64,000 nucleotides of DNA. Origin: Hygrophila difformis (Eukaryota; Streptophyta; Magnoliopsida; Lamiales; Acanthaceae). The notes beneath the pieces were generated by a model. That model was not told the origin of the DNA and searched no databases. It saw only the letters and a program-made list of their open reading frames with translations. The translations under genes and the position numbers were made by a program. The stretch is taken from assembly GCA_030278955.1 (NCBI GenBank), contig JAOANR010000009.1:34449504-34513503 (forward strand). Reading direction: 5' to 3'. This document shows, piece by piece, positions 1-64,000 of the stretch (its first letter is position 1; every line of letters starts with the position of its first letter).

Positions 1-720
1 ATTCATTCCTTTTGGCGAACGTGGCAACCCTGAAACAAAATCCATGGAGATGCTATCCCACTTCCAGCTTGGGATCTCCAATGGTTGCATTAATCCTTAG
101 GGCTTTTGCCGTACTGCCTTGATCTTCTGGCAGGTAAGGCACCTTGCCACGAATTCGGCCACCTCCCTCTTCGTGTTCGGCCACCAATAATTTTTCTTCA
201 AGTCCTTGTATAGCTTATCCCCTCCGGGGTGGACCGAGTAGGGGGTGCTATGGCCTTCCTCCATCACCTTCTTCTTCAGATTTGCGGACTCCCGCGGTAT
301 ACACCATCTTCCCCTGAAGCGGATGCTCCCGTCCTCGTGAATCTGGAAATCTACTGCCTTTCCTTCGGCAATGCTTCTCCTTATTTCCTCCATCTGTTCG
401 TCACCCGCCTGGGCGAGTCGTATTTCTTCGAATACGGTAGGGCTTACTACTATCGCGTTGACGACCTCGGTTACCGTACCGGGCTGCACCAGTTCCAGGC
501 TTAGTTTCGCCAAATCTCTGTACAATTCGGCCGGTATCACCAGTGAGTTCGTGACGTGTTGCGCCTTCCGACTCAAGGCGTCGGCCACGACGTTGGCCTT
601 GCCCTCGTGATACGCGACTTCTAGGTCGTAATCTTTGATCAGTTCCAACCACCTCCTCTGCCTCAAGTTCAGCTCTCTTTGCGTGAATATGTACTTGAGG
701 CTCTTATGGTCGGTGAACAT
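1..720 (-). pseudogene. Frameshifted end of RNase H and start of integrase
   Basis: This continues the same pol in another frame. It begins with the RNase H segment [11 protein letters not shown], runs through ADALSRK, and reaches the integrase zinc-binding region ([15 protein letters not shown] to CLTCQK). The frame change is explained by one missing base near 718-721: the related copy at about 23365 has the same segment with one more base. At 97-99 an in-frame TAA replaces the Leu codon seen in the copy near 23985, and the integrase core then reads on to the window edge ([10 protein letters not shown]). Two independent disabling changes make this a decayed pol. Confidence 0.85.
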
Positions 721-3653
721 CGACATTTCCGCCCATAGAGATAGTGTCTCCAGATTTTCAGGGCGAACACGACCGCGGCCAGTTCCAGGTCGTGCGTCGG
801 GTAGTTTTGCTCGTGCGGTTTCAGCTGTCGTGATGCGTATGCTATGACTTTTTGATCCTGCATCAGTACGCATCCCAGTCCTTCTCTCGAGGCGTCGCTA
901 TACACCTCGAAGTCTCCATCCTCTGATGGTAACGCCAACACCGGCGCCGTGGTAAGTCGTTTCTTCAGCTCCTGGAATGCGGCTTCACACTCGCCAGTCC
1001 AGTCATACTTCACCCCCTTCTTCAGCAGTTGGGTCAATGGGCGGGCGATTTTGGAGAAGTCTTGGACAAATCGCCTGTAGTAGCCCGCCAGTCCGAGAAA
1101 GCTTCTTATCTCCGTTGGGCTCTTCGGGGGTACCCACTCAGTTACAGCCGAGATTTTTGCCGGGTCTACCGCCACTCCGCTGGCGGATACGATATGCCCA
1201 AGGAATGTTACCTCCCTCAGCCAGAAGTCGCATTTGGACAACTTCCCATATAGCTGATTTTCTCGGAGGATCCTCAGCACTTTATGTAAGTGCTCGGAAT
1301 GTTCTTCCTCGTCCCTTGAGTAGACCAAGATGTCGTCTATGAATACCACTACGCATTGATCTAACAGTCCTCGGAACACGTTGTTCATGAGGTTCATGAA
1401 CATCGCCGGGGCGTTCGTCAGTCCGAATGACAGTACTGTGAATTCGTAGTGTCCGTAGCGAGTCCTGAACGCTGTCTTCGGGATGTCCTTCTCAGCAATT
1501 CGCAGCTGATGATATCCCGATCGCAGGTCGATCTTGGAGAACACAGTAGCTCCCTTCAGCTGGTCAAACAGATCCTCGATTCTGGGCAACGGATACTTGT
1601 TCTTGATAGTGACTTGATTAAGTCCCCTATAGTCAATACACAGTCTCAGACTCCCATCCTTCTTTTTGACGAATAAGACCGGTGCTCCCCATGGAGACGT
1701 ACTCGGTCGGATATATCCCTTTTCCAGCAATTCTTCGAGCTGTTCCTTTAGCTCCTTCATCTCCGGCGGTGCCATGCGGTAAGGAGCCTTTGATACAGGT
1801 TCCGTTCCCGGGATAAGATCTATGGTGAACTCGAGATCCCTCTCAGGGGGCATGCCAGGAACGTCCTCTGGGAACACATCCGGGTACTCTCTCACCACCG
1901 GAATGTTGTCTATCTTTACCCCTTCAGCCTCGAGGTTGTGAACGTAGCATGCGTATAGCGCGTGGCCCTTACGCATTAGGCTACCTAACTCTAGGACGTT
2001 GATTAACTTGTTAGATTTCTTAGGGGGTTGAGAGTAGAAGATGACTCTTTTCCCCCTACTTTTTGACAGCGTGATCTTTTGCTTTTGGCATTCGATCACG
2101 GCCTTATACCGGGTTAGCCAATCCATTCCTAGTATGACGTCAAAGTCCCTGACGTTGAACTCTACCAAGTTTGCGAAAAACTCTACGTTCTTTATCACTA
2201 TAGGTATTCCATTGTAGCGTTTAGAGCATGCTATTACTTCTCCAGAGGGCAGTTGGATGCCTAAGCTAATTATCTCGCACTTAGGTAGATCTAGTTCAGT
2301 TACGACTCTCGAAGATACAATCGAGCAACTGGCTCCGGAATCAAATAAGACTCTAAGTGGAGTACTTAGGACATGGAAAGTACCTGCCATCACGTCACCC
2401 TGCGCGGGTATGTCAGCCTGGTTGATCACGTTCAACCTCCCCATCGGCCTCCCTTGATTGGCTGGCTGGTTTTGATTTGGGTTTGCATTTTGCTGCTGGT
2501 TCGGAGGGCGTTGGTTCGGATTCGGAGGAGGCCGATATCCTTGATTGTTGCCATTCCTACCTCCCTGGTTGAACGGCTCGTTAGGTCCAATGACCAAGTC
2601 TTCTCTTTTCGTGATGTTCTCGAGTCGGGTTCGACATTCCTCCCTCCGATGGCCAATTCGGCCGCACCGGAAGCACTCGCCCATCTGAGGACACCTCCTT
2701 ACCAGGTGCGGCCTGCCACATCGTGGGCACGGCGGCACTCGTCCTCCTTGGTTGACATTCCGACCATTGTTGTTCTGAGCATTCCCGTTCGGCCCTCGCC
2801 GAAAGTTGTCCCCGCCAGTAGTGTTGCTTGTCCGGTTATCCTTGTTCCTCTTGTCTGGGCCTTGCGCCCCTCGGCTAGATTCCCCAGCAGCCTTCCTCTT
2901 TAGCTGTTGCACTCGCGCTACTGCTACTGCACGATCGTAGACAGATTGCAGGTCCGGGTAGTTAACTCCAGTGATCACCTCTCGAATCGACAAGTTCAAT
3001 CCCATTTCGAACTTTTGCGCCTTCTCCCCGTCAGTAGGTACCATCCTGGGCGCAAATCTCACCAACTCCTTAAACCGTGCATAGTATTCTTGAACAGATT
3101 TCTCTCCCTGCTTCAGGGATGAGAACTCCTCGTACAGTGCTGCCTTAGTACTCATCGGGTAGAAGCGCTCCCGGAGTAACTCCATGAACTCGTTCCACGA
3201 GTAAGGTTCATCATCCTCTGCCAGCTTCCCTTGGGTAGCCTGCCACCAGTCGTCGGCCTCGCCACCCAGATAGTACGAGGCCACGTGGACCTTCTCCCCC
3301 TCCGGGCATCTTACCGCCTTTAGCAATTTGTCGAAGGTTCTCAACCATTCTTCCAGCTTAGCGGGGTCTTCCTCCCCGACGTAGTAAGGTGGTCGGTAGG
3401 GGTTCACCGCAGCCAAGTAGTTGATCCTCGCTTCCGGTGGTGGCGCCGCGGCAGCTCCACCCTGGTTAACGTAAGCATTACCCAGTGCGATTAGTAATTC
3501 TTCCATATTTCTCAATCGCCCTTCCGCAGGGTTAGGCATTGGTCCTGCCGGGTTTGGCATCTCCGCGTCAGGTGCCTGCTCATTGGGTTGTCCCGGCGTG
3601 CCGTGGGTGTTGGGGGTGGCAGGGAAGGGCCTTGGTCGTCCTCGAGGTGCCAT
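719..3653 (-). CDS. gag-pol: gag-protease-RT-RNase H part of retrotransposon polyprotein
   Basis: This is the open 5' part of the polyprotein, which would package element RNA, process itself and copy RNA to DNA in cytoplasmic particles. I start it at the ATG at 3653 (Met-Ala-Pro-Arg-Gly), because the gag at 51063 starts with the same residues; 18 upstream in-frame residues look like leader. Numbering from that upstream Met (3707): capsid-like gag with [11 protein letters not shown] near residue 145; zinc knuckle [14 protein letters not shown] (C-X2-C-X4-H-X4-C) near 341-355; protease FDSGAS near 455; RT with FIDDIL near 787; RNase H with EVYSDAS near 934. The frame is lost about 718-721, inside RNase H. 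Family assignment is firm; present activity is doubtful. Confidence 0.88.
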
Positions 3654-4094
3654 CCTGTTACAACCGAGGAAGGTGTAAAGTTCAGGGAGATTCGAGGTAT
3701 GCTTCAATCAACCTCATTAGTAGGTTGATCATGTTCACGTTTGGGGAAGCCATCTATTGTTAACAAGGTAGGTTAGAGTTAGACACTTTTCAGGTAACGT
3801 TAAGGTATGCATAAATTTAAATCTATATGCAACATGCAAGTGCAAGTCCCTTCCCCATAAAATTTAGTTTAAAATAAATTGCTAAAGGTTGGGCCTCTAT
3901 AGTGGGCCAAAATTTAATATTTCTTGGGCTAAGATTTGGGCTATGTAAAAAAGGATTATAGATTTTTTTTTTTGGCTAAAAATAGTACTAGTAGTCAAAT
4001 AAATAATTTTAAAAGAAATAACACTTGGGCTTAAAAATATTGGTTTAAAATAATAGTAGTAGCTTTAAAAATTTTCCGGGCTCTGATACCAACT
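3654..4094 (-). other. Untranslated leader of the Tekay-like element
   Basis: A-T-rich leader between primer site and gag, with no coding frame. Its pattern around a CTTGCACTTGCATG block recurs in the leader of the coiled-coil element near 37970, which ties the two elements to one family. Confidence 0.7.
4080..4091 (-). promoter_or_regulatory. Primer binding site, initiator Met-tRNA type
   Basis: On the minus strand the sequence just inside the LTR end is TGGTATCAGAGC, which matches the 3' end complement of plant initiator Met-tRNA. It lies 3 bases from the LTR end (TGTTACA) and fixes the orientation. Confidence 0.93.
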
Positions 4095-6856
4095 TGTAAC
4101 ACCCCGGATTTGATAACCCAGGCCGGGATGTCACCGCCGCATTTCCTAGCAAGACACGGCTTCCCGAGCTCGCTAAGGAAACGCAAGGCTTGCGGGTATG
4201 GAAAAGATTTAAAACATTTCAAGGTTTAGTCCGGAAATTTATAATACTTAGTACGATAGTAGAAATTATCACGTGCGGAAAATAAATGAAGTAAGTGCAG
4301 CGGAAAGTAAAATCACGGCCAACATGGCCAAATCCTCGGGTTTAACAGACCCGGTAAAAACAGTACGATGCAGAAATTTAAAATGTCCATTATGATTTCC
4401 CCCAAGTGCATATGCAATGCATCACTCGACGTACTCTGAAAAAAAGAAATGACAACGGTTGTCAGTATAAAAATATACTGAGTAAGTTAATCCCTAACTA
4501 CAAATAAAAGGGGTTACAAGTGTTTAAACTAAAGATTTCGCTTACCGTACGGGAATTTAAAAATACATGATTTATTTGCAGCGGAAAATCACGATTAAAG
4601 AACTTAATTTAAAAAAAAGCGAAATTTAAAGCATAAATTAAGATGCGTAAATTTTAAATGCATAATTAAAGACAGGATAAATACGATTTAAGCATAATGA
4701 AACACTCACACGAGTCTTTTACTTTTCATCCCGTAAACTAAGAAGAGGACACCATACCGGGAGATCACTAACGAGGCAATCTCAACATAGGACCACTAAC
4801 GAGGCAGTCCAAACAATGGGAGACCACTAACGAGGCAGTCTCAAAGATAGTAGGACCACTAACGAGGCGATCCACAAAGATAGTAGGACCACTAACGAGG
4901 CGATCCACAAATACAGCGCGCGAGATCACTAACGAGGCAATCTCAGATAGTAAGGAGACCACTAACGAGGCAGTCTCAAAGATAATGATAGTATGAAGAT
5001 CGGCTCAGCCTAGTGAACGGGATTTTTCGAAAGTTCGTATTTCAAAGTTATCAAATGATTGATATCGCGTTTTCATGGTTCGAGTTTTCTCAAGTTCGAA
5101 AAATCCTATTCGAGGCAGTTTACGCCTTTCTTAATTTAAAATTCGTCCTTTCTCCAAAAATTCTGAAATTTTTACAGTAATTCAAAAACACACACACGAA
5201 CAACTTTCATGTTTTAAGTTTTGGGAAATAAGGTTCCGAAGTGAGTTGAAATTTGAGTTTATTGCAAAGAATAATTTATGTCTTAAAACTGTTTTCGTCA
5301 TAGGTTCGTGCAACGCCGATTAAAAATTCATTTCAAAACCAATCGATGTGAAATTTTTACAGTAACTACACGACACATTAAGGAACAACTTTCATGTTTA
5401 AAGTTTTTGGAAATAATGAATTCTTGGTACTCAAAAATCGAGTGCAACTCACTGCATACTCATGGCCCTTAAAACGAATTCAAAACAGTTCTAAAAACTT
5501 GGCCGTTTGACATATCAAATGAACACCAAAATTCGTGAAATTTTGTAGGCATAATCTAGACACAATTATCTACAACTTTTGTTTAGAAATGCAAAGTTAA
5601 ATCATTTGAAAAATGGGTGAAAAACATGCATCAAGTTGAATGAAGGAATCTGTCACAGAATTAAATTGTTCGGTTCGATACAGAAAGTTCATGGCAAAAA
5701 TTGGGATAGCAAAACTTAATGTCAATGGCTGAAATTTGGCCACAAGATAGATAAAGGTATTAGGAACAACTTTTATGTTGAAAGGTTTTCGATTTGAATT
5801 CCCGGAGGTCGAGTTTTTGGCGAGTCATTAAAATTGGACGAAAATAGGGTTTTTGAAAACCGATTTTTGGTTACAAGCCTATATCTCGAGATTTAAACAA
5901 CAAACAACCACGAAAATTTGTGAGTAAGGTTTTAACTTACTTAGGATGATGATAGGGTCGCTGGATTGGGTTTCCGGACGTCCTAGGGTCACGACGAACG
6001 GCCAACTTCTCCGATCGCTTTTTGTTCGTTTTCCGACGGAGAATCGTAGCAAGGAAATAGTGTTAGAATTCGAGTTTCTGAGACTTATGGACGAATTGAA
6101 ACTTTGTACAATAGCTTACCAAGAGTCTAGAGGGCAGGGCTTGGTTCCTTTCGCCTTGCCGTCGCCGGAATTCTTGCCGGAAAGTGAGTTCGGAGAGGTT
6201 TCGACTTGGAGAGGAGTTTTGGAGGTGTTTAGGGTTAGGTTTTCTGAGAGTGAGGGGGAGGGGCGCCCCAAATCTGATCTTATGCCCTTCCCCATTGTTG
6301 TGATCGACTTGCCATTGATGGAGGTCGAATTTTTGGCAAGAAAATCGCCATGGAAGGAAAGTTTACACCTCCTGCACCTCTGGCGCGCTGGTGGCGCGCA
6401 CATAGGCCTTTGTGCGCGCGGAGCACGCGCGACCTTCCCTGGGGGCGCGACGCCCTTGGCCGCGCGGTGGCCGCGCGGCGGCGCGCGGGCAGCGCGGGCC
6501 GGCCGGACTGGCCGGTTCGGCGGTCCGCGTGTTCCGTCGGGTCTTCCCTCGCTTTCCCCTATCGGTTTTCTACGTGTTAGCTCGATTCCCTGGGTCGTCT
6601 TCGTTGCGGAATCTTCTCCTTAATCTTGTTACGAGTCCGGCTTATCGCTCGCAACATTTCCGGGTCCTACTTAGCCTAGTCTAAATTGGTTCCAACATCT
6701 CCTATCGTCCTTGTGATCTAATTCGTGATGTATTTTGTGATTTATTTCGTGACTGAACTTAGAAATTAGTTCTAAGCTGCCTACGTACCCTGTGAAGGGA
6801 TCAAGTCATGACGTAGTTCAAAACAATTTGAATTTGTTTTTTCCTCGGGTGTTACA
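4095..6856 (-). repeat. 5' LTR of the Tekay-like element (family A)
   Basis: In its own orientation it starts TGTAACACCCGAGG and ends GGGGTGTTACA; length 2762 bp. Visible inside: a GC-rich block (about 6370-6560), a conserved GT-AG pair that could bound a leader intron (about 6119 to 4436), diverged copies of a module with ACATGAAAGTTGT and CTGTAAAATTTC, and a hairpin array. The long plus-strand frame over 5946-6623 is antisense to the LTR and has no family resemblance. The same LTR family flanks the element at 34966-44370. Confidence 0.92.
4761..4977 (-). repeat. Array of seven covarying hairpins in LTR (loop GCCTCGTTAGT)
   Basis: In LTR sense each unit has the constant core GCCTCGTTAGT between complementary arms. 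Arms alternate among GAGACT/GGTCTC, GAGATT/GATCTC, GGACT/GGTCC and GGATC/GGTCC, so paired bases change together. Short A-T-rich spacers separate the units. The role is unknown. Confidence 0.85.
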
Positions 6857-7521
6857 AAGAACTTAAGGAAGCTTTGAGGGAAAGATTCTACCCACTGAGC
6901 ACCAAGACTGCGAAGTACGAGGAATTCATCAACTTAAAGCAAGGTGCACAAACGGTACAAGAATACTACACCAAATTCAAGGAGCTAGTACGATTCACTG
7001 CGAGGATAGTACCAACCGACTCTGACAAGGCTCAGAAATTCGAGATGGGTCTGAACCTTAGTATTCGGGAGATACTTGCAGTAGGACAATTCACGAACCT
7101 GCAGACGGTATATGATCGCGCCGTATCAATTGCTCGAATCCAGCAATTGAAGCGTAAGGAACATGGTGAGTCGAGCAAGGACTCGCAAGGACTTGAGAAG
7201 GAGGATCGGAAAGACAACAACAACAACTCTAGGAAAGACAATGGATCCCGAAGGAAAGGAAATAAAGGTCTCAACAATGGGGGAGACGACAATCGTGGTG
7301 CGTTTATACCACGCTGCCCACGATGCAACCATGCACATCTGGTGCGCCAATGCCCGAAGCCTGGAACCTGCCGTAGGTGCGGCAAGCTTGGTCACAAGGC
7401 TAATGGATGTCGAACGCCAGAGGAGGCGATCGAAAAGAGAGTAGATTTGGTGAACCTTCAGCAAGGAGAGAGTGACGAGGAACAAGACCAAAACTCGAAT
7501 CCTCTTGAGAATAATGAGTAG
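6857..7521 (+). pseudogene. gag: gag C-terminal half (capsid end and zinc knuckle)
   Basis: The frame is open from the insertion junction to the TAG at 7519-7521 and has lost its N-terminal half. The first recognisable segment is RERFYPLSTK, then VQEYYTKFKELVRF and [10 protein letters not shown], as in the gag at 51063. A zinc knuckle CRRCGKLGHKANGC (C-X2-C-X4-H-X4-C) follows a first cysteine cluster CPRC. A basic, Asn-rich linker precedes the knuckle and an acidic tail ends the protein. No natural start remains: codon 6874 is TTG, not ATG. Confidence 0.85.
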
Positions 7522-7549
7522 ACAGTTATGGGGACATAACTGAAGTCCT

Positions 7550-7562
7550 AAGGGGGAGAGGA
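7550..7562 (+). promoter_or_regulatory. First (captured) polypurine tract
   Basis: AAGGGGGAGAGGA directly before TGTGATACCCCG. The preceding phrase GGGGACATAACTG matches the 3' end of the family A element at 41900, so this is a family A end captured inside a family B element. Confidence 0.75.
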
Positions 7563-7799
7563 TGTGATACCCCGTAGTCATTTATTTTTGGAGTTCGACT
7601 CGATACCCCGTAGTCATTTATTTTTGGAGTTCGACTCGATATCATGTATCCCAAATCATAAATAAGCAAATTCAAATTGTTTTGAACTACGTTATGGCTT
7701 GATCCCTTCACAGGGTACGTAGGCAGCTTAGAAGTCTTAATTCTAAGTTCAGTCACAAAATAATAAAATAAACAAAAGACTTTAGCACGAGAAAAGTCG
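7563..7799 (+). repeat. Captured start of a family A-like LTR, with 36-bp tandem duplication
   Basis: About 240 bp resembling the first part of a family A LTR (GAACTACGTTATGG, CAGGGTACGTAGGCAGC). A 36-bp unit starting GATACCCCGTAGTC is present twice in tandem (7566-7601, 7602-7637); the copy at 52299 does not have this duplication. Confidence 0.75.
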
Positions 7800-7830
7800 A
7801 AACACAACTTCGAGGACGAAGTTGATTCTT

Positions 7831-7843
7831 AAGGAGGGTAGAC
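7831..7843 (+). promoter_or_regulatory. Second polypurine tract, used by the 3' LTR
   Basis: AAGGAGGGTAGAC immediately upstream of the LTR start TGTAATACCCGAG, preceded by CTTCGAGGACGAAG, a phrase common at the pol end of plant Gypsy elements. The same module precedes LTRs at 47628 and 52553. Confidence 0.8.
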
Positions 7844-8394
7844 TGTAATACCCGAGAATTTTGCAACATAAAATAAATAAATAAAATAAATAAATAAATA
7901 TAATAAACATGATAAATGAATAAAGAATCATAGAAGATGAGAAATGGAATTTCAATTAAAAAGGAATCAAGATTCCGAGAACCCGGGAAGCCGAAGACAA
8001 TTTAATCGAATAAATGGTTACACGGGGACCCGACACCGATAGACTCAATAACTCGAGTCCAAACATAAATTTAGGTCCGAATAAAATTAAGATAGGAAGT
8101 CGGAGCCCGAAGATACCCCGGAAATCGGAATCTGGGAACATAGAGGGATAGAAGTCCGAAGGAGAGGAGGAAAAGCGCGACGGATCGCACGACCCGCCCG
8201 GACCGGAGTCCAGGCGTGAGTGGCGCGCTGGCCGCGCGGTTGATGGCCTTAGACCGCGCCACGACCGCGCCACTCTGGCAGCAACAAACCAAGCGAGATT
8301 TTCTCGCCCGAACGCGGATTTTTCGACTTTCGGTTGAACATCTCTCGACCCAAGACCCTTGGGGTCAGATTTTGGACGCCCTAGGTCTTAGATA

Positions 8395-8406
8395 TCTATA
8401 AATAAG
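8395..8406 (+). promoter_or_regulatory. TATA-like box of LTR promoter
   Basis: TCTATAAATAAG about 550 bp into the LTR, just after the GC-rich block. Placement fits the U3/R boundary, but no transcript start can be seen from sequence alone. Confidence 0.5.
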
Positions 8407-9690
8407 ACCTCCTAAGAGCTCCGAATACATTCGAAACCCTACGAAATCCTTCTATACGTCGAAACCCTAATCCCGGAGTCGTCGGAGGCACAACACCGAG
8501 AGGAGAAACTGACTTGGACGAAATTTGGAGACCCCCGTCGCTGTGGTAAGCCTTGATCCATTCTTTTCCATATGTGATTCGAAAACGAATCCTAAATGCG
8601 ATCTTTTTCTATTCTAAACCCCCGATCCGAATCGAGAGCGAAGAACCCGACAAACGGAGAGGATAAACGGAGGACGGGAAGCCACGCCTCCGAATCGACG
8701 ATCCCGGACGCTCAACAATCGGTAAGTTAACGCTTACTTTGGTTTTGGGTTGTTAAAAGATTCGAACATATAGATGTAATGGAACCCTATCAAAAATCTG
8801 TCTACACCGGCGCAGCGTGTTTGTTGAATTTATTCGAACCCTTTAAAACGTTCAAACGAGAAAACTTAAAACATGAAAAACACTCCTAGGACATAGATCT
8901 AGCTTCTGTAAAAATTTCATAATTTTTCATCGTGTTTTGATATCCGAAACGGATCGTAAACGAGCCTGCTTTAGATTTAGATCTTGAAACGATGAAAGAT
9001 TCTTTATTCGAACTTGTTGGTGATTTCTACCTTAGATCTAGACCGATCTAGGCTTGGCGTTGAACATAAGAGTTGTAGATCTATACGTTATGAATACCTC
9101 CGTAAAATGTCAGAATTTTTCATGATGATTTGATATATGAAATCCACTCCGAACCGAACTGGTTTTAAATCGAATCTTGAAACTGGACAGAACATAGGTG
9201 CGAACTTGTTGACGTTTTTGACTATGGTTCTAGGCCGAATTAGATCTTTAGCCGAACATGAAAGTTGTAGATAATTATCTTAAGATGATCTCTGTAAAAT
9301 TTCATCAAATTTGGAGTTGAATTGCTATGGTAGAATTCGAAATCTTTAAACTGAGTTATATGAAATTCGGACAGAACAGTACTTCTGTGAAAATTAGTGT
9401 TTTTGAACTGTTTCCGTATCTCGGATCGAAAAAGTTAAAACATGAAAGTTGTAGATCTCGACGTTTCGGAGTCAGACGTGAAGTGTCGGAATTTTTGAAA
9501 TTAAATCTGATTTTAGACGCATTTTAGAGTAAACTGTGGTTGACCGAGTCAAAACTTGAAATCTTGTTGAAACGGTGAAATTAACCTTTGAGGTTGAAAC
9601 GGATAGAAATACTTGAAATAAGATACACGAAACGAGAAGATTAAAATATTGCGGGTTATGACTAAGCTAGATACTGTCAATGTTCTCTGC

Positions 9691-9863
9691 GGCTTGGGAC
9701 ATAAGAGCCCAAGTGTATGTCTAGGTTGACGCAAGAGCCCTAGCGAAACACTGATCGTATGGCTAGCGGACGGATTAACTCTAATTAAAAGATCTGGATC
9801 GACCATGACACCTGTGGACATAAGAGCCCAGGCGTAAGGCTGGCGGACATAAGAGCCCTAGCG
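9691..9863 (+). repeat. Hairpin array in LTR (loop GGACATAAGAGCC)
   Basis: Four units, some diverged. Arms around the constant loop are CTTG/CAAG, CCTG/CAGG and GCTGG/CTAGC (one G-T pair). The second unit reads GACGCAAGAGCCC and is degenerate. The same loop is used in the LTRs at 58.5 and 62.1 kb. Confidence 0.75.
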
Positions 9864-10500
9864 GTGGTGATCTGTAAAAGATATGAAACGAGGAGTTGCG
9901 AGAATTCCAAATTAAATCTGTATTAAATTGTGCTGTTAAATTTATGGCCACTTATTTAATTACATTGCAAGCTATATGATGATCTTATGAATCCATATTT
10001 CTAAATTATGCGATTAAATGAATTATTTAAATTATGCACATGTTTTCATTAAATTTAAATAAAGGCTTTGAAACCTCATAATCTTGTATGTGTTAACTTA
10101 CTCAGCACGTAGTGCTGACCAAAACCGTATTTTTTTTCCTGTTTCTTTCAGAGCCGAAGAATATGCATCATCATATGCATTCATGGGAATTTTGGGGAAA
10201 TGCTTTATTTGTAAATGATACGTTAGACTAGTAATTGCATGAACGGGCCTGTTTAACCCGTATTCTGGCCGTGTTGGCTATATTTAAATTCCGCTGCATT
10301 ATACTTATGTAAATATTATTTTCCGCTGCAACTTTGATGTACTATTTTTAAATTATATATATAAACGGGCTGTTTGATCATTTTAAATTCTGAAAAACCA
10401 TAGCCTTGCATCTCTTTAGTAAGCTCGGAGAAACCGTGTCTTGCTAGGGAGGTGTGGCGGTGACATCCCGACCTGGGTGACCAAAAACCGGGGTGTTACA

Positions 10501-13500
10501 GCTTTGTAATAAATAAGTGTAGCTAGTGTTCAATTTATTTTCCCAGTTTATATTTTTGGATATTGGGTTTGAAACACTTAATAAATGGGTGTGTTTAAAC
10601 CATTTTTGGTTCTTGATGATATTTTGAGATAATGTTCCACAAAAATGTGTTATGGATCTTCCATAATATTACTTGCTTTTTTTTTTTTTTTTTGCTTTCT
10701 TGGTCACTTGACCATTTTTATTGTTTTTAGTTAGGTTTAATGCTTTATTTAGATCTAGTTAGTGCATAAACACTTGTTATTTATCCCTTGATAGATTTAG
10801 TATAGGTTTATTAATTTAGTTGGTTAGTTTAGTTTATTTGTAGTAGTATGCTAGTACTAGTTTAGTTCTTTTCTTATTTGTTTTAGGTTCTGTTGCTGCC
10901 TTAATATTTAGGTAGTATTCTATTTTCATTTTTTTTATTATTATTTTTAGTATATTAGATCTAGAAAGGGATGATATTAAAGTGTTTGTGCATATTTATT
11001 AAAAATTGCATCTCCTATATTGTATTGCATCATGTTGTAACCCCACGGGTTGCAACATAATTTTCCCGTTGTGATCCCACGGATCACAACGCACTCCCCT
11101 GCAATGCAATATTAGGCGTTATGCTGCCAAAATTTTTATAAAATTTTTCAAACCCCTTGGTCGAGAAGCAATCCTGTCGCGGACCCACGGTCCGCGACAC
11201 AACCCTTGATTAGCGACCAAGGACCCAAAAACTTGCAATTTTATTTTGGAAGGGCTCTGTCGCGGAACCCCTGTCGCGAACCCATGGTCCGCGACACACT
11301 TCTCATTCTGCGACAGGAATTATGCCCTTGTTGGATTTTCACACCTTGTGTCGCGGAACCCCTGTCGCGGACCCATGGTCCGCGACACAATCCTTGTTTC
11401 GCGACACGACAACCCTAATTTCCAAAATTTCAATTTCTCTTATTTCCCACCTTTCTGTCGAGATCCCCCTATCGCAGACCCACGGTCCGCGACACAATTT
11501 CTGTTTCTCGACAGGCTTGGCACCTTTCTGCCAGATTTTTATTCTCCATCTCACTCCATTAATTAATTGGACCTTTATATTAATATTTTAGAGAAATTGA
11601 TATAAAGAACTTTGTTCAATTTCCATTAAAAGACTTTTCTATAAAATTAAACTCTAATGATCTAAGCATATAATCCGGACTGTAATTAATTCATTAATTA
11701 TGGAATGAGTGATTATTTAGACATAAAGAGTAATTATGGATTAATTTCCATAACCTTGGATGAGAAACCAATGTCTCTCATACAAGATGACCCAAAAAAA
11801 AAATTTCTTTTATTTATTTATTTTGTCTTTTCCGTGTTGTGTGAAACAGCTAGTAAGAGATATGACAGACTAATGTTGGCGGGTATTCCCACACGGATAA
11901 ACTAGCTCGTGGTCTGAATATTAATTACTAGTTGTTATTTTGCTTGGTCTGGATAGTGGTCGGTGGAAGCCTTGGCGGTTCGTCCATTCGGGATTATAAT
12001 AGCTGCTCAGCTGACTTCTATCCGGATACAGTTTTCTCTTCTTTATCTTAATTTCAAACCCGAATCTCAAACTGTGCCAACACTAGATGACATAGGTCAA
12101 TATTGTCTAGTAATTAAGACAGTGAAAGAACATGTAGGTTTTTATCTGATTCGCAGATAGTAAGGGTCTGAATGATAGCGACCACTGTCATTTAAGATTA
12201 ATCTGCTGTCTAAAATCATCTCACCTTAATAATTAGGGAACTGGACCACAGATAACTGCAATCCAATTAACCCTAATTATTTTGTCATCTCTTCAGCCAA
12301 AATTCTTCTCATCTCCGGCTATTTCATCTCTGTGTTTCACATTCTGTCTAAACCCACCTTATATTTTGGGTTAATTTGATTTTACACTTCCTTATAAATT
12401 TATGCATGATATTATTATGTAGATATTGTGGTCAATATTATTTTGGGATCCTTCCCTTGGATATAGAAGTCTTGATTTAAATCAGATGTCTCACAATAAA
12501 TTTCCAATAAAAATTCATTTATAAAATCCGGATCTGAGTAAGGGATAAATTCCACAGTTATGACTAATTCATATCCGACTGGGGGTTGATTTTGGGAAAT
12601 TAGAAGCAGAGTCAGCGATTAGGTCTCATCTAGACTGAAAGGGTCTGTGTTCTTATTGAGGGTCTAGTACCTGTTTAGGGAATGATTTTCACATCGATTA
12701 TTTTCCGAAATTGTTGTGTATTGGGAATCTAGTTTTAATTAACGCACCGAGATGGGATCCACTTGGATTCAAATACAGTGTGTTAGATAATTCTAGAGGA
12801 ACAATACATAGGCCTTGGCTGTTTTCTAAGATAGGGTTGAGTATTCTTTCAACTGCTATCCTCTTCTGCCAGAGCCTATTGTTGAGTTCTGAGTGAGTGC
12901 ATCCGGAACGAACTAATTTATTAGTTCGTTTCATTAGTTGTATCTCACAACCACCCGACGGGAAGTGAACACTGCGAGCGGTTCACCGAGAATAGGGAAT
13001 TCTTGATCCACACCCAGTCATTCTGACTGGGGGCTTTCTTTTACTACCAGGGTCAGACTTTCAAAAACCTCCGAGTGATAGGATTTTAAATGCTTTCTTT
13101 ACCGCTTTCTTTTAACTGCTTTCTTTTAACTGCTTTCTTTAGAGGTCACTCGGTTGTATTGAGAGTTGTGTAACTGCTACTAGGACTGAGAGTTAAGGGA
13201 TAGTTCAGGGCTTAATTAGAATCTTTGGGCGTGACATGGGGGAATGATAACGGTACTTGACACTTCAATAAATGATTTGTCAGGTGTTGCTTGTCCACCA
13301 CAGATGAATAATATGTCTCAGCATGGCCATGTGAGGGCATTTGTGAGTCTGTGGTATCTTAGAATTTGTTTTCTTAAGAGCATGTAAACTCTTACTGTAA
13401 GTACCTGTCTGTTAAAGGGAACATGGTATAGAGAGCATGAGAGTTAGCTAACTGAAAGGATTATCCCAAGCTAAGATCTGTGTAACAAAATGGAAGTTTA

Positions 13501-14319
13501 ATTGTGTTTCATCTGAATCTTGTCCAATTTTTATTATTTTCTTCCTGTCCCTTCTGTCTCATTTTAAATATGCTTTCCTAGAATAATCTTAACCGCTTTC
13601 TTAGATTAATTTTATTGCTTCCTTAGATTAATTTAATTCGCTTTCTAGAATAATTTTATCTGCTTTATTTAATTGCTTTCATAGCTTAGATTTAAATTTT
13701 GTCAAGTAGTTGATAGTCAAACACACAAACTTGAATCGAGTAACCGAGTGGAAAATCTTAGCAAACGACGTGGGCCCCGCTTCCATTGCACATCCTCCAG
13801 TGAACAATCCGGTACTTACTATAAATACTGCAATTTTTGACTCCGTGCGCTTTCGGGGGCACAGTTTCTTAACACGAGTAATAAAAACGTGACAACCTAT
13901 AAATATATCCCTAATCCCAACTCCACCTTCATAAATCGATTTTCATTAAATAAAATTGAAAACCAGGATTATGATTTTTCAGAAAATACTCATATAGTGG
14001 GAATGTATTTCATGGCAAGGATCTTCATGACATAAAATTATGATAAGTTTCATGATGCCAAACGCTGGGGACCTTCAGTGTGACAGACTGAAGGTCAAGA
14101 TTGAATTATCTATCCCGGCTGCACCGTGAAAATTGTCAAAAGTTTCATGCCGGGGAGGTCCACAGCGCCGTTAAAAAATCAAAGTTTCCCACACGAGTAA
14201 TAAAAAGTGAAATATATCCTTAAATCCCTTTCCCGTGAATCATAACTCTTTTCATTTAATAAATTTAACCTGGGATATTTTAGAAAATACTCGTGTGACG
14301 AAATTTGTCAAAAGTTTCA
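10501..14319 (+). repeat. 3' two-thirds of the 5' LTR of a Tat/Ogre-like element
   Basis: Nearly identical to 18988-22789. Its first 2 kb (equivalent to 16975-18987) was separated by the insertion at 10500. It ends GTCAAAAGTTTCA, directly followed by a Tat/Athila-type primer site. The small frames here fall over palindromes and have no protein-like features. A PBS-like fragment at about 14145-14190 (GCCGGGGAGG, then GCGCCGTT) is absent from the 3' LTR. Confidence 0.88.
11033..11493 (+). repeat. Cluster of six palindromes with CCCACGG or CCCATGG centres
   Basis: Perfect or near-perfect palindromes at 11033-11057, 11067-11091, 11175-11199, 11272-11296, 11363-11387 and 11471-11493. Arm sequences differ (TGTTGTAACC, GTTGTGATCC, TGTCGCGGACC) while the centre CCCA(C/T)GG is kept. 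Extra half-units (TGTCGCGGAACC) lie between. Repeated in the 3' LTR at 19521-19982. Confidence 0.85.
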
Positions 14320-14336
14320 TGGCGCCGTTGCCGGGG
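14320..14336 (+). promoter_or_regulatory. Primer binding site, Tat/Athila type
   Basis: TGGCGCCGTTGCCGGGG directly abuts the LTR end. This GCGCCGTTGCCGGGG phrase is typical of Athila and Tat lineage elements in plants. It places the whole 10.5-22.8 kb block in that group. Confidence 0.85.
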
Positions 14337-14431
14337 AGGATGCAGCGTCGTTTATTAAGAGAATTACACTCCTGATTACTCATAGTTAGTTTAGTGTTAG
14401 TTTAGTGTATTTATTTCAGAACAGAGAAGTA

Positions 14432-14492
14432 CCCTCAAATCAATTAAACATTTAGAGTACTAATACTCTAAATGTGAGGATGTTGATTTGAG
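14432..14492 (+). repeat. Nested hairpin ending in PPT-like AAATGTGAGGATG (unit 1)
   Basis: Outer arms CCTCAAATCAA (14432-14442) and TTGATTTGAGG (14482-14492) enclose inner arms ACATTTAGAGT and ACTCTAAATGT (14448-14475). The 3' arm runs into GAGGATGTTGAT, the same phrase that starts the real LTR at 16975. Confidence 0.85.
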
Positions 14493-14952
14493 GGGAAAAC
14501 CTAACCATTTGGGTATTTTGTCCTGCAGGAATCATGGAGCCGCCAAAATTGGTGTAAGGAGTTAAATGGGGAAGTGTAGCATTGGGGCTACACTAATTTG
14601 CAATTGTAAATTGCAAAACACGTGAGACTCACGTGTTTATCATCTCCACCACCTCCGGACTACGAAGATCCACCACTGCCCCATTGCCCATCCACCGCAT
14701 TACCATCACTGCTCTGAGGAAGCCCTCATCACTGGTGAAACAACAAATGGAGCAGCAGACCTTCGGACTACAGGTTCCCGGTTGGATTAGTTCTGTAATT
14801 GACCGAAGATTATATCCGGAATTCAAAGAAATTTAAAATCCGGAATAATTTTCACAAGCACATAATTAATCCAACCTAAATTTCTGCAAGTCAAAATCAT
14901 ATTTATATATATATAAACATTCTTGTGCATATTATATTAAATAATTCGGGTA

Positions 14953-15008
14953 TTAATCAATTAACTCACATTTAGAGTACTAAGACTAAATGTGAGGATG
15001 TTGATATT
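14953..15008 (+). repeat. Hairpin with PPT-like end (unit 2)
   Basis: Arms CTCACATTTAG and CTAAATGTGAG with an outer ATCAA/TTGAT pair; followed by GATGTTGATAT. Sequence differs from unit 1 but the fold and the end phrase are the same. Confidence 0.75.
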
Positions 15009-15472
15009 TTTGAGAAAACCCGATAACTTCTTCTGTGTTTGCTTTGCAGGAATTTATGGAACTACCAAAAAGAAAATTAAAGCTCCAAAACAGGTTCCCG
15101 GTTGGATCGATTCTGTGATTAATTGAAAGTATTCTTGGAATTTAAAGCAATTTAAAATCCGGAATAGCTTTTATAATAACAGAATTACTCCGACCTAATT
15201 TATGCAAGTAAATATGGTAGATTAAATCTTAGAAAATTCAAAAACGTGATTGAACAATTTTGATGAAAATCAGAATTTTTCTTAAGTATGGGGCATCGAA
15301 CAATTGCCTTGCTCGATGAACCAAACGATCACACATAGCCAAAACTGTCGAACACTTAGTCGGTTTGACCAAAAAAGCTATCGGAAATATGTTATTAGTT
15401 GTTAATATTTTCTCCCTCCCTCCCTCCTCTTTTGTTTTATTTTGATTTTTGATAATTTGTTTAAGTAGGAAT

Positions 15473-15522
15473 TGATTTACTCACATTTAGAGCAAGGCTC
15501 AAAATGTGAGGATGTTGATTCT
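15473..15522 (+). repeat. Hairpin with PPT-like end (unit 3)
   Basis: Arms CTCACATTTAGAGC and GCTCAAAATGTGAG around AAG, with outer GAATTGAT and TTGATTC; again ends GAGGATGTTGATTC. Confidence 0.7.
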
Positions 15523-16960
15523 TCACTAAAAAAAAAAAAGTGTGTGTTATTTTCATTTTGTTTATTTTTATTATGTTATATATATTTGTACCAAGCATAA
15601 AGCATGCATAAATCTGTCAAGGATCCTCATGTTTGATTTTGGTTTATGATTAAATTTTCAAACTTTTAAATTGGGATAATATAATTGAAGACATGCATGA
15701 TATGAATTCTTGAGGTTTTGAGCTATAAAAATTTAATGATATAATCATCTTGTTGGGTAATGAGTCCTCATGTTGAGAATTTAATTGAATAGATTGTAAG
15801 AATTATTCAAAGATTATATTTATGAATATTGTATGACATGAATGAACCATTCCATGTGAGATTTGAGCCATGAGTCACTTTTACTCATTCTTTTCTTTGA
15901 TGTGTGAAAATCATTTTGATTAAAGGAAACTAGAACTTGCGATTGGGACCGATTCAAGACCATGCCATATTCTAAAAATCGAGAATATGATCGAGGCACC
16001 TAGAAAACCCAAATTTTTGGCCTTCGTTTGAATTCCAAACCAAAAATATTTTCCCCTTAAGATTACCCAATTTGAGCCTTAAGCCTAATTTTTCTTTGAA
16101 GCCCTCTATATTATTCCAAGCCTTCTAAAAAGACCAAAAAATTCAAACCCAAGTGGACAAGAATGAATTTTATCAAGGAATTATGATCATCAATTCATCA
16201 AATCGGTATTCAAAAATCCGATCAAAAAAAAAAAAGAAGAAGAAAATTGTTGAGTTCCATTCAACACAAAAAAAAAGAAAGAAAATGTTGAATTTAATTC
16301 AACACAAAATAAATTGCAAATGACAAAGCAAATTAGACATAGTCTAATGTCATGCAATATGAAAAGAAAAGCAAAAGAAAGAAAATATTGATGATCATTA
16401 ATTTTTAAAAATAATGCCATGTTATGATAATATTAATTCTTGTCACTTCTTAACCCAATAAATTCCCTATCTTACCAAATGTTACAACCGTATGCCCCAT
16501 TATAACACTTAAATAAGACCTCATGATCTCGATTTGAAGAAATGAGCCGGTGGCGAGTTGGTCCAATTGCAAGCATATGGAATAATTTAATTAAATTTGA
16601 TTATGAGTGCTCATTGATAAAACCCCTTTTTGAGAGTGAGTGAAATTTCCGTTTCTACTATATGTGAGGCTCTGCTTTTAATTATGTTCATGTCATACTT
16701 TAATTCTAGAATTAAATCAATGAATTTTTCTAAACATGATGTTCATGAACAATTATCAATAATGCCTGATTTGTAGGCCTGATTAAGTGAGAAGTATCAT
16801 TTTATTAAACACTGCAATCAAGAGAATTTAATACTTGTAGCTTTCGGTTGTCTTATCCCAATCTAAAAAGAATGAAATTTTTGAAGCCACGAAAATAGAT
16901 TGAATATGCAGCGTCTATGCTCTTAGGAGCACTGACTCTGACTGCTCGGGGACGATCAGT

Positions 16961-16974
16961 ATTAAATGTGAGGA
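16961..16974 (+). promoter_or_regulatory. Polypurine tract of the Tat/Ogre-like element
   Basis: ATTAAATGTGAGGA precedes the LTR start TGTTGATAATGG, after GGGGACGATCAG. The same layout in the minus-strand fragment at 59484-59474 reads AAGTGTGAGGA before TGTTGATGCACTC. Confidence 0.75.
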
Positions 16975-17579
16975 TGTTGATAATGGCCAAAATTGACCAT
17001 TATTTTCAATCTATTTCCGTGTCTAATACGGACATTTGATCGCATTCCGGTCTTATTTATTTAGAAAGCAGTTGAATTTAACAGATTTATGCAAGTTTGT
17101 ATAAATAATAAGCTGGTAGTAAAAAATACAAAAATATTGTTATTTTCATTAAATTTTATATTAAAAAATCCAAAAAAAAATATAAAAATATTAAAAATTC
17201 CACATTTGATAATTATGGTTTGGTAGTATCTGTTCGGTGGAATACGGATCCATTAAACGGAATACAAACAAAATATCAAGTGGAGCAAATATCCTTATTT
17301 ATTATATTTTATATTTTGATGTATATATTTTTAATTTTTATATTTATTTATTTCTATTTCTGTTTTCTGCTATAATTAAGAAATAATTGGTCCACTAATC
17401 ACTTTTAATTTTAATTAATTGAAGGTGATTTAAATTAATTTGGTCCAAGTATTTCAGTCAAGTCCAAATGTCTTGCAATCCAAATCAGTCCAAACTCCAA
17501 CCCCTAGCCCAGCAACATTTAATTAATCCAGCGCAACACATTCAAGCCCAAGCCCACCAAAATAAACCCCCAAGCCCAA

Positions 17580-18000
17580 CCCTAATCCTACCCTAACCCT
17601 AACCCCTGCCCTAGCCGCCACCGCCGGCGGCGCCGCTGCCGCCGGCCACCACCTCCATCTCCCACTTCAACCTCATCAATCCGAGCTCACCTCCATCTCC
17701 CACTTCAACCTCATCACTCCGGCGACCTCCATCCCCATCTCGCCTATTCCAGTCACCCTCTCCAACAGCGCCGCCACCACCGCAGCGCCACCACCACCAC
17801 AGCTCGCGGATCTCCATCTTCATCCTTCATCCGGCAGCCTCTTCTCCAATCACCAACACCCATCTCCGCCCCAACACCCCAGCCGCAGCTCGATCTCCAC
17901 CCTCATCCTCCATCTCCGTCCGCAGTCCCTGCTCGCTCGGACCAGCCGCACCACCTCCGGAGCTCCGCCACCGCCGCCGCTGTCCCACTGTAGCAAGGGG
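17580..18000 (+). other. C-rich, CCG-rich segment inside the LTR
   Basis: Very C-rich on this strand (CCGCCACCGCCGGCGGCGCC), with a tandem duplicated 28-bp stretch starting ACCTCCATCTCCC at about 17651 and 17690. It differs in composition from the A-T-rich LTR around it. It may be a captured gene fragment, but the frames read as low-complexity Gly/Trp or Pro/Ser and I recognise no domain. Confidence 0.5.
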
Positions 18001-18016
18001 ATCCCAAAATTCTCAA

Positions 18017-18295
18017 GATTAAATTGAGAAACAGAAAACTGGGAAGAAGAAGAGAAATAAAGGAAGAAGAAAAATGAAGGAAAGAAAAGAAAAATAGGGA
18101 AATGGAGAAAGAATGGAGGAAGAAGAAAGAGGAATGGAGGAAAGAGATGAACGAGAAAGTGAAGAAGAAACTGGAACTAGAAGAAAGAAAAAGAAATGGA
18201 AATGGGAGGGGAAACTGTCGAGAATGAGAGAAGGAAAATAAATGAGGGAAGAGAAAAATAAAAGAGTAAAAAGAGAAAATAAAAAAATTGTCGAG
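18017..18295 (+). repeat. Long purine (GA-rich) strand-asymmetric tract
   Basis: About 280 bp almost entirely A and G on this strand (GAAGAAGAGAAATAAAGG and similar), with few pyrimidines. It follows the C-rich block and precedes the palindromes. It could form triplex or act as a GAGA-type element; both are conjecture. Confidence 0.7.
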
Positions 18296-18309
18296 AAAGC
18301 AAAATCAAA

Positions 18310-18560
18310 TCCGGGTCGAGATGCCATGTTCCGCGACCAGGTGCTCCGCGACTAGAAAATAGCTTAAGGACTGGGGAGGTTTAGAGACACAAAATCCGTG
18401 TCGCTAAACAGACCCCGGGTCGAGATACCATGGACCGCGACCAGGTGTTCCGCGACACAGAAAATGGTTAGAGACTGGGAGCATCAAGACACAAAGTCTG
18501 TCGCGGAACAATGGACCGCGACAAATGGACCGCGACCGCGACTGGGCATTCCGCGACACA
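18310..18560 (+). repeat. Degenerate TCGCGG/CCGCGA half-palindromes
   Basis: Several copies of GGACCGCGACCAGGTG(C/T)TCCGCGAC and GTCGCGGAACAATGGACCGCGAC. They use the same TCGCGGACC arms as the palindromes downstream (19521-19982) but in looser order. Confidence 0.6.
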
Positions 18561-18830
18561 GATTGAATTGAGACAGAGGCAGAGCACGTGACACCACGTG
18601 ACCACCCACATTCAATTTCCCACATGCCCAATTGAGTGCAAGGTCCCAGGACCACAAGTCCCGCAGCACAAGAAATTTCGTCCTCTTCCTCTGGACCTCG
18701 AGCTCCCGCCCCCTCCTGTGCGCCATCCTGGTGCTAAAAATTGTGTCCTGAACCAGATTTGTTCCGAGACAGGCTCAATTGTTTAGCGACTGGTGTGCCT
18801 TGAATGGGCCTAGTGCTCAATTCTTTTCCT

Positions 18831-18840
18831 CTATAAATAT
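18831..18840 (+). promoter_or_regulatory. TATA-like box of the large LTR
   Basis: CTATAAATAT about 1.86 kb into the LTR, with a purine-rich and palindrome-rich region upstream. It is the best core-promoter candidate in this LTR. Confidence 0.45.
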
Positions 18841-19520
18841 AACCTCCCAACCCCTTTGAACAGTAACCTAGCTACACTTAGTTTTCTTTACTGTTCATGG
18901 GGGCACCACTGTGCTCTCCAAAATTAGTGTAGGTAGATAGTTTATTTTCATGTCATGTAGAAATACTCTAGCTTAGTTTTAATTATTGCTTTGTAATAAA
19001 TAAGTGTAGCTAGTGTTCAATTTATTTTCCCAGTTTATATTTTTGGATTTTGGGTTTGAAACACTTAATAAATGGGTGTGTTTAAACCATTTTTGGTTCT
19101 TGATGATATTTTGAGATAATGTTCCACAAAAATGTGTTATGGATCTTCCATAATATTACTTGCTTTTTTTTTTTTTTTTTTGCTTTCTTGGTCACTTGAC
19201 CATTTTTATTGTTTTTAGTTAGGTTTAATGCTTTATTTAGATCTAGTTAGTGCATAAACACTTGTTACTTATCCCTTGATAGATTTAGTATAGGTTTATT
19301 AATTTAGTTGGTTAGTTTAGTTTATTTGTAGTAGTATGCTAGTACTAGTTTAGTTCTTTTCTTATTTGTTTTAGGTTCTGTTGCTGCCTTAATATTTAGG
19401 TAGTATTCTATTTTCATTTTTTTTATTATTATTTTTAGTATATTAGATCTAGAAAAAGATGATATTAAAGTGTTTGTGCATATTTATTAAAAATTGCATC
19501 TCCTATATTGTATTGCATCA

Positions 19521-19982
19521 TGTTGTAACCCCACGGGTTGCAACATAATTTTCCCGTTGTGATCCCACGGATCACAACGCACTCCCCTGCAATGCAATAT
19601 TAGGCGTTATGCTGCCAAAATTTTTATAAAATTTTTCTAACCCCTTGGTCGAGAAGCAATCCTGTCGCGGACCCACGGTCCGCGACACAACCCTTGATTA
19701 GCGACCAAGGACCCAAAAACTTGCAATTTTATTTTGGAAGGGCTCTGTCGCGGAACCCCTGTCGCGGACCCATGGTCCGCGACACACTTCTCATTCTGCG
19801 ACAGGAATTATGCCCTTGTTGGATTTTCACACCTTGTGTCGCGGAACCCCTGTCGCGGACCCATGGTCCGCGACACAATCCTTGTTTCGCGACACGACAA
19901 CCCTAATTTCCAAAATTTCAATTTCTCTTATTTCCCACCTTTCTGTCGAGATCCCCCTGTCGCGGACCCACGGTCAGCGACA
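19521..19982 (+). repeat. Palindrome cluster, 3' LTR copy
   Basis: The counterpart of 11033-11493, offset by 8488 bases. The fourth unit keeps TGTCGCGGACC where the 5' copy has TGTCGCGAACC. The last unit has GGTCAGCGAC where the 5' copy has GGTCCGCGAC, and the 5' copy has ATCGCAGACC where this one has GTCGCGGACC, so each copy has lost a different part of the same arm pair. Confidence 0.85.
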
Positions 19983-22789
19983 CAATTTCTGTTTCTCGAC
20001 AGGCTTGGCACCTTTCTGCCAGATTTTTATTCTCCATCTCACTCCATTAATTAATTGGACCTTTATATTAATATTTTTAAGGTTGAAATCCAATGATCTC
20101 AACCCATGATTAAATTGATATAAAGAACTTTGTTCAATTTCCATTAAAAGACTTTTCTATAAAAGTAAACTCTAATGATCTAAGCATATAATCCGGACTG
20201 TAATTAATTCATTAATTATGGAATGAGTGATTATTTAGACATAAAGAGTAATTATGGATTAATTTCCATAACCTTGGATGAGAAACCAATGTCTCTCATA
20301 CAAGATGACCCAAAAAAAAATTTTCTTTTATTTATTTATTTTGTCTTTTCCGTGTTGTGTGAAACAGCTAGTAAGAGATATGACAGACTAATGTTGGCGG
20401 GTATTCCCACACGGATAAACTAGCTCGTGGTCTGAATATTAATTACTAGTTGTTATTTTGCATGGTCTGGATAGTGGTCGGTGGAAGCCTTGGCGGTTCG
20501 TCCATTCGGGATTATAATAGCTGCTCAGCTGACTTCTATCCGGATATAGTTTTCTCTTCATCTTAATTTCAAACCCGAATCTCAAACTGTGCCAACACTA
20601 GATGACATAGGTCAATGTTGCTTAGTAATTAAGACAGTGAAAGAACATGTAGGTTTTTATCTGATTCGCAGATAGTAAGGGTCTGAATGATAGCGACCAC
20701 TGTCATTTAAGATTAATCTGCTGTCTAAAATCATCCCACCTTAATAATTAGGGAACTGGACCACAGATAACTGCAATCCAATTAACCCTAATTATTTTGT
20801 CATCTCTTCAGCCAAAATTCTTCTCATCTCCGGCTATTTCATCTCTGTGTTTCACATTCTGTCTAAACCCACCTTATATTTTGGGTTAATTTGATTTTAC
20901 ACTTCCTTATAAATTTATGCATGATATTATTATGTAGATATTGTGGTCAATATTATTTTGGGATCCTTCCCTTGGATATAGAAGTCTTGATTTAAATCAG
21001 ATGTCTCACAATAAATTTCCAATAAAAATTCATTTATAAAATCCGGATCTGAGTAAGGGATAAATTCCACAGTTATGACTAATTCATATCCGACTGGGGG
21101 TTGACTTTGGGAATTTAGAAGCAGAGTCAGCGATTAGGTCTCATCTAGACTGAAAGGGTCTGTGTTCTTATTGAGGGTCTAGTACCTGTTTAGGGAATGA
21201 TTTTCACATCGATTATTTTCCGAAATTGCTGTGTATTGGGAATCTAGTTTTAATTAACGCACCGAGATGCGATCCACTTTGATTCAAATACAGTGTGTTA
21301 GATAATTCTAGAGGAACAATACATAGGCCTTGGCTATTTTCTAAGATAGGGTTGAGTATTCTTTCAACTGCTATCCTCTTCTGCCAGAGCCTATTGTTGA
21401 GTTCTGAGTGAGTGCATCCGGAACGAACTAATTTATTAGTTCGTTTCATTAGTTGTATCTCATAACCACCCGACGGGAAGTGAACACTGCGAGCGGTTCA
21501 CCGAGAATAGGGAATTCTTGATCCACACCCAGTCATTCTGACTGGGGGCTTTCTTTTACTACCAGGGTCAGACTTTCAAAAACCTCCGAGTGATAGGATT
21601 TTAAATGCTTTCTTTACCGCTTTCTTTTAACTGCTTTCTTTTAACTGCTTTCTTTAGAGGTCACTCGGTTGTATTGAGAGTTGTGTAACTGCTACTAGGA
21701 CTGAGAGTTAAGGGATAGTTCAGGGCTTAATTAGAATCTTTGGGCGTGACATGGGGGAATGATAACGGTACTTGACACTTCAATAAATGATTTGTCAGGT
21801 GTTGCTTGTCCACCACAGATGAATAATATGTCTCAGCATGGCCATGTGAGGGCATTTGTGAGTCTGTGGTATCTTAGAATTTGTTTTCTTAAGAGCATGT
21901 AAACTCTTACTGTAAGTACCTGTCTGTTAAAGGGAACTTGGTATAGAGAGCATGAGAGTTAGCTAACTGAAAGGATTATCCCAAGCTAAGATCTGTGTAA
22001 CAAAATGGAAGTTTAATTGTGTTTCATCTGAATCTTGTCCAATTTTTATTATTTTCTTCCTGTCCCTTCTGTCTCATTTTAAATATGCTTTCCTAGAATA
22101 ATCTTAACCGCTTTCTTAGATTAATTTTATTGCTTCCTTAGATTAATTTAATTCGCTTTCTAGAATAATTTTATCTGCTTTATTTAATTGCTTTCATAGC
22201 TTAGATTTAAATTTTGTCAAGTAGTTGATAGTCAAACACACAAACTTGAATCGAGTAACCGAGTGGAAAATCTTAGTAAACGACGTGGGCCCTGCTTCCA
22301 TTGCACATCCTCCAGTGAACGATCCGGTACTTACTATAAATACTGCAATTTTTGACTCCGTGCGCTTTCGGGGGCACAGTTTCTTAACACGAGTAATAAA
22401 AACGTGACAACCTATAAATATATCCCTAATCCCAACTCCACCTTCATAAATCGATTCATTAAATAAAATTGAAAACCAGGATTATGATTTTTCAGAAAAT
22501 ACTCATATAGTGGGAATGTATTTCATGGCAAGGATCTTCATGACGTAAAATTATGATAAGTTTCATGATGCCAAACGCTGGGGATCTTCAGTGTGACAGA
22601 CTGAAGGTCAAGATTGAATTATCTATCCCGGCTGCACCGTGAAAATTGTCAAAGTTTCCCACATGAGTAATAAAAAGTGAAATATATCCTTAAATCCATT
22701 TCCCGTGAATCATAACTCTTTTCATTTAATAAATTTAACCTGGGATATTTTAGAAAATACTCGTGTGACGAAATTTGTCAAAAGTTTCA

Positions 22790-24190
22790 ATGCCCCACAC
22801 TTGCACCAAGTGTTAAGGACCTTGCGAAAGAATCAGCTATACAGCAAATTGTCCAAATGCAATTTTTGGTTGAAGGAGGTAGCATTTCTTGGACACATAG
22901 TATCCGCTGATGGAGTTGCAGTGGATTCGGCAAAAGTTTCTGCCGTGACGGAGTGGGCAGCGCCAAAGAGCCCAACTGAGATAAGAAGTTTCCTTGGATT
23001 AGCCGGGTACTATAGACGGTTCGTGAAGGATTTTTCGAAAATCGCACGACCTTTAACCCAGCTACTGAAGAATGGAGTAAAATACGTGTGGATAGAGGCG
23101 TGTGAGACGGCGTTTCAAGAGCTGAAGAAACGACTCACAACCACACCCGTATTGACGCTACCATCAGAGAATGGTGACTTCGAAGTTTACAGCGATGCTT
23201 CGAAGGAAGGTTTATGTTGTGTCTTGATGCAAGACTCGAGGGTCGTTGCATATGCATCACGCCAACTGAAACCTCACGAGGAAAATTACCCGACACACGA
23301 CCTGGAGTTGGCAGCGGTCGTTTTTGCTCTAAAGATATGGAGACATTATATTTATGGGTGAAAGTGTCGAATGCTCACCGACCACAAGATCTTGAAGTAT
23401 ATATTCACTCAGAAGGAGTTGAATCTGAGACAGCGAAGGTGGTTGGAACTTATTAAGGATTATGATTTGGAGATATCTACCACGAGGGGAAGGCGAATGT
23501 GGTAGCCGATGCCCTAATCCTGAAAACCCAACACGTGACAATCTCGTTGGTAATTCCCCCGGCATTGTACATGGATTTGGCAAGATTAGATGTGGAACTT
23601 GTGCACTCGGGCACAGTGAGTGAAACGATCAACGCGATGGTCGTAGAAACTCCAACTTTGGACGAGATTAGACTTGCCCAACCGGGTGACGCAAAGTTGG
23701 AAAGGATAAAGGAGTATATTGCCGAGGGTAAGGCAATAGGATTTGCTATCCATGAGGCTGGAAGCATTCGCTTCAAAGGAGATGGTGTGTGCCTCAGAAG
23801 TGTGCCGAGTTGAAACAAAGGTTGATGAATGAAGGGCACAACACACCATATTCAGTGCATCCCAGATGTGACAAACTTTATAAGGACCTGAAGAAGATCT
23901 ACTGGTGGCCGGGAATGAAAAAGGAAGTGGCAGACTTCGTGGCGAAATGCCTCACCTGCCAAAGTTAAGGCAGTGAGACATAAACCCTTAGGACTGATGC
24001 AACCACTGGAGATTCCAAGTTGGAAGTGGGATAGCATCTCGATGGACTTTGTCTCGGGATTACCCCGATCATCTAAAGGCATGAACTAGATTTGAGTGAT
24101 TGTGGATAGGCTAACGAAGACGGCCATATTTATCCCGATGGAGGATGTACAAAATAGCATTGTTTTCTTAGCAAAAATAGTATATACTAA
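22790..24190 (+). pseudogene. Gypsy pol fragment: RT end, RNase H, integrase start
   Basis: The target into which the Tat/Ogre-like element inserted. Frame 1 (to TGA 23359-23361) has [30 protein letters not shown], the thumb [15 protein letters not shown] and RNase [11 protein letters not shown]. It is closely related to the pol at 719-3653. The TGA falls where that pol has a Gly-Arg pair; the frame continues with [15 protein letters not shown], shifts near 23470 (before [13 protein letters not shown]), shifts again near 23800, and reaches the integrase zinc region (HNTPYSVHPRCDKLY, CLTCQ) and core ([11 protein letters not shown]). Homology ends about 24190. Several stops and shifts make it a clear pseudogene. 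Confidence 0.88.
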
Positions 24191-24209
24191 AAATAGAATT
24201 CCTATCGTC

Positions 24210-24440
24210 TCTAGGCGTCCTCCAGCAGGGTAGCGGGATCCTCCTCCGGGTCTTCCTCCTCCGAGCTTGGCCGGTGCCCAAAGGTCCATAAAACACTGGG
24301 GACGGTGGATCGACGGCTTCCGGAGCTGGTTCTTGTAGTTCCTCCAAATGGTTCTCCACGGGGCTTAGGTTTGGGCTTGGGTTTGGCGACGGGCGGACCA
24401 TGTGAGGCCAGAGTCCAAGGGTTCCGTAGCGTCAACGGAT
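24210..24440 (-). pseudogene. Displaced Pro-rich C-terminal tail of the coiled-coil ORF
   Basis: A frame with SPVENHLEELQEPAPEAV and then a basic stretch TGQARRRKTRRR. The repeat of SPVENHL at 24480-24500 and about 24355 suggests that about 120 bp was inserted or duplicated inside the original gene. It stops at the junction with the pol fragment. Confidence 0.4.
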
Positions 24441-24476
24441 AAGGCCTGATGGGCTCTCAACTGCGGGTGTTGGGCT

Positions 24477-24812
24477 TCATGGTCCCATCAAATGGTTTTC
24501 CACGGGGCTGTATGGTACCACTATATCGGTGAGGTCGAGCAAGTCCGTCCCTAGATCCTTGATTCTATCTATCATCGCATCGCCCCGTTCGGTGACTTTT
24601 TGCACTTGAGTTTCTAAGTCTTTTATGCGACCTTGATCAGCAGCTCTCAAATTCAGAAAGTGTTGGAGGTCAGCTTCCCTTAAATCTCTCATTTGGTGCA
24701 GATTTTCCTCCAAGTGAGCTATACGATGTTTCATTTGTTGTATGGTTTGTTTGGAATCAAGGTGAGCGTTCATCATTTTGATCATCGAGTTCATCATATC
24801 TTGACTAGCCAT
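24477..24812 (-). CDS. Short coiled-coil protein in gag position
   Basis: A 111-residue frame starting MASQDMMNSMIKMMNAHL. Residues about 20-95 are heptad-like and charged (HLEENLHQMRDL, DLETQVQKV, DRIKDLGTDLLDL), with no zinc knuckle and no membrane segment. It is homologous to the 132-residue ORF at 38067: both start near the same leader position and share the pattern M-(I/V)-K-(M/L)-M-N-A-(H/Y)-L-(D/E)-S-(K/Q)-Q. Likely a multimerising RNA- or protein-binding factor of the element; function unknown. The frame ends at SPVENHLMGP, but a second SPVENHL at about 24360 reads into a Pro-rich tail, so an indel or local duplication probably shortened it. Confidence 0.65.
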   Translation of the reverse strand: MASQDMMNSMIKMMNAHLDSKQTIQQMKHRIAHLEENLHQMRDLREADLQHFLNLRAADQGRIKDLETQVQKVTERGDAMIDRIKDLGTDLLDLTDIVVPYSPVENHLMGP

Positions 24813-24925
24813 CTAGCGCAAGCAAAAGATCTAAGTTAGAATGTATCACGCTTCTAAGTTCTCTAAGTTTAGGCAATGCAGTATGCACATGCAAATGATG
24901 ATTTCCCCCCAAACAATTCATGCAC

Positions 24926-24928
<3 letters not shown>

Positions 24929-24958
<30 letters not shown>
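24929..24958. repeat. (AT)15 microsatellite
   Basis: Thirty bases of pure AT alternation in the leader of the coiled-coil element. Confidence 0.95.
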
Positions 24959-24961
<3 letters not shown>

Positions 24962-25238
24962 CGAATTTCCATGGGTTTTAAAAGTAAAATTCATTTCCAT
25001 GGGACGAATGCTTTAAAAATTTAAAATAATAATTAAAATCCTTGGACCTCTATATTGGGTAAAAAATAATCATAATTTGGGCTCAAAAATAATTTTGGGA
25101 TAGGAAGTTTTAAGAATCAAGATAATAATTTGGGCTTCTATAATAATAATTTAAAATTAATCATGGTTTAAAAATAATAGTTTAAAAATAATAATCTAGT
25201 AGTTTAAAAATAATAATACTAATTTAAAAATAAGCCGG

Positions 25239-25250
25239 ACTCTGATACCA
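25239..25250 (-). promoter_or_regulatory. Primer binding site, Met-tRNA type
   Basis: Minus strand TGGTATCAGAGT, three bases inside the LTR end at 25254. The last base differs from the consensus C. Confidence 0.88.
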
Positions 25251-25583
25251 ACTTGTAACACCCCGGCTTTTGGTCACCCAAGTCGGGATGTCACCGCCAC
25301 ACCTCCCTAGTAAGACACGGTTTCTCCGAGTTTACTAAAGAGATGCAAGGCTAGGTATTGCAGTATTTAAAATATTTAAAACAATTAAAATAGCCCATTC
25401 TATATAAATTCAAAATAAATATCATAATGCAGCGGAATAATTGTATCTAAGTATAAGTATTGCAGCGGAAAATGTAAATAGGGCCAACATGGCCAAAACA
25501 CGGGTTAAACAGGCCCGTTCATACTATAGTCTAATGCAAGAATTTAAAATATAAAGTTTCCCAAAAAATTCCCCATGCATAAA

Positions 25584-28276
25584 TGTAACACCCCGGTTTT
25601 TGATAACCCAGGCCGGGATGTCACCGCCACACCTCCCTAGCAAGACACGGCTTCTCCAGCTTACTAAAGAGATGCAAGGCTATGGTTTTTCAGAATTTAA
25701 AGCATCCAAACAGCCTATTATAATATAATTTAAAAATAATAATATCAAAGTTGCAGCGGAATGTATTAATTACATATGTATAATGCAGCGGAATTTAAAA
25801 TTGGGCCAACACGGCCAAAATACGGGTTAAACATGCCCGTTCATGCAAATTCTAGTCTAACGCAAAATTTAAAAATAATGCATTTCCCCAAAATTCCCAT
25901 GTATGCATATGATGATGCATATTCTTCAATTCTGAAAGAAAAAGGGGAAAAACATGGTTTGGTCAGCAAAAACTTGCTGAGTAAGTTAACACATACATGA
26001 TAATGGGGTTTCAAAGCCTTTAATTAATTTTAAGGAAAACATATGCATAACACCCCATAATTTAATTTAATTCATCTAATAATAATTTAATTGCATAATT
26101 TAAGGGGTTCCATAAGATCATAATTCAAAAAACATGATAAAATAATCGCAAGACATAATTTAAAGGCGTAATTTGAACAAGGAAAATATCCAAGTATTTC
26201 GAGATTTCATTCTTCATCTTTTATTCAATATGATCTAGTATAATTTGTTCTTGGGGAATCGAACCCGCAAGAATATAAATGCATCCTAGGGAATCGAATC
26301 CGTAGGAATCAACACACGTCCTGGGGAATCGAACCCGCAGGAATTGACACTCATCATGGGGAATTGAACCCGCAGGAATCGACACACATCCTGGGGAATC
26401 GAACCCGCAGGAAAACATACACCCTGGGGAATCGAACCCGCAAGGTTCGACACGGACATCCTGGGGAATCGAACCCGCAGGAAAATAGACGCCTTGGGGA
26501 ATCGAACCCGCAAGGTAAGAACAAGTTTCGCAAATTTCACAAGTTCCTCAAAATATAACTTTTCACTAGTCGTTGTTTACTCCATAATTATTTAAAAATT
26601 TATTTTAAGTCCGAAAATTCCGAAATAATACCAGTGACTCGAAAACACAGAGACGAACAAGTTTTGTGTTTTAACGTTTTCGATCCGAGTTAAGGAAACA
26701 AGTCAAAAATGTGGATTTCCATCAGGTTATTAATCTGTCCGAATTTTTACATCAGTTTCATAATTTCGAGATCTACTATAGCAAACTAATTCCAAATTTG
26801 ATGAAAATTTACAGGAAGATACTAAAGACAATTATCTACAACTTTCATTTAGAACAGACAGCCTAATTCTCGTCGGATCAGTGGTTAATCTTTGGGTCAA
26901 GCTCGGAACAAATTTCTGTCAGCTTTCATGAATTCGGTAAGAACGCAGATCGGATCGGCTCGGGTTCGGAGGTCCAATCTCGACGAAAAATTCTGAAACT
27001 TTGCAGGGATGTTCTAATCTTATAGATCTACGATTCATATGTTTAACACTAACTCTAAATCGGTCTTGATCTAATGTCAAAAACGTCTACAAGATCGGAC
27101 TAAAGTTCGGTCAAGATTTCAAGATCTAAATTTAGAGCAGTTCAGTTTGGGGTCGGTTTCAGATAACAAAAATCAATGAAAAATTATGAATTTTTTACAG
27201 GAGATAGATCTTTGTCTTAGGAACGTTTCTCTTGTTTTAGGTTTTCCCGTTTGAATAGATTTAAGGGTTCGGAAGAATCGTGCAAAAATGCTGCGCCGTG
27301 GGTCTTATTCGTTTACAGATTTTAGGGTTCTTTAATTAGATCTCAACGTTTGGTTGTGTTTTAATCACCCAAAACCATAGTAAGTAGTAACATACAGATT
27401 ATGGATGTTCCGGCTCGTCGATTCGAAGGCGTGGCTTCCAGTCCACCGTTTATCTCCTTGATTCCGTCGGGTTCTTCGCTCTCGATCCAGATCGGGGTTT
27501 AGAATAGGAAAAAGGATCGGGTTAGGATTCGTTTTTGAATCAAGAATGGTACAGAAGGGATCAGATCTTACCACTATGATAGAAGCCTTCAGATTTTTGT
27601 CCAAGGCAGTCCCTTCTCTTGGTTTCGTGCCTCCACCGACTCCGGGATTAGGGTTTGATGTGTAGAGATTTTTCGTAGGGTTTTCAAAGTGTTCCGGGCT
27701 GATTAGAATGGTTATTTATAGATGTAAGGGACCTAGGGGACGTCCAAAGTCAGCCCTAGGGTGTCTTGAACCGAAAGGAAACCAACCGAAGTCGGAAAAT
27801 TCGGATTCGGGCGAGTAAATCGCGGACCGTCTCGTCTGTCGCCAACGGCGCGCACTTGGCACGCTCTCCCCCTTCTCACCGCGCGGAGACCGCGCCACCC
27901 TGGCCTGGACTTCGGTCTGGGCCGGGTCGTGCGATCTGTCGGGCCTTTTCTTCTCTCTTTCGGACTTCTATCCCTCTATATTCTCGGACTCTGATTTCCG
28001 GGTTATTTTCGGGCTCCAATTTCCTATCCAAATTTTACTCGGGTCTGAATTTAATATTGGTCTCGAATCCTCGAGTCCATTGGTGTCGGGTTCCCGTGTA
28101 CAATTTATTTAATTAATTTGTCTTCGGTTCCCCGGGTTCTCGGAACTCTGATTCCTTTTTAATTTAAATTCCATTTCTCATTTCTTATGATTCTTTATTT
28201 ATTTATTATGTTTTCTTTATTATTTATTTATTTAATTATTTATTTATTTTGTGTTGTAAAATTCTCGGGTATTACA
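25584..28276 (-). repeat. Solo LTR (family B) with 5-bp target duplication ATAAA
   Basis: 2693 bp from TGTAACACCCCGG to CTCGGGTATTACA on the plus strand, with no primer site or internal region at either side. ATAAA is present at 25579-25583 and 28277-28281. Such solo LTRs form when the two LTRs of one element recombine. A TATA-like box (sense TATAAATAAC) is at 27711-27720, and the hairpin array at 26248-26515 has tRNA-like loops. Confidence 0.93.
26248..26515 (-). repeat. Eight-unit hairpin array with tRNA B-box-like loops
   Basis: Plus strand core GGGGAATCGAACCCG, sense CGGGTTCGATTCCCC. Sense loops contain GGTTCGATTCC in six of eight units, an exact match to the RNA polymerase III B-box consensus and to the T-arm of tRNAs. 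Arms vary in pairs: TTCTTG/CAAGAA, TCCTA/TAGGA, TCCTG/CAGGA, CCTTG/CAAGG. Spacing is about 28-37 bp. No A box or cloverleaf is seen, so these are not tRNA genes. Confidence 0.85.
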
Positions 28277-30425
28277 ATAAACGTGCTCATGTTCATTCCA
28301 CATACTCTGTAAGAAAAAGAAAGGAAATGGTTTGGGGTTAGCACAACTTGCTGAGTAAGTTAATATATACATGATCGTGGGGTTTTAAAGCCATTTATTA
28401 ATTAATATTTGAATAAAGGCATGATAATAATTCATAATCAATTTAATTTAATCAACTAACCAACTTGCATAATCAATTAATGGCTCTAATTAATAACACA
28501 TCTAGCATAAATTAAATAAAGGCCATAAATAATTTAATTAAAGCATTTAACAATTTAAATGGACAATAAATAAATATTTTAACTATCCCTATTACACCCA
28601 AGATTTAGTATTTCAAGTATTTCACGATTGCATCGCAATCTCGTCAAGTTTAGCCGGTAGCCCGGCGGCCGCAGTCGTATCTGCCATACCCAGTACCACT
28701 CCGGAGCCTCGGGAAACCCATATGGATATTCTCGAGAGTGTAGGCCATATATATCATGCCGTTTTGGCAACATATCTCAAATTTCGCGCGGGTCACCATC
28801 GTCCATAAAGGCAAGAAGTGAATCGTTAGGAGGGCACCCTGCAGAGCACTCACCCCCTAATTTTAATTGATCAAGTTTGTAAGGGGATTTCCCTAAATTT
28901 TGATTTCATAAATTTATTTCAAAAGAGTTTTCTACTCGTTTAAACCTTAAAGGCTAATTTCACCGTTTCAACAAGATCTCAAGATTTGACTTTGTCAAAA
29001 CCACTGTTTACTCCAAAATTAATTAAAAATCAGTTTTAAGTTCAAAAATTCTGAAATTTGACAAGTGACTCGAAATCACAGAGACGAACAAGTTTCGTGT
29101 TTTAAGTTTTTCGATCCGAGTTACGAAAATAAGTGAAAAACGTCAATCTTCATCAGGATAATAATCTGTCCGAATTTTCTACACAGCAGTTTCAAAATTT
29201 CGAGATCTACCATAGCAAACTAACTCCAAATTTGATGAAAGTTTAAAGGGAGATACTTAAGACATATATCTACAACTTTCATGTTCGACTAAAGTTCTGA
29301 ATCGGTCTAGATCTATTGTCAAAAACGTCTACAAGTTCAGACTAAAGTGCTGCCAAGATTTCAAGATCTAAATTTAAAACAGTTCGGTTTGGGGTCGATT
29401 TCAGATATGAAAACTTAATGAAAAATTATGAAAGTTTTACAGGAGATAGATCTATATCTTAGGAACGTTTTTAGTGTTTTAAGTTTTCTCGTTTGAACAG
29501 GTTTAAGGGTTCGGAAAAATCGTGCAAAAACGCTGCGCTGTGCGTTTTCTTCGTGTTGACAGATTTTAGGTTTCTTGATTAGATCGTTATGTTAGGTGTG
29601 TTTTAATTCACCCAAAACCATAGTAAGATTAACTTATTGATTTGTGGTCGTCCCGGCTCGTCGATTCGGAGGCGTGGCTTCCAGTCCACCGTTTATCTCC
29701 TCGGTTCGTCGGGTTCTTCGTTCTAGATCCGGTTCGGGGTGTAGAAAAGAAAAGGATGAAGTTAGGATTCGTTTTCGAATCAAGAATGGAAAGAGACCGG
29801 ATCAGAACTTACCACAACATTAGAGGCCTTCCAATTTTTGTCCAAGACAGTCCCGTTACTCGGTCTCGTGCCTCCGACGACTCCGGATTTAGGGTTTGGT
29901 GTGTAGAGATTTTTCGTAGGGTTTGAAAAGTATTCGGGGTTACTTGAGAGGGTTATTTATAGATGTGAAGGACTCTAAGGGCGTCCAAAGTCTGCCCTAG
30001 TAAGCCTTGAGCCGCAAGGTGAGCAATCGAAGTCGAAAAATCCGGATTTGGGCGAGAAAATCTCGCACGGGTTGTTACTGCCCGTGGCGCGGGGTTGGCG
30101 CGCCGTATATGGGAAACCCCGCGTGGCCACCGCGCGGTCTCCACCAGGACTTCGGTCCGGGCGGGTCGTGCGATCTGTCGGGCATTTCCTCCTTTCTTTC
30201 GGACTTCTATCCCTCTATGTTCTCGGATTCCGATTTCCGGGATATTGTCGGACTCCGATTTCATATCTAAACTTTTACTTGGGTCTAGATTTAATATTGA
30301 CCTCGAATTCTAGAGTCCATTGGTGTCGGGTTCCCTTGTACAATTTTATTTGATTAAATTATCTTTGGCTTTACGGTTAATGAAAATTTAATTCCTTCTT
30401 AAATTAAATTTCATTTCTTATTTCC

Positions 30426-31946
30426 TTTTTTTTTGAGAAAAGAATTTTATTGCCATAGCAAAGCAAAGTACACACAGCTATTCCGAGATCTGAGATCCCA
30501 ACTTAGACAAAGAAAATTACAGCCGCAACACCAACAATCTATTTGCATAGAGATAACTTTGTGACAGCGTGTTTGAGCAAATATCAGCTTTTGTCAATGA
30601 TCATTTTCACAGAAATAGCTTTGATGCATCGATTTGGGCGTCCATTCTGTATTACTACAAAACCCAACGCGTTCGACTCCAATCTACCGATGATTGCCAT
30701 AGGCTCTCTCAAGGACATTGGTATCATATCGAGGAACCTTCGATCATCAACAGTACAAGTCACAGGTAGCATACCTAGAATATTCTCACCTCAAAACTAA
30801 CCAGCGACAATTATCGACTCATATTCATCCAGGACGCATCTGCAGTAGTGGGAAGGTGACCCAAGCATTCCATTACTTGCTTCAAACACATCTCCCCTGC
30901 ACATTACTCAACACCAGTGCATCGAAAAAAACAAAGGGATTTTGGGGATATCAGAATCGAGGGCCAAAGACGAAGGAGGAAGAGACTATGAAAGTTGAAG
31001 GGGATGAGGAACCGTCAATGCATCATTATACAAAAATTCGAATCCAGTATCCATCTCTCAAAGCTATCATTCCACACGGCTTATCAAAAAAATTCAACTC
31101 CATCCGCACACTCCTCCAATAACCATGAATCCCAACACAACTCATACTACACTCATCTCTTCTGATTAAACTTCCCCTATCTTGCATATCAAGGACACCA
31201 CCAATTATGATGTATTATTTGTCCGGATCTGAATGCTTTTTATCCTTTTTTTTTCAATACTTTTTTTTTATTGTCTATCCGATGGCCAATGCGGAATCTA
31301 AAAATCGATCTTCAACTCTTCTAACTCATTTTTCGACCAAAAATCCAACCAACATAAACCTCCCAAACCCATACTCATAGGTGCTCACCCACCCACCTTA
31401 CATCCCTGGGCCGTAAAATTACAACCTCGCAAAGAATTTTGTATAATGATTCATTAGTAGTTCCAGATCATCCCTACGGGAATAGAGGATAGGATGGCAT
31501 TGAAAGAATTGCTATAGGTTAGAGGGCAATATGTGGACTGAATGAAGGTAGGGTGTATCGATTTGGTGCAAAACCTGGCTCACAAAAAATGGCTCACAAC
31601 ACATGTATCAATATGGTCAGAGGTTAGGTGCAAAACATGGCTCAAAAAGGGTGTATCAGAATAATCATAATACCCTGAACTATACGATGCACTGGTGATG
31701 ACTATATGCAAGCTCCACATGTATGAATAACAAGTTCAAGAATGCTAACACGATCACCTCAGAAAGCAAGCAATAAATAGCTGAAAATCACCGATCTCAC
31801 CGGGTAACATTTCGATGGCTCAATTCTGTAGTGCAAAAAGACCTGTTGCAGACCACCATCCACCATTATGGATCACCAAACTTAGCATCATCACCCCCAT
31901 CAACCAGCAGTTGTCGTCCTCTTTACATGTTGGGAGTGCACTCAAC
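30426..31946 (-). mobile_element. Poly-A retroposon with 14-bp target duplication
   Basis: A 1.5 kb insertion in the LTR of the coiled-coil element, flanked by perfect CATTTCTTATTTCC repeats (30412-30425 and 31947-31960). The left end is a T run, so on the minus strand it ends in poly-A, preceded by the polyadenylation-like AATAAAATTC. This is the signature of target-primed insertion by LINE machinery. Small frames exist on both strands but none is long or recognisable; it could be a LINE 3' end or a processed copy of a non-coding transcript. A repeated phrase (GGTGCAAAAC and GGCTCA, about 31567-31645) is visible. Confidence 0.8.
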
Positions 31947-32098
31947 CATTTCTTATTTCCTTATCTATGTATTATGTTTATTTATTTATTATATTTATTT
32001 ATTGTTATTGTTTTATTTATTATTTATTTATTTATTTATTTTATTTATTTATTTTATTTAGTTATTTATTTTATGTTGCAAAATTCTCGGGTATTACA

Positions 32099-32766
32099 TA
32101 TTGGATCTTAGGATCTCCATTCAATTCTACGATCCCGAGCAAAGAGAAAAACGATCACATATATATATATACTAGAACTCTTCTCGGTGGCGCGTGCCAT
32201 GCTACGCACACCCGGTAAAGAGAAAGCATTATAGAAAATTATAATAAGACACTCGAAATTGAAAGGAATCGAAAGGGACCGTTTTTTCTTGATCTACTTA
32301 AGGTTGACTTGAACAGGTCATGAATGTGAATCATGTACCTCCCGAAAAGTTTCAGATGAAACTGAACGTTAAGCCCAACAAAGTGAATTGCTCTCCCTTC
32401 TAAGTAAGATCGTAATGAGTGTTTCTCTTGATGGTGCTTCCATTCCACCAACTTTTGAGCACCTAACATTCATCAACAATTCAAGATTGAAAATGAATAA
32501 CATTAATCTCCACCGAAATTTGATAATATAGCAAATTTCATAGAAGGAGCTACCAATTCAGGAGCAAGCACGACACAAATACGACAATGTACTTAAGTAA
32601 ACTGATGCGGGCGGAGGCAGAAGCTGAGTGAATCAATTTTAAGAGTGCTTGGATAATATTTTGTTTTAGATATAGAATGTTCATGTCACCTAAATATCTG
32701 GTGCATAATGTTTATCTATATGAAATTCCTCGAAAATCTCATAACAGGATACCCTTTCAAATATTA
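32099..32766. other. Unassigned A-T-rich segment
   Basis: Nothing coding is convincing. It contains a short (AT)n stretch at about 32158-32171 followed by CTAGAACTCTTCTCGG and a GC-rich phrase GGCGCGTGCCATGC. A minus-strand frame at 32239-32469 has no recognisable domain. Confidence 0.4.
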
Positions 32767-32780
32767 CACTACCAGAAAAG
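32767..32780 (+). repeat. CACTA-like terminal motif
   Basis: CACTACCAGAAAAG preceded by TTA. Plant CACTA transposons often start CACTACNAGAAAA. No matching inverted end is found in the window, and the nearby gene is FAR1/MULE-like, not TNP2-like, so this is only a possible terminus. Confidence 0.3.
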
Positions 32781-32972
32781 ATTTATACCTGGATATAGAT
32801 GTTGGTTTTGGTGTAATTCAGTTATATTAATTCTGTGATTTTAAAATATAATTCAGCGAATTATGTAGGCTTATTCAGCGACAGTTTTTTGAATAGTCAG
32901 CAACATGGTTTGTTTGATCACCCACTTTAATGATTGTAATGAATATTTATAATTCTTATTCAACAACATCAT

Positions 32973-34965
32973 ATGCCACTGTTAGGGTGTAATGCATTGA
33001 AATGTTATTTAGGGAACATAAATTTGAATGAACTGAGTTTTAGTTCAGCTTCTGAGGCGTATAAGTTTTATTGTGATTATGCTCATGCATCTAGATTTTC
33101 TGTAAGGAAAAATTATGAGAAGCCTAAAGGGAAAGAGGGAATAGGTTGTTTTATCTTCAATATAGTTGTAATAAAGAAGGTTTTCGTTGTGGGAGTTTGT
33201 TGAGTAGTGAGGTGAATAGTTCAGCTGGTTGTTCTAGAAGTCTATTGCATAAGCTTGATGAGACTAGAACTGGTTGTGAAGCAAAAATTAGGTTTCATTA
33301 TAAGAGTGATGAAAATGTTTATAGAGTGTTTTTTATTTTCTGGGGTGATCATAACATAATCTTCATGATTCGCGGATGAAACCCTTTTTAAAATCTAATA
33401 GGAGAGTTGATGAGATACATGTCATAGTTGCTGGAATGCATGAGGATGCTGGTTTGTCGTTGAAGTCATCATATGATTTGCTGAGTTTTGGTGCTGGAGT
33501 GATTGGAGGTGTAGGATTTTTAAAAGATGATTTAAAGAATGCATTGGTTAGAAGACGACAGAGGAATTTGAAGGTTGGGGAGGCTAGTTTGTTTTATAGT
33601 ATTTTACTGAGAAAAGTTTGAGTAATCTATTCTTTTTCCATGAGTTTGACTTAGATGATGAAGAGAAAATCACAAATATATTCTGTTCAGACGCGATAAT
33701 GAGGATGGATTACCAAGCTTTTGGAGATAGTGTAACTTTTGATACAACTTACCGTACAAATAAGAACTATAGGCCCCTAGCTATTTTTGTAGGTTTTAAT
33801 CATTGATGCTTCATTGATGCTTGATGTAACTCAAAAGTCATTTGAGTGGCTTTTTAACACATTTTGAAGTGTATGGGTGGCAAGGCACCTCAAACCATTT
33901 TTATTGATCAAGATTGTGCAGTGGCTCCAGTTATAAGTAATAGTTTCCCTGATACATATCATGCATTGTGTAGTTGACATATTATTGAAAATGCAAAGAA
34001 AAATTTGAGTCGGTTATATACGCCAAGGTAATTTTTGCCTTATTTGAGCATTTCTAACGTTTTTTTTTATTTATGTTGATTTTGATGTGTAATTCTGCTG
34101 ATTTTGTTTTTTTTTTTTAAATTTTTTTATGTAGGTTTGATAAATATTTTCATCAGTTGGTGTATGATGTGAGAATAGAAATCGAATTTGAAGTTCAGTG
34201 GGGATATATGATTGAATCATGTTTTCCAGAACACCAACATAGGTGGTTGAGAGCTATTTATGAATTGAGGGAACAATGGTCAGCTGCTTGGGTTAGAAAA
34301 CATTTCACTGCAAGGATGAGAACTACTCAACTTAGTGAATCATTTAACTCAGTGGTAAAATGGTATGTTGTATTCAGCGACATAACCATGTTAATTCAAC
34401 AAATTATGATACTGAATTCATTGATAACATTATCTTCTTTCAGCGTCATAATCTTATTTTCTCAGCGAATTATTATGGTGTGTTCAGCGATACATTTATC
34501 TTCTTAGAGCGACATTTATTTATTTGCTTTTCAGGTTTTTAAGGCCAGTTGATAGTTATGTTGACTTTTTTGCACATTTTGAGAGAGTAGTTCAATCAAG
34601 AAGGGATATTGAACAGAGGGAGGATTTTAATGCTATTGATAGGCAAGTTGCTGCTCAATTCTTGTTGAACCCTTTCTTGAAATCTGTTGCTGAGAAGTAT
34701 ACCCCAAGTGTTTTGAAATTATTCAGCAATGAGTATGAGGCGTCATTTGGATATGTGGTTCAATTTGATGAAAGTGGAGCTGAATTGGAAAATATGCTTT
34801 AATACCGTGTATGCAAGATAGAAGATGTTGATACAAAATTGATGATCACATTGAGGTTGACATGGAGAATGAGACAATTTGTTGTACATGTTACATGTTT
34901 GAGAATATGGGTATCTTGTGTTGTCATGCTCTGAGGTTAGTGGTTGTTTTATCTGGTAGTGGAGT
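32973..34965 (+). pseudogene. FAR1/MULE transposase-like gene, 5' part
   Basis: A decayed gene spread over several frames. In order: FAR1 DNA-binding-like region (SEAYKFYCDYAHASRFSVRK, then ETRTGCEAKIRF); MULE transposase-like region (MDYQAFGDSVTFDTTYRTN, PLAIFVGFNH, IFIDQDCA); WLRAIYELREQWSAAWV; TQLSESFNS; and a SWIM-type zinc segment (CTC...CCH) near 34880-34935. Two GT-AG introns look real: about 34029-34135 and about 34364-34534; the second holds TTCAGCGACA-type motifs. Stops and shifts near 33200, 33375, 33620 and 33806 break it. A retrotransposon interrupts it at 34965 and the gene resumes at 44376. It may be a mobile MULE transposase or a domesticated FAR1-related gene; decay prevents a choice. 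Confidence 0.8.
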
Positions 34966-37702
34966 TGTAACACCCGAGAAAAAAAACAAATTCAAATTGT
35001 TTCGAACTACGTCATGACTTGATCCCTTAACAGGGTACGTAGGCAGCTTGGAACTAATTTCTAAGTTCAGTCACAAAATAAATCATAAAATAAAATCATA
35101 AAATAAATCACAAAATAAATCACAAGATCGATCGCAAGGACGATAGGAGGGGTTGGAACCAATTTAGACTAGACTAATTAGGGCGCGGAAATGTTACGAG
35201 CGATAAGCCGAACCCGTAACAAGTTTAAGGTAAAGATTCCGAACCGGAGGCGACCCGAGGAGTCGAGCTAACACGTAGAGGGTAGAAAACCGATAGAGGA
35301 AAGCAAGGAAAGACCCGACGGAACGCGCGAACCGCCGAACCGGCCGGTCCGGCCGGCCCGCGCTCGCCGCGTGCCACCGCGCAGAAGGCGGAGTCGCGAC
35401 TCCAGTCCTGGCCAAGCGTGCTCCGCGCAGGCAAAAGCGTAGGTGCGCGTCACCAGCGCGCCAGAGGTGCTGAAGGTGTAAACTTTCCTTCCATGGCGAT
35501 TTTCTTGCCAAAAACAACACCCCTAACGATGGCAACCGAATCACAGCCTTAGGGAAGGCTTAAGAACACCATAGGGGCGTCCCAAACCCTAGGTTTTCAG
35601 AAACCACTCCCTAAACACTCTCAATTTTCTCTCCAAGTTCAAAATCCCTCCGAATCCACTTTCCGGCGAGCATTCCGGCGACGACGAGGCGAAAGGAACC
35701 AAGCCCTGCCTTCTAGACTCTTGGTAAGCTATGGTATAATATTTTAGTTCGTCCATACCACTTAGAAACTCGAAATCTAACCCTTTTCCTTTACTACGAT
35801 TTCACGTCGGAAAACGAACAAAAAGCGATCGGAGAAGTTGGCCGTTCGTCGCGACCCTAGGACGTCCGGAAACCCATTCCAGCGACCCAAATCTCTAACT
35901 AAGTTAAGACCTTACTCAAACATTTTTGTGGTTTATTGTTGTTTAAAACTCGAGATCTATACCCGTAACAAAAATCGATTTTCAAAAACCCTATTTTCGT
36001 CCAATTTCAAAAACTCGCCTAAAACTCCACCTTCGGGAATTCAAACCGACGTAAACTATCTTGTGTCTAAATTTCAGCCATTGACATTAAGATTTGCTAT
36101 CCCAAATTTCGACGTAAACTTTCTGTGACAAACCGAACGTTTGAAACTGTTGACAGATTTCATTACTCGACTTGATGCATGTTTTTCACCCATTTTTAAA
36201 ATGATTCAACTTTGCATTTCTAATCAAAAGTTGTAGATAAATGTGTCTAGATTATGCATATAAAATTTCATGGATTTTGGAGTTCATTTGGTACGTCAAA
36301 TTGGTCGAATTTCAGAACTATTTTAAAACCCCTTTGGAGTCCGCGCATGAACAGTGTGTTGTGGTCGATTTTTAAGCATCTATAATTCATTATTACCAAA
36401 TTCTTAAAACATGAAAGTTGTTCCTTAATGTGTTGTGCATCTCCTGTAAAAATTTCGGATCAATTGGCTTTGAAATGAATTTTTAATCGGCGTCGCACGA
36501 ACCTGTGACGAAATTAGTTTTTGAGACAGAAATTCCCTTTTGTAAAGAACTCAAATTTTGACTCACTTCGAAACCTTATTTCCAAAAACTTAAAACATGA
36601 AAGTTGTTCGTGTGTGTTTTTGAGCTACTGTGTAAATTTCAGAATTTTTGGTGTAAAAATGAATTTTTAATAAAGAAAGGCGTAAACTGCGTCAAATAGG
36701 ATTTTTCGAACTTGAGAAAACTCGAACTATGAAACGCGATATCGAATATTTTGATCACTTGAAATACGAACTTTCGAAAAATCTCGTGCACTAGGCTGAG
36801 CCGATCTTCATGATAATCATTATCTTTGAGACTGCCTCGTTAGTGGTCTCCTTACTATCTGAGATTGCCTCTTTAGTGATCTCGCGCGCTGTGTTTTGGA
36901 TCGCCTCGTTAGTGGTCCTACTATCTTTTGAGACTGCCTCGTTAGTGGTCTCCCATTGTTGTGGACTGCCTCGTTAGTGGTCCTATGTTGAGATTGCCTC
37001 GTTAGTGATCTCCCGGTATGGTGTCCTCTTATTAGTTTGCGGGATAAATTATAAAAGACTTGTGTGAGTGTTAATTACGCTTAAATCTTATTTACCATGT
37101 TTTTAAATTACGCATTTAAATTACGTCATTAAATTATGCTTTTAAATTCCACTTTCAAATTAAGCCATTTAAATTATGCATTTTCGTCTTGGATAAATTG
37201 ATCATGTTTTCCACTCCGGATAAAATATGGATTTTTAAATTAATGCATGAAAGGTGAACTCTTTGGATTTCAACACATGTAACCCCTTAAATTGTTAGTT
37301 AGGGATTAACTTACTCGGTATATTTTTATACTGATAAACCGTTGTCATTTTTCTTTTACAGAGCATGTCGAGTGGCGCATGCATATGCACTTGGGGGAAA
37401 CCATTATGGACATTTTAAATTCTGCATCGTACTGTTTTTACCGGGTCTGTTAAACCCGAGGATTTGGCCATGTTGGCCGTGATTTACTTTCCGCTGCATT
37501 TACTCTATTTTTGCGCATGATGATTATTACTATCGTATTTTGAATTAAGTATCATAAATTTCCGGACTAAATCTTGAATTGTTTTAAATCTTTTACGTAC
37601 CCACAAGCCTTGCATCTCCTTAGTGAGCTCGGGAAGCCGTGTCTTGCTAGGGAGATGTGGCGGTAACATCCCGGCCTGGGTTATCAAATCCGGGGTGTTA
37701 CA
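34966..37702 (+). repeat. 5' LTR (family A), 2737 bp
   Basis: TGTAACACCCGAG to GGGGTGTTACA. It includes the GC-rich block (35330-35460), a possible leader intron from GT 35724 to AG 37361, repeated CATGAAAGTTGTTC modules and six hairpins at 36838-37012. The minus-strand frames over 35194-35544 are antisense to the GC block and look non-coding. Confidence 0.93.
36838..37012 (+). repeat. Six covarying hairpins in the 5' LTR
   Basis: Order of arms: GAGACT/GGTCTC, GAGATT/GATCTC, GGATC/GGTCC, GAGACT/GGTCTC, GGACT/GGTCC, GAGATT/GATCTC, all around GCCTCGTTAGT (one unit has GCCTCTTTAGT). Confidence 0.87.
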
Positions 37703-37704
37703 AG

Positions 37705-37717
37705 TGGGTATCAGAGC
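37705..37717 (+). promoter_or_regulatory. Primer binding site, Met-tRNA type with one extra G
   Basis: TGGGTATCAGAGC, where related elements have TGGTATCAGAGC. It lies three bases after the LTR. Confidence 0.8.
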
Positions 37718-38066
37718 CCGGAAATTTTTTTTAAGCTACTACTATTATTCTAAACCATTATTTTTAAAACCCAAGTATTATTTTTAAATTATTTATTTTG
37801 ACTACTAGTATTATTTTAGCCCAAAAGCTTATTTTTACATAGCCCAAAATCTTAGCCAAAAGAAATATTAAATTTTTGGCCCACTATAGAGGCACAACCT
37901 TTATTCTTACCCATATAGTAGATTATTTTAAAATACACGGATAGATTACATTTTTAAATGGGGAAAAGGGGGACTTGCACTTGCATGTTGCATATAGATT
38001 TAAATTCGTGCATAACTAATCTTGCCTAACACATGTTCTAACTCTAACTTACCTTGTTGACCTTAG

Positions 38067-38465
38067 ATGGCCGAACCAAATGCAAACATGATCAACCTGA
38101 TGGTAAAACTGATGAATGCGTACCTCGAGTCCCAACAGCATATCAATTATTTCAAGACGCGGGTACGACAGTTGGAGGGTAACCTGGCCCATGTGGGTCA
38201 CCTTAGGGAAACAGACCATCACCACATAACCCAGCTGCAGGAGCAAGTCACACACCTCCAAGCCCAAGTGGCCCAGCTCCAAGACAAGGGAGATGACTTG
38301 GAGGAGCAGGTAGAGACCCTGGGCTGGGAACTGACTAACCTAGCCCAGGACGTGGATGGGGCGGTTCTTCAGAACCCGGGGCCTGCCCCCAATGTCGCCA
38401 TGCCCATCGACATGTCGAGCGATGAGGATGATCCCATCAAGGCCGAGCCAACCCACTCGTTTTAG
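38067..38465 (+). CDS. Coiled-coil protein replacing gag, 132 aa
   Basis: An intact frame, MAEPNANMINLMVKLMN to AEPTHSF. Residues about 20-110 are a long charged helix with heptad pattern (RQLEGNLAHVGHL, LQEQVTHLQAQVAQLQD, DLEEQVETL), ending in an acidic tail (SSDEDD). There is no Cys-His knuckle, signal peptide or membrane segment. It starts about 350 bp after the primer site, where gag starts in the autonomous relative. The homologue at 24477-24812 lies in the same position of a different LTR subfamily, so the ORF is kept by the elements. Its role is unknown; coiled-coil assembly or binding of partner gag are guesses. Confidence 0.8.
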   Translation: MAEPNANMINLMVKLMNAYLESQQHINYFKTRVRQLEGNLAHVGHLRETDHHHITQLQEQVTHLQAQVAQLQDKGDDLEEQVETLGWELTNLAQDVDGAVLQNPGPAPNVAMPIDMSSDEDDPIKAEPTHSF

Positions 38466-39214
38466 ATCTAGTGATCCAGCTACGCATTATTAGTATATTT
38501 TCCTTTCCGTACTATTAGCAGCACTTCTATCTCTATTTCAAACGCTTGTAACCCAAACGAAATTATTTCTTGAGTAATAGAAATACAAGCCTATTTAAAT
38601 TTATTCCATACATTTTATTTAATTCTTTAACTACCATGATCAAATAAGGGAACATCCAACCCTAAACCTAAAAAAAAAAAAAACGAACAATAAAAAAAAA
38701 ATCAATTTAAATATTTGTCTAGGGAACAACCCCCGACAACAAAAACCAGTACACTAAGCAACCTCTACTAACAAACCCCAACAAATTGATACCTATTAAC
38801 ACTATTCTTTACTCAATAAAAAAAAAATATCTCCTTACAAGTAGTTATTTATTTAACATATATATATAGCTATTTAAACTCTACCCCGTATACCTTATCA
38901 CATTAGTTTATCTGAGTTCCTTGAAACGGCTTAGTCCCAAAACGATGCAAGTATGGTTGGGCAACCCACCCACATATAGATGCGATAGGAAGGTAACAGT
39001 AGAACATCTCGAACCATAAATTGGGCAGAACAATTAGACTGTGTTTCTAAACAGCAATAAACAACTAACACATGTCAAACACATAACTAGGCAATAACAC
39101 AACGAAAATATAAACCATAAATCCCAGACAACAGAAACGTCCTCATAAGGAGGAAACTAAACAAAGTACGTCTGATGCAAAACCTAAACGAAAACGCGAA
39201 AACGAAAGGAGACA
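38466..39214 (+). other. Non-coding spacer between sense and antisense ORFs
   Basis: A-T-rich, with A runs at 38671-38700 and a TATATATA run near 38865. No coding frame. It could hold the 3' ends of the two convergent transcripts; TTGAGTAATAGAAATACAAG near 38570 is the only hint of a 3' end. Confidence 0.5.
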
Positions 39215-40496
39215 TCACTGATCGGGAGGCGGGGACTGCCGACGCATGTAGTCGTCCATCTGCCGCACATAGGCGTACATGTCGGACATGGTGGCCTGCT
39301 GCTGAGCCTGCCTCGTAGCGAACGAGTCCATACGGGTCTGGTAGAAGTCCAATCTAGCGTCTATGGCATCATAACGAGCCTGCCCAGCTGCAAACCCGGC
39401 ATCCATGCCGACCCTTATCTCCTGCATCATCTGCAGCATCTGAGCCATCTCCTGTCCCTGAGGTGCCACTGCAGGAGGTGGAACTACTGGAGGAGGGGGT
39501 GGCTGCTCCGAAGGTACAACATGGATCAAGCCGCCATCATCAGGCTGCGGGCGAAGTACAACACGGGGAGCCCCACGACGTAAGGCGCTACGCCGGGCAG
39601 CGTAAGTCGGGATACGATAACAACTGCCCGCTACTAGATCGTACGGATCTGTCTCCGGTGTCGTGCGAATCCCCTGTGTCGCGCACAAGCCACAGATGAG
39701 GTGAACATGGGTAATCACCCTACTCCCTCGTCCTCTCCGCATACCCTGCAAGTTGTCCTCGATACAAGCTCCCACATTCACCCTACCGTCTCGCGCGATA
39801 AAGCAAATGGTCTCGTAGACGTGATCTAGGACGATGTGGCTCCGGGTGATCGGCCGGATGCGCCCTAACCATAACTGAGCAAGCTCTCGCCAAGGGGAGT
39901 CCATCGTCGTCAAACGCAGCTCATGACCGTGCTCGAGCTGAGGAGGCACTATGGTGCATAAGGTATCCCACGCAGGAGCAAGAACACGTCCCTCAGGTTG
40001 TGGGCGAAATGCGCCATCGTCAGGCAAGCCAAAATAGACATTGATCGCCCGAGCACTGAAGTCGAGATAGCGACCACGAACCCATACCCGAGATAGGTAG
40101 TCACCCTCCCCGAGACCGCCAATGTTGGCGATAACCTCCAAGGCCAGATAACCGGAGGCAACGCCCTCGGGATGACGTGCAAGTCCGGTCCACTGCAAAT
40201 ACTCCAAGACTGCACTGACCCTGTCATCGCCCAGATGATGAGGATATATGCCTCTCTCAGGGACATAAGCCCTGTTTCGACGAAGCTCGTCGAAATAGAA
40301 GTCCTGGCAGCCCTCGTCCTAAACCGGAACCTGTCGTGCCGGTGAGGACGCACCTCGTCAGGGAGACCCCTGAGTTCGGGCCCCGCTGCTCCTCGTCCTC
40401 CTCTGGCTCACTCTCGTCGAAATCAGGCATCGCCGGAGCGGCATTGCTGGGGCCAGCCTCATCAGCAATTCGTCTCCTGGTCCTCGGAGGACACAT
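39215..40496 (-). pseudogene. Antisense ORF, putative plant transposon protein type
   Basis: Antisense to the element. The long open part is 330 codons from Met at 40207, and the frame is open back to 40318 (DFYFDELRRN, YPHHLGDDRV). Two frame changes near 40319 and 40375 separate this from the natural start MCPPRTRRR at 40496 with an acidic stretch (ESEPEEDEEQ). The core YLSRVWVRGRYLDFSARAIN and the later HVHLICGLCATQGI fit the putative plant transposon protein domain often found as accessory ORFs in plant Gypsy elements. The C-terminal third is a Pro-rich linker and then a Met/Gln-rich helix (MAQMLQMMQEIRVGMD). Function unknown; frame changes suggest it is inactive here. Confidence 0.75.
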
Positions 40497-41592
40497 GAGA
40501 GACGCTAAAACAGCCCACAAGAAAAGCAACATCCTGCAAAACATCAAATACCAACTATAAGACTAAATTCCACACAAAACTCAAGCAGAAATATGTAAGG
40601 GACATCAATGAAGATTTCCAACGTGAGTATTCCATAAGAACATCAAATCCTATCGGTTGCTGAGACCAACCAGAAGGTAACCTCGGCAAAGGATATGCTC
40701 AAACTAGTTCCAAGACCTTTGTGGCATTTCGTCGAACATGTTATGTGCGCAATAAACCAAAACCTAAGTTACTAACAAACACACGGTAGTTGCCCACAAA
40801 ATGAAACAATCACTCTAATAACAACGCATCGTTTCCTTAGAGCGCCAAACAACAAAGAAATGAGCTAATAATCACACCCTAATAACAACCAAACATCAAA
40901 AACTTCATAGTCTCCCTAAAGATTCAAATCCAACAAGAATTTGCCAAAAACATAAAAACATTGTGGCATAAATACAAGCAAGGCAACAATAGTAACCTCA
41001 ATTACCACATACACTTCCTAATTTGCACAAATCAAGCCTAAAAATAACAAACCCCCAATTTTTGTACATAAACCCTAATTCCTAAATCTCTTCACAAATC
41101 AAGTCATTCAAAGCATAAAAATTGAAATTAGTAAGTGAGTTTAGTAGATTCATACCTTGGTAAGTTAAATTGAAGTCGAAATCAAGCGGACGGGGAGGTA
41201 AGTCGCCGGATTTAGAGAGAATTGGGGGTGTGGTCTCGAATGGGAAATGGGGGAAGTGGCTCGCGCGGAGCACGAGCCCCATTTTCTTCGAACAGGTGCG
41301 GCCGCGCGCTCGCCGCGCGCTATGGCGCCTTACCGCGCGGGCACCGCGCGGGACCCGGAGGGAGTTTTATTTTTCCTATTTTGCTTAATCTCTTTTGCTA
41401 TACACCCCTCACTTAACCCGAGCATACATTGGCGGTGAGATACAACGACATGGGGTATATCCGACATCATTCCTGACAAAGACAGTAGAATTGCCTCGCA
41501 TCTTCTTTTTGTAAGGCAACAGAATACCCTCAGGACGAAGAAAACATAGGAACCATAAGAAATCCCATGAAGAGTGGGAAACCGCTTATTGA
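40497..41592. other. Region upstream of the antisense ORF
   Basis: No convincing coding frame. The part 41260-41360 is strongly GC-rich (GCGGCCGCGCGCTCGCC), like the GC blocks of the LTRs. This could be the promoter of the antisense ORF or a relic of LTR sequence. The stretch 41430-41590 may be decayed pol. Confidence 0.4.
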
Positions 41593-41907
41593 CTAGCGTC
41601 CCCACCACAATTTGCTTGTATTCACGACGTATTCCACGTCTCCCAATTGAAGAAGTATGTGCACGATCTGACCCATGTACTCCATCCGGAAGAAGTCGAA
41701 TTTGAGGATGACTTGAGTTACGAGGAAGTTCCGGTGCGAATACTTGACACGAAGGAGAGAGTAACGAGGAACAAGACATTGAGGATGGTCAAGGTCCTTT
41801 GGTCCAACGACGAGACGGAGACGGCAACATGGGAGTTGGAGGCCGACATGAAACAACGTTATCCTACCCTCTTCCAAGATGAGCCGACCACAGTTATGGG
41901 GACATAA
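41593..41907 (+). pseudogene. Pol 3' remnant with chromodomain-type tail
   Basis: The frame reads HDVFHVSQLKKYVHD, then LSYEEVPVRILD and KVLWSNDETETATWELEAD, ending before the polypurine tract. This is the integrase C-terminus and chromodomain-like module of Tekay chromoviruses, which directs integration to chromatin marks. Only this last part of pol is present, in frame and with few changes, so it may be kept for cis-acting sequence rather than protein. The stop is at 41905-41907. Confidence 0.85.
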
Positions 41908-41917
41908 CTGTATTCTT

Positions 41918-41930
41918 AAGGGGGGGAGGA
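41918..41930 (+). promoter_or_regulatory. Polypurine tract
   Basis: AAGGGGGGGAGGA immediately before the 3' LTR start TGTAACACCC. Confidence 0.92.
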
Positions 41931-44370
41931 TGTAACACCCGAGAAAAAAAAACAAATTCAAATTGTTTCGAACTACGTCATGACTTGATCCCTTCACAGG
42001 GTACGTAGGCAGCTTGGAACTAATTTCTAAGTTCAGTCACAAAATAAATCATAAAATAAAATCATAAAATAAATCACAAAATAAATCACAAGATCGATCG
42101 CAAGGACGATAGGAGGGGTTGGAACCAATTTAGACTAGACTAATTAGGGCACGGAAATGTTACGAGCAATAAGCCGAACTCGTAACAAGTTTAAGGTAAA
42201 GATTCCGAACCGGAGGCGACCCGAGGAGTCGAGCTAACACGTAGAGGGTAGAAAACCGATAGAGGAAAGCAAGGAAAGACCCGACGGAACGCGCGAACCG
42301 CCGAACCGGCCGGTCCGGCCGGCCCACGCTCGCCGCGGGCCACCGCGCGGCCACCGCGCAGAAGGCGGAGTCGCGACTCCAGGCCTGGCCACGCGTGCTC
42401 CGCGCGGGCAAAAGCGTAGGTGCGCGTCACCAGCGCGCCAGAGGTGCTGAAGGTGTAAACTTTCCTTCCATGGCGATTTTCTTGCCAAAAACACCACCCC
42501 TAACGATGGCAACCAAATCCCAGCCTTAGGGAAGGCTTAAGAACACCATAGGGGCGTCCCAAACCCTAGGTTTTCAGAAACCACTCACTAAACACTCTCA
42601 ATTTTCTCTCCAAGTTCAAAATCCCTCCGGATCCGCTTTACGACGAGGCGAAAGGAACCAAGCCCTGCCTTCTAGACTCTTGGTAAGCTATGGTATAATG
42701 TTTTAGTCACTGTGTCCAAATTTATCTTGTGTCCCAAATTTCAGCCATTGACATTAAGATTTGCTATCCCAAATTCCGACGTAAACTTTCTGTGACAAAT
42801 CGAACGTTTGAAACTGTTGACAGATTTCATTACTCGACTTGTTGCATGCTTTTCACCCGTTTTTATAATGATTCAACTTTGCATTTCTAAACAAAAGTTG
42901 TAGATAAATGTGTCTAGATTATGCATATAAAATTTCATGGATTTTGGAGTTCATTTGGTACGTCAAATTGGTCGAATTTCAGAACTGTTTTAAAACCCCT
43001 TTGGAGTCCGCGCATGAACAGTGTGTTGTGGTCGATTTTTGAGCATCTAAAACTTCATTATTACCAAATTCTTAAAACATGAAAGTTGTTTCTTAATGTG
43101 TTGTGTATCTCCTGTAAAAATTTCGGATTAATTGGCTTTGAAATAAATTTTTAATCGGCGTCGCACGAACCTGTGACGAAATCCGTTTTTGAGACAGAAA
43201 TTCCCTTTTGTAAAGAACTCAAATTTTGACTCACTTCGAAACCTTATTTCCGAAAACTTAAAACATGAAAGTTGTTCGTGTGTGTGTTTTTGAGCTACTG
43301 TGTAAATTTCAGAATTTTTGGTGTAAAATGAATTTTTAATAAAGAAAGGCGTAAACTGCGTCAAATCGGATTTTTCGAACTTGAGGAAACTCGAACTATG
43401 AAACGCGATATCGAATATTTTGATCACTTGAAATATGAACTTTTGAAAAATCCCGTGCACTAGGCTGAGCCGATCTTCATGCTAATCATTATCTTTGAGA
43501 CTGCCTCGTTAGTGGTCTCCTTACTATCTGAGATTGCCTCGTTAGTGATCTCGCGCGCTGTGTTTTGCATCACCTCGTTAGTGGCTCTACTATCTTTTGA
43601 GACTTCCTCGTTAGTGGTCTCCCATTGTTGTGGACTGCCTCGTTAGTGGTCCTATGTTGAGATTGCCTCGTTAGTGATCTCCCGGTATGGTGTCCTCTTC
43701 TTAGTTTGCGGGATAAATTATAAAAGACTTGTGTGAGTGTTAATTACGCTTAAATCTTATTTACCATGTTTTTAAATTACGCATTTAAATTACGTCATTA
43801 AATTATGCTTTTAAATTCCGCTTTCAAATTAAGCCATTTAAATTATGCATTTTCGTCTTGGATAAATTGATCATGTTTTCCGCTGCGAATAAAATATGGA
43901 TTTTTAAATTAATGCATGAAAGGTGAAATCTTTGGATTTAAACACATGTAACCCCTTAAATTGTTAGTTAGGGATTAACTTACTTGGTATATTTTTATAC
44001 TGATAAACCGTTGTCATTTTTCTTTTACAGAGTATGTCGAGTGACGCATGCATATGCACTTGGGGGAAACCATTATGGACATTTTAAATTCTGCATCTTA
44101 CTGTTTTTACCGGGTCTGTTAAACCCGAGGATTTGGCCATGTTGGCCGTGATTTACTTTCCGCTGCATTTACTCTATTTTTGCACATGATGATTATTACT
44201 ATCGTATTTTGAATTAAGTATTATAAATTTCCGGACTAAATCTTCAATGTTTTAAATCTTTTACGTACCCACAAGCCTTGCATCTCCTTAGTGAGCTCGG
44301 GAAGCCGTGTCTTGTTAGGGAGATGTGGCGGTGACATCCCGGCCTGGGTTATCAAATCCGGGGTGTTACA
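41931..44370 (+). repeat. 3' LTR (family A), 2440 bp
   Basis: Same ends as the 5' LTR but shorter: the stretch matching about 35750-36055 is missing after GGTATAATGTTTTAGT (about 42700). Possible intron GT 42683 to AG 44030. Hairpins at 43497-43681. Confidence 0.93.
43497..43681 (+). repeat. Hairpin array, 3' LTR copy
   Basis: Six units in the same order as 36838-37012. The third (GCATCACCTCG...GGCTCT) has lost arm pairing and the fourth has a loop change (TTCCTCG). Confidence 0.83.
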
Positions 44371-44640
44371 GGAGTGAAAGTCTTTCACAATATTACGGAC
44401 AAGTATATCCTCAAACGGTGGACAAGGGATGCAAAGTGTTGTCTTGAATATATTAATGCCGGAATTGTAAAACAACGAAATGGGGATAGTTCAACATATC
44501 GATACCAAAAGTTATGTGGTTTATTTAGTCGGCTATCGTATTTTCTCGAAATGAGGAAATGTGTGAATCATTTATAAATGATTGAGATGTATTGAGGACA
44601 AAATATGACAATGTTGATATGAATAAAGTTTCAGGTATGT
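44371..44640 (+). pseudogene. FAR1/MULE-like gene, 3' part after the insertion
   Basis: Directly after the retrotransposon the reading continues with VKVFHNITDKYILKRWTRDA, the segment that follows the SWIM zinc finger in FAR1-family proteins. GGAGT at 34961-34965 and 44371-44375 is the target duplication. A tail follows to about 44640, with a stop at 44575-44577. Confidence 0.8.
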
Positions 44641-44869
44641 TTTTTTGTAAATTTTTCAAAAGTTTTGTTAGTTGTTATAAATGTTTTTGATTATTTACTT
44701 ACATTTTTGAAGTTTATTTTATAGATGTTGGAAGTAAAACAAATCATCCAAACATGCAAATAAAGGAAACTGGGAGGAGTAAAGGCCAGAAGTCGAAAAA
44801 GAGACTGATCCCTATATCTGAATCTGTCCAGCGGAAGAAAGAATTGCAACACCGAAATTGTATGCAGTA

Positions 44870-45180
44870 ATCTCAGCGACATCTAATGGAGTGAATTGTC
44901 TTGTGAGATTCAGCGATATATTGTTTTTACATAAATATGTTTGATTGATAGACTTAGCGACATTGAATAGCACCATTAGTGATGTTTTTTCCGAAACTCA
45001 ACGATAGTTTCTCTTGATATATTTACATAAAGCGACAAAATGATGTTCGTTCATCGATATATATATTTACATTCAGCAATAAAATGATGTTCTTTTCATC
45101 GACATATGTATTGTCATTCAACGACAAAATGGTGTTCGGTAGTCGACAAAGTACTTTACATTCAGCGACATAGATGATAA
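44870..45180 (+). repeat. Cluster of TTCAGCGACA-type motifs
   Basis: About nine copies of (T/C)(T/C)(C/T)A(G/A)CGA(C/T)A spaced 20-50 bp apart. The same motif clusters at 32850-32900, 34368-34515, 45920-46035 and 46610-47210. Confidence 0.7.
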
Positions 45181-45186
45181 AAAAAC

Positions 45187-46267
45187 TTAAAACAACCAAT
45201 AATAGGGTGGTCCATAGAAGAATACAGCGAAACATTCTATCGAGGCTATGCAGCGAATACATTTTATATCACGATGCGAGTAGTCTTCCAGTGGCCAAAG
45301 CAAGATCGAATTTTCTTCATGCTCCTCCTCAGTACAGAGAACTGTATCATCTATAGATTTGAATGGGTTAGTAAATTCCCTTCGCATATGAAACCATGGG
45401 AGAGTTTTGTCCCCAGTGGAGACCAAAACTGATTTGTCAGAGCTTAATTGACTGAGCACTTGAAGACCTTCATTGACACGATCTTTGTCCTTAGAGCTCA
45501 ACAATAAGACTGATTTTACATACAAGGATGGCTTATGTTTCTCCTTGTTAAATCATCAAGCAATTCAAATGCTTGAACAAGATCTCCTTTATGATAATCA
45601 TCATGTTATCATGAGATAAGATTAGAAATCAATCCAATAACACGCAAAAGATAACTGATTAAATTTGTCAATAGTCAATACTAATACTTACCAAAACAGT
45701 CTCAAGTTTGAGTTTTTCGTTGTTATGTTGCTGACACTTCTTCAAAAATGAGGTTGCCCTGAGTTGGTACAAAGTATTGTGATAGCTCACAAACTTTCTA
45801 ACGCAACATTTTTTATAAACTAAAGGATGCTTGCTTGACTCGAGCAATCTCTTACAACTGTGTAACATATTTTTGAGGCATGTTAGCAATACCCCAAATA
45901 TTCATTGGCAAGACTATAAATTTCAGCAAACGAAATAAGATTTAGCGATATAAAATAAGCGATTCAGTGACTATCTTTGACATATCAGCGATCATGAAAG
46001 ATTCATAGTATATGTTTATTTTGTTCTCTCAGCGCTTACGTTTTTTACACTAGGTGAGATTTTCAACCAGAATGAGGACAAATAAAAATAAAAGTGTAAA
46101 TCTCACCTATTAGCAACATCAAAGTAATCTTTCAAGGAGTTTGAAGATACCCTAACCATTATTTCAACCAATACATGTTCTGGCATCTCAGTAAGATTTT
46201 TCTTCGATTGGATGACATTTTGTACCGGACAGTCATCCGATAAGCATTGGCGCTTTGAACTTTCCAT
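45187..46267 (-). pseudogene. F-box gene fragment, At2g35280-like, three exons
   Basis: Antisense to the FAR1-like gene. Exon 1 (46267-46108) starts MESSKRQCL and carries an F-box-like MPEHVLVEIMVRV. A GT-AG intron leads to exon 2 (45857-45692), which joins in frame as SCKRLLESSK and has SFLKKCQQHNNE; this order fits the plant F-box group with a degenerate Sel1/TPR-like tail. Exon 3 (about 45600-45187) has FELLDDLTRR, then one frame change, then YVKSVLLLSSKDKDRV and GLQVLSQLSSDKS. F-box proteins select targets for SCF ubiquitin ligases. The frame change in exon 3 suggests it is broken; intron 1 contains the TTCAGCGA-type motifs. Family assignment is from pattern memory only. Confidence 0.55.
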
Positions 46268-46734
46268 CTACATAAATCAGTATTTTCCAAAATATGTTTT
46301 AAAATTGCGATGAAGAAATTTCTACATAAAACAGAGAAACGTTACCTGATGATTAGTAGTTCGAAATATGAACTTTTCCGCCTTTTGCTGTAATAGTGTC
46401 CTTTGATGAGGAAAAGAAAAACTTTTCGGAGTAGATATCTCTGAAATGAAGTATACAGAACCGGCGATCGTAATGTTTATGAAATGAAATGAAATGAAGA
46501 ATAGTGCTGTTTCGTATTAATGAAGGGAGCTCAACAGTCGCGACTTTTTCCAGTAAATGGTAAAACATTTTTTTTTCTTTATTACCGAGAGAAGCGAAAT
46601 TATGATAGAATTAAGCGACGTTGTTTTCATAGTTCAGTGATAGACTCATTAAAGCAATTTAATAAATGATATTATAATGACTCAGCGACTTATGGTTAGA
46701 ATTGACCAAACTTCTAAGGTTGTTTCAAGGACTT

Positions 46735-46990
46735 TTGTCACAGTACAAATTAATTTTGTCGCTAAATTAAGTGACAGTCGTCGCTAAAGATACAAATAGC
46801 CTTAAGAATAAATGATACTATACTGACTCAACGACTTATGTTTAGAGTTTATTGAATTAAGTGACAGATAATAGTATTTCAGCGACTTTTGTTCCAGTAC
46901 AGATAATAGTGTCGCTGAATTAAGTGACAGCCGTCGCTGAAGATACAAATAGCCTCAACGCTAAATATAACAAGGTTCGAATTGGATATC
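46735..46990 (+). repeat. Tandem duplicated motif block (GTCGCT...AGTGACAG...GTCGCT)
   Basis: GTCGCTAAATTAAGTGACAG at about 46758 and GTCGCTGAATTAAGTGACAG at about 46911 are each followed by CGTCGCT(A/G)AAGATAC. The motif here is in the opposite orientation to the TTCAGCGAC copies, giving an inverted layout. Confidence 0.7.
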
Positions 46991-47204
46991 GCTGAAGAGC
47001 ATATTATATGTCGCCTAATAGCAGGTGAGTGAACTTTTACACTCATTTCAACGGATTTGGTAAGTTAGTGTTGATATTCAGTGATATTCAGCGATTTGTC
47101 ACATGTTATGTCAGCGAGAGAGGGATGATACTCAGCAATATAATAAAATGTGATTTCACATAAGCGAGAAAATGTATTACATTCATCGACAAAAGATACA
47201 AATG

Positions 47205-47558
47205 TCAGCAACATATATGATAAGAAACTTAAAACATTTGAAGCCCTGGTCCCTAAAAGTATACAACGAGAGATTCGATGGATGCTATACAGTGAATACA
47301 TTGTACATCCCCTCGGGAGTAGTCCTCCAGCGGCCAAGTCACCAAATGCTCTTTGTGCTCCTTGTTTTCACAGAAAAGTGTATCATCCATATATCTGAAT
47401 GGATTATGGAAATTCCGTTGGACACTAAACCATGGAATAACTTTCTCCCGAAGTCACCAAATGCTCTTTGTGCTCCTTGTTTTCACTGCTTGACATACTG
47501 AGCAGTTGAAGTGCTTCATTGATTGGATTCTTATGCTTAGAGCTTAACAAGAACATTA
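47205..47558 (-). pseudogene. Second, diverged F-box gene fragment (exon 3 part)
   Basis: Aligns by eye with 45187-45525: minus strand reads VMFLLSSKHKNPINEALQLLS, then WPLEDYS and CIHCIASIESL, with a frame break between. It has an internal duplication of the phrase for ENKEHKEHLVT (copies near 47335 and 47455). The upstream exons are absent; the retrotransposon insertion at 47563 and a LINE fragment lie where they should be. Confidence 0.5.
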
Positions 47559-47563
47559 CTTTC

Positions 47564-47584
47564 TGTAATACCCATGAAATCAGT
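47564..47584 (+). repeat. 21-bp LTR stub at the true left end
   Basis: TGTAATACCCATGAAATCAG plus T differs from the full LTRs at one base (A for G). After AAGG filler comes CAACTTCGAGGACGAAG, the internal 3' tail. Confidence 0.88.
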
Positions 47585-47614
47585 AAGGCAACTTCGAGGA
47601 CGAAGTTGATTCTT

Positions 47615-47627
47615 AAGGAGGGTAGAC
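47615..47627 (+). promoter_or_regulatory. Polypurine tract before the middle LTR
   Basis: AAGGAGGGTAGAC directly before TGTAATACCCG. A polypurine tract to the left of a 5' LTR is abnormal and shows the tandem arrangement. Confidence 0.85.
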
Positions 47628-47654
47628 TGTAATACCCGTGAAATCAGTCATCCC

Positions 47655-47685
<31 letters not shown>

Positions 47686-47899
47686 AATAAAAATAAAAGG
47701 AGAAATGGAATCTAATTCCAAAGATTAAAAAGGAATTTAAATACCACGAACCCGTGACGTCGAAAATTGTAATACCCTATATTATTCTAGATATATTTTA
47801 AATTAATTTATTTATAAATATTAAAACTATTTCAGTACTTGTGTAATTATTAGATGCATAGGAATTAATTAACACTTTATTTTTATAAATATATATACA

Positions 47900-47916
47900 T
47901 GATGATGATGATGATG

Positions 47917-47970
<54 letters not shown>

Positions 47971-48009
47971 TAATTAAAATAATAATAATAGTAGTAGTAA
48001 TAATAATAA
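47900..48009. repeat. (GAT)n(AAT)n microsatellite in LTR
   Basis: About 6 GAT then about 18 AAT units, a TAATTAAAAT break and more AAT/AGT units. The 3' LTR copy (52841-52944) has fewer GAT units. The Ile- or Leu-rich frames over it are artefacts. Confidence 0.95.
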
Positions 48010-49375
48010 CCACAATAAAATAATATGTATATGGTAATCAAAACAAGATTTAGCATATCTTTAGATATTGGCAAGATTTAGCATATCGTTAGATATTGGC
48101 AAGATTTAGCCTATCTTTAGTATATTGTTATAACCTTCAATGATAGCAAAATATTTGAAAATCAAATCTTGGATCCTAAGTCTCTAAATAAGCGCCCTTT
48201 ACTTCTTTTTAAATTTAATCTTTTTCATCTTCCTAATTTGCTATTCATATCAATTCTACATACACAAAAAAAAGAATTCTACGTACAAAAGAAAAAAAGA
48301 AAGCGAAGAAGAAAAAAAAATACATCTTCCTCCACCTTTAAAATTCAAAGAAAACCCTAGATCTAGATCTTGGGAGGCAAGATGTTGAGAAGGAGGACGT
48401 TTTCCAGGCGAGTTCAAGAGTTCCTGGGCATAGGAGGACTGTGGAAAGGAGAAAGAAGGATCTCGGGAGACAAACGGTGAACGCAGAGGCCGTTGTCATC
48501 CAAATCGACGAGCCAGAACGTCCATAGATTGGTAAGTTAATACTTACATGGTTTTGGGAGTAACTAAAACACGAAAGCTAAAAGATTGAATTGAATCTTG
48601 CGTAAATCTGTCATTGAATGTTTTCTACCGACGCAACAGTTTTGATGAATTTTTCCGAACCTTAAAACGACTTCAAACGGAAAAACTTAAAACACGAAAA
48701 ACGTTCCTAAGGCTTAGATCTATCTACTGTAAAATTTTCAGAATTTTTAGAGACGATTTGTTTTGTGAAAACCAACCGAAACCGAACTGCTTGAAACTAG
48801 ATCTTGAAATTCTTGACAGAACTTAGGTTCGATCTTGATCACATTTTTGACATAGGTTCCAGACCGATTTAGATCTTTGGCTGAACATGAAAGTTGTAGA
48901 TAAATGTCTTTTAGATGATCTCTGTAAAATTTCATTAAATTTGGATTTGACTTGCTATGTTAGATCTTGATAATCTTGAACTGCTGTATACGAATCTCGG
49001 ACAGATTTAGGTTATGACGAAAATTGATGATTTTGACCTATTTCGGTAACTCGGATTGAAAAAGTTAAAACACGAAAGTTGTTCATCTCGATGTTTCTGA
49101 GTCAGTGGTGAAATTTCAGAATTTTTGGAATTAAACTCGATATTTACTGAAATTTTGAGTAAACTGTGGTTGACCGAGTCAAATCTTGAAAAATCTTGTT
49201 GAAAAGGATTTTAAACGATATCGGAGCGGATAGCGTCCTGAAATAGTATATTTTGAGAAACTTACTAAATTTGAGCGATTGGCCTTTAAGGTTTAAATGA
49301 GTGGAAACTCCTTTGAAGTGAAATACATAAACAAACATTTTCGAAATCCCGTTATAGCTAGTTTGAGCTTTCTAC

Positions 49376-49587
49376 GTAGAGGGTGAGTGCTCCATCGGGT
49401 GCCCCTCTAGCTTTTCGCTTCGTGCCTTAACGGACGAGAGTGACCTATGTAGGGGGTGAGTGCTCCATCGGGTGCCCCTCTAGCTATTTGCTTCGTGCCT
49501 AAACGGACGAGAGTAATCTATGTAGGGGGTGAGTGCTCTGCAGGGTGCCCTCCTAGCTTTGCACATCGTGCCTGATTGGACGATGGT
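49376..49587 (+). repeat. Three-unit hairpin block (GAGTGCTC...GGTGCCC)
   Basis: About 80-bp units, each with two stems. The first is GTAGAGGGTGAGTGCTCC to GCCCCTCTA in unit 1, with TAGGGG/CCCTCTA in unit 2 (one G-T pair) and TAGGGG/CCCTCCTA in unit 3. The second stem is TCGT-GCC-N7-ACGA, extended to CATCGT/ACGATG in unit 3. Confidence 0.7.
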
Positions 49588-50306
49588 GTTGAACATGAGA
49601 AACTGTGCCAAAAAGGCGAGAGAAACTTGACTACAAATAAAAATCTTGATACTCGGCTAGGGATTAACGGGAAAAATTTAAAAGACTTATACTTCCCTTC
49701 GCTTATTTAAATTATGCTTTTAAGTTATGTTATGCAATTATTTACCTTGCAAGCAATACTGTGATGTTATGGAATCCCTGTCTATTTAATTTTGCAATTA
49801 AATTGTTGTTAGATAATAAATTGAATTATGGGGTATTGTGTACATGTTTTCTTAAAGTTTAAATAACGGCTTTGAAACCCCATGATCCAGTATGTGTTAA
49901 CTTACTCAGCACGTAGTGCTGACCAAAACCATTACTTTCTTTTTCCTACAGAGTATGAAGAATATGCATCATCATATGCATGCATGGGATATTCGAGGAA
50001 ATATTATCTTCTTTTATTATTCTAGCCTTATATATGAATTGCATGAACGGGCCTGTTTAACCCGTGATTAGGCCATGTCGGCCCTATATTTAAATTCCGC
50101 TGCAATATATATGTAAATATTATTTTCCGCTGCAACTTTGATGTATTATTTTTAAATTATATATGAATGGGCTGTTTGAATGTTTTAAATTCTGAAAAAA
50201 CCATAGCCTTGCATCTCTTTAGTGAGCTCGGAGAAACCGTGTCTTGCTAGAGAGGTGTGGCGGTGACATCCCGACCTGGGTGACCAAAAACCGGGGTGTT
50301 ACAAGT

Positions 50307-50318
50307 TGGTATCAGAGC
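50307..50318 (+). promoter_or_regulatory. Primer binding site, Met-tRNA type
   Basis: TGGTATCAGAGC, three bases after the LTR end. Confidence 0.93.
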
Positions 50319-50509
50319 CCGGCTATTTTTAAACCCTTATTATTTTTAAAACTACTATATATTTTGACTATTATTTTAAATTTTAAAGTATTATTTCCAT
50401 GGAAAATTTTTATTTTAAAACCCATGGAAAAAAAATATATATATATAGTGCATTAAATTATTTTTGGGGGGAAATCATCATTTGCATTTGCATATTGCAT
50501 CTCTTCTAT

Positions 50510-50633
50510 GAACTTAGAATCTTGGCAATTTGAACTTAGAATCTTGGCGAATTCGAACTTAGAATCTTGGCGAACTTGAACTTAGAATCTTGGCGAAAGT
50601 TAACCTAGAATCATGGCGAATGTTAACTTAGAC
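50510..50633 (+). repeat. Leader tandem repeat, about 22-bp unit
   Basis: Five to six copies of GAACTTAGAATCTTGGCGAA with small changes at the ends (CAATTT, ATTC, CTT, AGTTAAC). It lies between primer site and gag, where a packaging signal would be expected. Confidence 0.85.
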
Positions 50634-51062
50634 CTTTTGCTTGCACTAGATGACTTAGACGCTTGACATCAAATTAGAAACGCTCACTAGATACTGATCT
50701 TGTCGTAGTTCTAGATCGCGTTCATCTAAGCGCACGCCTAAGCATAGCAAATCTCGGCCTTAGCCATTCCTATCCTTACGAATTAGAAAATTTCCTCATG
50801 TGGGAAAAATCCAAGTTTTATTAAAACACTCTCTATCCCAAAAATCTTGTTTGGTTTCCCAAACAACGAATGCAAAATTTGAAATTCGAGGGAAAAAAAA
50901 TCGAAATAAATAAAATAAAATAAAATAAAACCCAAGAGCGTACGACGCTTCTTAGTTCGAGCGAGCACCACGTGCGAAATTACAAAACATATATACATTT
51001 ATAAAAATCGTTAAGACTATATGTTAATTTCACAAGATTTAATCCACACTGTTTGTAACAGA

Positions 51063-52244
51063 ATGGCACCACGAGGTAGATCAAGGAAGCAACCAGCTCC
51101 CCAAACTACTACTGAGGTGCCACCAAATGACACCGAACCCGCTCAACCTGTAGGAGGGCAACCTCAAGGTGCGCAAGACGCCCCCGCACCGAACAATGTG
51201 GGCGATCGTCTTCGGACGATAGAAGAGGTCTTGATTGCGCTAGGGAACGCGCAAGTCAATCAGGGTCAAGCTGCGACGGTACCTCCGCCCCAAGCTCGTC
51301 CCAACTATCTGGCCATGGTGAATCCTTACCAGCCACCCCACTATGCTGGTGAGGAGGATCCAGCAAAACTGGAGGAATGGATCCGGACTTTTGACAAGCT
51401 TCTGAGGGCGGTCAAGTGTCCGGAAGGAGAGAGAGTGCACGTCGCTTCGTACTACTTGGGAGGCGAAGCGGACGACTGGTGGCAAGCGACTCAAGCGAAA
51501 CTGCAAGGAGATGATGAGCCCTACTCGTGGGCGGAAATGATGGAGATGCTCAGGAATAGATTCTATCCCCTGAGTACCAAAGCAGCGATGTACGAAGAAT
51601 TTCTGTCGCTGAAACAAGGGGGCCAGACAGTGCAAGAGTACTACACTCGATTCAAGGAGCTGATGAGGTTCGCACCAAGATTAGTGCCCACAGATACGGA
51701 GAAGGCTCAAAAATTCGAGATGGGACTGAACCTGGCAGTACGCGAGGTGATCACAGGGGTGCACTACCCCGACCTACAAGCTGTTTATGATCGTGCGGTA
51801 GCGGTTGCACGAGTTCAAGGACTGAAGCGTAAGGCGATAGGTGAGACTAGCCGAGGTCCCCATGGACAAGGCAAAAGAGATAAGGATCGCAGAACTGATA
51901 TTGACTTGGGTAGGAATAATTATCGTGAAGGACCAAATGAGCTAGCCCAAGGCAACGATGAAGGCAACAATAGAAGGATTTTCAACCGTGAAGGTTACGT
52001 ACCCCGATGCCCAAAGTGTAACCAACCTCGTCTGGTGAGAGGATGCCCTCAACCCGACACATGCTTCCGGTGTGGTCGACGTGGACATCGGATGAAAGAG
52101 TGCCGAACCCATATTAAGAATATCACCAAGAGAGAGGACTTGGCCGCTGGACCTGACCAACCACGAAACCTAGACGGTCAAAATGACAACAACCAAGGGC
52201 ACCGATACCCTCAGAATATAGACCCAAAACCCGAAGCCCCTTGA
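51063..52244 (+). CDS. gag: Intact gag of the gag-only element, 393 aa
   Basis: Start chosen at ATG 51063 (MAPRGRSR) because the autonomous gag at 3653 starts alike; 14 upstream in-frame codons are leader. A Pro/Gln-rich N-terminus (residues 1-60) is followed by the capsid-like gag domain (about 95-220: [36 protein letters not shown]), a basic linker, a first cysteine cluster CPKC near 316 and zinc knuckle CFRCGRRGHRMKEC at 334-347. The frame has no break and stops at TGA 52242-52244. Gag would coat element RNA and form particles in the cytoplasm. Protease and pol are absent, so maturation and copying need another element. Closely related to the gag at 6857-7521. Confidence 0.92.
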   Translation: MAPRGRSRKQPAPQTTTEVPPNDTEPAQPVGGQPQGAQDAPAPNNVGDRLRTIEEVLIALGNAQVNQGQAATVPPPQARPNYLAMVNPYQPPHYAGEEDPAKLEEWIRTFDKLLRAVKCPEGERVHVASYYLGGEADDWWQATQAKLQGDDEPYSWAEMMEMLRNRFYPLSTKAAMYEEFLSLKQGGQTVQEYYTRFKELMRFAPRLVPTDTEKAQKFEMGLNLAVREVITGVHYPDLQAVYDRAVAVARVQGLKRKAIGETSRGPHGQGKRDKDRRTDIDLGRNNYREGPNELAQGNDEGNNRRIFNREGYVPRCPKCNQPRLVRGCPQPDTCFRCGRRGHRMKECRTHIKNITKREDLAAGPDQPRNLDGQNDNNQGHRYPQNIDPKPEAP

Positions 52245-52285
52245 GAATAACGTATCGGCAGTTATGGGGACATAACTGAAGTCCT

Positions 52286-52298
52286 AAGGGGGAGAGGA
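52286..52298 (+). promoter_or_regulatory. Captured polypurine tract (family A end)
   Basis: AAGGGGGAGAGGA after GGGGACATAACTGAAGTCC; identical layout to 7550-7562. Confidence 0.75.
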
Positions 52299-52511
52299 TG
52301 TGATACCCCGTAATAAAGTAGATGCATTTCTTTTTGAGTTGATTCAACGATATGTATTCCTAATAAATAAGCAAACAAATTCAAGTTGTTTTGAACTACG
52401 TTATGGCTTGATCCCTTCATAGGGTACGTAGGCAGCTTAGAAGTTTTAATTCTAAGTTCAGTCACAAAATAATAAAAAAAACAAAAGACCTTAGCAAGAG
52501 AAAAGCCGAAA
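52299..52511 (+). repeat. Captured start of a family A-like LTR
   Basis: About 210 bp from TGTGATACCCCG, with GAACTACGTTATGG and AGGGTACGTAGGCAGC as in family A LTRs. It ends where the family B tail CAACTTCGAGGACGAAG begins. Same chimeric junction as at 7563-7805. Confidence 0.75.
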
Positions 52512-52539
52512 CACAACTTCGAGGACGAAGTTGATTCTT

Positions 52540-52552
52540 AAGGAGGGTAGAC
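52540..52552 (+). promoter_or_regulatory. Polypurine tract of the gag-only element
   Basis: AAGGAGGGTAGAC directly before the 3' LTR. Confidence 0.88.
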
Positions 52553-52848
52553 TGTAATACCCGTGAAATCAGTCACCCCTAACTAAATTAATAAACACAT
52601 AAATAAATAAATAAATAAATAAATAAAATAAAAATAAAAGGAGAAATGGAATCTAATTCCAAAGATTAAAAAGGAATTTAAATACCACGAACCCGTGAAG
52701 TCGAAAATTGTAATACCCTATATTATTCTAGATATATTTTAAATTAATTTATTTATAAATATTAAAACTATTTCAGTACTTGTGTAATTATTAGATGCAT
52801 AGGAATTAATTAACACTTCATTTTTATAAATATATATACATGATGATG

Positions 52849-52905
<57 letters not shown>

Positions 52906-55237
52906 TAATTAAAATAATAATAATAGTAGTAGTAATAATAATAACCACAATAAAATAATATGTATATGGTAATCAAAACAAGATTTAGCATATCTTTAGA
53001 TATTGGCAAGATTTAGCATATCTTTAGATAGTGGCAAGATTTAGCCTATCTTTAGTATATTGTTATAACCTTCAATGATAGCAAAATATTTGAAAATCAA
53101 ATCTTGGATCCTAAGTCTCTAAATAAGCGCCCTTTACTTCCTTTTAAATTTAATCTTTTTCATCTTCCTAATTTGATATTCATATCAATTCTACATACAC
53201 AAAAAAAAAAGAATTCTACGTACAAAAGAAAAAAGAAAGCGAAGAAGAAAAAAAATACATCTTCCTCCACCTTTAAAATTCAAAGAAAACCCTAGATCTA
53301 GATCTTGGGAGGCAAGAAGTTGAGAAGGAGGACGTTTTCCAGGCGAGTTCAAGAGTTCCTGGGCATAGGAGGACTGTGGAAAGGAGAAAGAAGGATCTCG
53401 GGAGACAAACGGTGAACGCAGAGGCCGTTGTCATCCAAATCGACGAGCCGGAACGTCCATAGATCGGTAAGTTAATACTTACATAGTTTTGGGAGTAACT
53501 AAAACACGAAATCTAAAAGCTTGAATTGAATCTTGCGTAAATCTGTCATTGAATGTTTTCTACCGACGCAATAGTTTTGATGAATTTTTCCGAACCTTAA
53601 AACGACTTCAAACGGAAAAACTTAAAACACGAAAAACGTTCCTAAGGCTTAGATCTATCTACTATAAAATTTTCAGAATTTTTAGAGACGATTTGTTATG
53701 TGAAAACCAACCGAAACCGAACTGCTTGAAACTAGATCTTGAAATTCTTGACAGAACTTAGGTTCGATCTTGATCACATTTTTGACATATGTTCCAGACC
53801 GATTTAGATCTTTGGCCGAACATGAAAGTTGTAGATAAATGTCTTAAGATGATCTCTGTAAAATTTCATTAAATTTGGAGTTGACTTGCTATGTTAGATC
53901 TTGATAATCTTGAACTGCTGTATACGAATCTCGGACAGATTTTGGTTATGACGAAAATTGATGATTTTGACCTATTTCGGTAACTCGGATTGAAAAAGTT
54001 AAAACACGAAAGTTGTTCATCTCGATGTTTCTGAGTCAGTGGTGAAATTTCAGAATTGTTGGAATTAAACTCGATTTTTACTGAAATTTTGAGTAAACTG
54101 TGGTTGACCGAGTCAAATCTTGAAAAATCTTGTTGAAAAGGATTTTAAACGATATCGGAGCGGATAGCGTCCTGAAATAGTATATTTTGAGAAACTTACT
54201 AAATTTAAGCGATTGGCCTTTAAGGTTTAAATGAGTGGAAACTCCTTTGAAGTGAAATACATAAACAAACATTTTCGAAATCCCGTTATAGCTAGTTTGA
54301 GCTTTCTACGTAGAGGGTGAGTGCTCCATCGGGTGCCCCTCTAGCTTTTCGCTTCGTGCCTTAACGGACGAGAGTGACCTATGTAGGGGGTGAGTGCTCC
54401 ATCGGGTGCCCCTCTAGCTATTTGCTTCGTGCCTAAACGGACGAGAGTAATCTATGTAGGGGGTGAGTACTCTGCAGGGTGCCCTCCTAGCTTTGCACAT
54501 CGTGCCTGATTGGACGATGGTGTTGAACATGAGAAACTGTGCCAAAAAGGCGAGAGAAACTTGACTACAAATAAAAATCTTGATACTCGGCTAGGGATTA
54601 ACGGGAAAAATTTAAAAGACTTATACTTCCCTTCGCTTATTTAAATTATGCTTTTAAGTTATGTTATGCAATTATTTACCTTGCAAGCAATACTGTGATG
54701 TTATGAAATCCCTGTCTATTTAATTTTGCAATTAAATTGTTGTTAGATAATAAATTGAATTTTGGGGTATTGTGTACATGTTTTCTTAAGGTTTAAATAA
54801 CGGCTTTGAAACCCCATGATCCTGTATGTGTTAACTTACTCAGCACGTAGTGCTGACCAAAACCATTACTTTCTTTTTCATACAGAGTATGAAGAATATG
54901 CATCATCATATGCATGCATGGGATATTCGGGGAAATATTATCTTCTTTTATTATTCTAGCCTTATATATGAATTGCATGAACGGGCCTGTTTAACCCGTG
55001 ATTAGGCCATGTCGGCCCTATATTTAAATTCCGCTGCAATATATATGTAAATATTATTTTCCGCTGCAACTTTGATGTATTATTTTTAAATTATATATGA
55101 ATGGGTTGTTGGAATGTTTTAAATTCTGAAAAAACCATAGCCTTGCATCTCTTTAGTGAGCTCGGAGAAACCGTGTCTTGCTAGAGAGGTGTGGCGGTGA
55201 CATCCCGACCTGGGTGACCAAAAACCGGGGTGTTACA
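52553..55237 (+). repeat. 3' LTR (family B, 2685 bp)
   Basis: Matches 47628-50303 nearly throughout; differences are scattered substitutions and microsatellite length. Possible intron GT 53467 to AG 54885; hairpin block 54310-54521; microsatellite 52841-52944. CTTTC follows at 55238. Confidence 0.93.
54310..54521 (+). repeat. Three-unit hairpin block, 3' LTR copy
   Basis: Same three units as 49376-49587; one base differs in the last unit (GAGTACTC). Confidence 0.7.
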
Positions 55238-55242
55238 CTTTC

Positions 55243-56605
55243 AATGGGGGAGCAAAGGGGTGGCGTCGTGTGGTGAAGTGAAGGGAGCAGGAACTGCTGA
55301 CGTGGGGAGGATAAGGGAGCAGGTTGCTCGGGGTAGAGGCAATGGAGATAGGGTAGGCGGAGGCCATTGGAACCAGAGAGATCTTTTCGTGGTATTTGTT
55401 GGCAACCTGCCTACCGAAGTGGAATACAAGGATATTTTCAGATGTATTGAAAAGGTGACAAAAATCCGTGATTGGTACCTCCCAGCTAGAAGAAGGATAG
55501 TTGCAGGAGGGATGTTTGGATTTTTTTAGATTTTCTCGTAAGCAGAGGCAGAAAGGATCATTCGTCAGCTAGATGGGTGGACTTGGAGGGGGAAAAGGCT
55601 AAGGGTGAATTGGGCAACCCCATGCAGGTGGAGCAAGGAGGGCACGCCGGGATTCAAAAGGGATAGGCTGTCAGGGATGGATCTAGGGTTTATGGAAAAG
55701 CTGAAAGTTTGGAGAAGGCAGCTTGGAGGGACGAAAGGTCTTACGCCGAGGTAATTAAGGGGTGTAATCGCTGGCAGCACAGTAGAAGGTTAAGGGATAT
55801 GGCGGAGATGGTCCAATTAAGCGAAGAGCGTGGGGTAGTCGGTTGGCTTTGTCTGTCGGCGGTCATTTCCCTTAGAAAGCTTAATTTGTTGACATATTAT
55901 CAAGATTGGTTATTTTAGTGAGCATGAGGAATGTCTGGAGGTGGTATATGGTGGAGAACATATGGTGGTGGCGGTCTTTAAAAGGTTGGAGGCAAGAAAC
56001 TCTTTTTCAGACTGTAGAGATTGGAAGTTTCGGGAATGGAAAAAAGGAGGTGGGATTCGGGGATTATGGTAAACAAACAGCTTGTTTGGACGTACATCTT
56101 TGGAATTCTTTTCTCTGTGTGGAGTGAGGAGTTATTCCGGTGGATAGTGCAAGGTTGGGGAAAGGTGGTAAAAGTTAATTCAGAAACGAGAGGCATGAAG
56201 AGGTTGGACAGGGCACGGTTACTGGTGGCGATTCATGATCATGCAACTGTTCCATTGGAGTTAATGGTTCGAGTTGGTGGTAAGTTTTCAAAGGTTCGAA
56301 TAATGACGAACTATAGTGAGGCGGTGGTGGTAGCAGAGGAGACAGGCAATGGAGGAATGGAGAAACTAGGGGGTGATCGGCCGGAGGGTGGGCCGATGGA
56401 GGTGTTGCCGGCAATGTTGAAGGCAATGAAGTCCGGGACTGAAAGTTTTGGGGGAGCGGGCCGTCGAACTAAAACGGCGCCTGCGGTTACGAAAAGCCTA
56501 GAAAAAGCTGCGCTATTGACGGAAAACAATAATGAAGAAGGCTATTCTCCTTCCCAAGAAACTTGCTGCAATGCCGATAAATGGGTGGAGGGAACTCCGG
56601 AATAA
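55243..56605 (+). pseudogene. LINE ORF1-like gene: RRM plus DUF4283-like region
   Basis: Decayed, in several frames. An RRM is readable: RNP2-like VVFVGNLP, a helix VEYKDIFRCIEKV, YLPARRR, RNP1-like MFGFF, then after a frame change IIRQLDGWTWRGKRLRVNW. After a spacer and further shifts comes VWTYIFGILFSVWSEELFRW, then GKVVKVNSETRGMKRLDRARLL, which fits the DUF4283-like part of plant LINE ORF1 nucleic-acid-binding proteins. A Gly-rich tail ends at the TAA 56603-56605. The left end directly borders the retrotransposon TSD, so the real start lies left of it or is lost. No LINE endonuclease or RT is seen. A host RRM gene fragment is a less likely alternative. Confidence 0.65.
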
Positions 56606-56639
56606 ATTATTGCCCCGAAATGAATCGCCGATAAATTCA

Positions 56640-59056
56640 AAAATTCAAAATGGAATAAAAGAGGGAAAGGAAGCCCTAAGATATTCCATGGATTGACCCC
56701 AAAAGAAATGGAATTAAATTCAAGATCAAGAAAAATTTTAATTCCAAGAACCCGTGAAGTCGGAAGCAATTTAGTTAAATGAATTATTACACGGGAGCCA
56801 ATAGTGGACGAAGTCACACTCGACGGATTCAAGATTTTGAATACAAAATAATTATGAGTTCGAAATAAATTTAAAAATAGGAATTTATAACCCGAGAATG
56901 ACCCGAAAAATCGAGCCCAAGAGCGTGGGAGGATAGAAGTCCAAAAGAGAGGAGAAAAGGCCCGACGGATCACACGGCCCGGCCCAGACCGGGGTCGCGC
57001 GGTTTCCGCATGGAAATCCTTGAATCCCACGCCACGGGCGCGCCAAGGTGCTGAACAGCGGCAACAACGCGTTTCGACGATTTTCTTGCCATATTTTCGT
57101 GTCCCGACGATGGAAACTTAACTTAATTCGGGGGGTGGGGGGTGTGGGGGGAGCGGATTTTGATCGATATTAGATGATTCTAACACCCTAAATTCAGATT
57201 CTTACACCCTTTACAGCCCCAAAACCATCCACCCTCACTCTCAATACTCAAACCACTCTCAAACCCTAGTTCTTGGACATTCGAAGACCACCTGATGAAG
57301 GAGGCGATGATTTGGACGAGGCCAAGCAATTTTCAGACTTCGTGTGGTGGTAAGGATAGATTTCAATCTCAGATCATGGTTCCTAATCGAATTTAGAATC
57401 CTAACTTTTAGTTTTCGCTCTTGTATTCACAAATCGGGACCGAAGAGAAAGAGACGAGTAGATCGGATGTGTTCGCGGACTCCGGAGGCAATCCCGACGA
57501 AATCTAAGACCTTAGATCTTAGCTACTGTAAGTTGATTCTTCTCATAACCGTTTTGGTGCCCTAAAATCGAATGGAATGCAAGGTTTAGTCAACATACGA
57601 AAATATGTCCCAAAAACTCTTCCTACGCGCGTTTTCTGAAATCCAACTTTTAAGCCCTTCTACAATCTACAATCCAAACGGAGAAACTTAAATCTAAAAT
57701 CTTGTTCCTAATTATTTAAAGTATATCGTGTTAAATTTTCAGAAATTTTCGTCGATGTTTGGCCCGTCAAATCCGATCTGGTATTTTCTGAGTTATTCTT
57801 CAAAACCGAAAAGCTGACAGAATTTCGTGTCCGGCTTCTATGACGTTTTTCTAGTGGATCCCACCAAAAATATTTGACCTAAAAATGAAAGTTGTAGATA
57901 ACTGTCTCAAGAATGTATCTGTAAATTTTCGTAAGTTTTCGTTAACTTTGGACCTCCTAACGCGATTGGTTGTTCTGTGTTTTAAAGGAAAAATAGGAAC
58001 AGATTTTCTAATTGAACTTGTTGCGCGAATCTGATTTTATCCGGAGTATTTTTGGATAAAATGCCTCCAATAAAACTTATTCTTTTTTGTGTCATGTACG
58101 TGCCTGTAAATTTTCATAATTTTTGGAGTTCGTTTACTGGTTAAAATGTTTTAAAAACAATGCGCTGTTACCGGGAATCCGGACAGAGTATACTTTTCAA
58201 GAAGATCGTAAAATTTGACTTGTTTCCTCACATCATTTCGAGAAACTTAAAACATGAAAGTTGTTCGTTAGGGTATCATTGGTGTACTATGCGAATTTCA
58301 AGTCGTTCGCCTTAAGAATGAAATTTCAAAACCAAAAGGCGTAATCTGCGATGTGTGTGCTTATTAAACCTTGAGATTTATGGAAAACCTTCCTTGCGAC
58401 ACTTTCAACTATTTTGAAAACTTTGTGATTTATGATCGAGTTGGATACTGTAAAATATTGATTATGTGGCTTGTGGACATAAGAGTCCAAACGTATGGCC
58501 AGCGGACATAAGAGCCCTACTGAAATATCGATTATGAGGCTTGTGGACATAAGAGCCCAAGCGTAAGGCTAGTGGACATAAGAGCCCTAGCGAATGGTAA
58601 TTTGTAAGGCTAGTGGACATAGGGGCCCTAGCGAATTGTGATTTGTGAGACTTGTACATAAGTGCCCAAGTGGAATACGGTGATCTCGATCATATTGAAA
58701 CAACAGTAGAAGAATGAAATATTAGTTATGCGAGAACATATATCTTATCCCGTGATTTTTAAAACCCTTCGTATTTAATAAATTCTTTGTTAAATTTTTT
58801 AAATTTATATACTTAATATTCGTGTACGTCTCTTTACCTTTAGAATCATGCCTTTAAATCCTTATTATTAATGTTGTCAAAATACATTTTCATATTATAA
58901 AACGTGCATGAGTAAAAAAAATGTGAATTTTTATTACATATATTTTAAAACCCATTATTGTTATGTTAGGAATTAACTTACTCACTATTTTGTATACTGA
59001 TAAAACACGTTGTTTTATTTTTCTTTTACAGAGTACGGAGAAATGACATGAGCATG
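56640..59056 (+). repeat. LTR truncated at both ends (same subfamily as 61284-64000)
   Basis: Begins near AATTCCAAGAACCCGTG and runs through a GC-rich block (56980-57050), a possible intron GT 57350 to AG 59031, CATGAAAGTTGT modules and hairpins at 58468-58670. Similarity to the inverted copy stops at GACATGAGCATG (59056). Neither the TGTAATACC start nor the TGTTACA end is present. Confidence 0.8.
58468..58670 (+). repeat. Six-unit hairpin array (loop GGACATAAGAGCCC)
   Basis: Arms: GCTTG with a decayed partner, GGCCAG with a decayed partner, GCTTG/CAAGC, GCTAG/CTAGC twice, and ACTTG/CAAGT in the last unit, where both bases of one pair have changed relative to GCTTG/CAAGC. Confidence 0.82.
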
Positions 59057-59473
59057 GTGCGGCGCATCCTGGGAGATTTTTGCTTCCGAAATTTTTCCAA
59101 GTCTTGAACTGGCGCATGGGTGGCGCTCCAAAGCCTTTTTGGGCGCCGCTATGCTAATGTGGCGCATCCTGAGCACATTTCAGTGTTGTAAAATCCGAAT
59201 TTGACAATCTTCATCCTCCGAACATCTTATTTTCTTCATTTAAATGCCTGAAACATCATTGCAATGTATTAGATTTGCCAGAGTCTTATTAAAATGCATA
59301 AAACATGGTAAATTCAACTCTAATAAGCTCCATTTACCCATGATAACTAAGAAACATAAATCACATAAAATATAACCTAAAAAGCATTAAACTAGGGTAA
59401 CATGCATGCAATTTGGACATATTTTAACGCAATTAAAGCTCATTAAAATGTGGTTTCACAGAGTGCATCAACA
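59057..59473 (-). repeat. 5' start of a Tat-type LTR (minus strand), truncated
   Basis: In its own sense it begins TGTTGATGCACTCTGTG at 59473. The left end is cut against the LTR remnant at 59056. Contains several TGGCGCAT phrases (59050-59165). Confidence 0.65.
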
Positions 59474-59484
59474 TCCTCACACTT
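59474..59484 (-). promoter_or_regulatory. Polypurine tract, Tat type
   Basis: Minus strand AAGTGTGAGGA, preceded by GGGACGAGCAATATAT. Same layout as at 16961-16974. Confidence 0.7.
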
Positions 59485-60832
59485 ATATATTGCTCGTCCC
59501 TTGAGCAATGAAATCAATTATCACATCAACAAGCCAATCAAGATAGTAAAGATGAAGTCTCTTTAGTTCTGCCAAATCATAGATTTCAACAACGCAATGA
59601 GTCAAAAGGGTTCAAAAGTTTAATGTGCTAGAACAAGGTAAATTGTCATGCATCAGCTGTCAAAACCAGATATCCAAAGCACTTGCAATACAAAAAGCAG
59701 ATTAATCACACATAGCAACTCGAAATGGGACAGTGAATAATGTAAATATGCTTTTCTATTCCCGTCTTCAAATATGCCTAACTAATGACTCGGTTTCACA
59801 ATTATTCTAGACACTTTGGCTGAGTTGTAGACGGTTGAATTCCATAAGCTACTCATGTCTAAGAATACGTGCCAGTCATATAGCCAAGAGTTCATAAATG
59901 TTCTGTTTAATACCCCCTTTATTTCAGTTTTTTTTTTTCATCTTGCATTTTCTCATTTTTTTATTCTTTTTGTTTTGTAGGAGTTTTACTCAGTCTTTAT
60001 TTGTAACTAAGCATTTAAGGAGACTTGGAACGAGCATATTCATATATAAATAATGATGACTCTCCACACGACAAGTAAAATTAATCAAATAGCTTTCTGC
60101 AAAGTAAATAGAATTGTCACTAAAATTCGAACAACTAGCATGACAATTTAACAAAGTCTAGGACTTTAAACTAAGAAACATAATACTCATTAAGTTGTAA
60201 AATCGGATCTAAGCAGAACATTTAGACTTATTTTGATTTTCTCCAGATTGGTAGTGATGTGATAATTTAAATAATAACATCACTGTGAAAACACAATTTA
60301 AATCTAACATAATTAACTTACCCAACATGATGCATTTACCACATTTATTCAAAGCATAATAAAATATTAAAACATAAATAAGCTCTTACCAACTTAACTC
60401 ATGTAGCTTGGTAAATATATAACATGAAAAGATCACACCTGAAGTATTTAGAACTTCAAATTCTACATCATCATCATGGTTGTCCCTTTGCTTCTTCGTT
60501 GGCATACCCTGCTTCTTAATATTTTTATATGGCATTCACTTAAACGAAAGATGATTGTTAGTGCACACAGTGAATTTCAAATCAAGTAGAATAATTAAAT
60601 ACCATCCATAAGTCCGATTTTTAATATTTATAGCAATTTTCAGTCATGTAATAAATATGGACAGATTTAATAAAATATAAAATTTATAAATTCACCAAAA
60701 GCAAAATACCACAAGTTCTAAGCAACTTATGAAAATGCCAACTTGATTTAAGCAAAATACTAACAGAATAGATTTAATCATGCTTCTATAATCTAACTTA
60801 GCAAAAGAAATCACTTCTAACTATTTAAACAT
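59485..60832 (-). other. Non-coding internal part of a minus-strand Tat-like element
   Basis: A-T-rich, no coding frame of note; T run near 59929 and an (ATC)n-like phrase near 60465. It probably holds the 3' untranslated tail of the ORF at 60833. Confidence 0.5.
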
Positions 60833-61283
60833 CTAGAACTCCAAAGATTCATCCGAATCAGTTGCTTCAGCATCCCTAGTATCATCATCGCCATCTTTAG
60901 AGCTCGGATCATCAGGATGAACATATTGATCACCTAGTTTCTCAGACATGAAGTGCTCAAGTCTGGAAGAAAGTCGTGCAAGTTGTGTCTGTGTACTATC
61001 TTCCTTCCTCTTTATCTCGGCCCTAAGCTGATGAATCTCATAGGTCATCCTATTTAATGCCGCCACTACAGGATCTACACTAGTACCAGATGTACTAGGT
61101 ATATCAGTCTGATGAGTAGCGGCCCTACGAGGTGAAGTGGGATAAGCTAACTCTGCACATCTTGTACCAGGTGTCTGGAAAAATCTCTTGAAATGAATAG
61201 GAGGTTTCATCTTCAAATCACGATCATAGGCTTCCAAATCCACTCCAGCTCTTTCACAGAGCTCCCAAATAAGTGCAGGAAAC
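60833..61283 (-). pseudogene. C-terminal part of a putative plant transposon protein
   Basis: The frame reads FPALIWELCERAGVDLEAYD, then KMKPPIHFKRFFQ, a Thr/Ser-rich linker, a charged helix YEIHQLRAEIKRKEDSTQTQ and an acidic tail (DGDDDTRDAEATDSDESLEF) ending at the stop. The first part fits the end of the putative plant transposon protein domain, related in type to the antisense ORF at 39215. Here it lies in the same direction as the polypurine tract, so it is sense to its element. The N-terminal part is separated by the LTR insertion at 61284; upstream codons in the open frame belong to that LTR. Confidence 0.65.
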
Positions 61284-64000
61284 TGTAACACCCCGGTTTT
61301 GGTAACCCAGGCCGGGATGCCACCGCCACACCTCCCAAGCAAGACACAACTTCATTCGAGCTCACTTGAGACAAGGCTAAAGGTATTTCAAAAATAATTT
61401 AAAAACAAGCCACGGAAGTCTAATTTAAAAATAATATAGTTGCATCCATACATAACAAAATAAAATGCAGCGGAAATTTAAATACGGCCGACATGGCCAG
61501 AACGCAGTGAGTAATTCGAGTCTTATAAAATGCAACATTCACAGTTATTAATTTAATTCCCGAGCCCCAATATGCGTGCATGCTCATGCCATTTCTCCAT
61601 ATTCTGTAAAAGAAAAATAAAACAACGGGTTTTATCAGTATATAAAATACTGAGTAAGTCAATCCCTAACATAACAATAATAGGTTTTAAAATGTAGTTA
61701 ATAAAAATTCACATTTTTGCTCACACACATATTATAATATAAGAGTATATTTTGACGACATTGATAATAAGGATTTAAATGCATGATTCTAAATGCAAAG
61801 AGGCGTACACAAATATTCAGTATAGAAACTTGAAAGCTTAGTTAAAAAGGAATTTATTAAATACGGAGAGTTCTAAAAACCATCGGACAAGATATCTATT
61901 CTCGCATAACGAATATTTCATTCTTTTACTATTATTTCAATACGATCGAGATCACCGTATTTCGCTAGGGCCCTTATGTCTACTAGCCTTATAGATTACC
62001 ATTCGCTAGGGCTCTTATGTCCTCTAGCCCAACGCTTGGGCTCTTATGTCCACAAGCCTCATATTCGATATTTCACTAGGGCTCTTATGTCCGCTAGCCA
62101 TACGCTTGGGCTCTTATGTCCACAAGCCACATAATTAATATTTCACCAGGGCTCTTATGTCCGCTAGCCATACGCTTGGGCTCTTATGTCCACAAGCCAC
62201 ATAATTAATAATTCATAGTATCTAACTCGATCATCAATCAAAAAGTTTTCAAAACAGTTGAAAGTGTCGTAAAAAGGGTTTCCCATAAATCTTAACATTT
62301 AATAAGCACACAAGTCACAAATTACGCCTTTTGGTTTAAAAAATTCATTCTTAAGGAGATCACTATGAAATTTACTCAGTATACCAATGACACCCTAACG
62401 AACAACTTTCGTGTTTTAAGTTTCTCGAAATTATGTAAGGAAGCAAGTCGAATTTTACAATTTTTTTCAAAAGTCAAAATCTGTCAAATTACCGGTAACA
62501 GCGTACTGTTTTAAAATCACATTTTCGACCTAGCAAATGAACTCCAAAATTCATGAAAATTTACAGGCATATACAAGACACAAAAATAAATAAGTTTTAT
62601 TAGAGGTATTTTATCCGAAAATATCCCGGATTAAATCAGATTCGTGCACTAAGTTTGAATAGGAAAATCTGTCAGAATTCTTCTTAAAAACGCAGACCGA
62701 TCAGATCGATTTTGAAGGCTCAAACATTAACAAAAAACTCACAAAATTTTAACCAAACATTCTTGAGGCAGTAATCTACACATTTCATTTTTACATCAAA
62801 GATTAGTTTGGACCGGAAGTAATAGAAAAATCCACATCAAGTTCGTTTAGGTATGCTGTCAGGTTTTTGAAAAAATATATAAAAACTCAGAATATGTCAG
62901 ACGCGATTTGGGGTATCAAAACTTGATGACAATGCGTGAAAATTTGACACAACCTAGATTAAGACGTTAGAAACAAATCTTCAATTCGGAGTTTTTCGTT
63001 TCGCATTCTCGAAATAGGAGTTTTAGACGGATTTCAGAAAATGCGCGAAAGAGTAGTTGCTGTCAGTTTTGCGAAAAGTCACAGAGCAACCAGATCGCAT
63101 TTGGGAAATCAAAATTTGATCAAAACTCGTGAAATTTTAAAAAAATATATTTTAAGGTCTTAGGAACAAGATTGAAGTTTTACAATTTCCCGTTTGAACA
63201 TCCGAAGGGGTCCGAATTACTAGATTTCAGAAATTGCACAAGGTGAGTTTTCTAATGTCAGATTTTAATGTGTTGCTCTAATCCTATGGTTTGCTCGAGT
63301 TCATGGCACCAAAATGGTTATATTAAGAATCAACTTACAGTAGCTAAGATCTAAAGTGTTAGATTTCGCCGGGATGGCCTCCGGAGTCCGCGAACACGTC
63401 CAATCTACTCGTTTCTTTCTCTTCGGCCCCGATTGTGAATACAAGAGCGAAAAACTAAAATTTAGGATTCTAAATCCGATTAGGAACCATAATTTAAGAT
63501 TGAAATCTATCCTTACCACCACACGAAGTCTGAAAATTGTTTGGCCTCGTCCAAATCGTCGCCTCCTTCGTCGGGTGGTCTTCGAATGTCCAAGAACTAG
63601 GGTTTGAGAGTGGTTTGAGTATTGAGAGGGAGGGTGGATGGTTTTGAGGCTATAAAGGGTGTAAGAATCTGAATTTAGGGTGTTAGAATCATCTAAATTT
63701 CGTCCATATCCCCCTTCCCTCATTATAGATCAAGTTTCCATAGTAGATGGTCGAATTATGGTAAGAAATCGCGTGATTCCACTCTTGTCCGCGTCTATCC
63801 ATTTAGCTGCTGTGTTGGCGCGGTGTTGGCGCGGTTTTTGCCAAATACCACGGGGCGGGCGCGCGCCCTGGTCTGGACCATGCGTCTGGACTGGGTCGTG
63901 CGATCCATCGGGCCTTTTCTCCTCTCTTTTGGGCTTCTATCTTCCTACGTTCTTGGGCTTGATTATTCGGGTCATTCTCGGATTGTAAATTCCTATTTTT
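61284..64000 (-). repeat. LTR (minus strand), runs out of the window
   Basis: Own-sense 3' end is CCGGGGTGTTACA at 61284. No primer site follows, so this is a 3' LTR or a solo LTR inserted in the transposon-protein ORF. It is an inverted counterpart of 56640-59056, sharing the intron boundaries, hairpins and GC block (63810-63880). The window ends before its TGTAATACC start. Confidence 0.85.
61964..62198 (-). repeat. Seven-unit hairpin array (loop GGACATAAGAGCCC)
   Basis: Own-sense arms alternate GCTTG/CAAGC and GCTAG/CTAGC, with single-side changes in CTAGT- and CTGGT-type units. Same loop as at 58468-58670 and 9691-9863. Confidence 0.83.

Follow-up and report, generated by a model that had tools for sequence, protein, structure and literature searches.

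Covarying hairpin arrays in the long terminal repeats of Hygrophila difformis retrotransposons: a candidate RNA element of the unspliced transcript

Results

The window (the whole 64,000-nt stretch of Hygrophila difformis DNA that was analyzed) contains three long terminal repeats (LTRs) of a retrotransposon family, here called family A. Two belong to the same element. The first is a 2.74-kb LTR on the forward strand (34966–37702) with the ends TGTAACACC...GGTGTTACA, and its partner lies at 41931–44370 on the same strand. Both have the TG...CA ends of Ty3/gypsy LTRs. The third LTR (4095–6857, reverse strand) adjoins a gag-pol frame (669–3707, reverse strand) with Pfam matches to RVT_1, RT_RNaseH, RVP_2 and Retrotrans_gag. 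A relative with the same LTR therefore carries the gag, protease, reverse transcriptase (RT) and RNase H expected of Ty3/gypsy elements. A CCHC motif was seen by eye in the A-type gag-pol, where it has no Pfam match, and a zinc knuckle is present in the gag of a family D element. In the internal region of the element at 34966–44370, the three frames scanned of the 12 listed gave no gag or RT. Elements of the chromovirus type also have a chromodomain at the end of integrase; a match to PF00385 (chromodomain) at 41593–41907 (E = 9e-4, 19.6 bits) falls under the curated cut-off of 25.1. Antisense to this element, a 367-aa frame at 39215–40318 (reverse strand) scores 42.4 bits against PF20167 (plant transposon protein; cut-off 45). 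The family A LTR is A+T-rich except for a G+C-rich block (0.70–0.82) at 35316–35465.

Motif search and folding placed an array of six hairpin units in the first LTR at 36828..37012 (forward strand, as are all its units). Unit 1 (36828..36850) reads GAGACTGC-CTCGTTA-GTGGTCTC, and unit 4 (36930..36952) has the same arms. Units 2 (36861..36883, with the loop CTCTTTA in this copy) and 6 (36990..37012) have the arms GAGATTGC and GTGATCTC. The arms are GGATCGC...GTGGTCC in unit 3 (36898..36918) and GGACTGC...GTGGTCC in unit 5 (36963..36983). The partner LTR holds six units at 43497..43681, the third of them decayed, and the LTR on the reverse strand holds seven at 4761..4977. An earlier note, made from the letters of this stretch, had reported these three arrays. 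All were recovered, and they exceed chance: a search of the window for TGCCTCGTTAGTGG with up to three mismatches gave 21 matches, 19 of them array units, against 2.8 expected, and none of 100 shuffles reached 21. The four stem forms that the note had listed (GAGACT/GGTCTC, GAGATT/GATCTC, GGACT/GGTCC and GGATC/GGTCC) were all found. Its constant loop also held up, with the exact core CCTCGTTAGTG present in 18 of the 19 window units and in 270 of 295 candidate units from the wider genome sample described below. The hairpin itself is real but longer than the note had it; the predicted RNA fold is an 8-bp stem, GAGACUGC/GUGGUCUC, around the 7-nt loop CUCGUUA, with a tandem U.G/G.U inside the stem. 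We looked at auxin-response (ARF) sites, presumably marked by GAGAC/GTCTC, and set them aside, since on inspection this motif occurs in only some unit forms. A possible resemblance of the 7-nt loop to an anticodon loop was also considered.

The array is abundant. Across the 915-Mb genome, the 12-base core GCCTCGTTAGTG has 27,021 exact matches and its reversed control has 10; the terminal unit with three flanking bases has 3,895 (control, 0). These counts indicate several thousand family A arrays. The loci collected for comparison contained 46 distinct arrays and the 295 candidate units, of which four with more than two core mismatches were dropped. The remaining 291 units comprise 33 distinct 23-mers, four of which account for 256 units. 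Because 30 of the sampled loci were chosen as those most similar to the window copy, young and similar copies are over-represented. Units have been gained and lost, and arrays contain five to eight each.

Alignment along the LTR places the array among its best conserved blocks. Against L071, the most distant lineage, 126 of 138 unit positions are identical (91%), compared with 37 of 49 in the spacers and 1414 of 2335 (61%) in the rest of the LTR. In 50-base steps, the best-kept blocks in this comparison are the array, the acceptor-like block described below and the LTR 3′ end. The contrast is small against L080 (units, 112/137, 82%; spacers, 32/44; rest, 1766/2354, 75%). For the lineages L078, L072 and W4, identity is 99% in the units, 96–98% in the spacers and 80–84% in the rest of the LTR. 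The array is also retained in the element at 34966–44370, in which the three scanned frames gave no gag or RT.

Stem pairing was analyzed in 32 of the 33 unit forms. Pairing across the 8-bp stem holds in 88.7% of cells, compared with 84.2% in shuffles, and none of 500 shuffles reached the observed value. Double-changed cells number 21, against 8.6 (sd 2.5) in shuffles, again with none of 500 reaching the observed count. When the partner arm was slid out of register, pairing fell to 33–54%. Strict covariation is seen at two of the eight stem pairs, from A-T to G-C and from C-G to T-A. Four of the other six vary on one side only, and two deviate only through unpaired cells. This refines the earlier note's claim that stems change on both sides, which in the strict sense holds for two pairs. 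Pairs with a double change are, however, no more numerous than in shuffles (2 versus 2.0), and there are fewer pair types (7 versus 9.1). The seven distinct arm pairs in five arrays have Watson-Crick pairs in 26 of 35 cells, whereas shuffling gives a mean of 19.2 (p = 0.0016); allowing G.U raises the counts to 28 and 25.9 (p = 0.037). A pattern that allows C/T and A/G at two pairs has 16,044 matches in the genome, and all 100 of the matches listed were matched (C-G or T-A). Because units inherit one of two forms, this is linkage and not 100 events. Thousands of copies likewise add few independent events, since they are similar and inherit the two double changes. Family A covariation alone is thus modest evidence, because only two stem pairs show it. 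Within the stem, T.G persists in 236 of the 291 units and G.T in 284, and these positions form wobble pairs only in sense RNA.

Similar arrays with other loops occur in related families. Families A, D, E and T share a layout in which GTAAG lies 840–1105 nt upstream of the array, and CTGAY, a pyrimidine tract and CAG lie 317–378 nt beyond it. At this place in the LTR, family T has eight hairpins (26249..26515, reverse strand) with the loop CGGGTTCGATTCCC, which we take to resemble the loop of the tRNA T arm. Its stems covary (CCTTG/CAAGG, TCCTG/CAGGA, TCCTA/TAGGA, TCTTG/CAAGA and CCTTG/CAGGG, with one more decayed): 38 of 40 cells are Watson-Crick (p = 0.001; p = 0.005 for distinct forms). Family E has two arrays, in LTR copies of opposite orientation. 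E2 (61964..62197, reverse strand) has the loop GGACATAAGAGCC and the stems GCTTG/CAAGC and GCTAG/CTAGC; E1 (58469..58671, forward strand) is partly decayed. Pairing gave p = 0.03 in E2, 0.065 in E1, where one unit is out of register, and 0.11 for distinct forms. The genome holds 2,789 exact matches to the family E unit pattern. Among the 100 listed, the variable stem pair, read by eye, was T-A in 69, A-T in 17, a T-T mismatch in 14 and A-A in none. Paired stem changes are therefore clear in T and weak in E. Inside the family A array of L080 (L080:2240-2460) there is a further loop type, CTGYC-AAA-GRCAG, with the stems CTGCC/GGCAG, CTGTC/GACAG and TTGCC/GGCAA around AAA (by eye). Family D has 73-bp repeats at the same LTR place (49371..49573 and, in the second LTR, 54305..54507; both forward strand). 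They give no folding signal (z about −0.6 sense, 0 antisense), and we do not accept them as a proven hairpin array.

A structured array also occurs in element B, whose LTR is unrelated to that of family A. Its 3.65-kb direct repeats (10501–14146 and 18988–22658) are 98% identical, and no ORF was recognized between them among those of at least 110 aa. The array (11030–11515 and 19518–20003; z about −10 to −11) is larger than that of family A. It consists of four two-level hairpins, whose inner stems surround CAC/CAT and whose outer stems covary, preceded by two other hairpins upstream (z −11.2). An alignment of eight sequences was made, six of them extra copies taken from the lowest-scoring of the 40 places listed. 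In it, double changes that preserve pairing occur at 3 of the 159 predicted pairs. The first is C-G/T-A, seen in three sequences; the second is T-A/G-C, seen in two, with one broken; the third belongs to a long-range helix that we do not trust. A matched insertion is present on both arms in four of the eight sequences, and one copy has it on one arm only. For family A taken by itself, the earlier view that the stem changes can be understood only through pairing goes too far; what stands is that pairing is kept in A and recurs in T, in B and, weakly, in E.

The same observations bear on the possibility that the arrays are simply tandem repeats in a fast-changing segment of the LTR, whose arms are matched by palindrome-driven repair or template switching with no selection on pairing. 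Such repair can render inverted repeats perfect, units do multiply and disappear (five to eight per array), and the tandem repeats found at the same place in family D are unrelated in sequence. Repair should, however, convert the kept T.G and G.T to Watson-Crick pairs. The alternative, raised in the earlier note, fits badly, because these in-stem T.G and G.T are retained and the loop hardly varies; nor does it explain the constant loop, the stronger conservation of units than of spacers and the rest of the LTR against L071, or the fixed place in the LTR. We consider it improbable.

Folding energies were compared on the two strands. The sense RNA of 36820–37020 folds at −57.8 kcal/mol (z −2.63), the antisense at −36.6 kcal/mol (z −0.53), and the corresponding single-stranded DNA has a z of −0.96. 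Across 11 arrays the sense z ranges from −1.09 to −3.13 and is lower than the antisense value in nine; the two exceptions are both among the three L071 arrays. The L080 insert has z values of −3.01 (sense) and −2.09 (antisense). The order is reversed in family T (−3.98 sense, −5.56 antisense) and in both family E arrays (E2, −1.09 and −1.72; E1, 0.0 and −1.88), and the element B array is strong on both strands (−9.97 and −8.11). Strand comparison is thus of use for family A alone: it is the antisense strand that gives the lower z in T, in E1 and E2 and in two of the three L071 arrays. The earlier note had left the choice between RNA and extruded DNA; in family A the balance tips to sense RNA. 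In 200-nt windows along the family A LTR, the array (z −2.1) is not the strongest, the LTR 3′ end reaching −3.3 and another window −2.2. Rfam 15 has no match in the window at the gathering score; two weak matches in the LTR are below it and off the array. A scan for bacterial promoters and terminators (four terminator-like sites versus 3.0 in shuffles) is meaningless here.

With a donor-like GTAAG upstream and an acceptor-like block of branch site, pyrimidine tract and CAG downstream, the array looks intronic. The predicted donor, CTTG|GTAAGC, is at 35724..35729, and the predicted pyrimidine tract and CAG are at 37345..37361 (all forward strand). Between the array and the tract, a hairpin at 37315..37334 (forward strand; arms TCGGTATA and TATACTGA) holds the branch-like CTGAT in its right arm. 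Its two arms differ in concert from family to family, reading TCGGTATA/TATACTGA in A, TCAGCAC/GTGCTGA in D, TCAGCAA/TTGCTGA in T and TCAGTAT/ATACTGA in E. TTG|GTAAG is kept in five of six aligned LTRs and shifted in one, amid diverging surroundings. In a larger set of 54 distinct arrays with enough flank, TG|GTAAG occurs 850–1300 nt upstream in 44, and branch, pyrimidine tract and YAG occur downstream in 46. Among the 10 arrays with no donor in that interval are the L071 arrays and the one in the partner LTR at 41931–44370; a wider scan found other, L071-type donors there. GTAAG is the sole one in the searched stretch of A (36-kb copy), D and T, one of two in the 4-kb A copy and one of three in E. 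G+C is higher before the donor-like site than after it, at 0.53 and 0.35 in family A. The spliced junction has no match in the genome under a pattern limited to A variants already seen, and with a pattern so limited this result is not decisive.

The array might then act in splicing control, with structures in the LTR intron keeping RNA unspliced, aided by a hairpin that hides the branch site. The hairpin that holds the branch-like CTGAY in one arm does change in pairs from family to family. Against this, splicing is itself a prediction, to which the junction search is neutral; in A, 349 nt separate the end of the array from the acceptor-like site, which is far for direct masking; and the constant loop suggests a sequence-specific reader. 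We judge this slightly less probable even than the origin by repair.

A stronger competitor sees each unit as a dyad-symmetric DNA site bound by a dimeric factor, and the array as an LTR enhancer in which paired arm changes mark sites for related dimers. Repeated short conserved promoter boxes that bind nuclear factors, the BII boxes, are known from the LTR of the plant element Tnt1, as an excerpt of one report describes (PMC3316501). The arm symmetry exists on both strands, and in T and E folding is at least as good on the antisense strand. A TATA-like block also lies at 37319–37330, about 300 nt downstream of the family A array. In D and T, however, a GC-type hairpin replaces this block. A TATA box directly after the array, TATAAAAG at 37049, was considered and rejected because it is not kept in other A lineages. 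A DNA-binding factor would have no reason to keep T opposite G inside a dyad, and it is the arms that differ between unit forms while the center is constant. The excerpt presents the Tnt1 boxes as sites for DNA-binding factors and makes no mention of paired arm changes. We regard DNA sites as unlikely, though less so than either repair or splicing control.

Discussion

The array is present in several thousand copies, is better conserved than most of its LTR and has matched stem changes that recur with other loops in related families. From this anatomy we infer transcription and splicing of the LTR, RNA as the active form, a reader and a function. Our preferred reading, to which we assign a probability of roughly one half or slightly less, is that the array is a multivalent cis-acting element in the sense RNA of the unspliced retrotransposon transcript, read most likely by the element's own Gag nucleocapsid. 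Each unit would form a short stem capped by a loop that hardly varies (CUCGUUA in family A). This loop would be the part that is read, the stem would present it, and five to eight copies would make a multivalent site. The near-constant loop, the kept stems and the multiple units suggest that a protein recognizes the loop in RNA. Being inside a predicted 1.6-kb LTR intron (35724–37361), the array would be carried by unspliced genomic RNA and absent from spliced RNA. Gag nucleocapsid, acting in packaging or export of the unspliced RNA, is the most likely reader, and a host RNA-binding protein a possible one. The link to Gag is our proposal.

Retroviral psi is the closest comparison. Its small RNA hairpins with conserved loops lie downstream of the splice donor in unspliced RNA, according to an excerpt on HIV-1 (PMC7599994), and the family A hairpins would lie likewise beyond a predicted donor. 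The predicted fold and the paired changes provide, as modeled, the conserved-loop hairpins with compensatory pairing of a psi-type signal. The family A array differs from psi in repeating a single hairpin many times, with covarying stems, and in its location within an LTR; its donor is a predicted one, and its part in packaging a proposal. Retroelement RNA export elements, structured cis elements that allow unspliced RNA to leave the nucleus (PMC12786077, in excerpt), are similar by description, in that the array would be a structured cis element of a proposed unspliced retroelement RNA. The Tnt1 BII boxes resemble the array as short conserved boxes in a plant LTR. Plant LTR elements are generally without introns, with Ogre and EVADE given as exceptions in the same excerpt (PMC12786077). 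Family A would share with these two an intron, here predicted, in the transcript of the element, but this intron would be inside the LTR and carry the array.

The earlier note knew of no described counterpart, and our literature search recognized none; subscription journals were mostly outside its scope, so this absence is weak evidence. Searches with the letters of the 11-base core returned only papers unrelated by title, as did those listed for a 10-mer of the element B stem. In IMG/VR, 60 stretches have a single 14-mer match each and no array.

Little is known of how plant LTR retrotransposons separate genomic RNA from messenger RNA. A repeated structured element at a fixed place in the LTR, with about 3,900 copies of one terminal unit, is a candidate packaging or export signal, and the LTR-internal intron, if real, would extend the short list of introns in plant LTR elements. 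A broader idea, which we think doubtful, is that related families carry private hairpin arrays at a fixed place in an LTR-internal intron, with loops serving as address labels read by their own Gag; packaging would then co-evolve with competing or non-autonomous relatives through fast-changing RNA labels. LTR families can be scanned computationally for constant-loop hairpin arrays with covarying stems. The window also contains, at 26994–30068, a direct duplication of about 1.1 kb whose copies are 82% identical and 2.24 kb apart.
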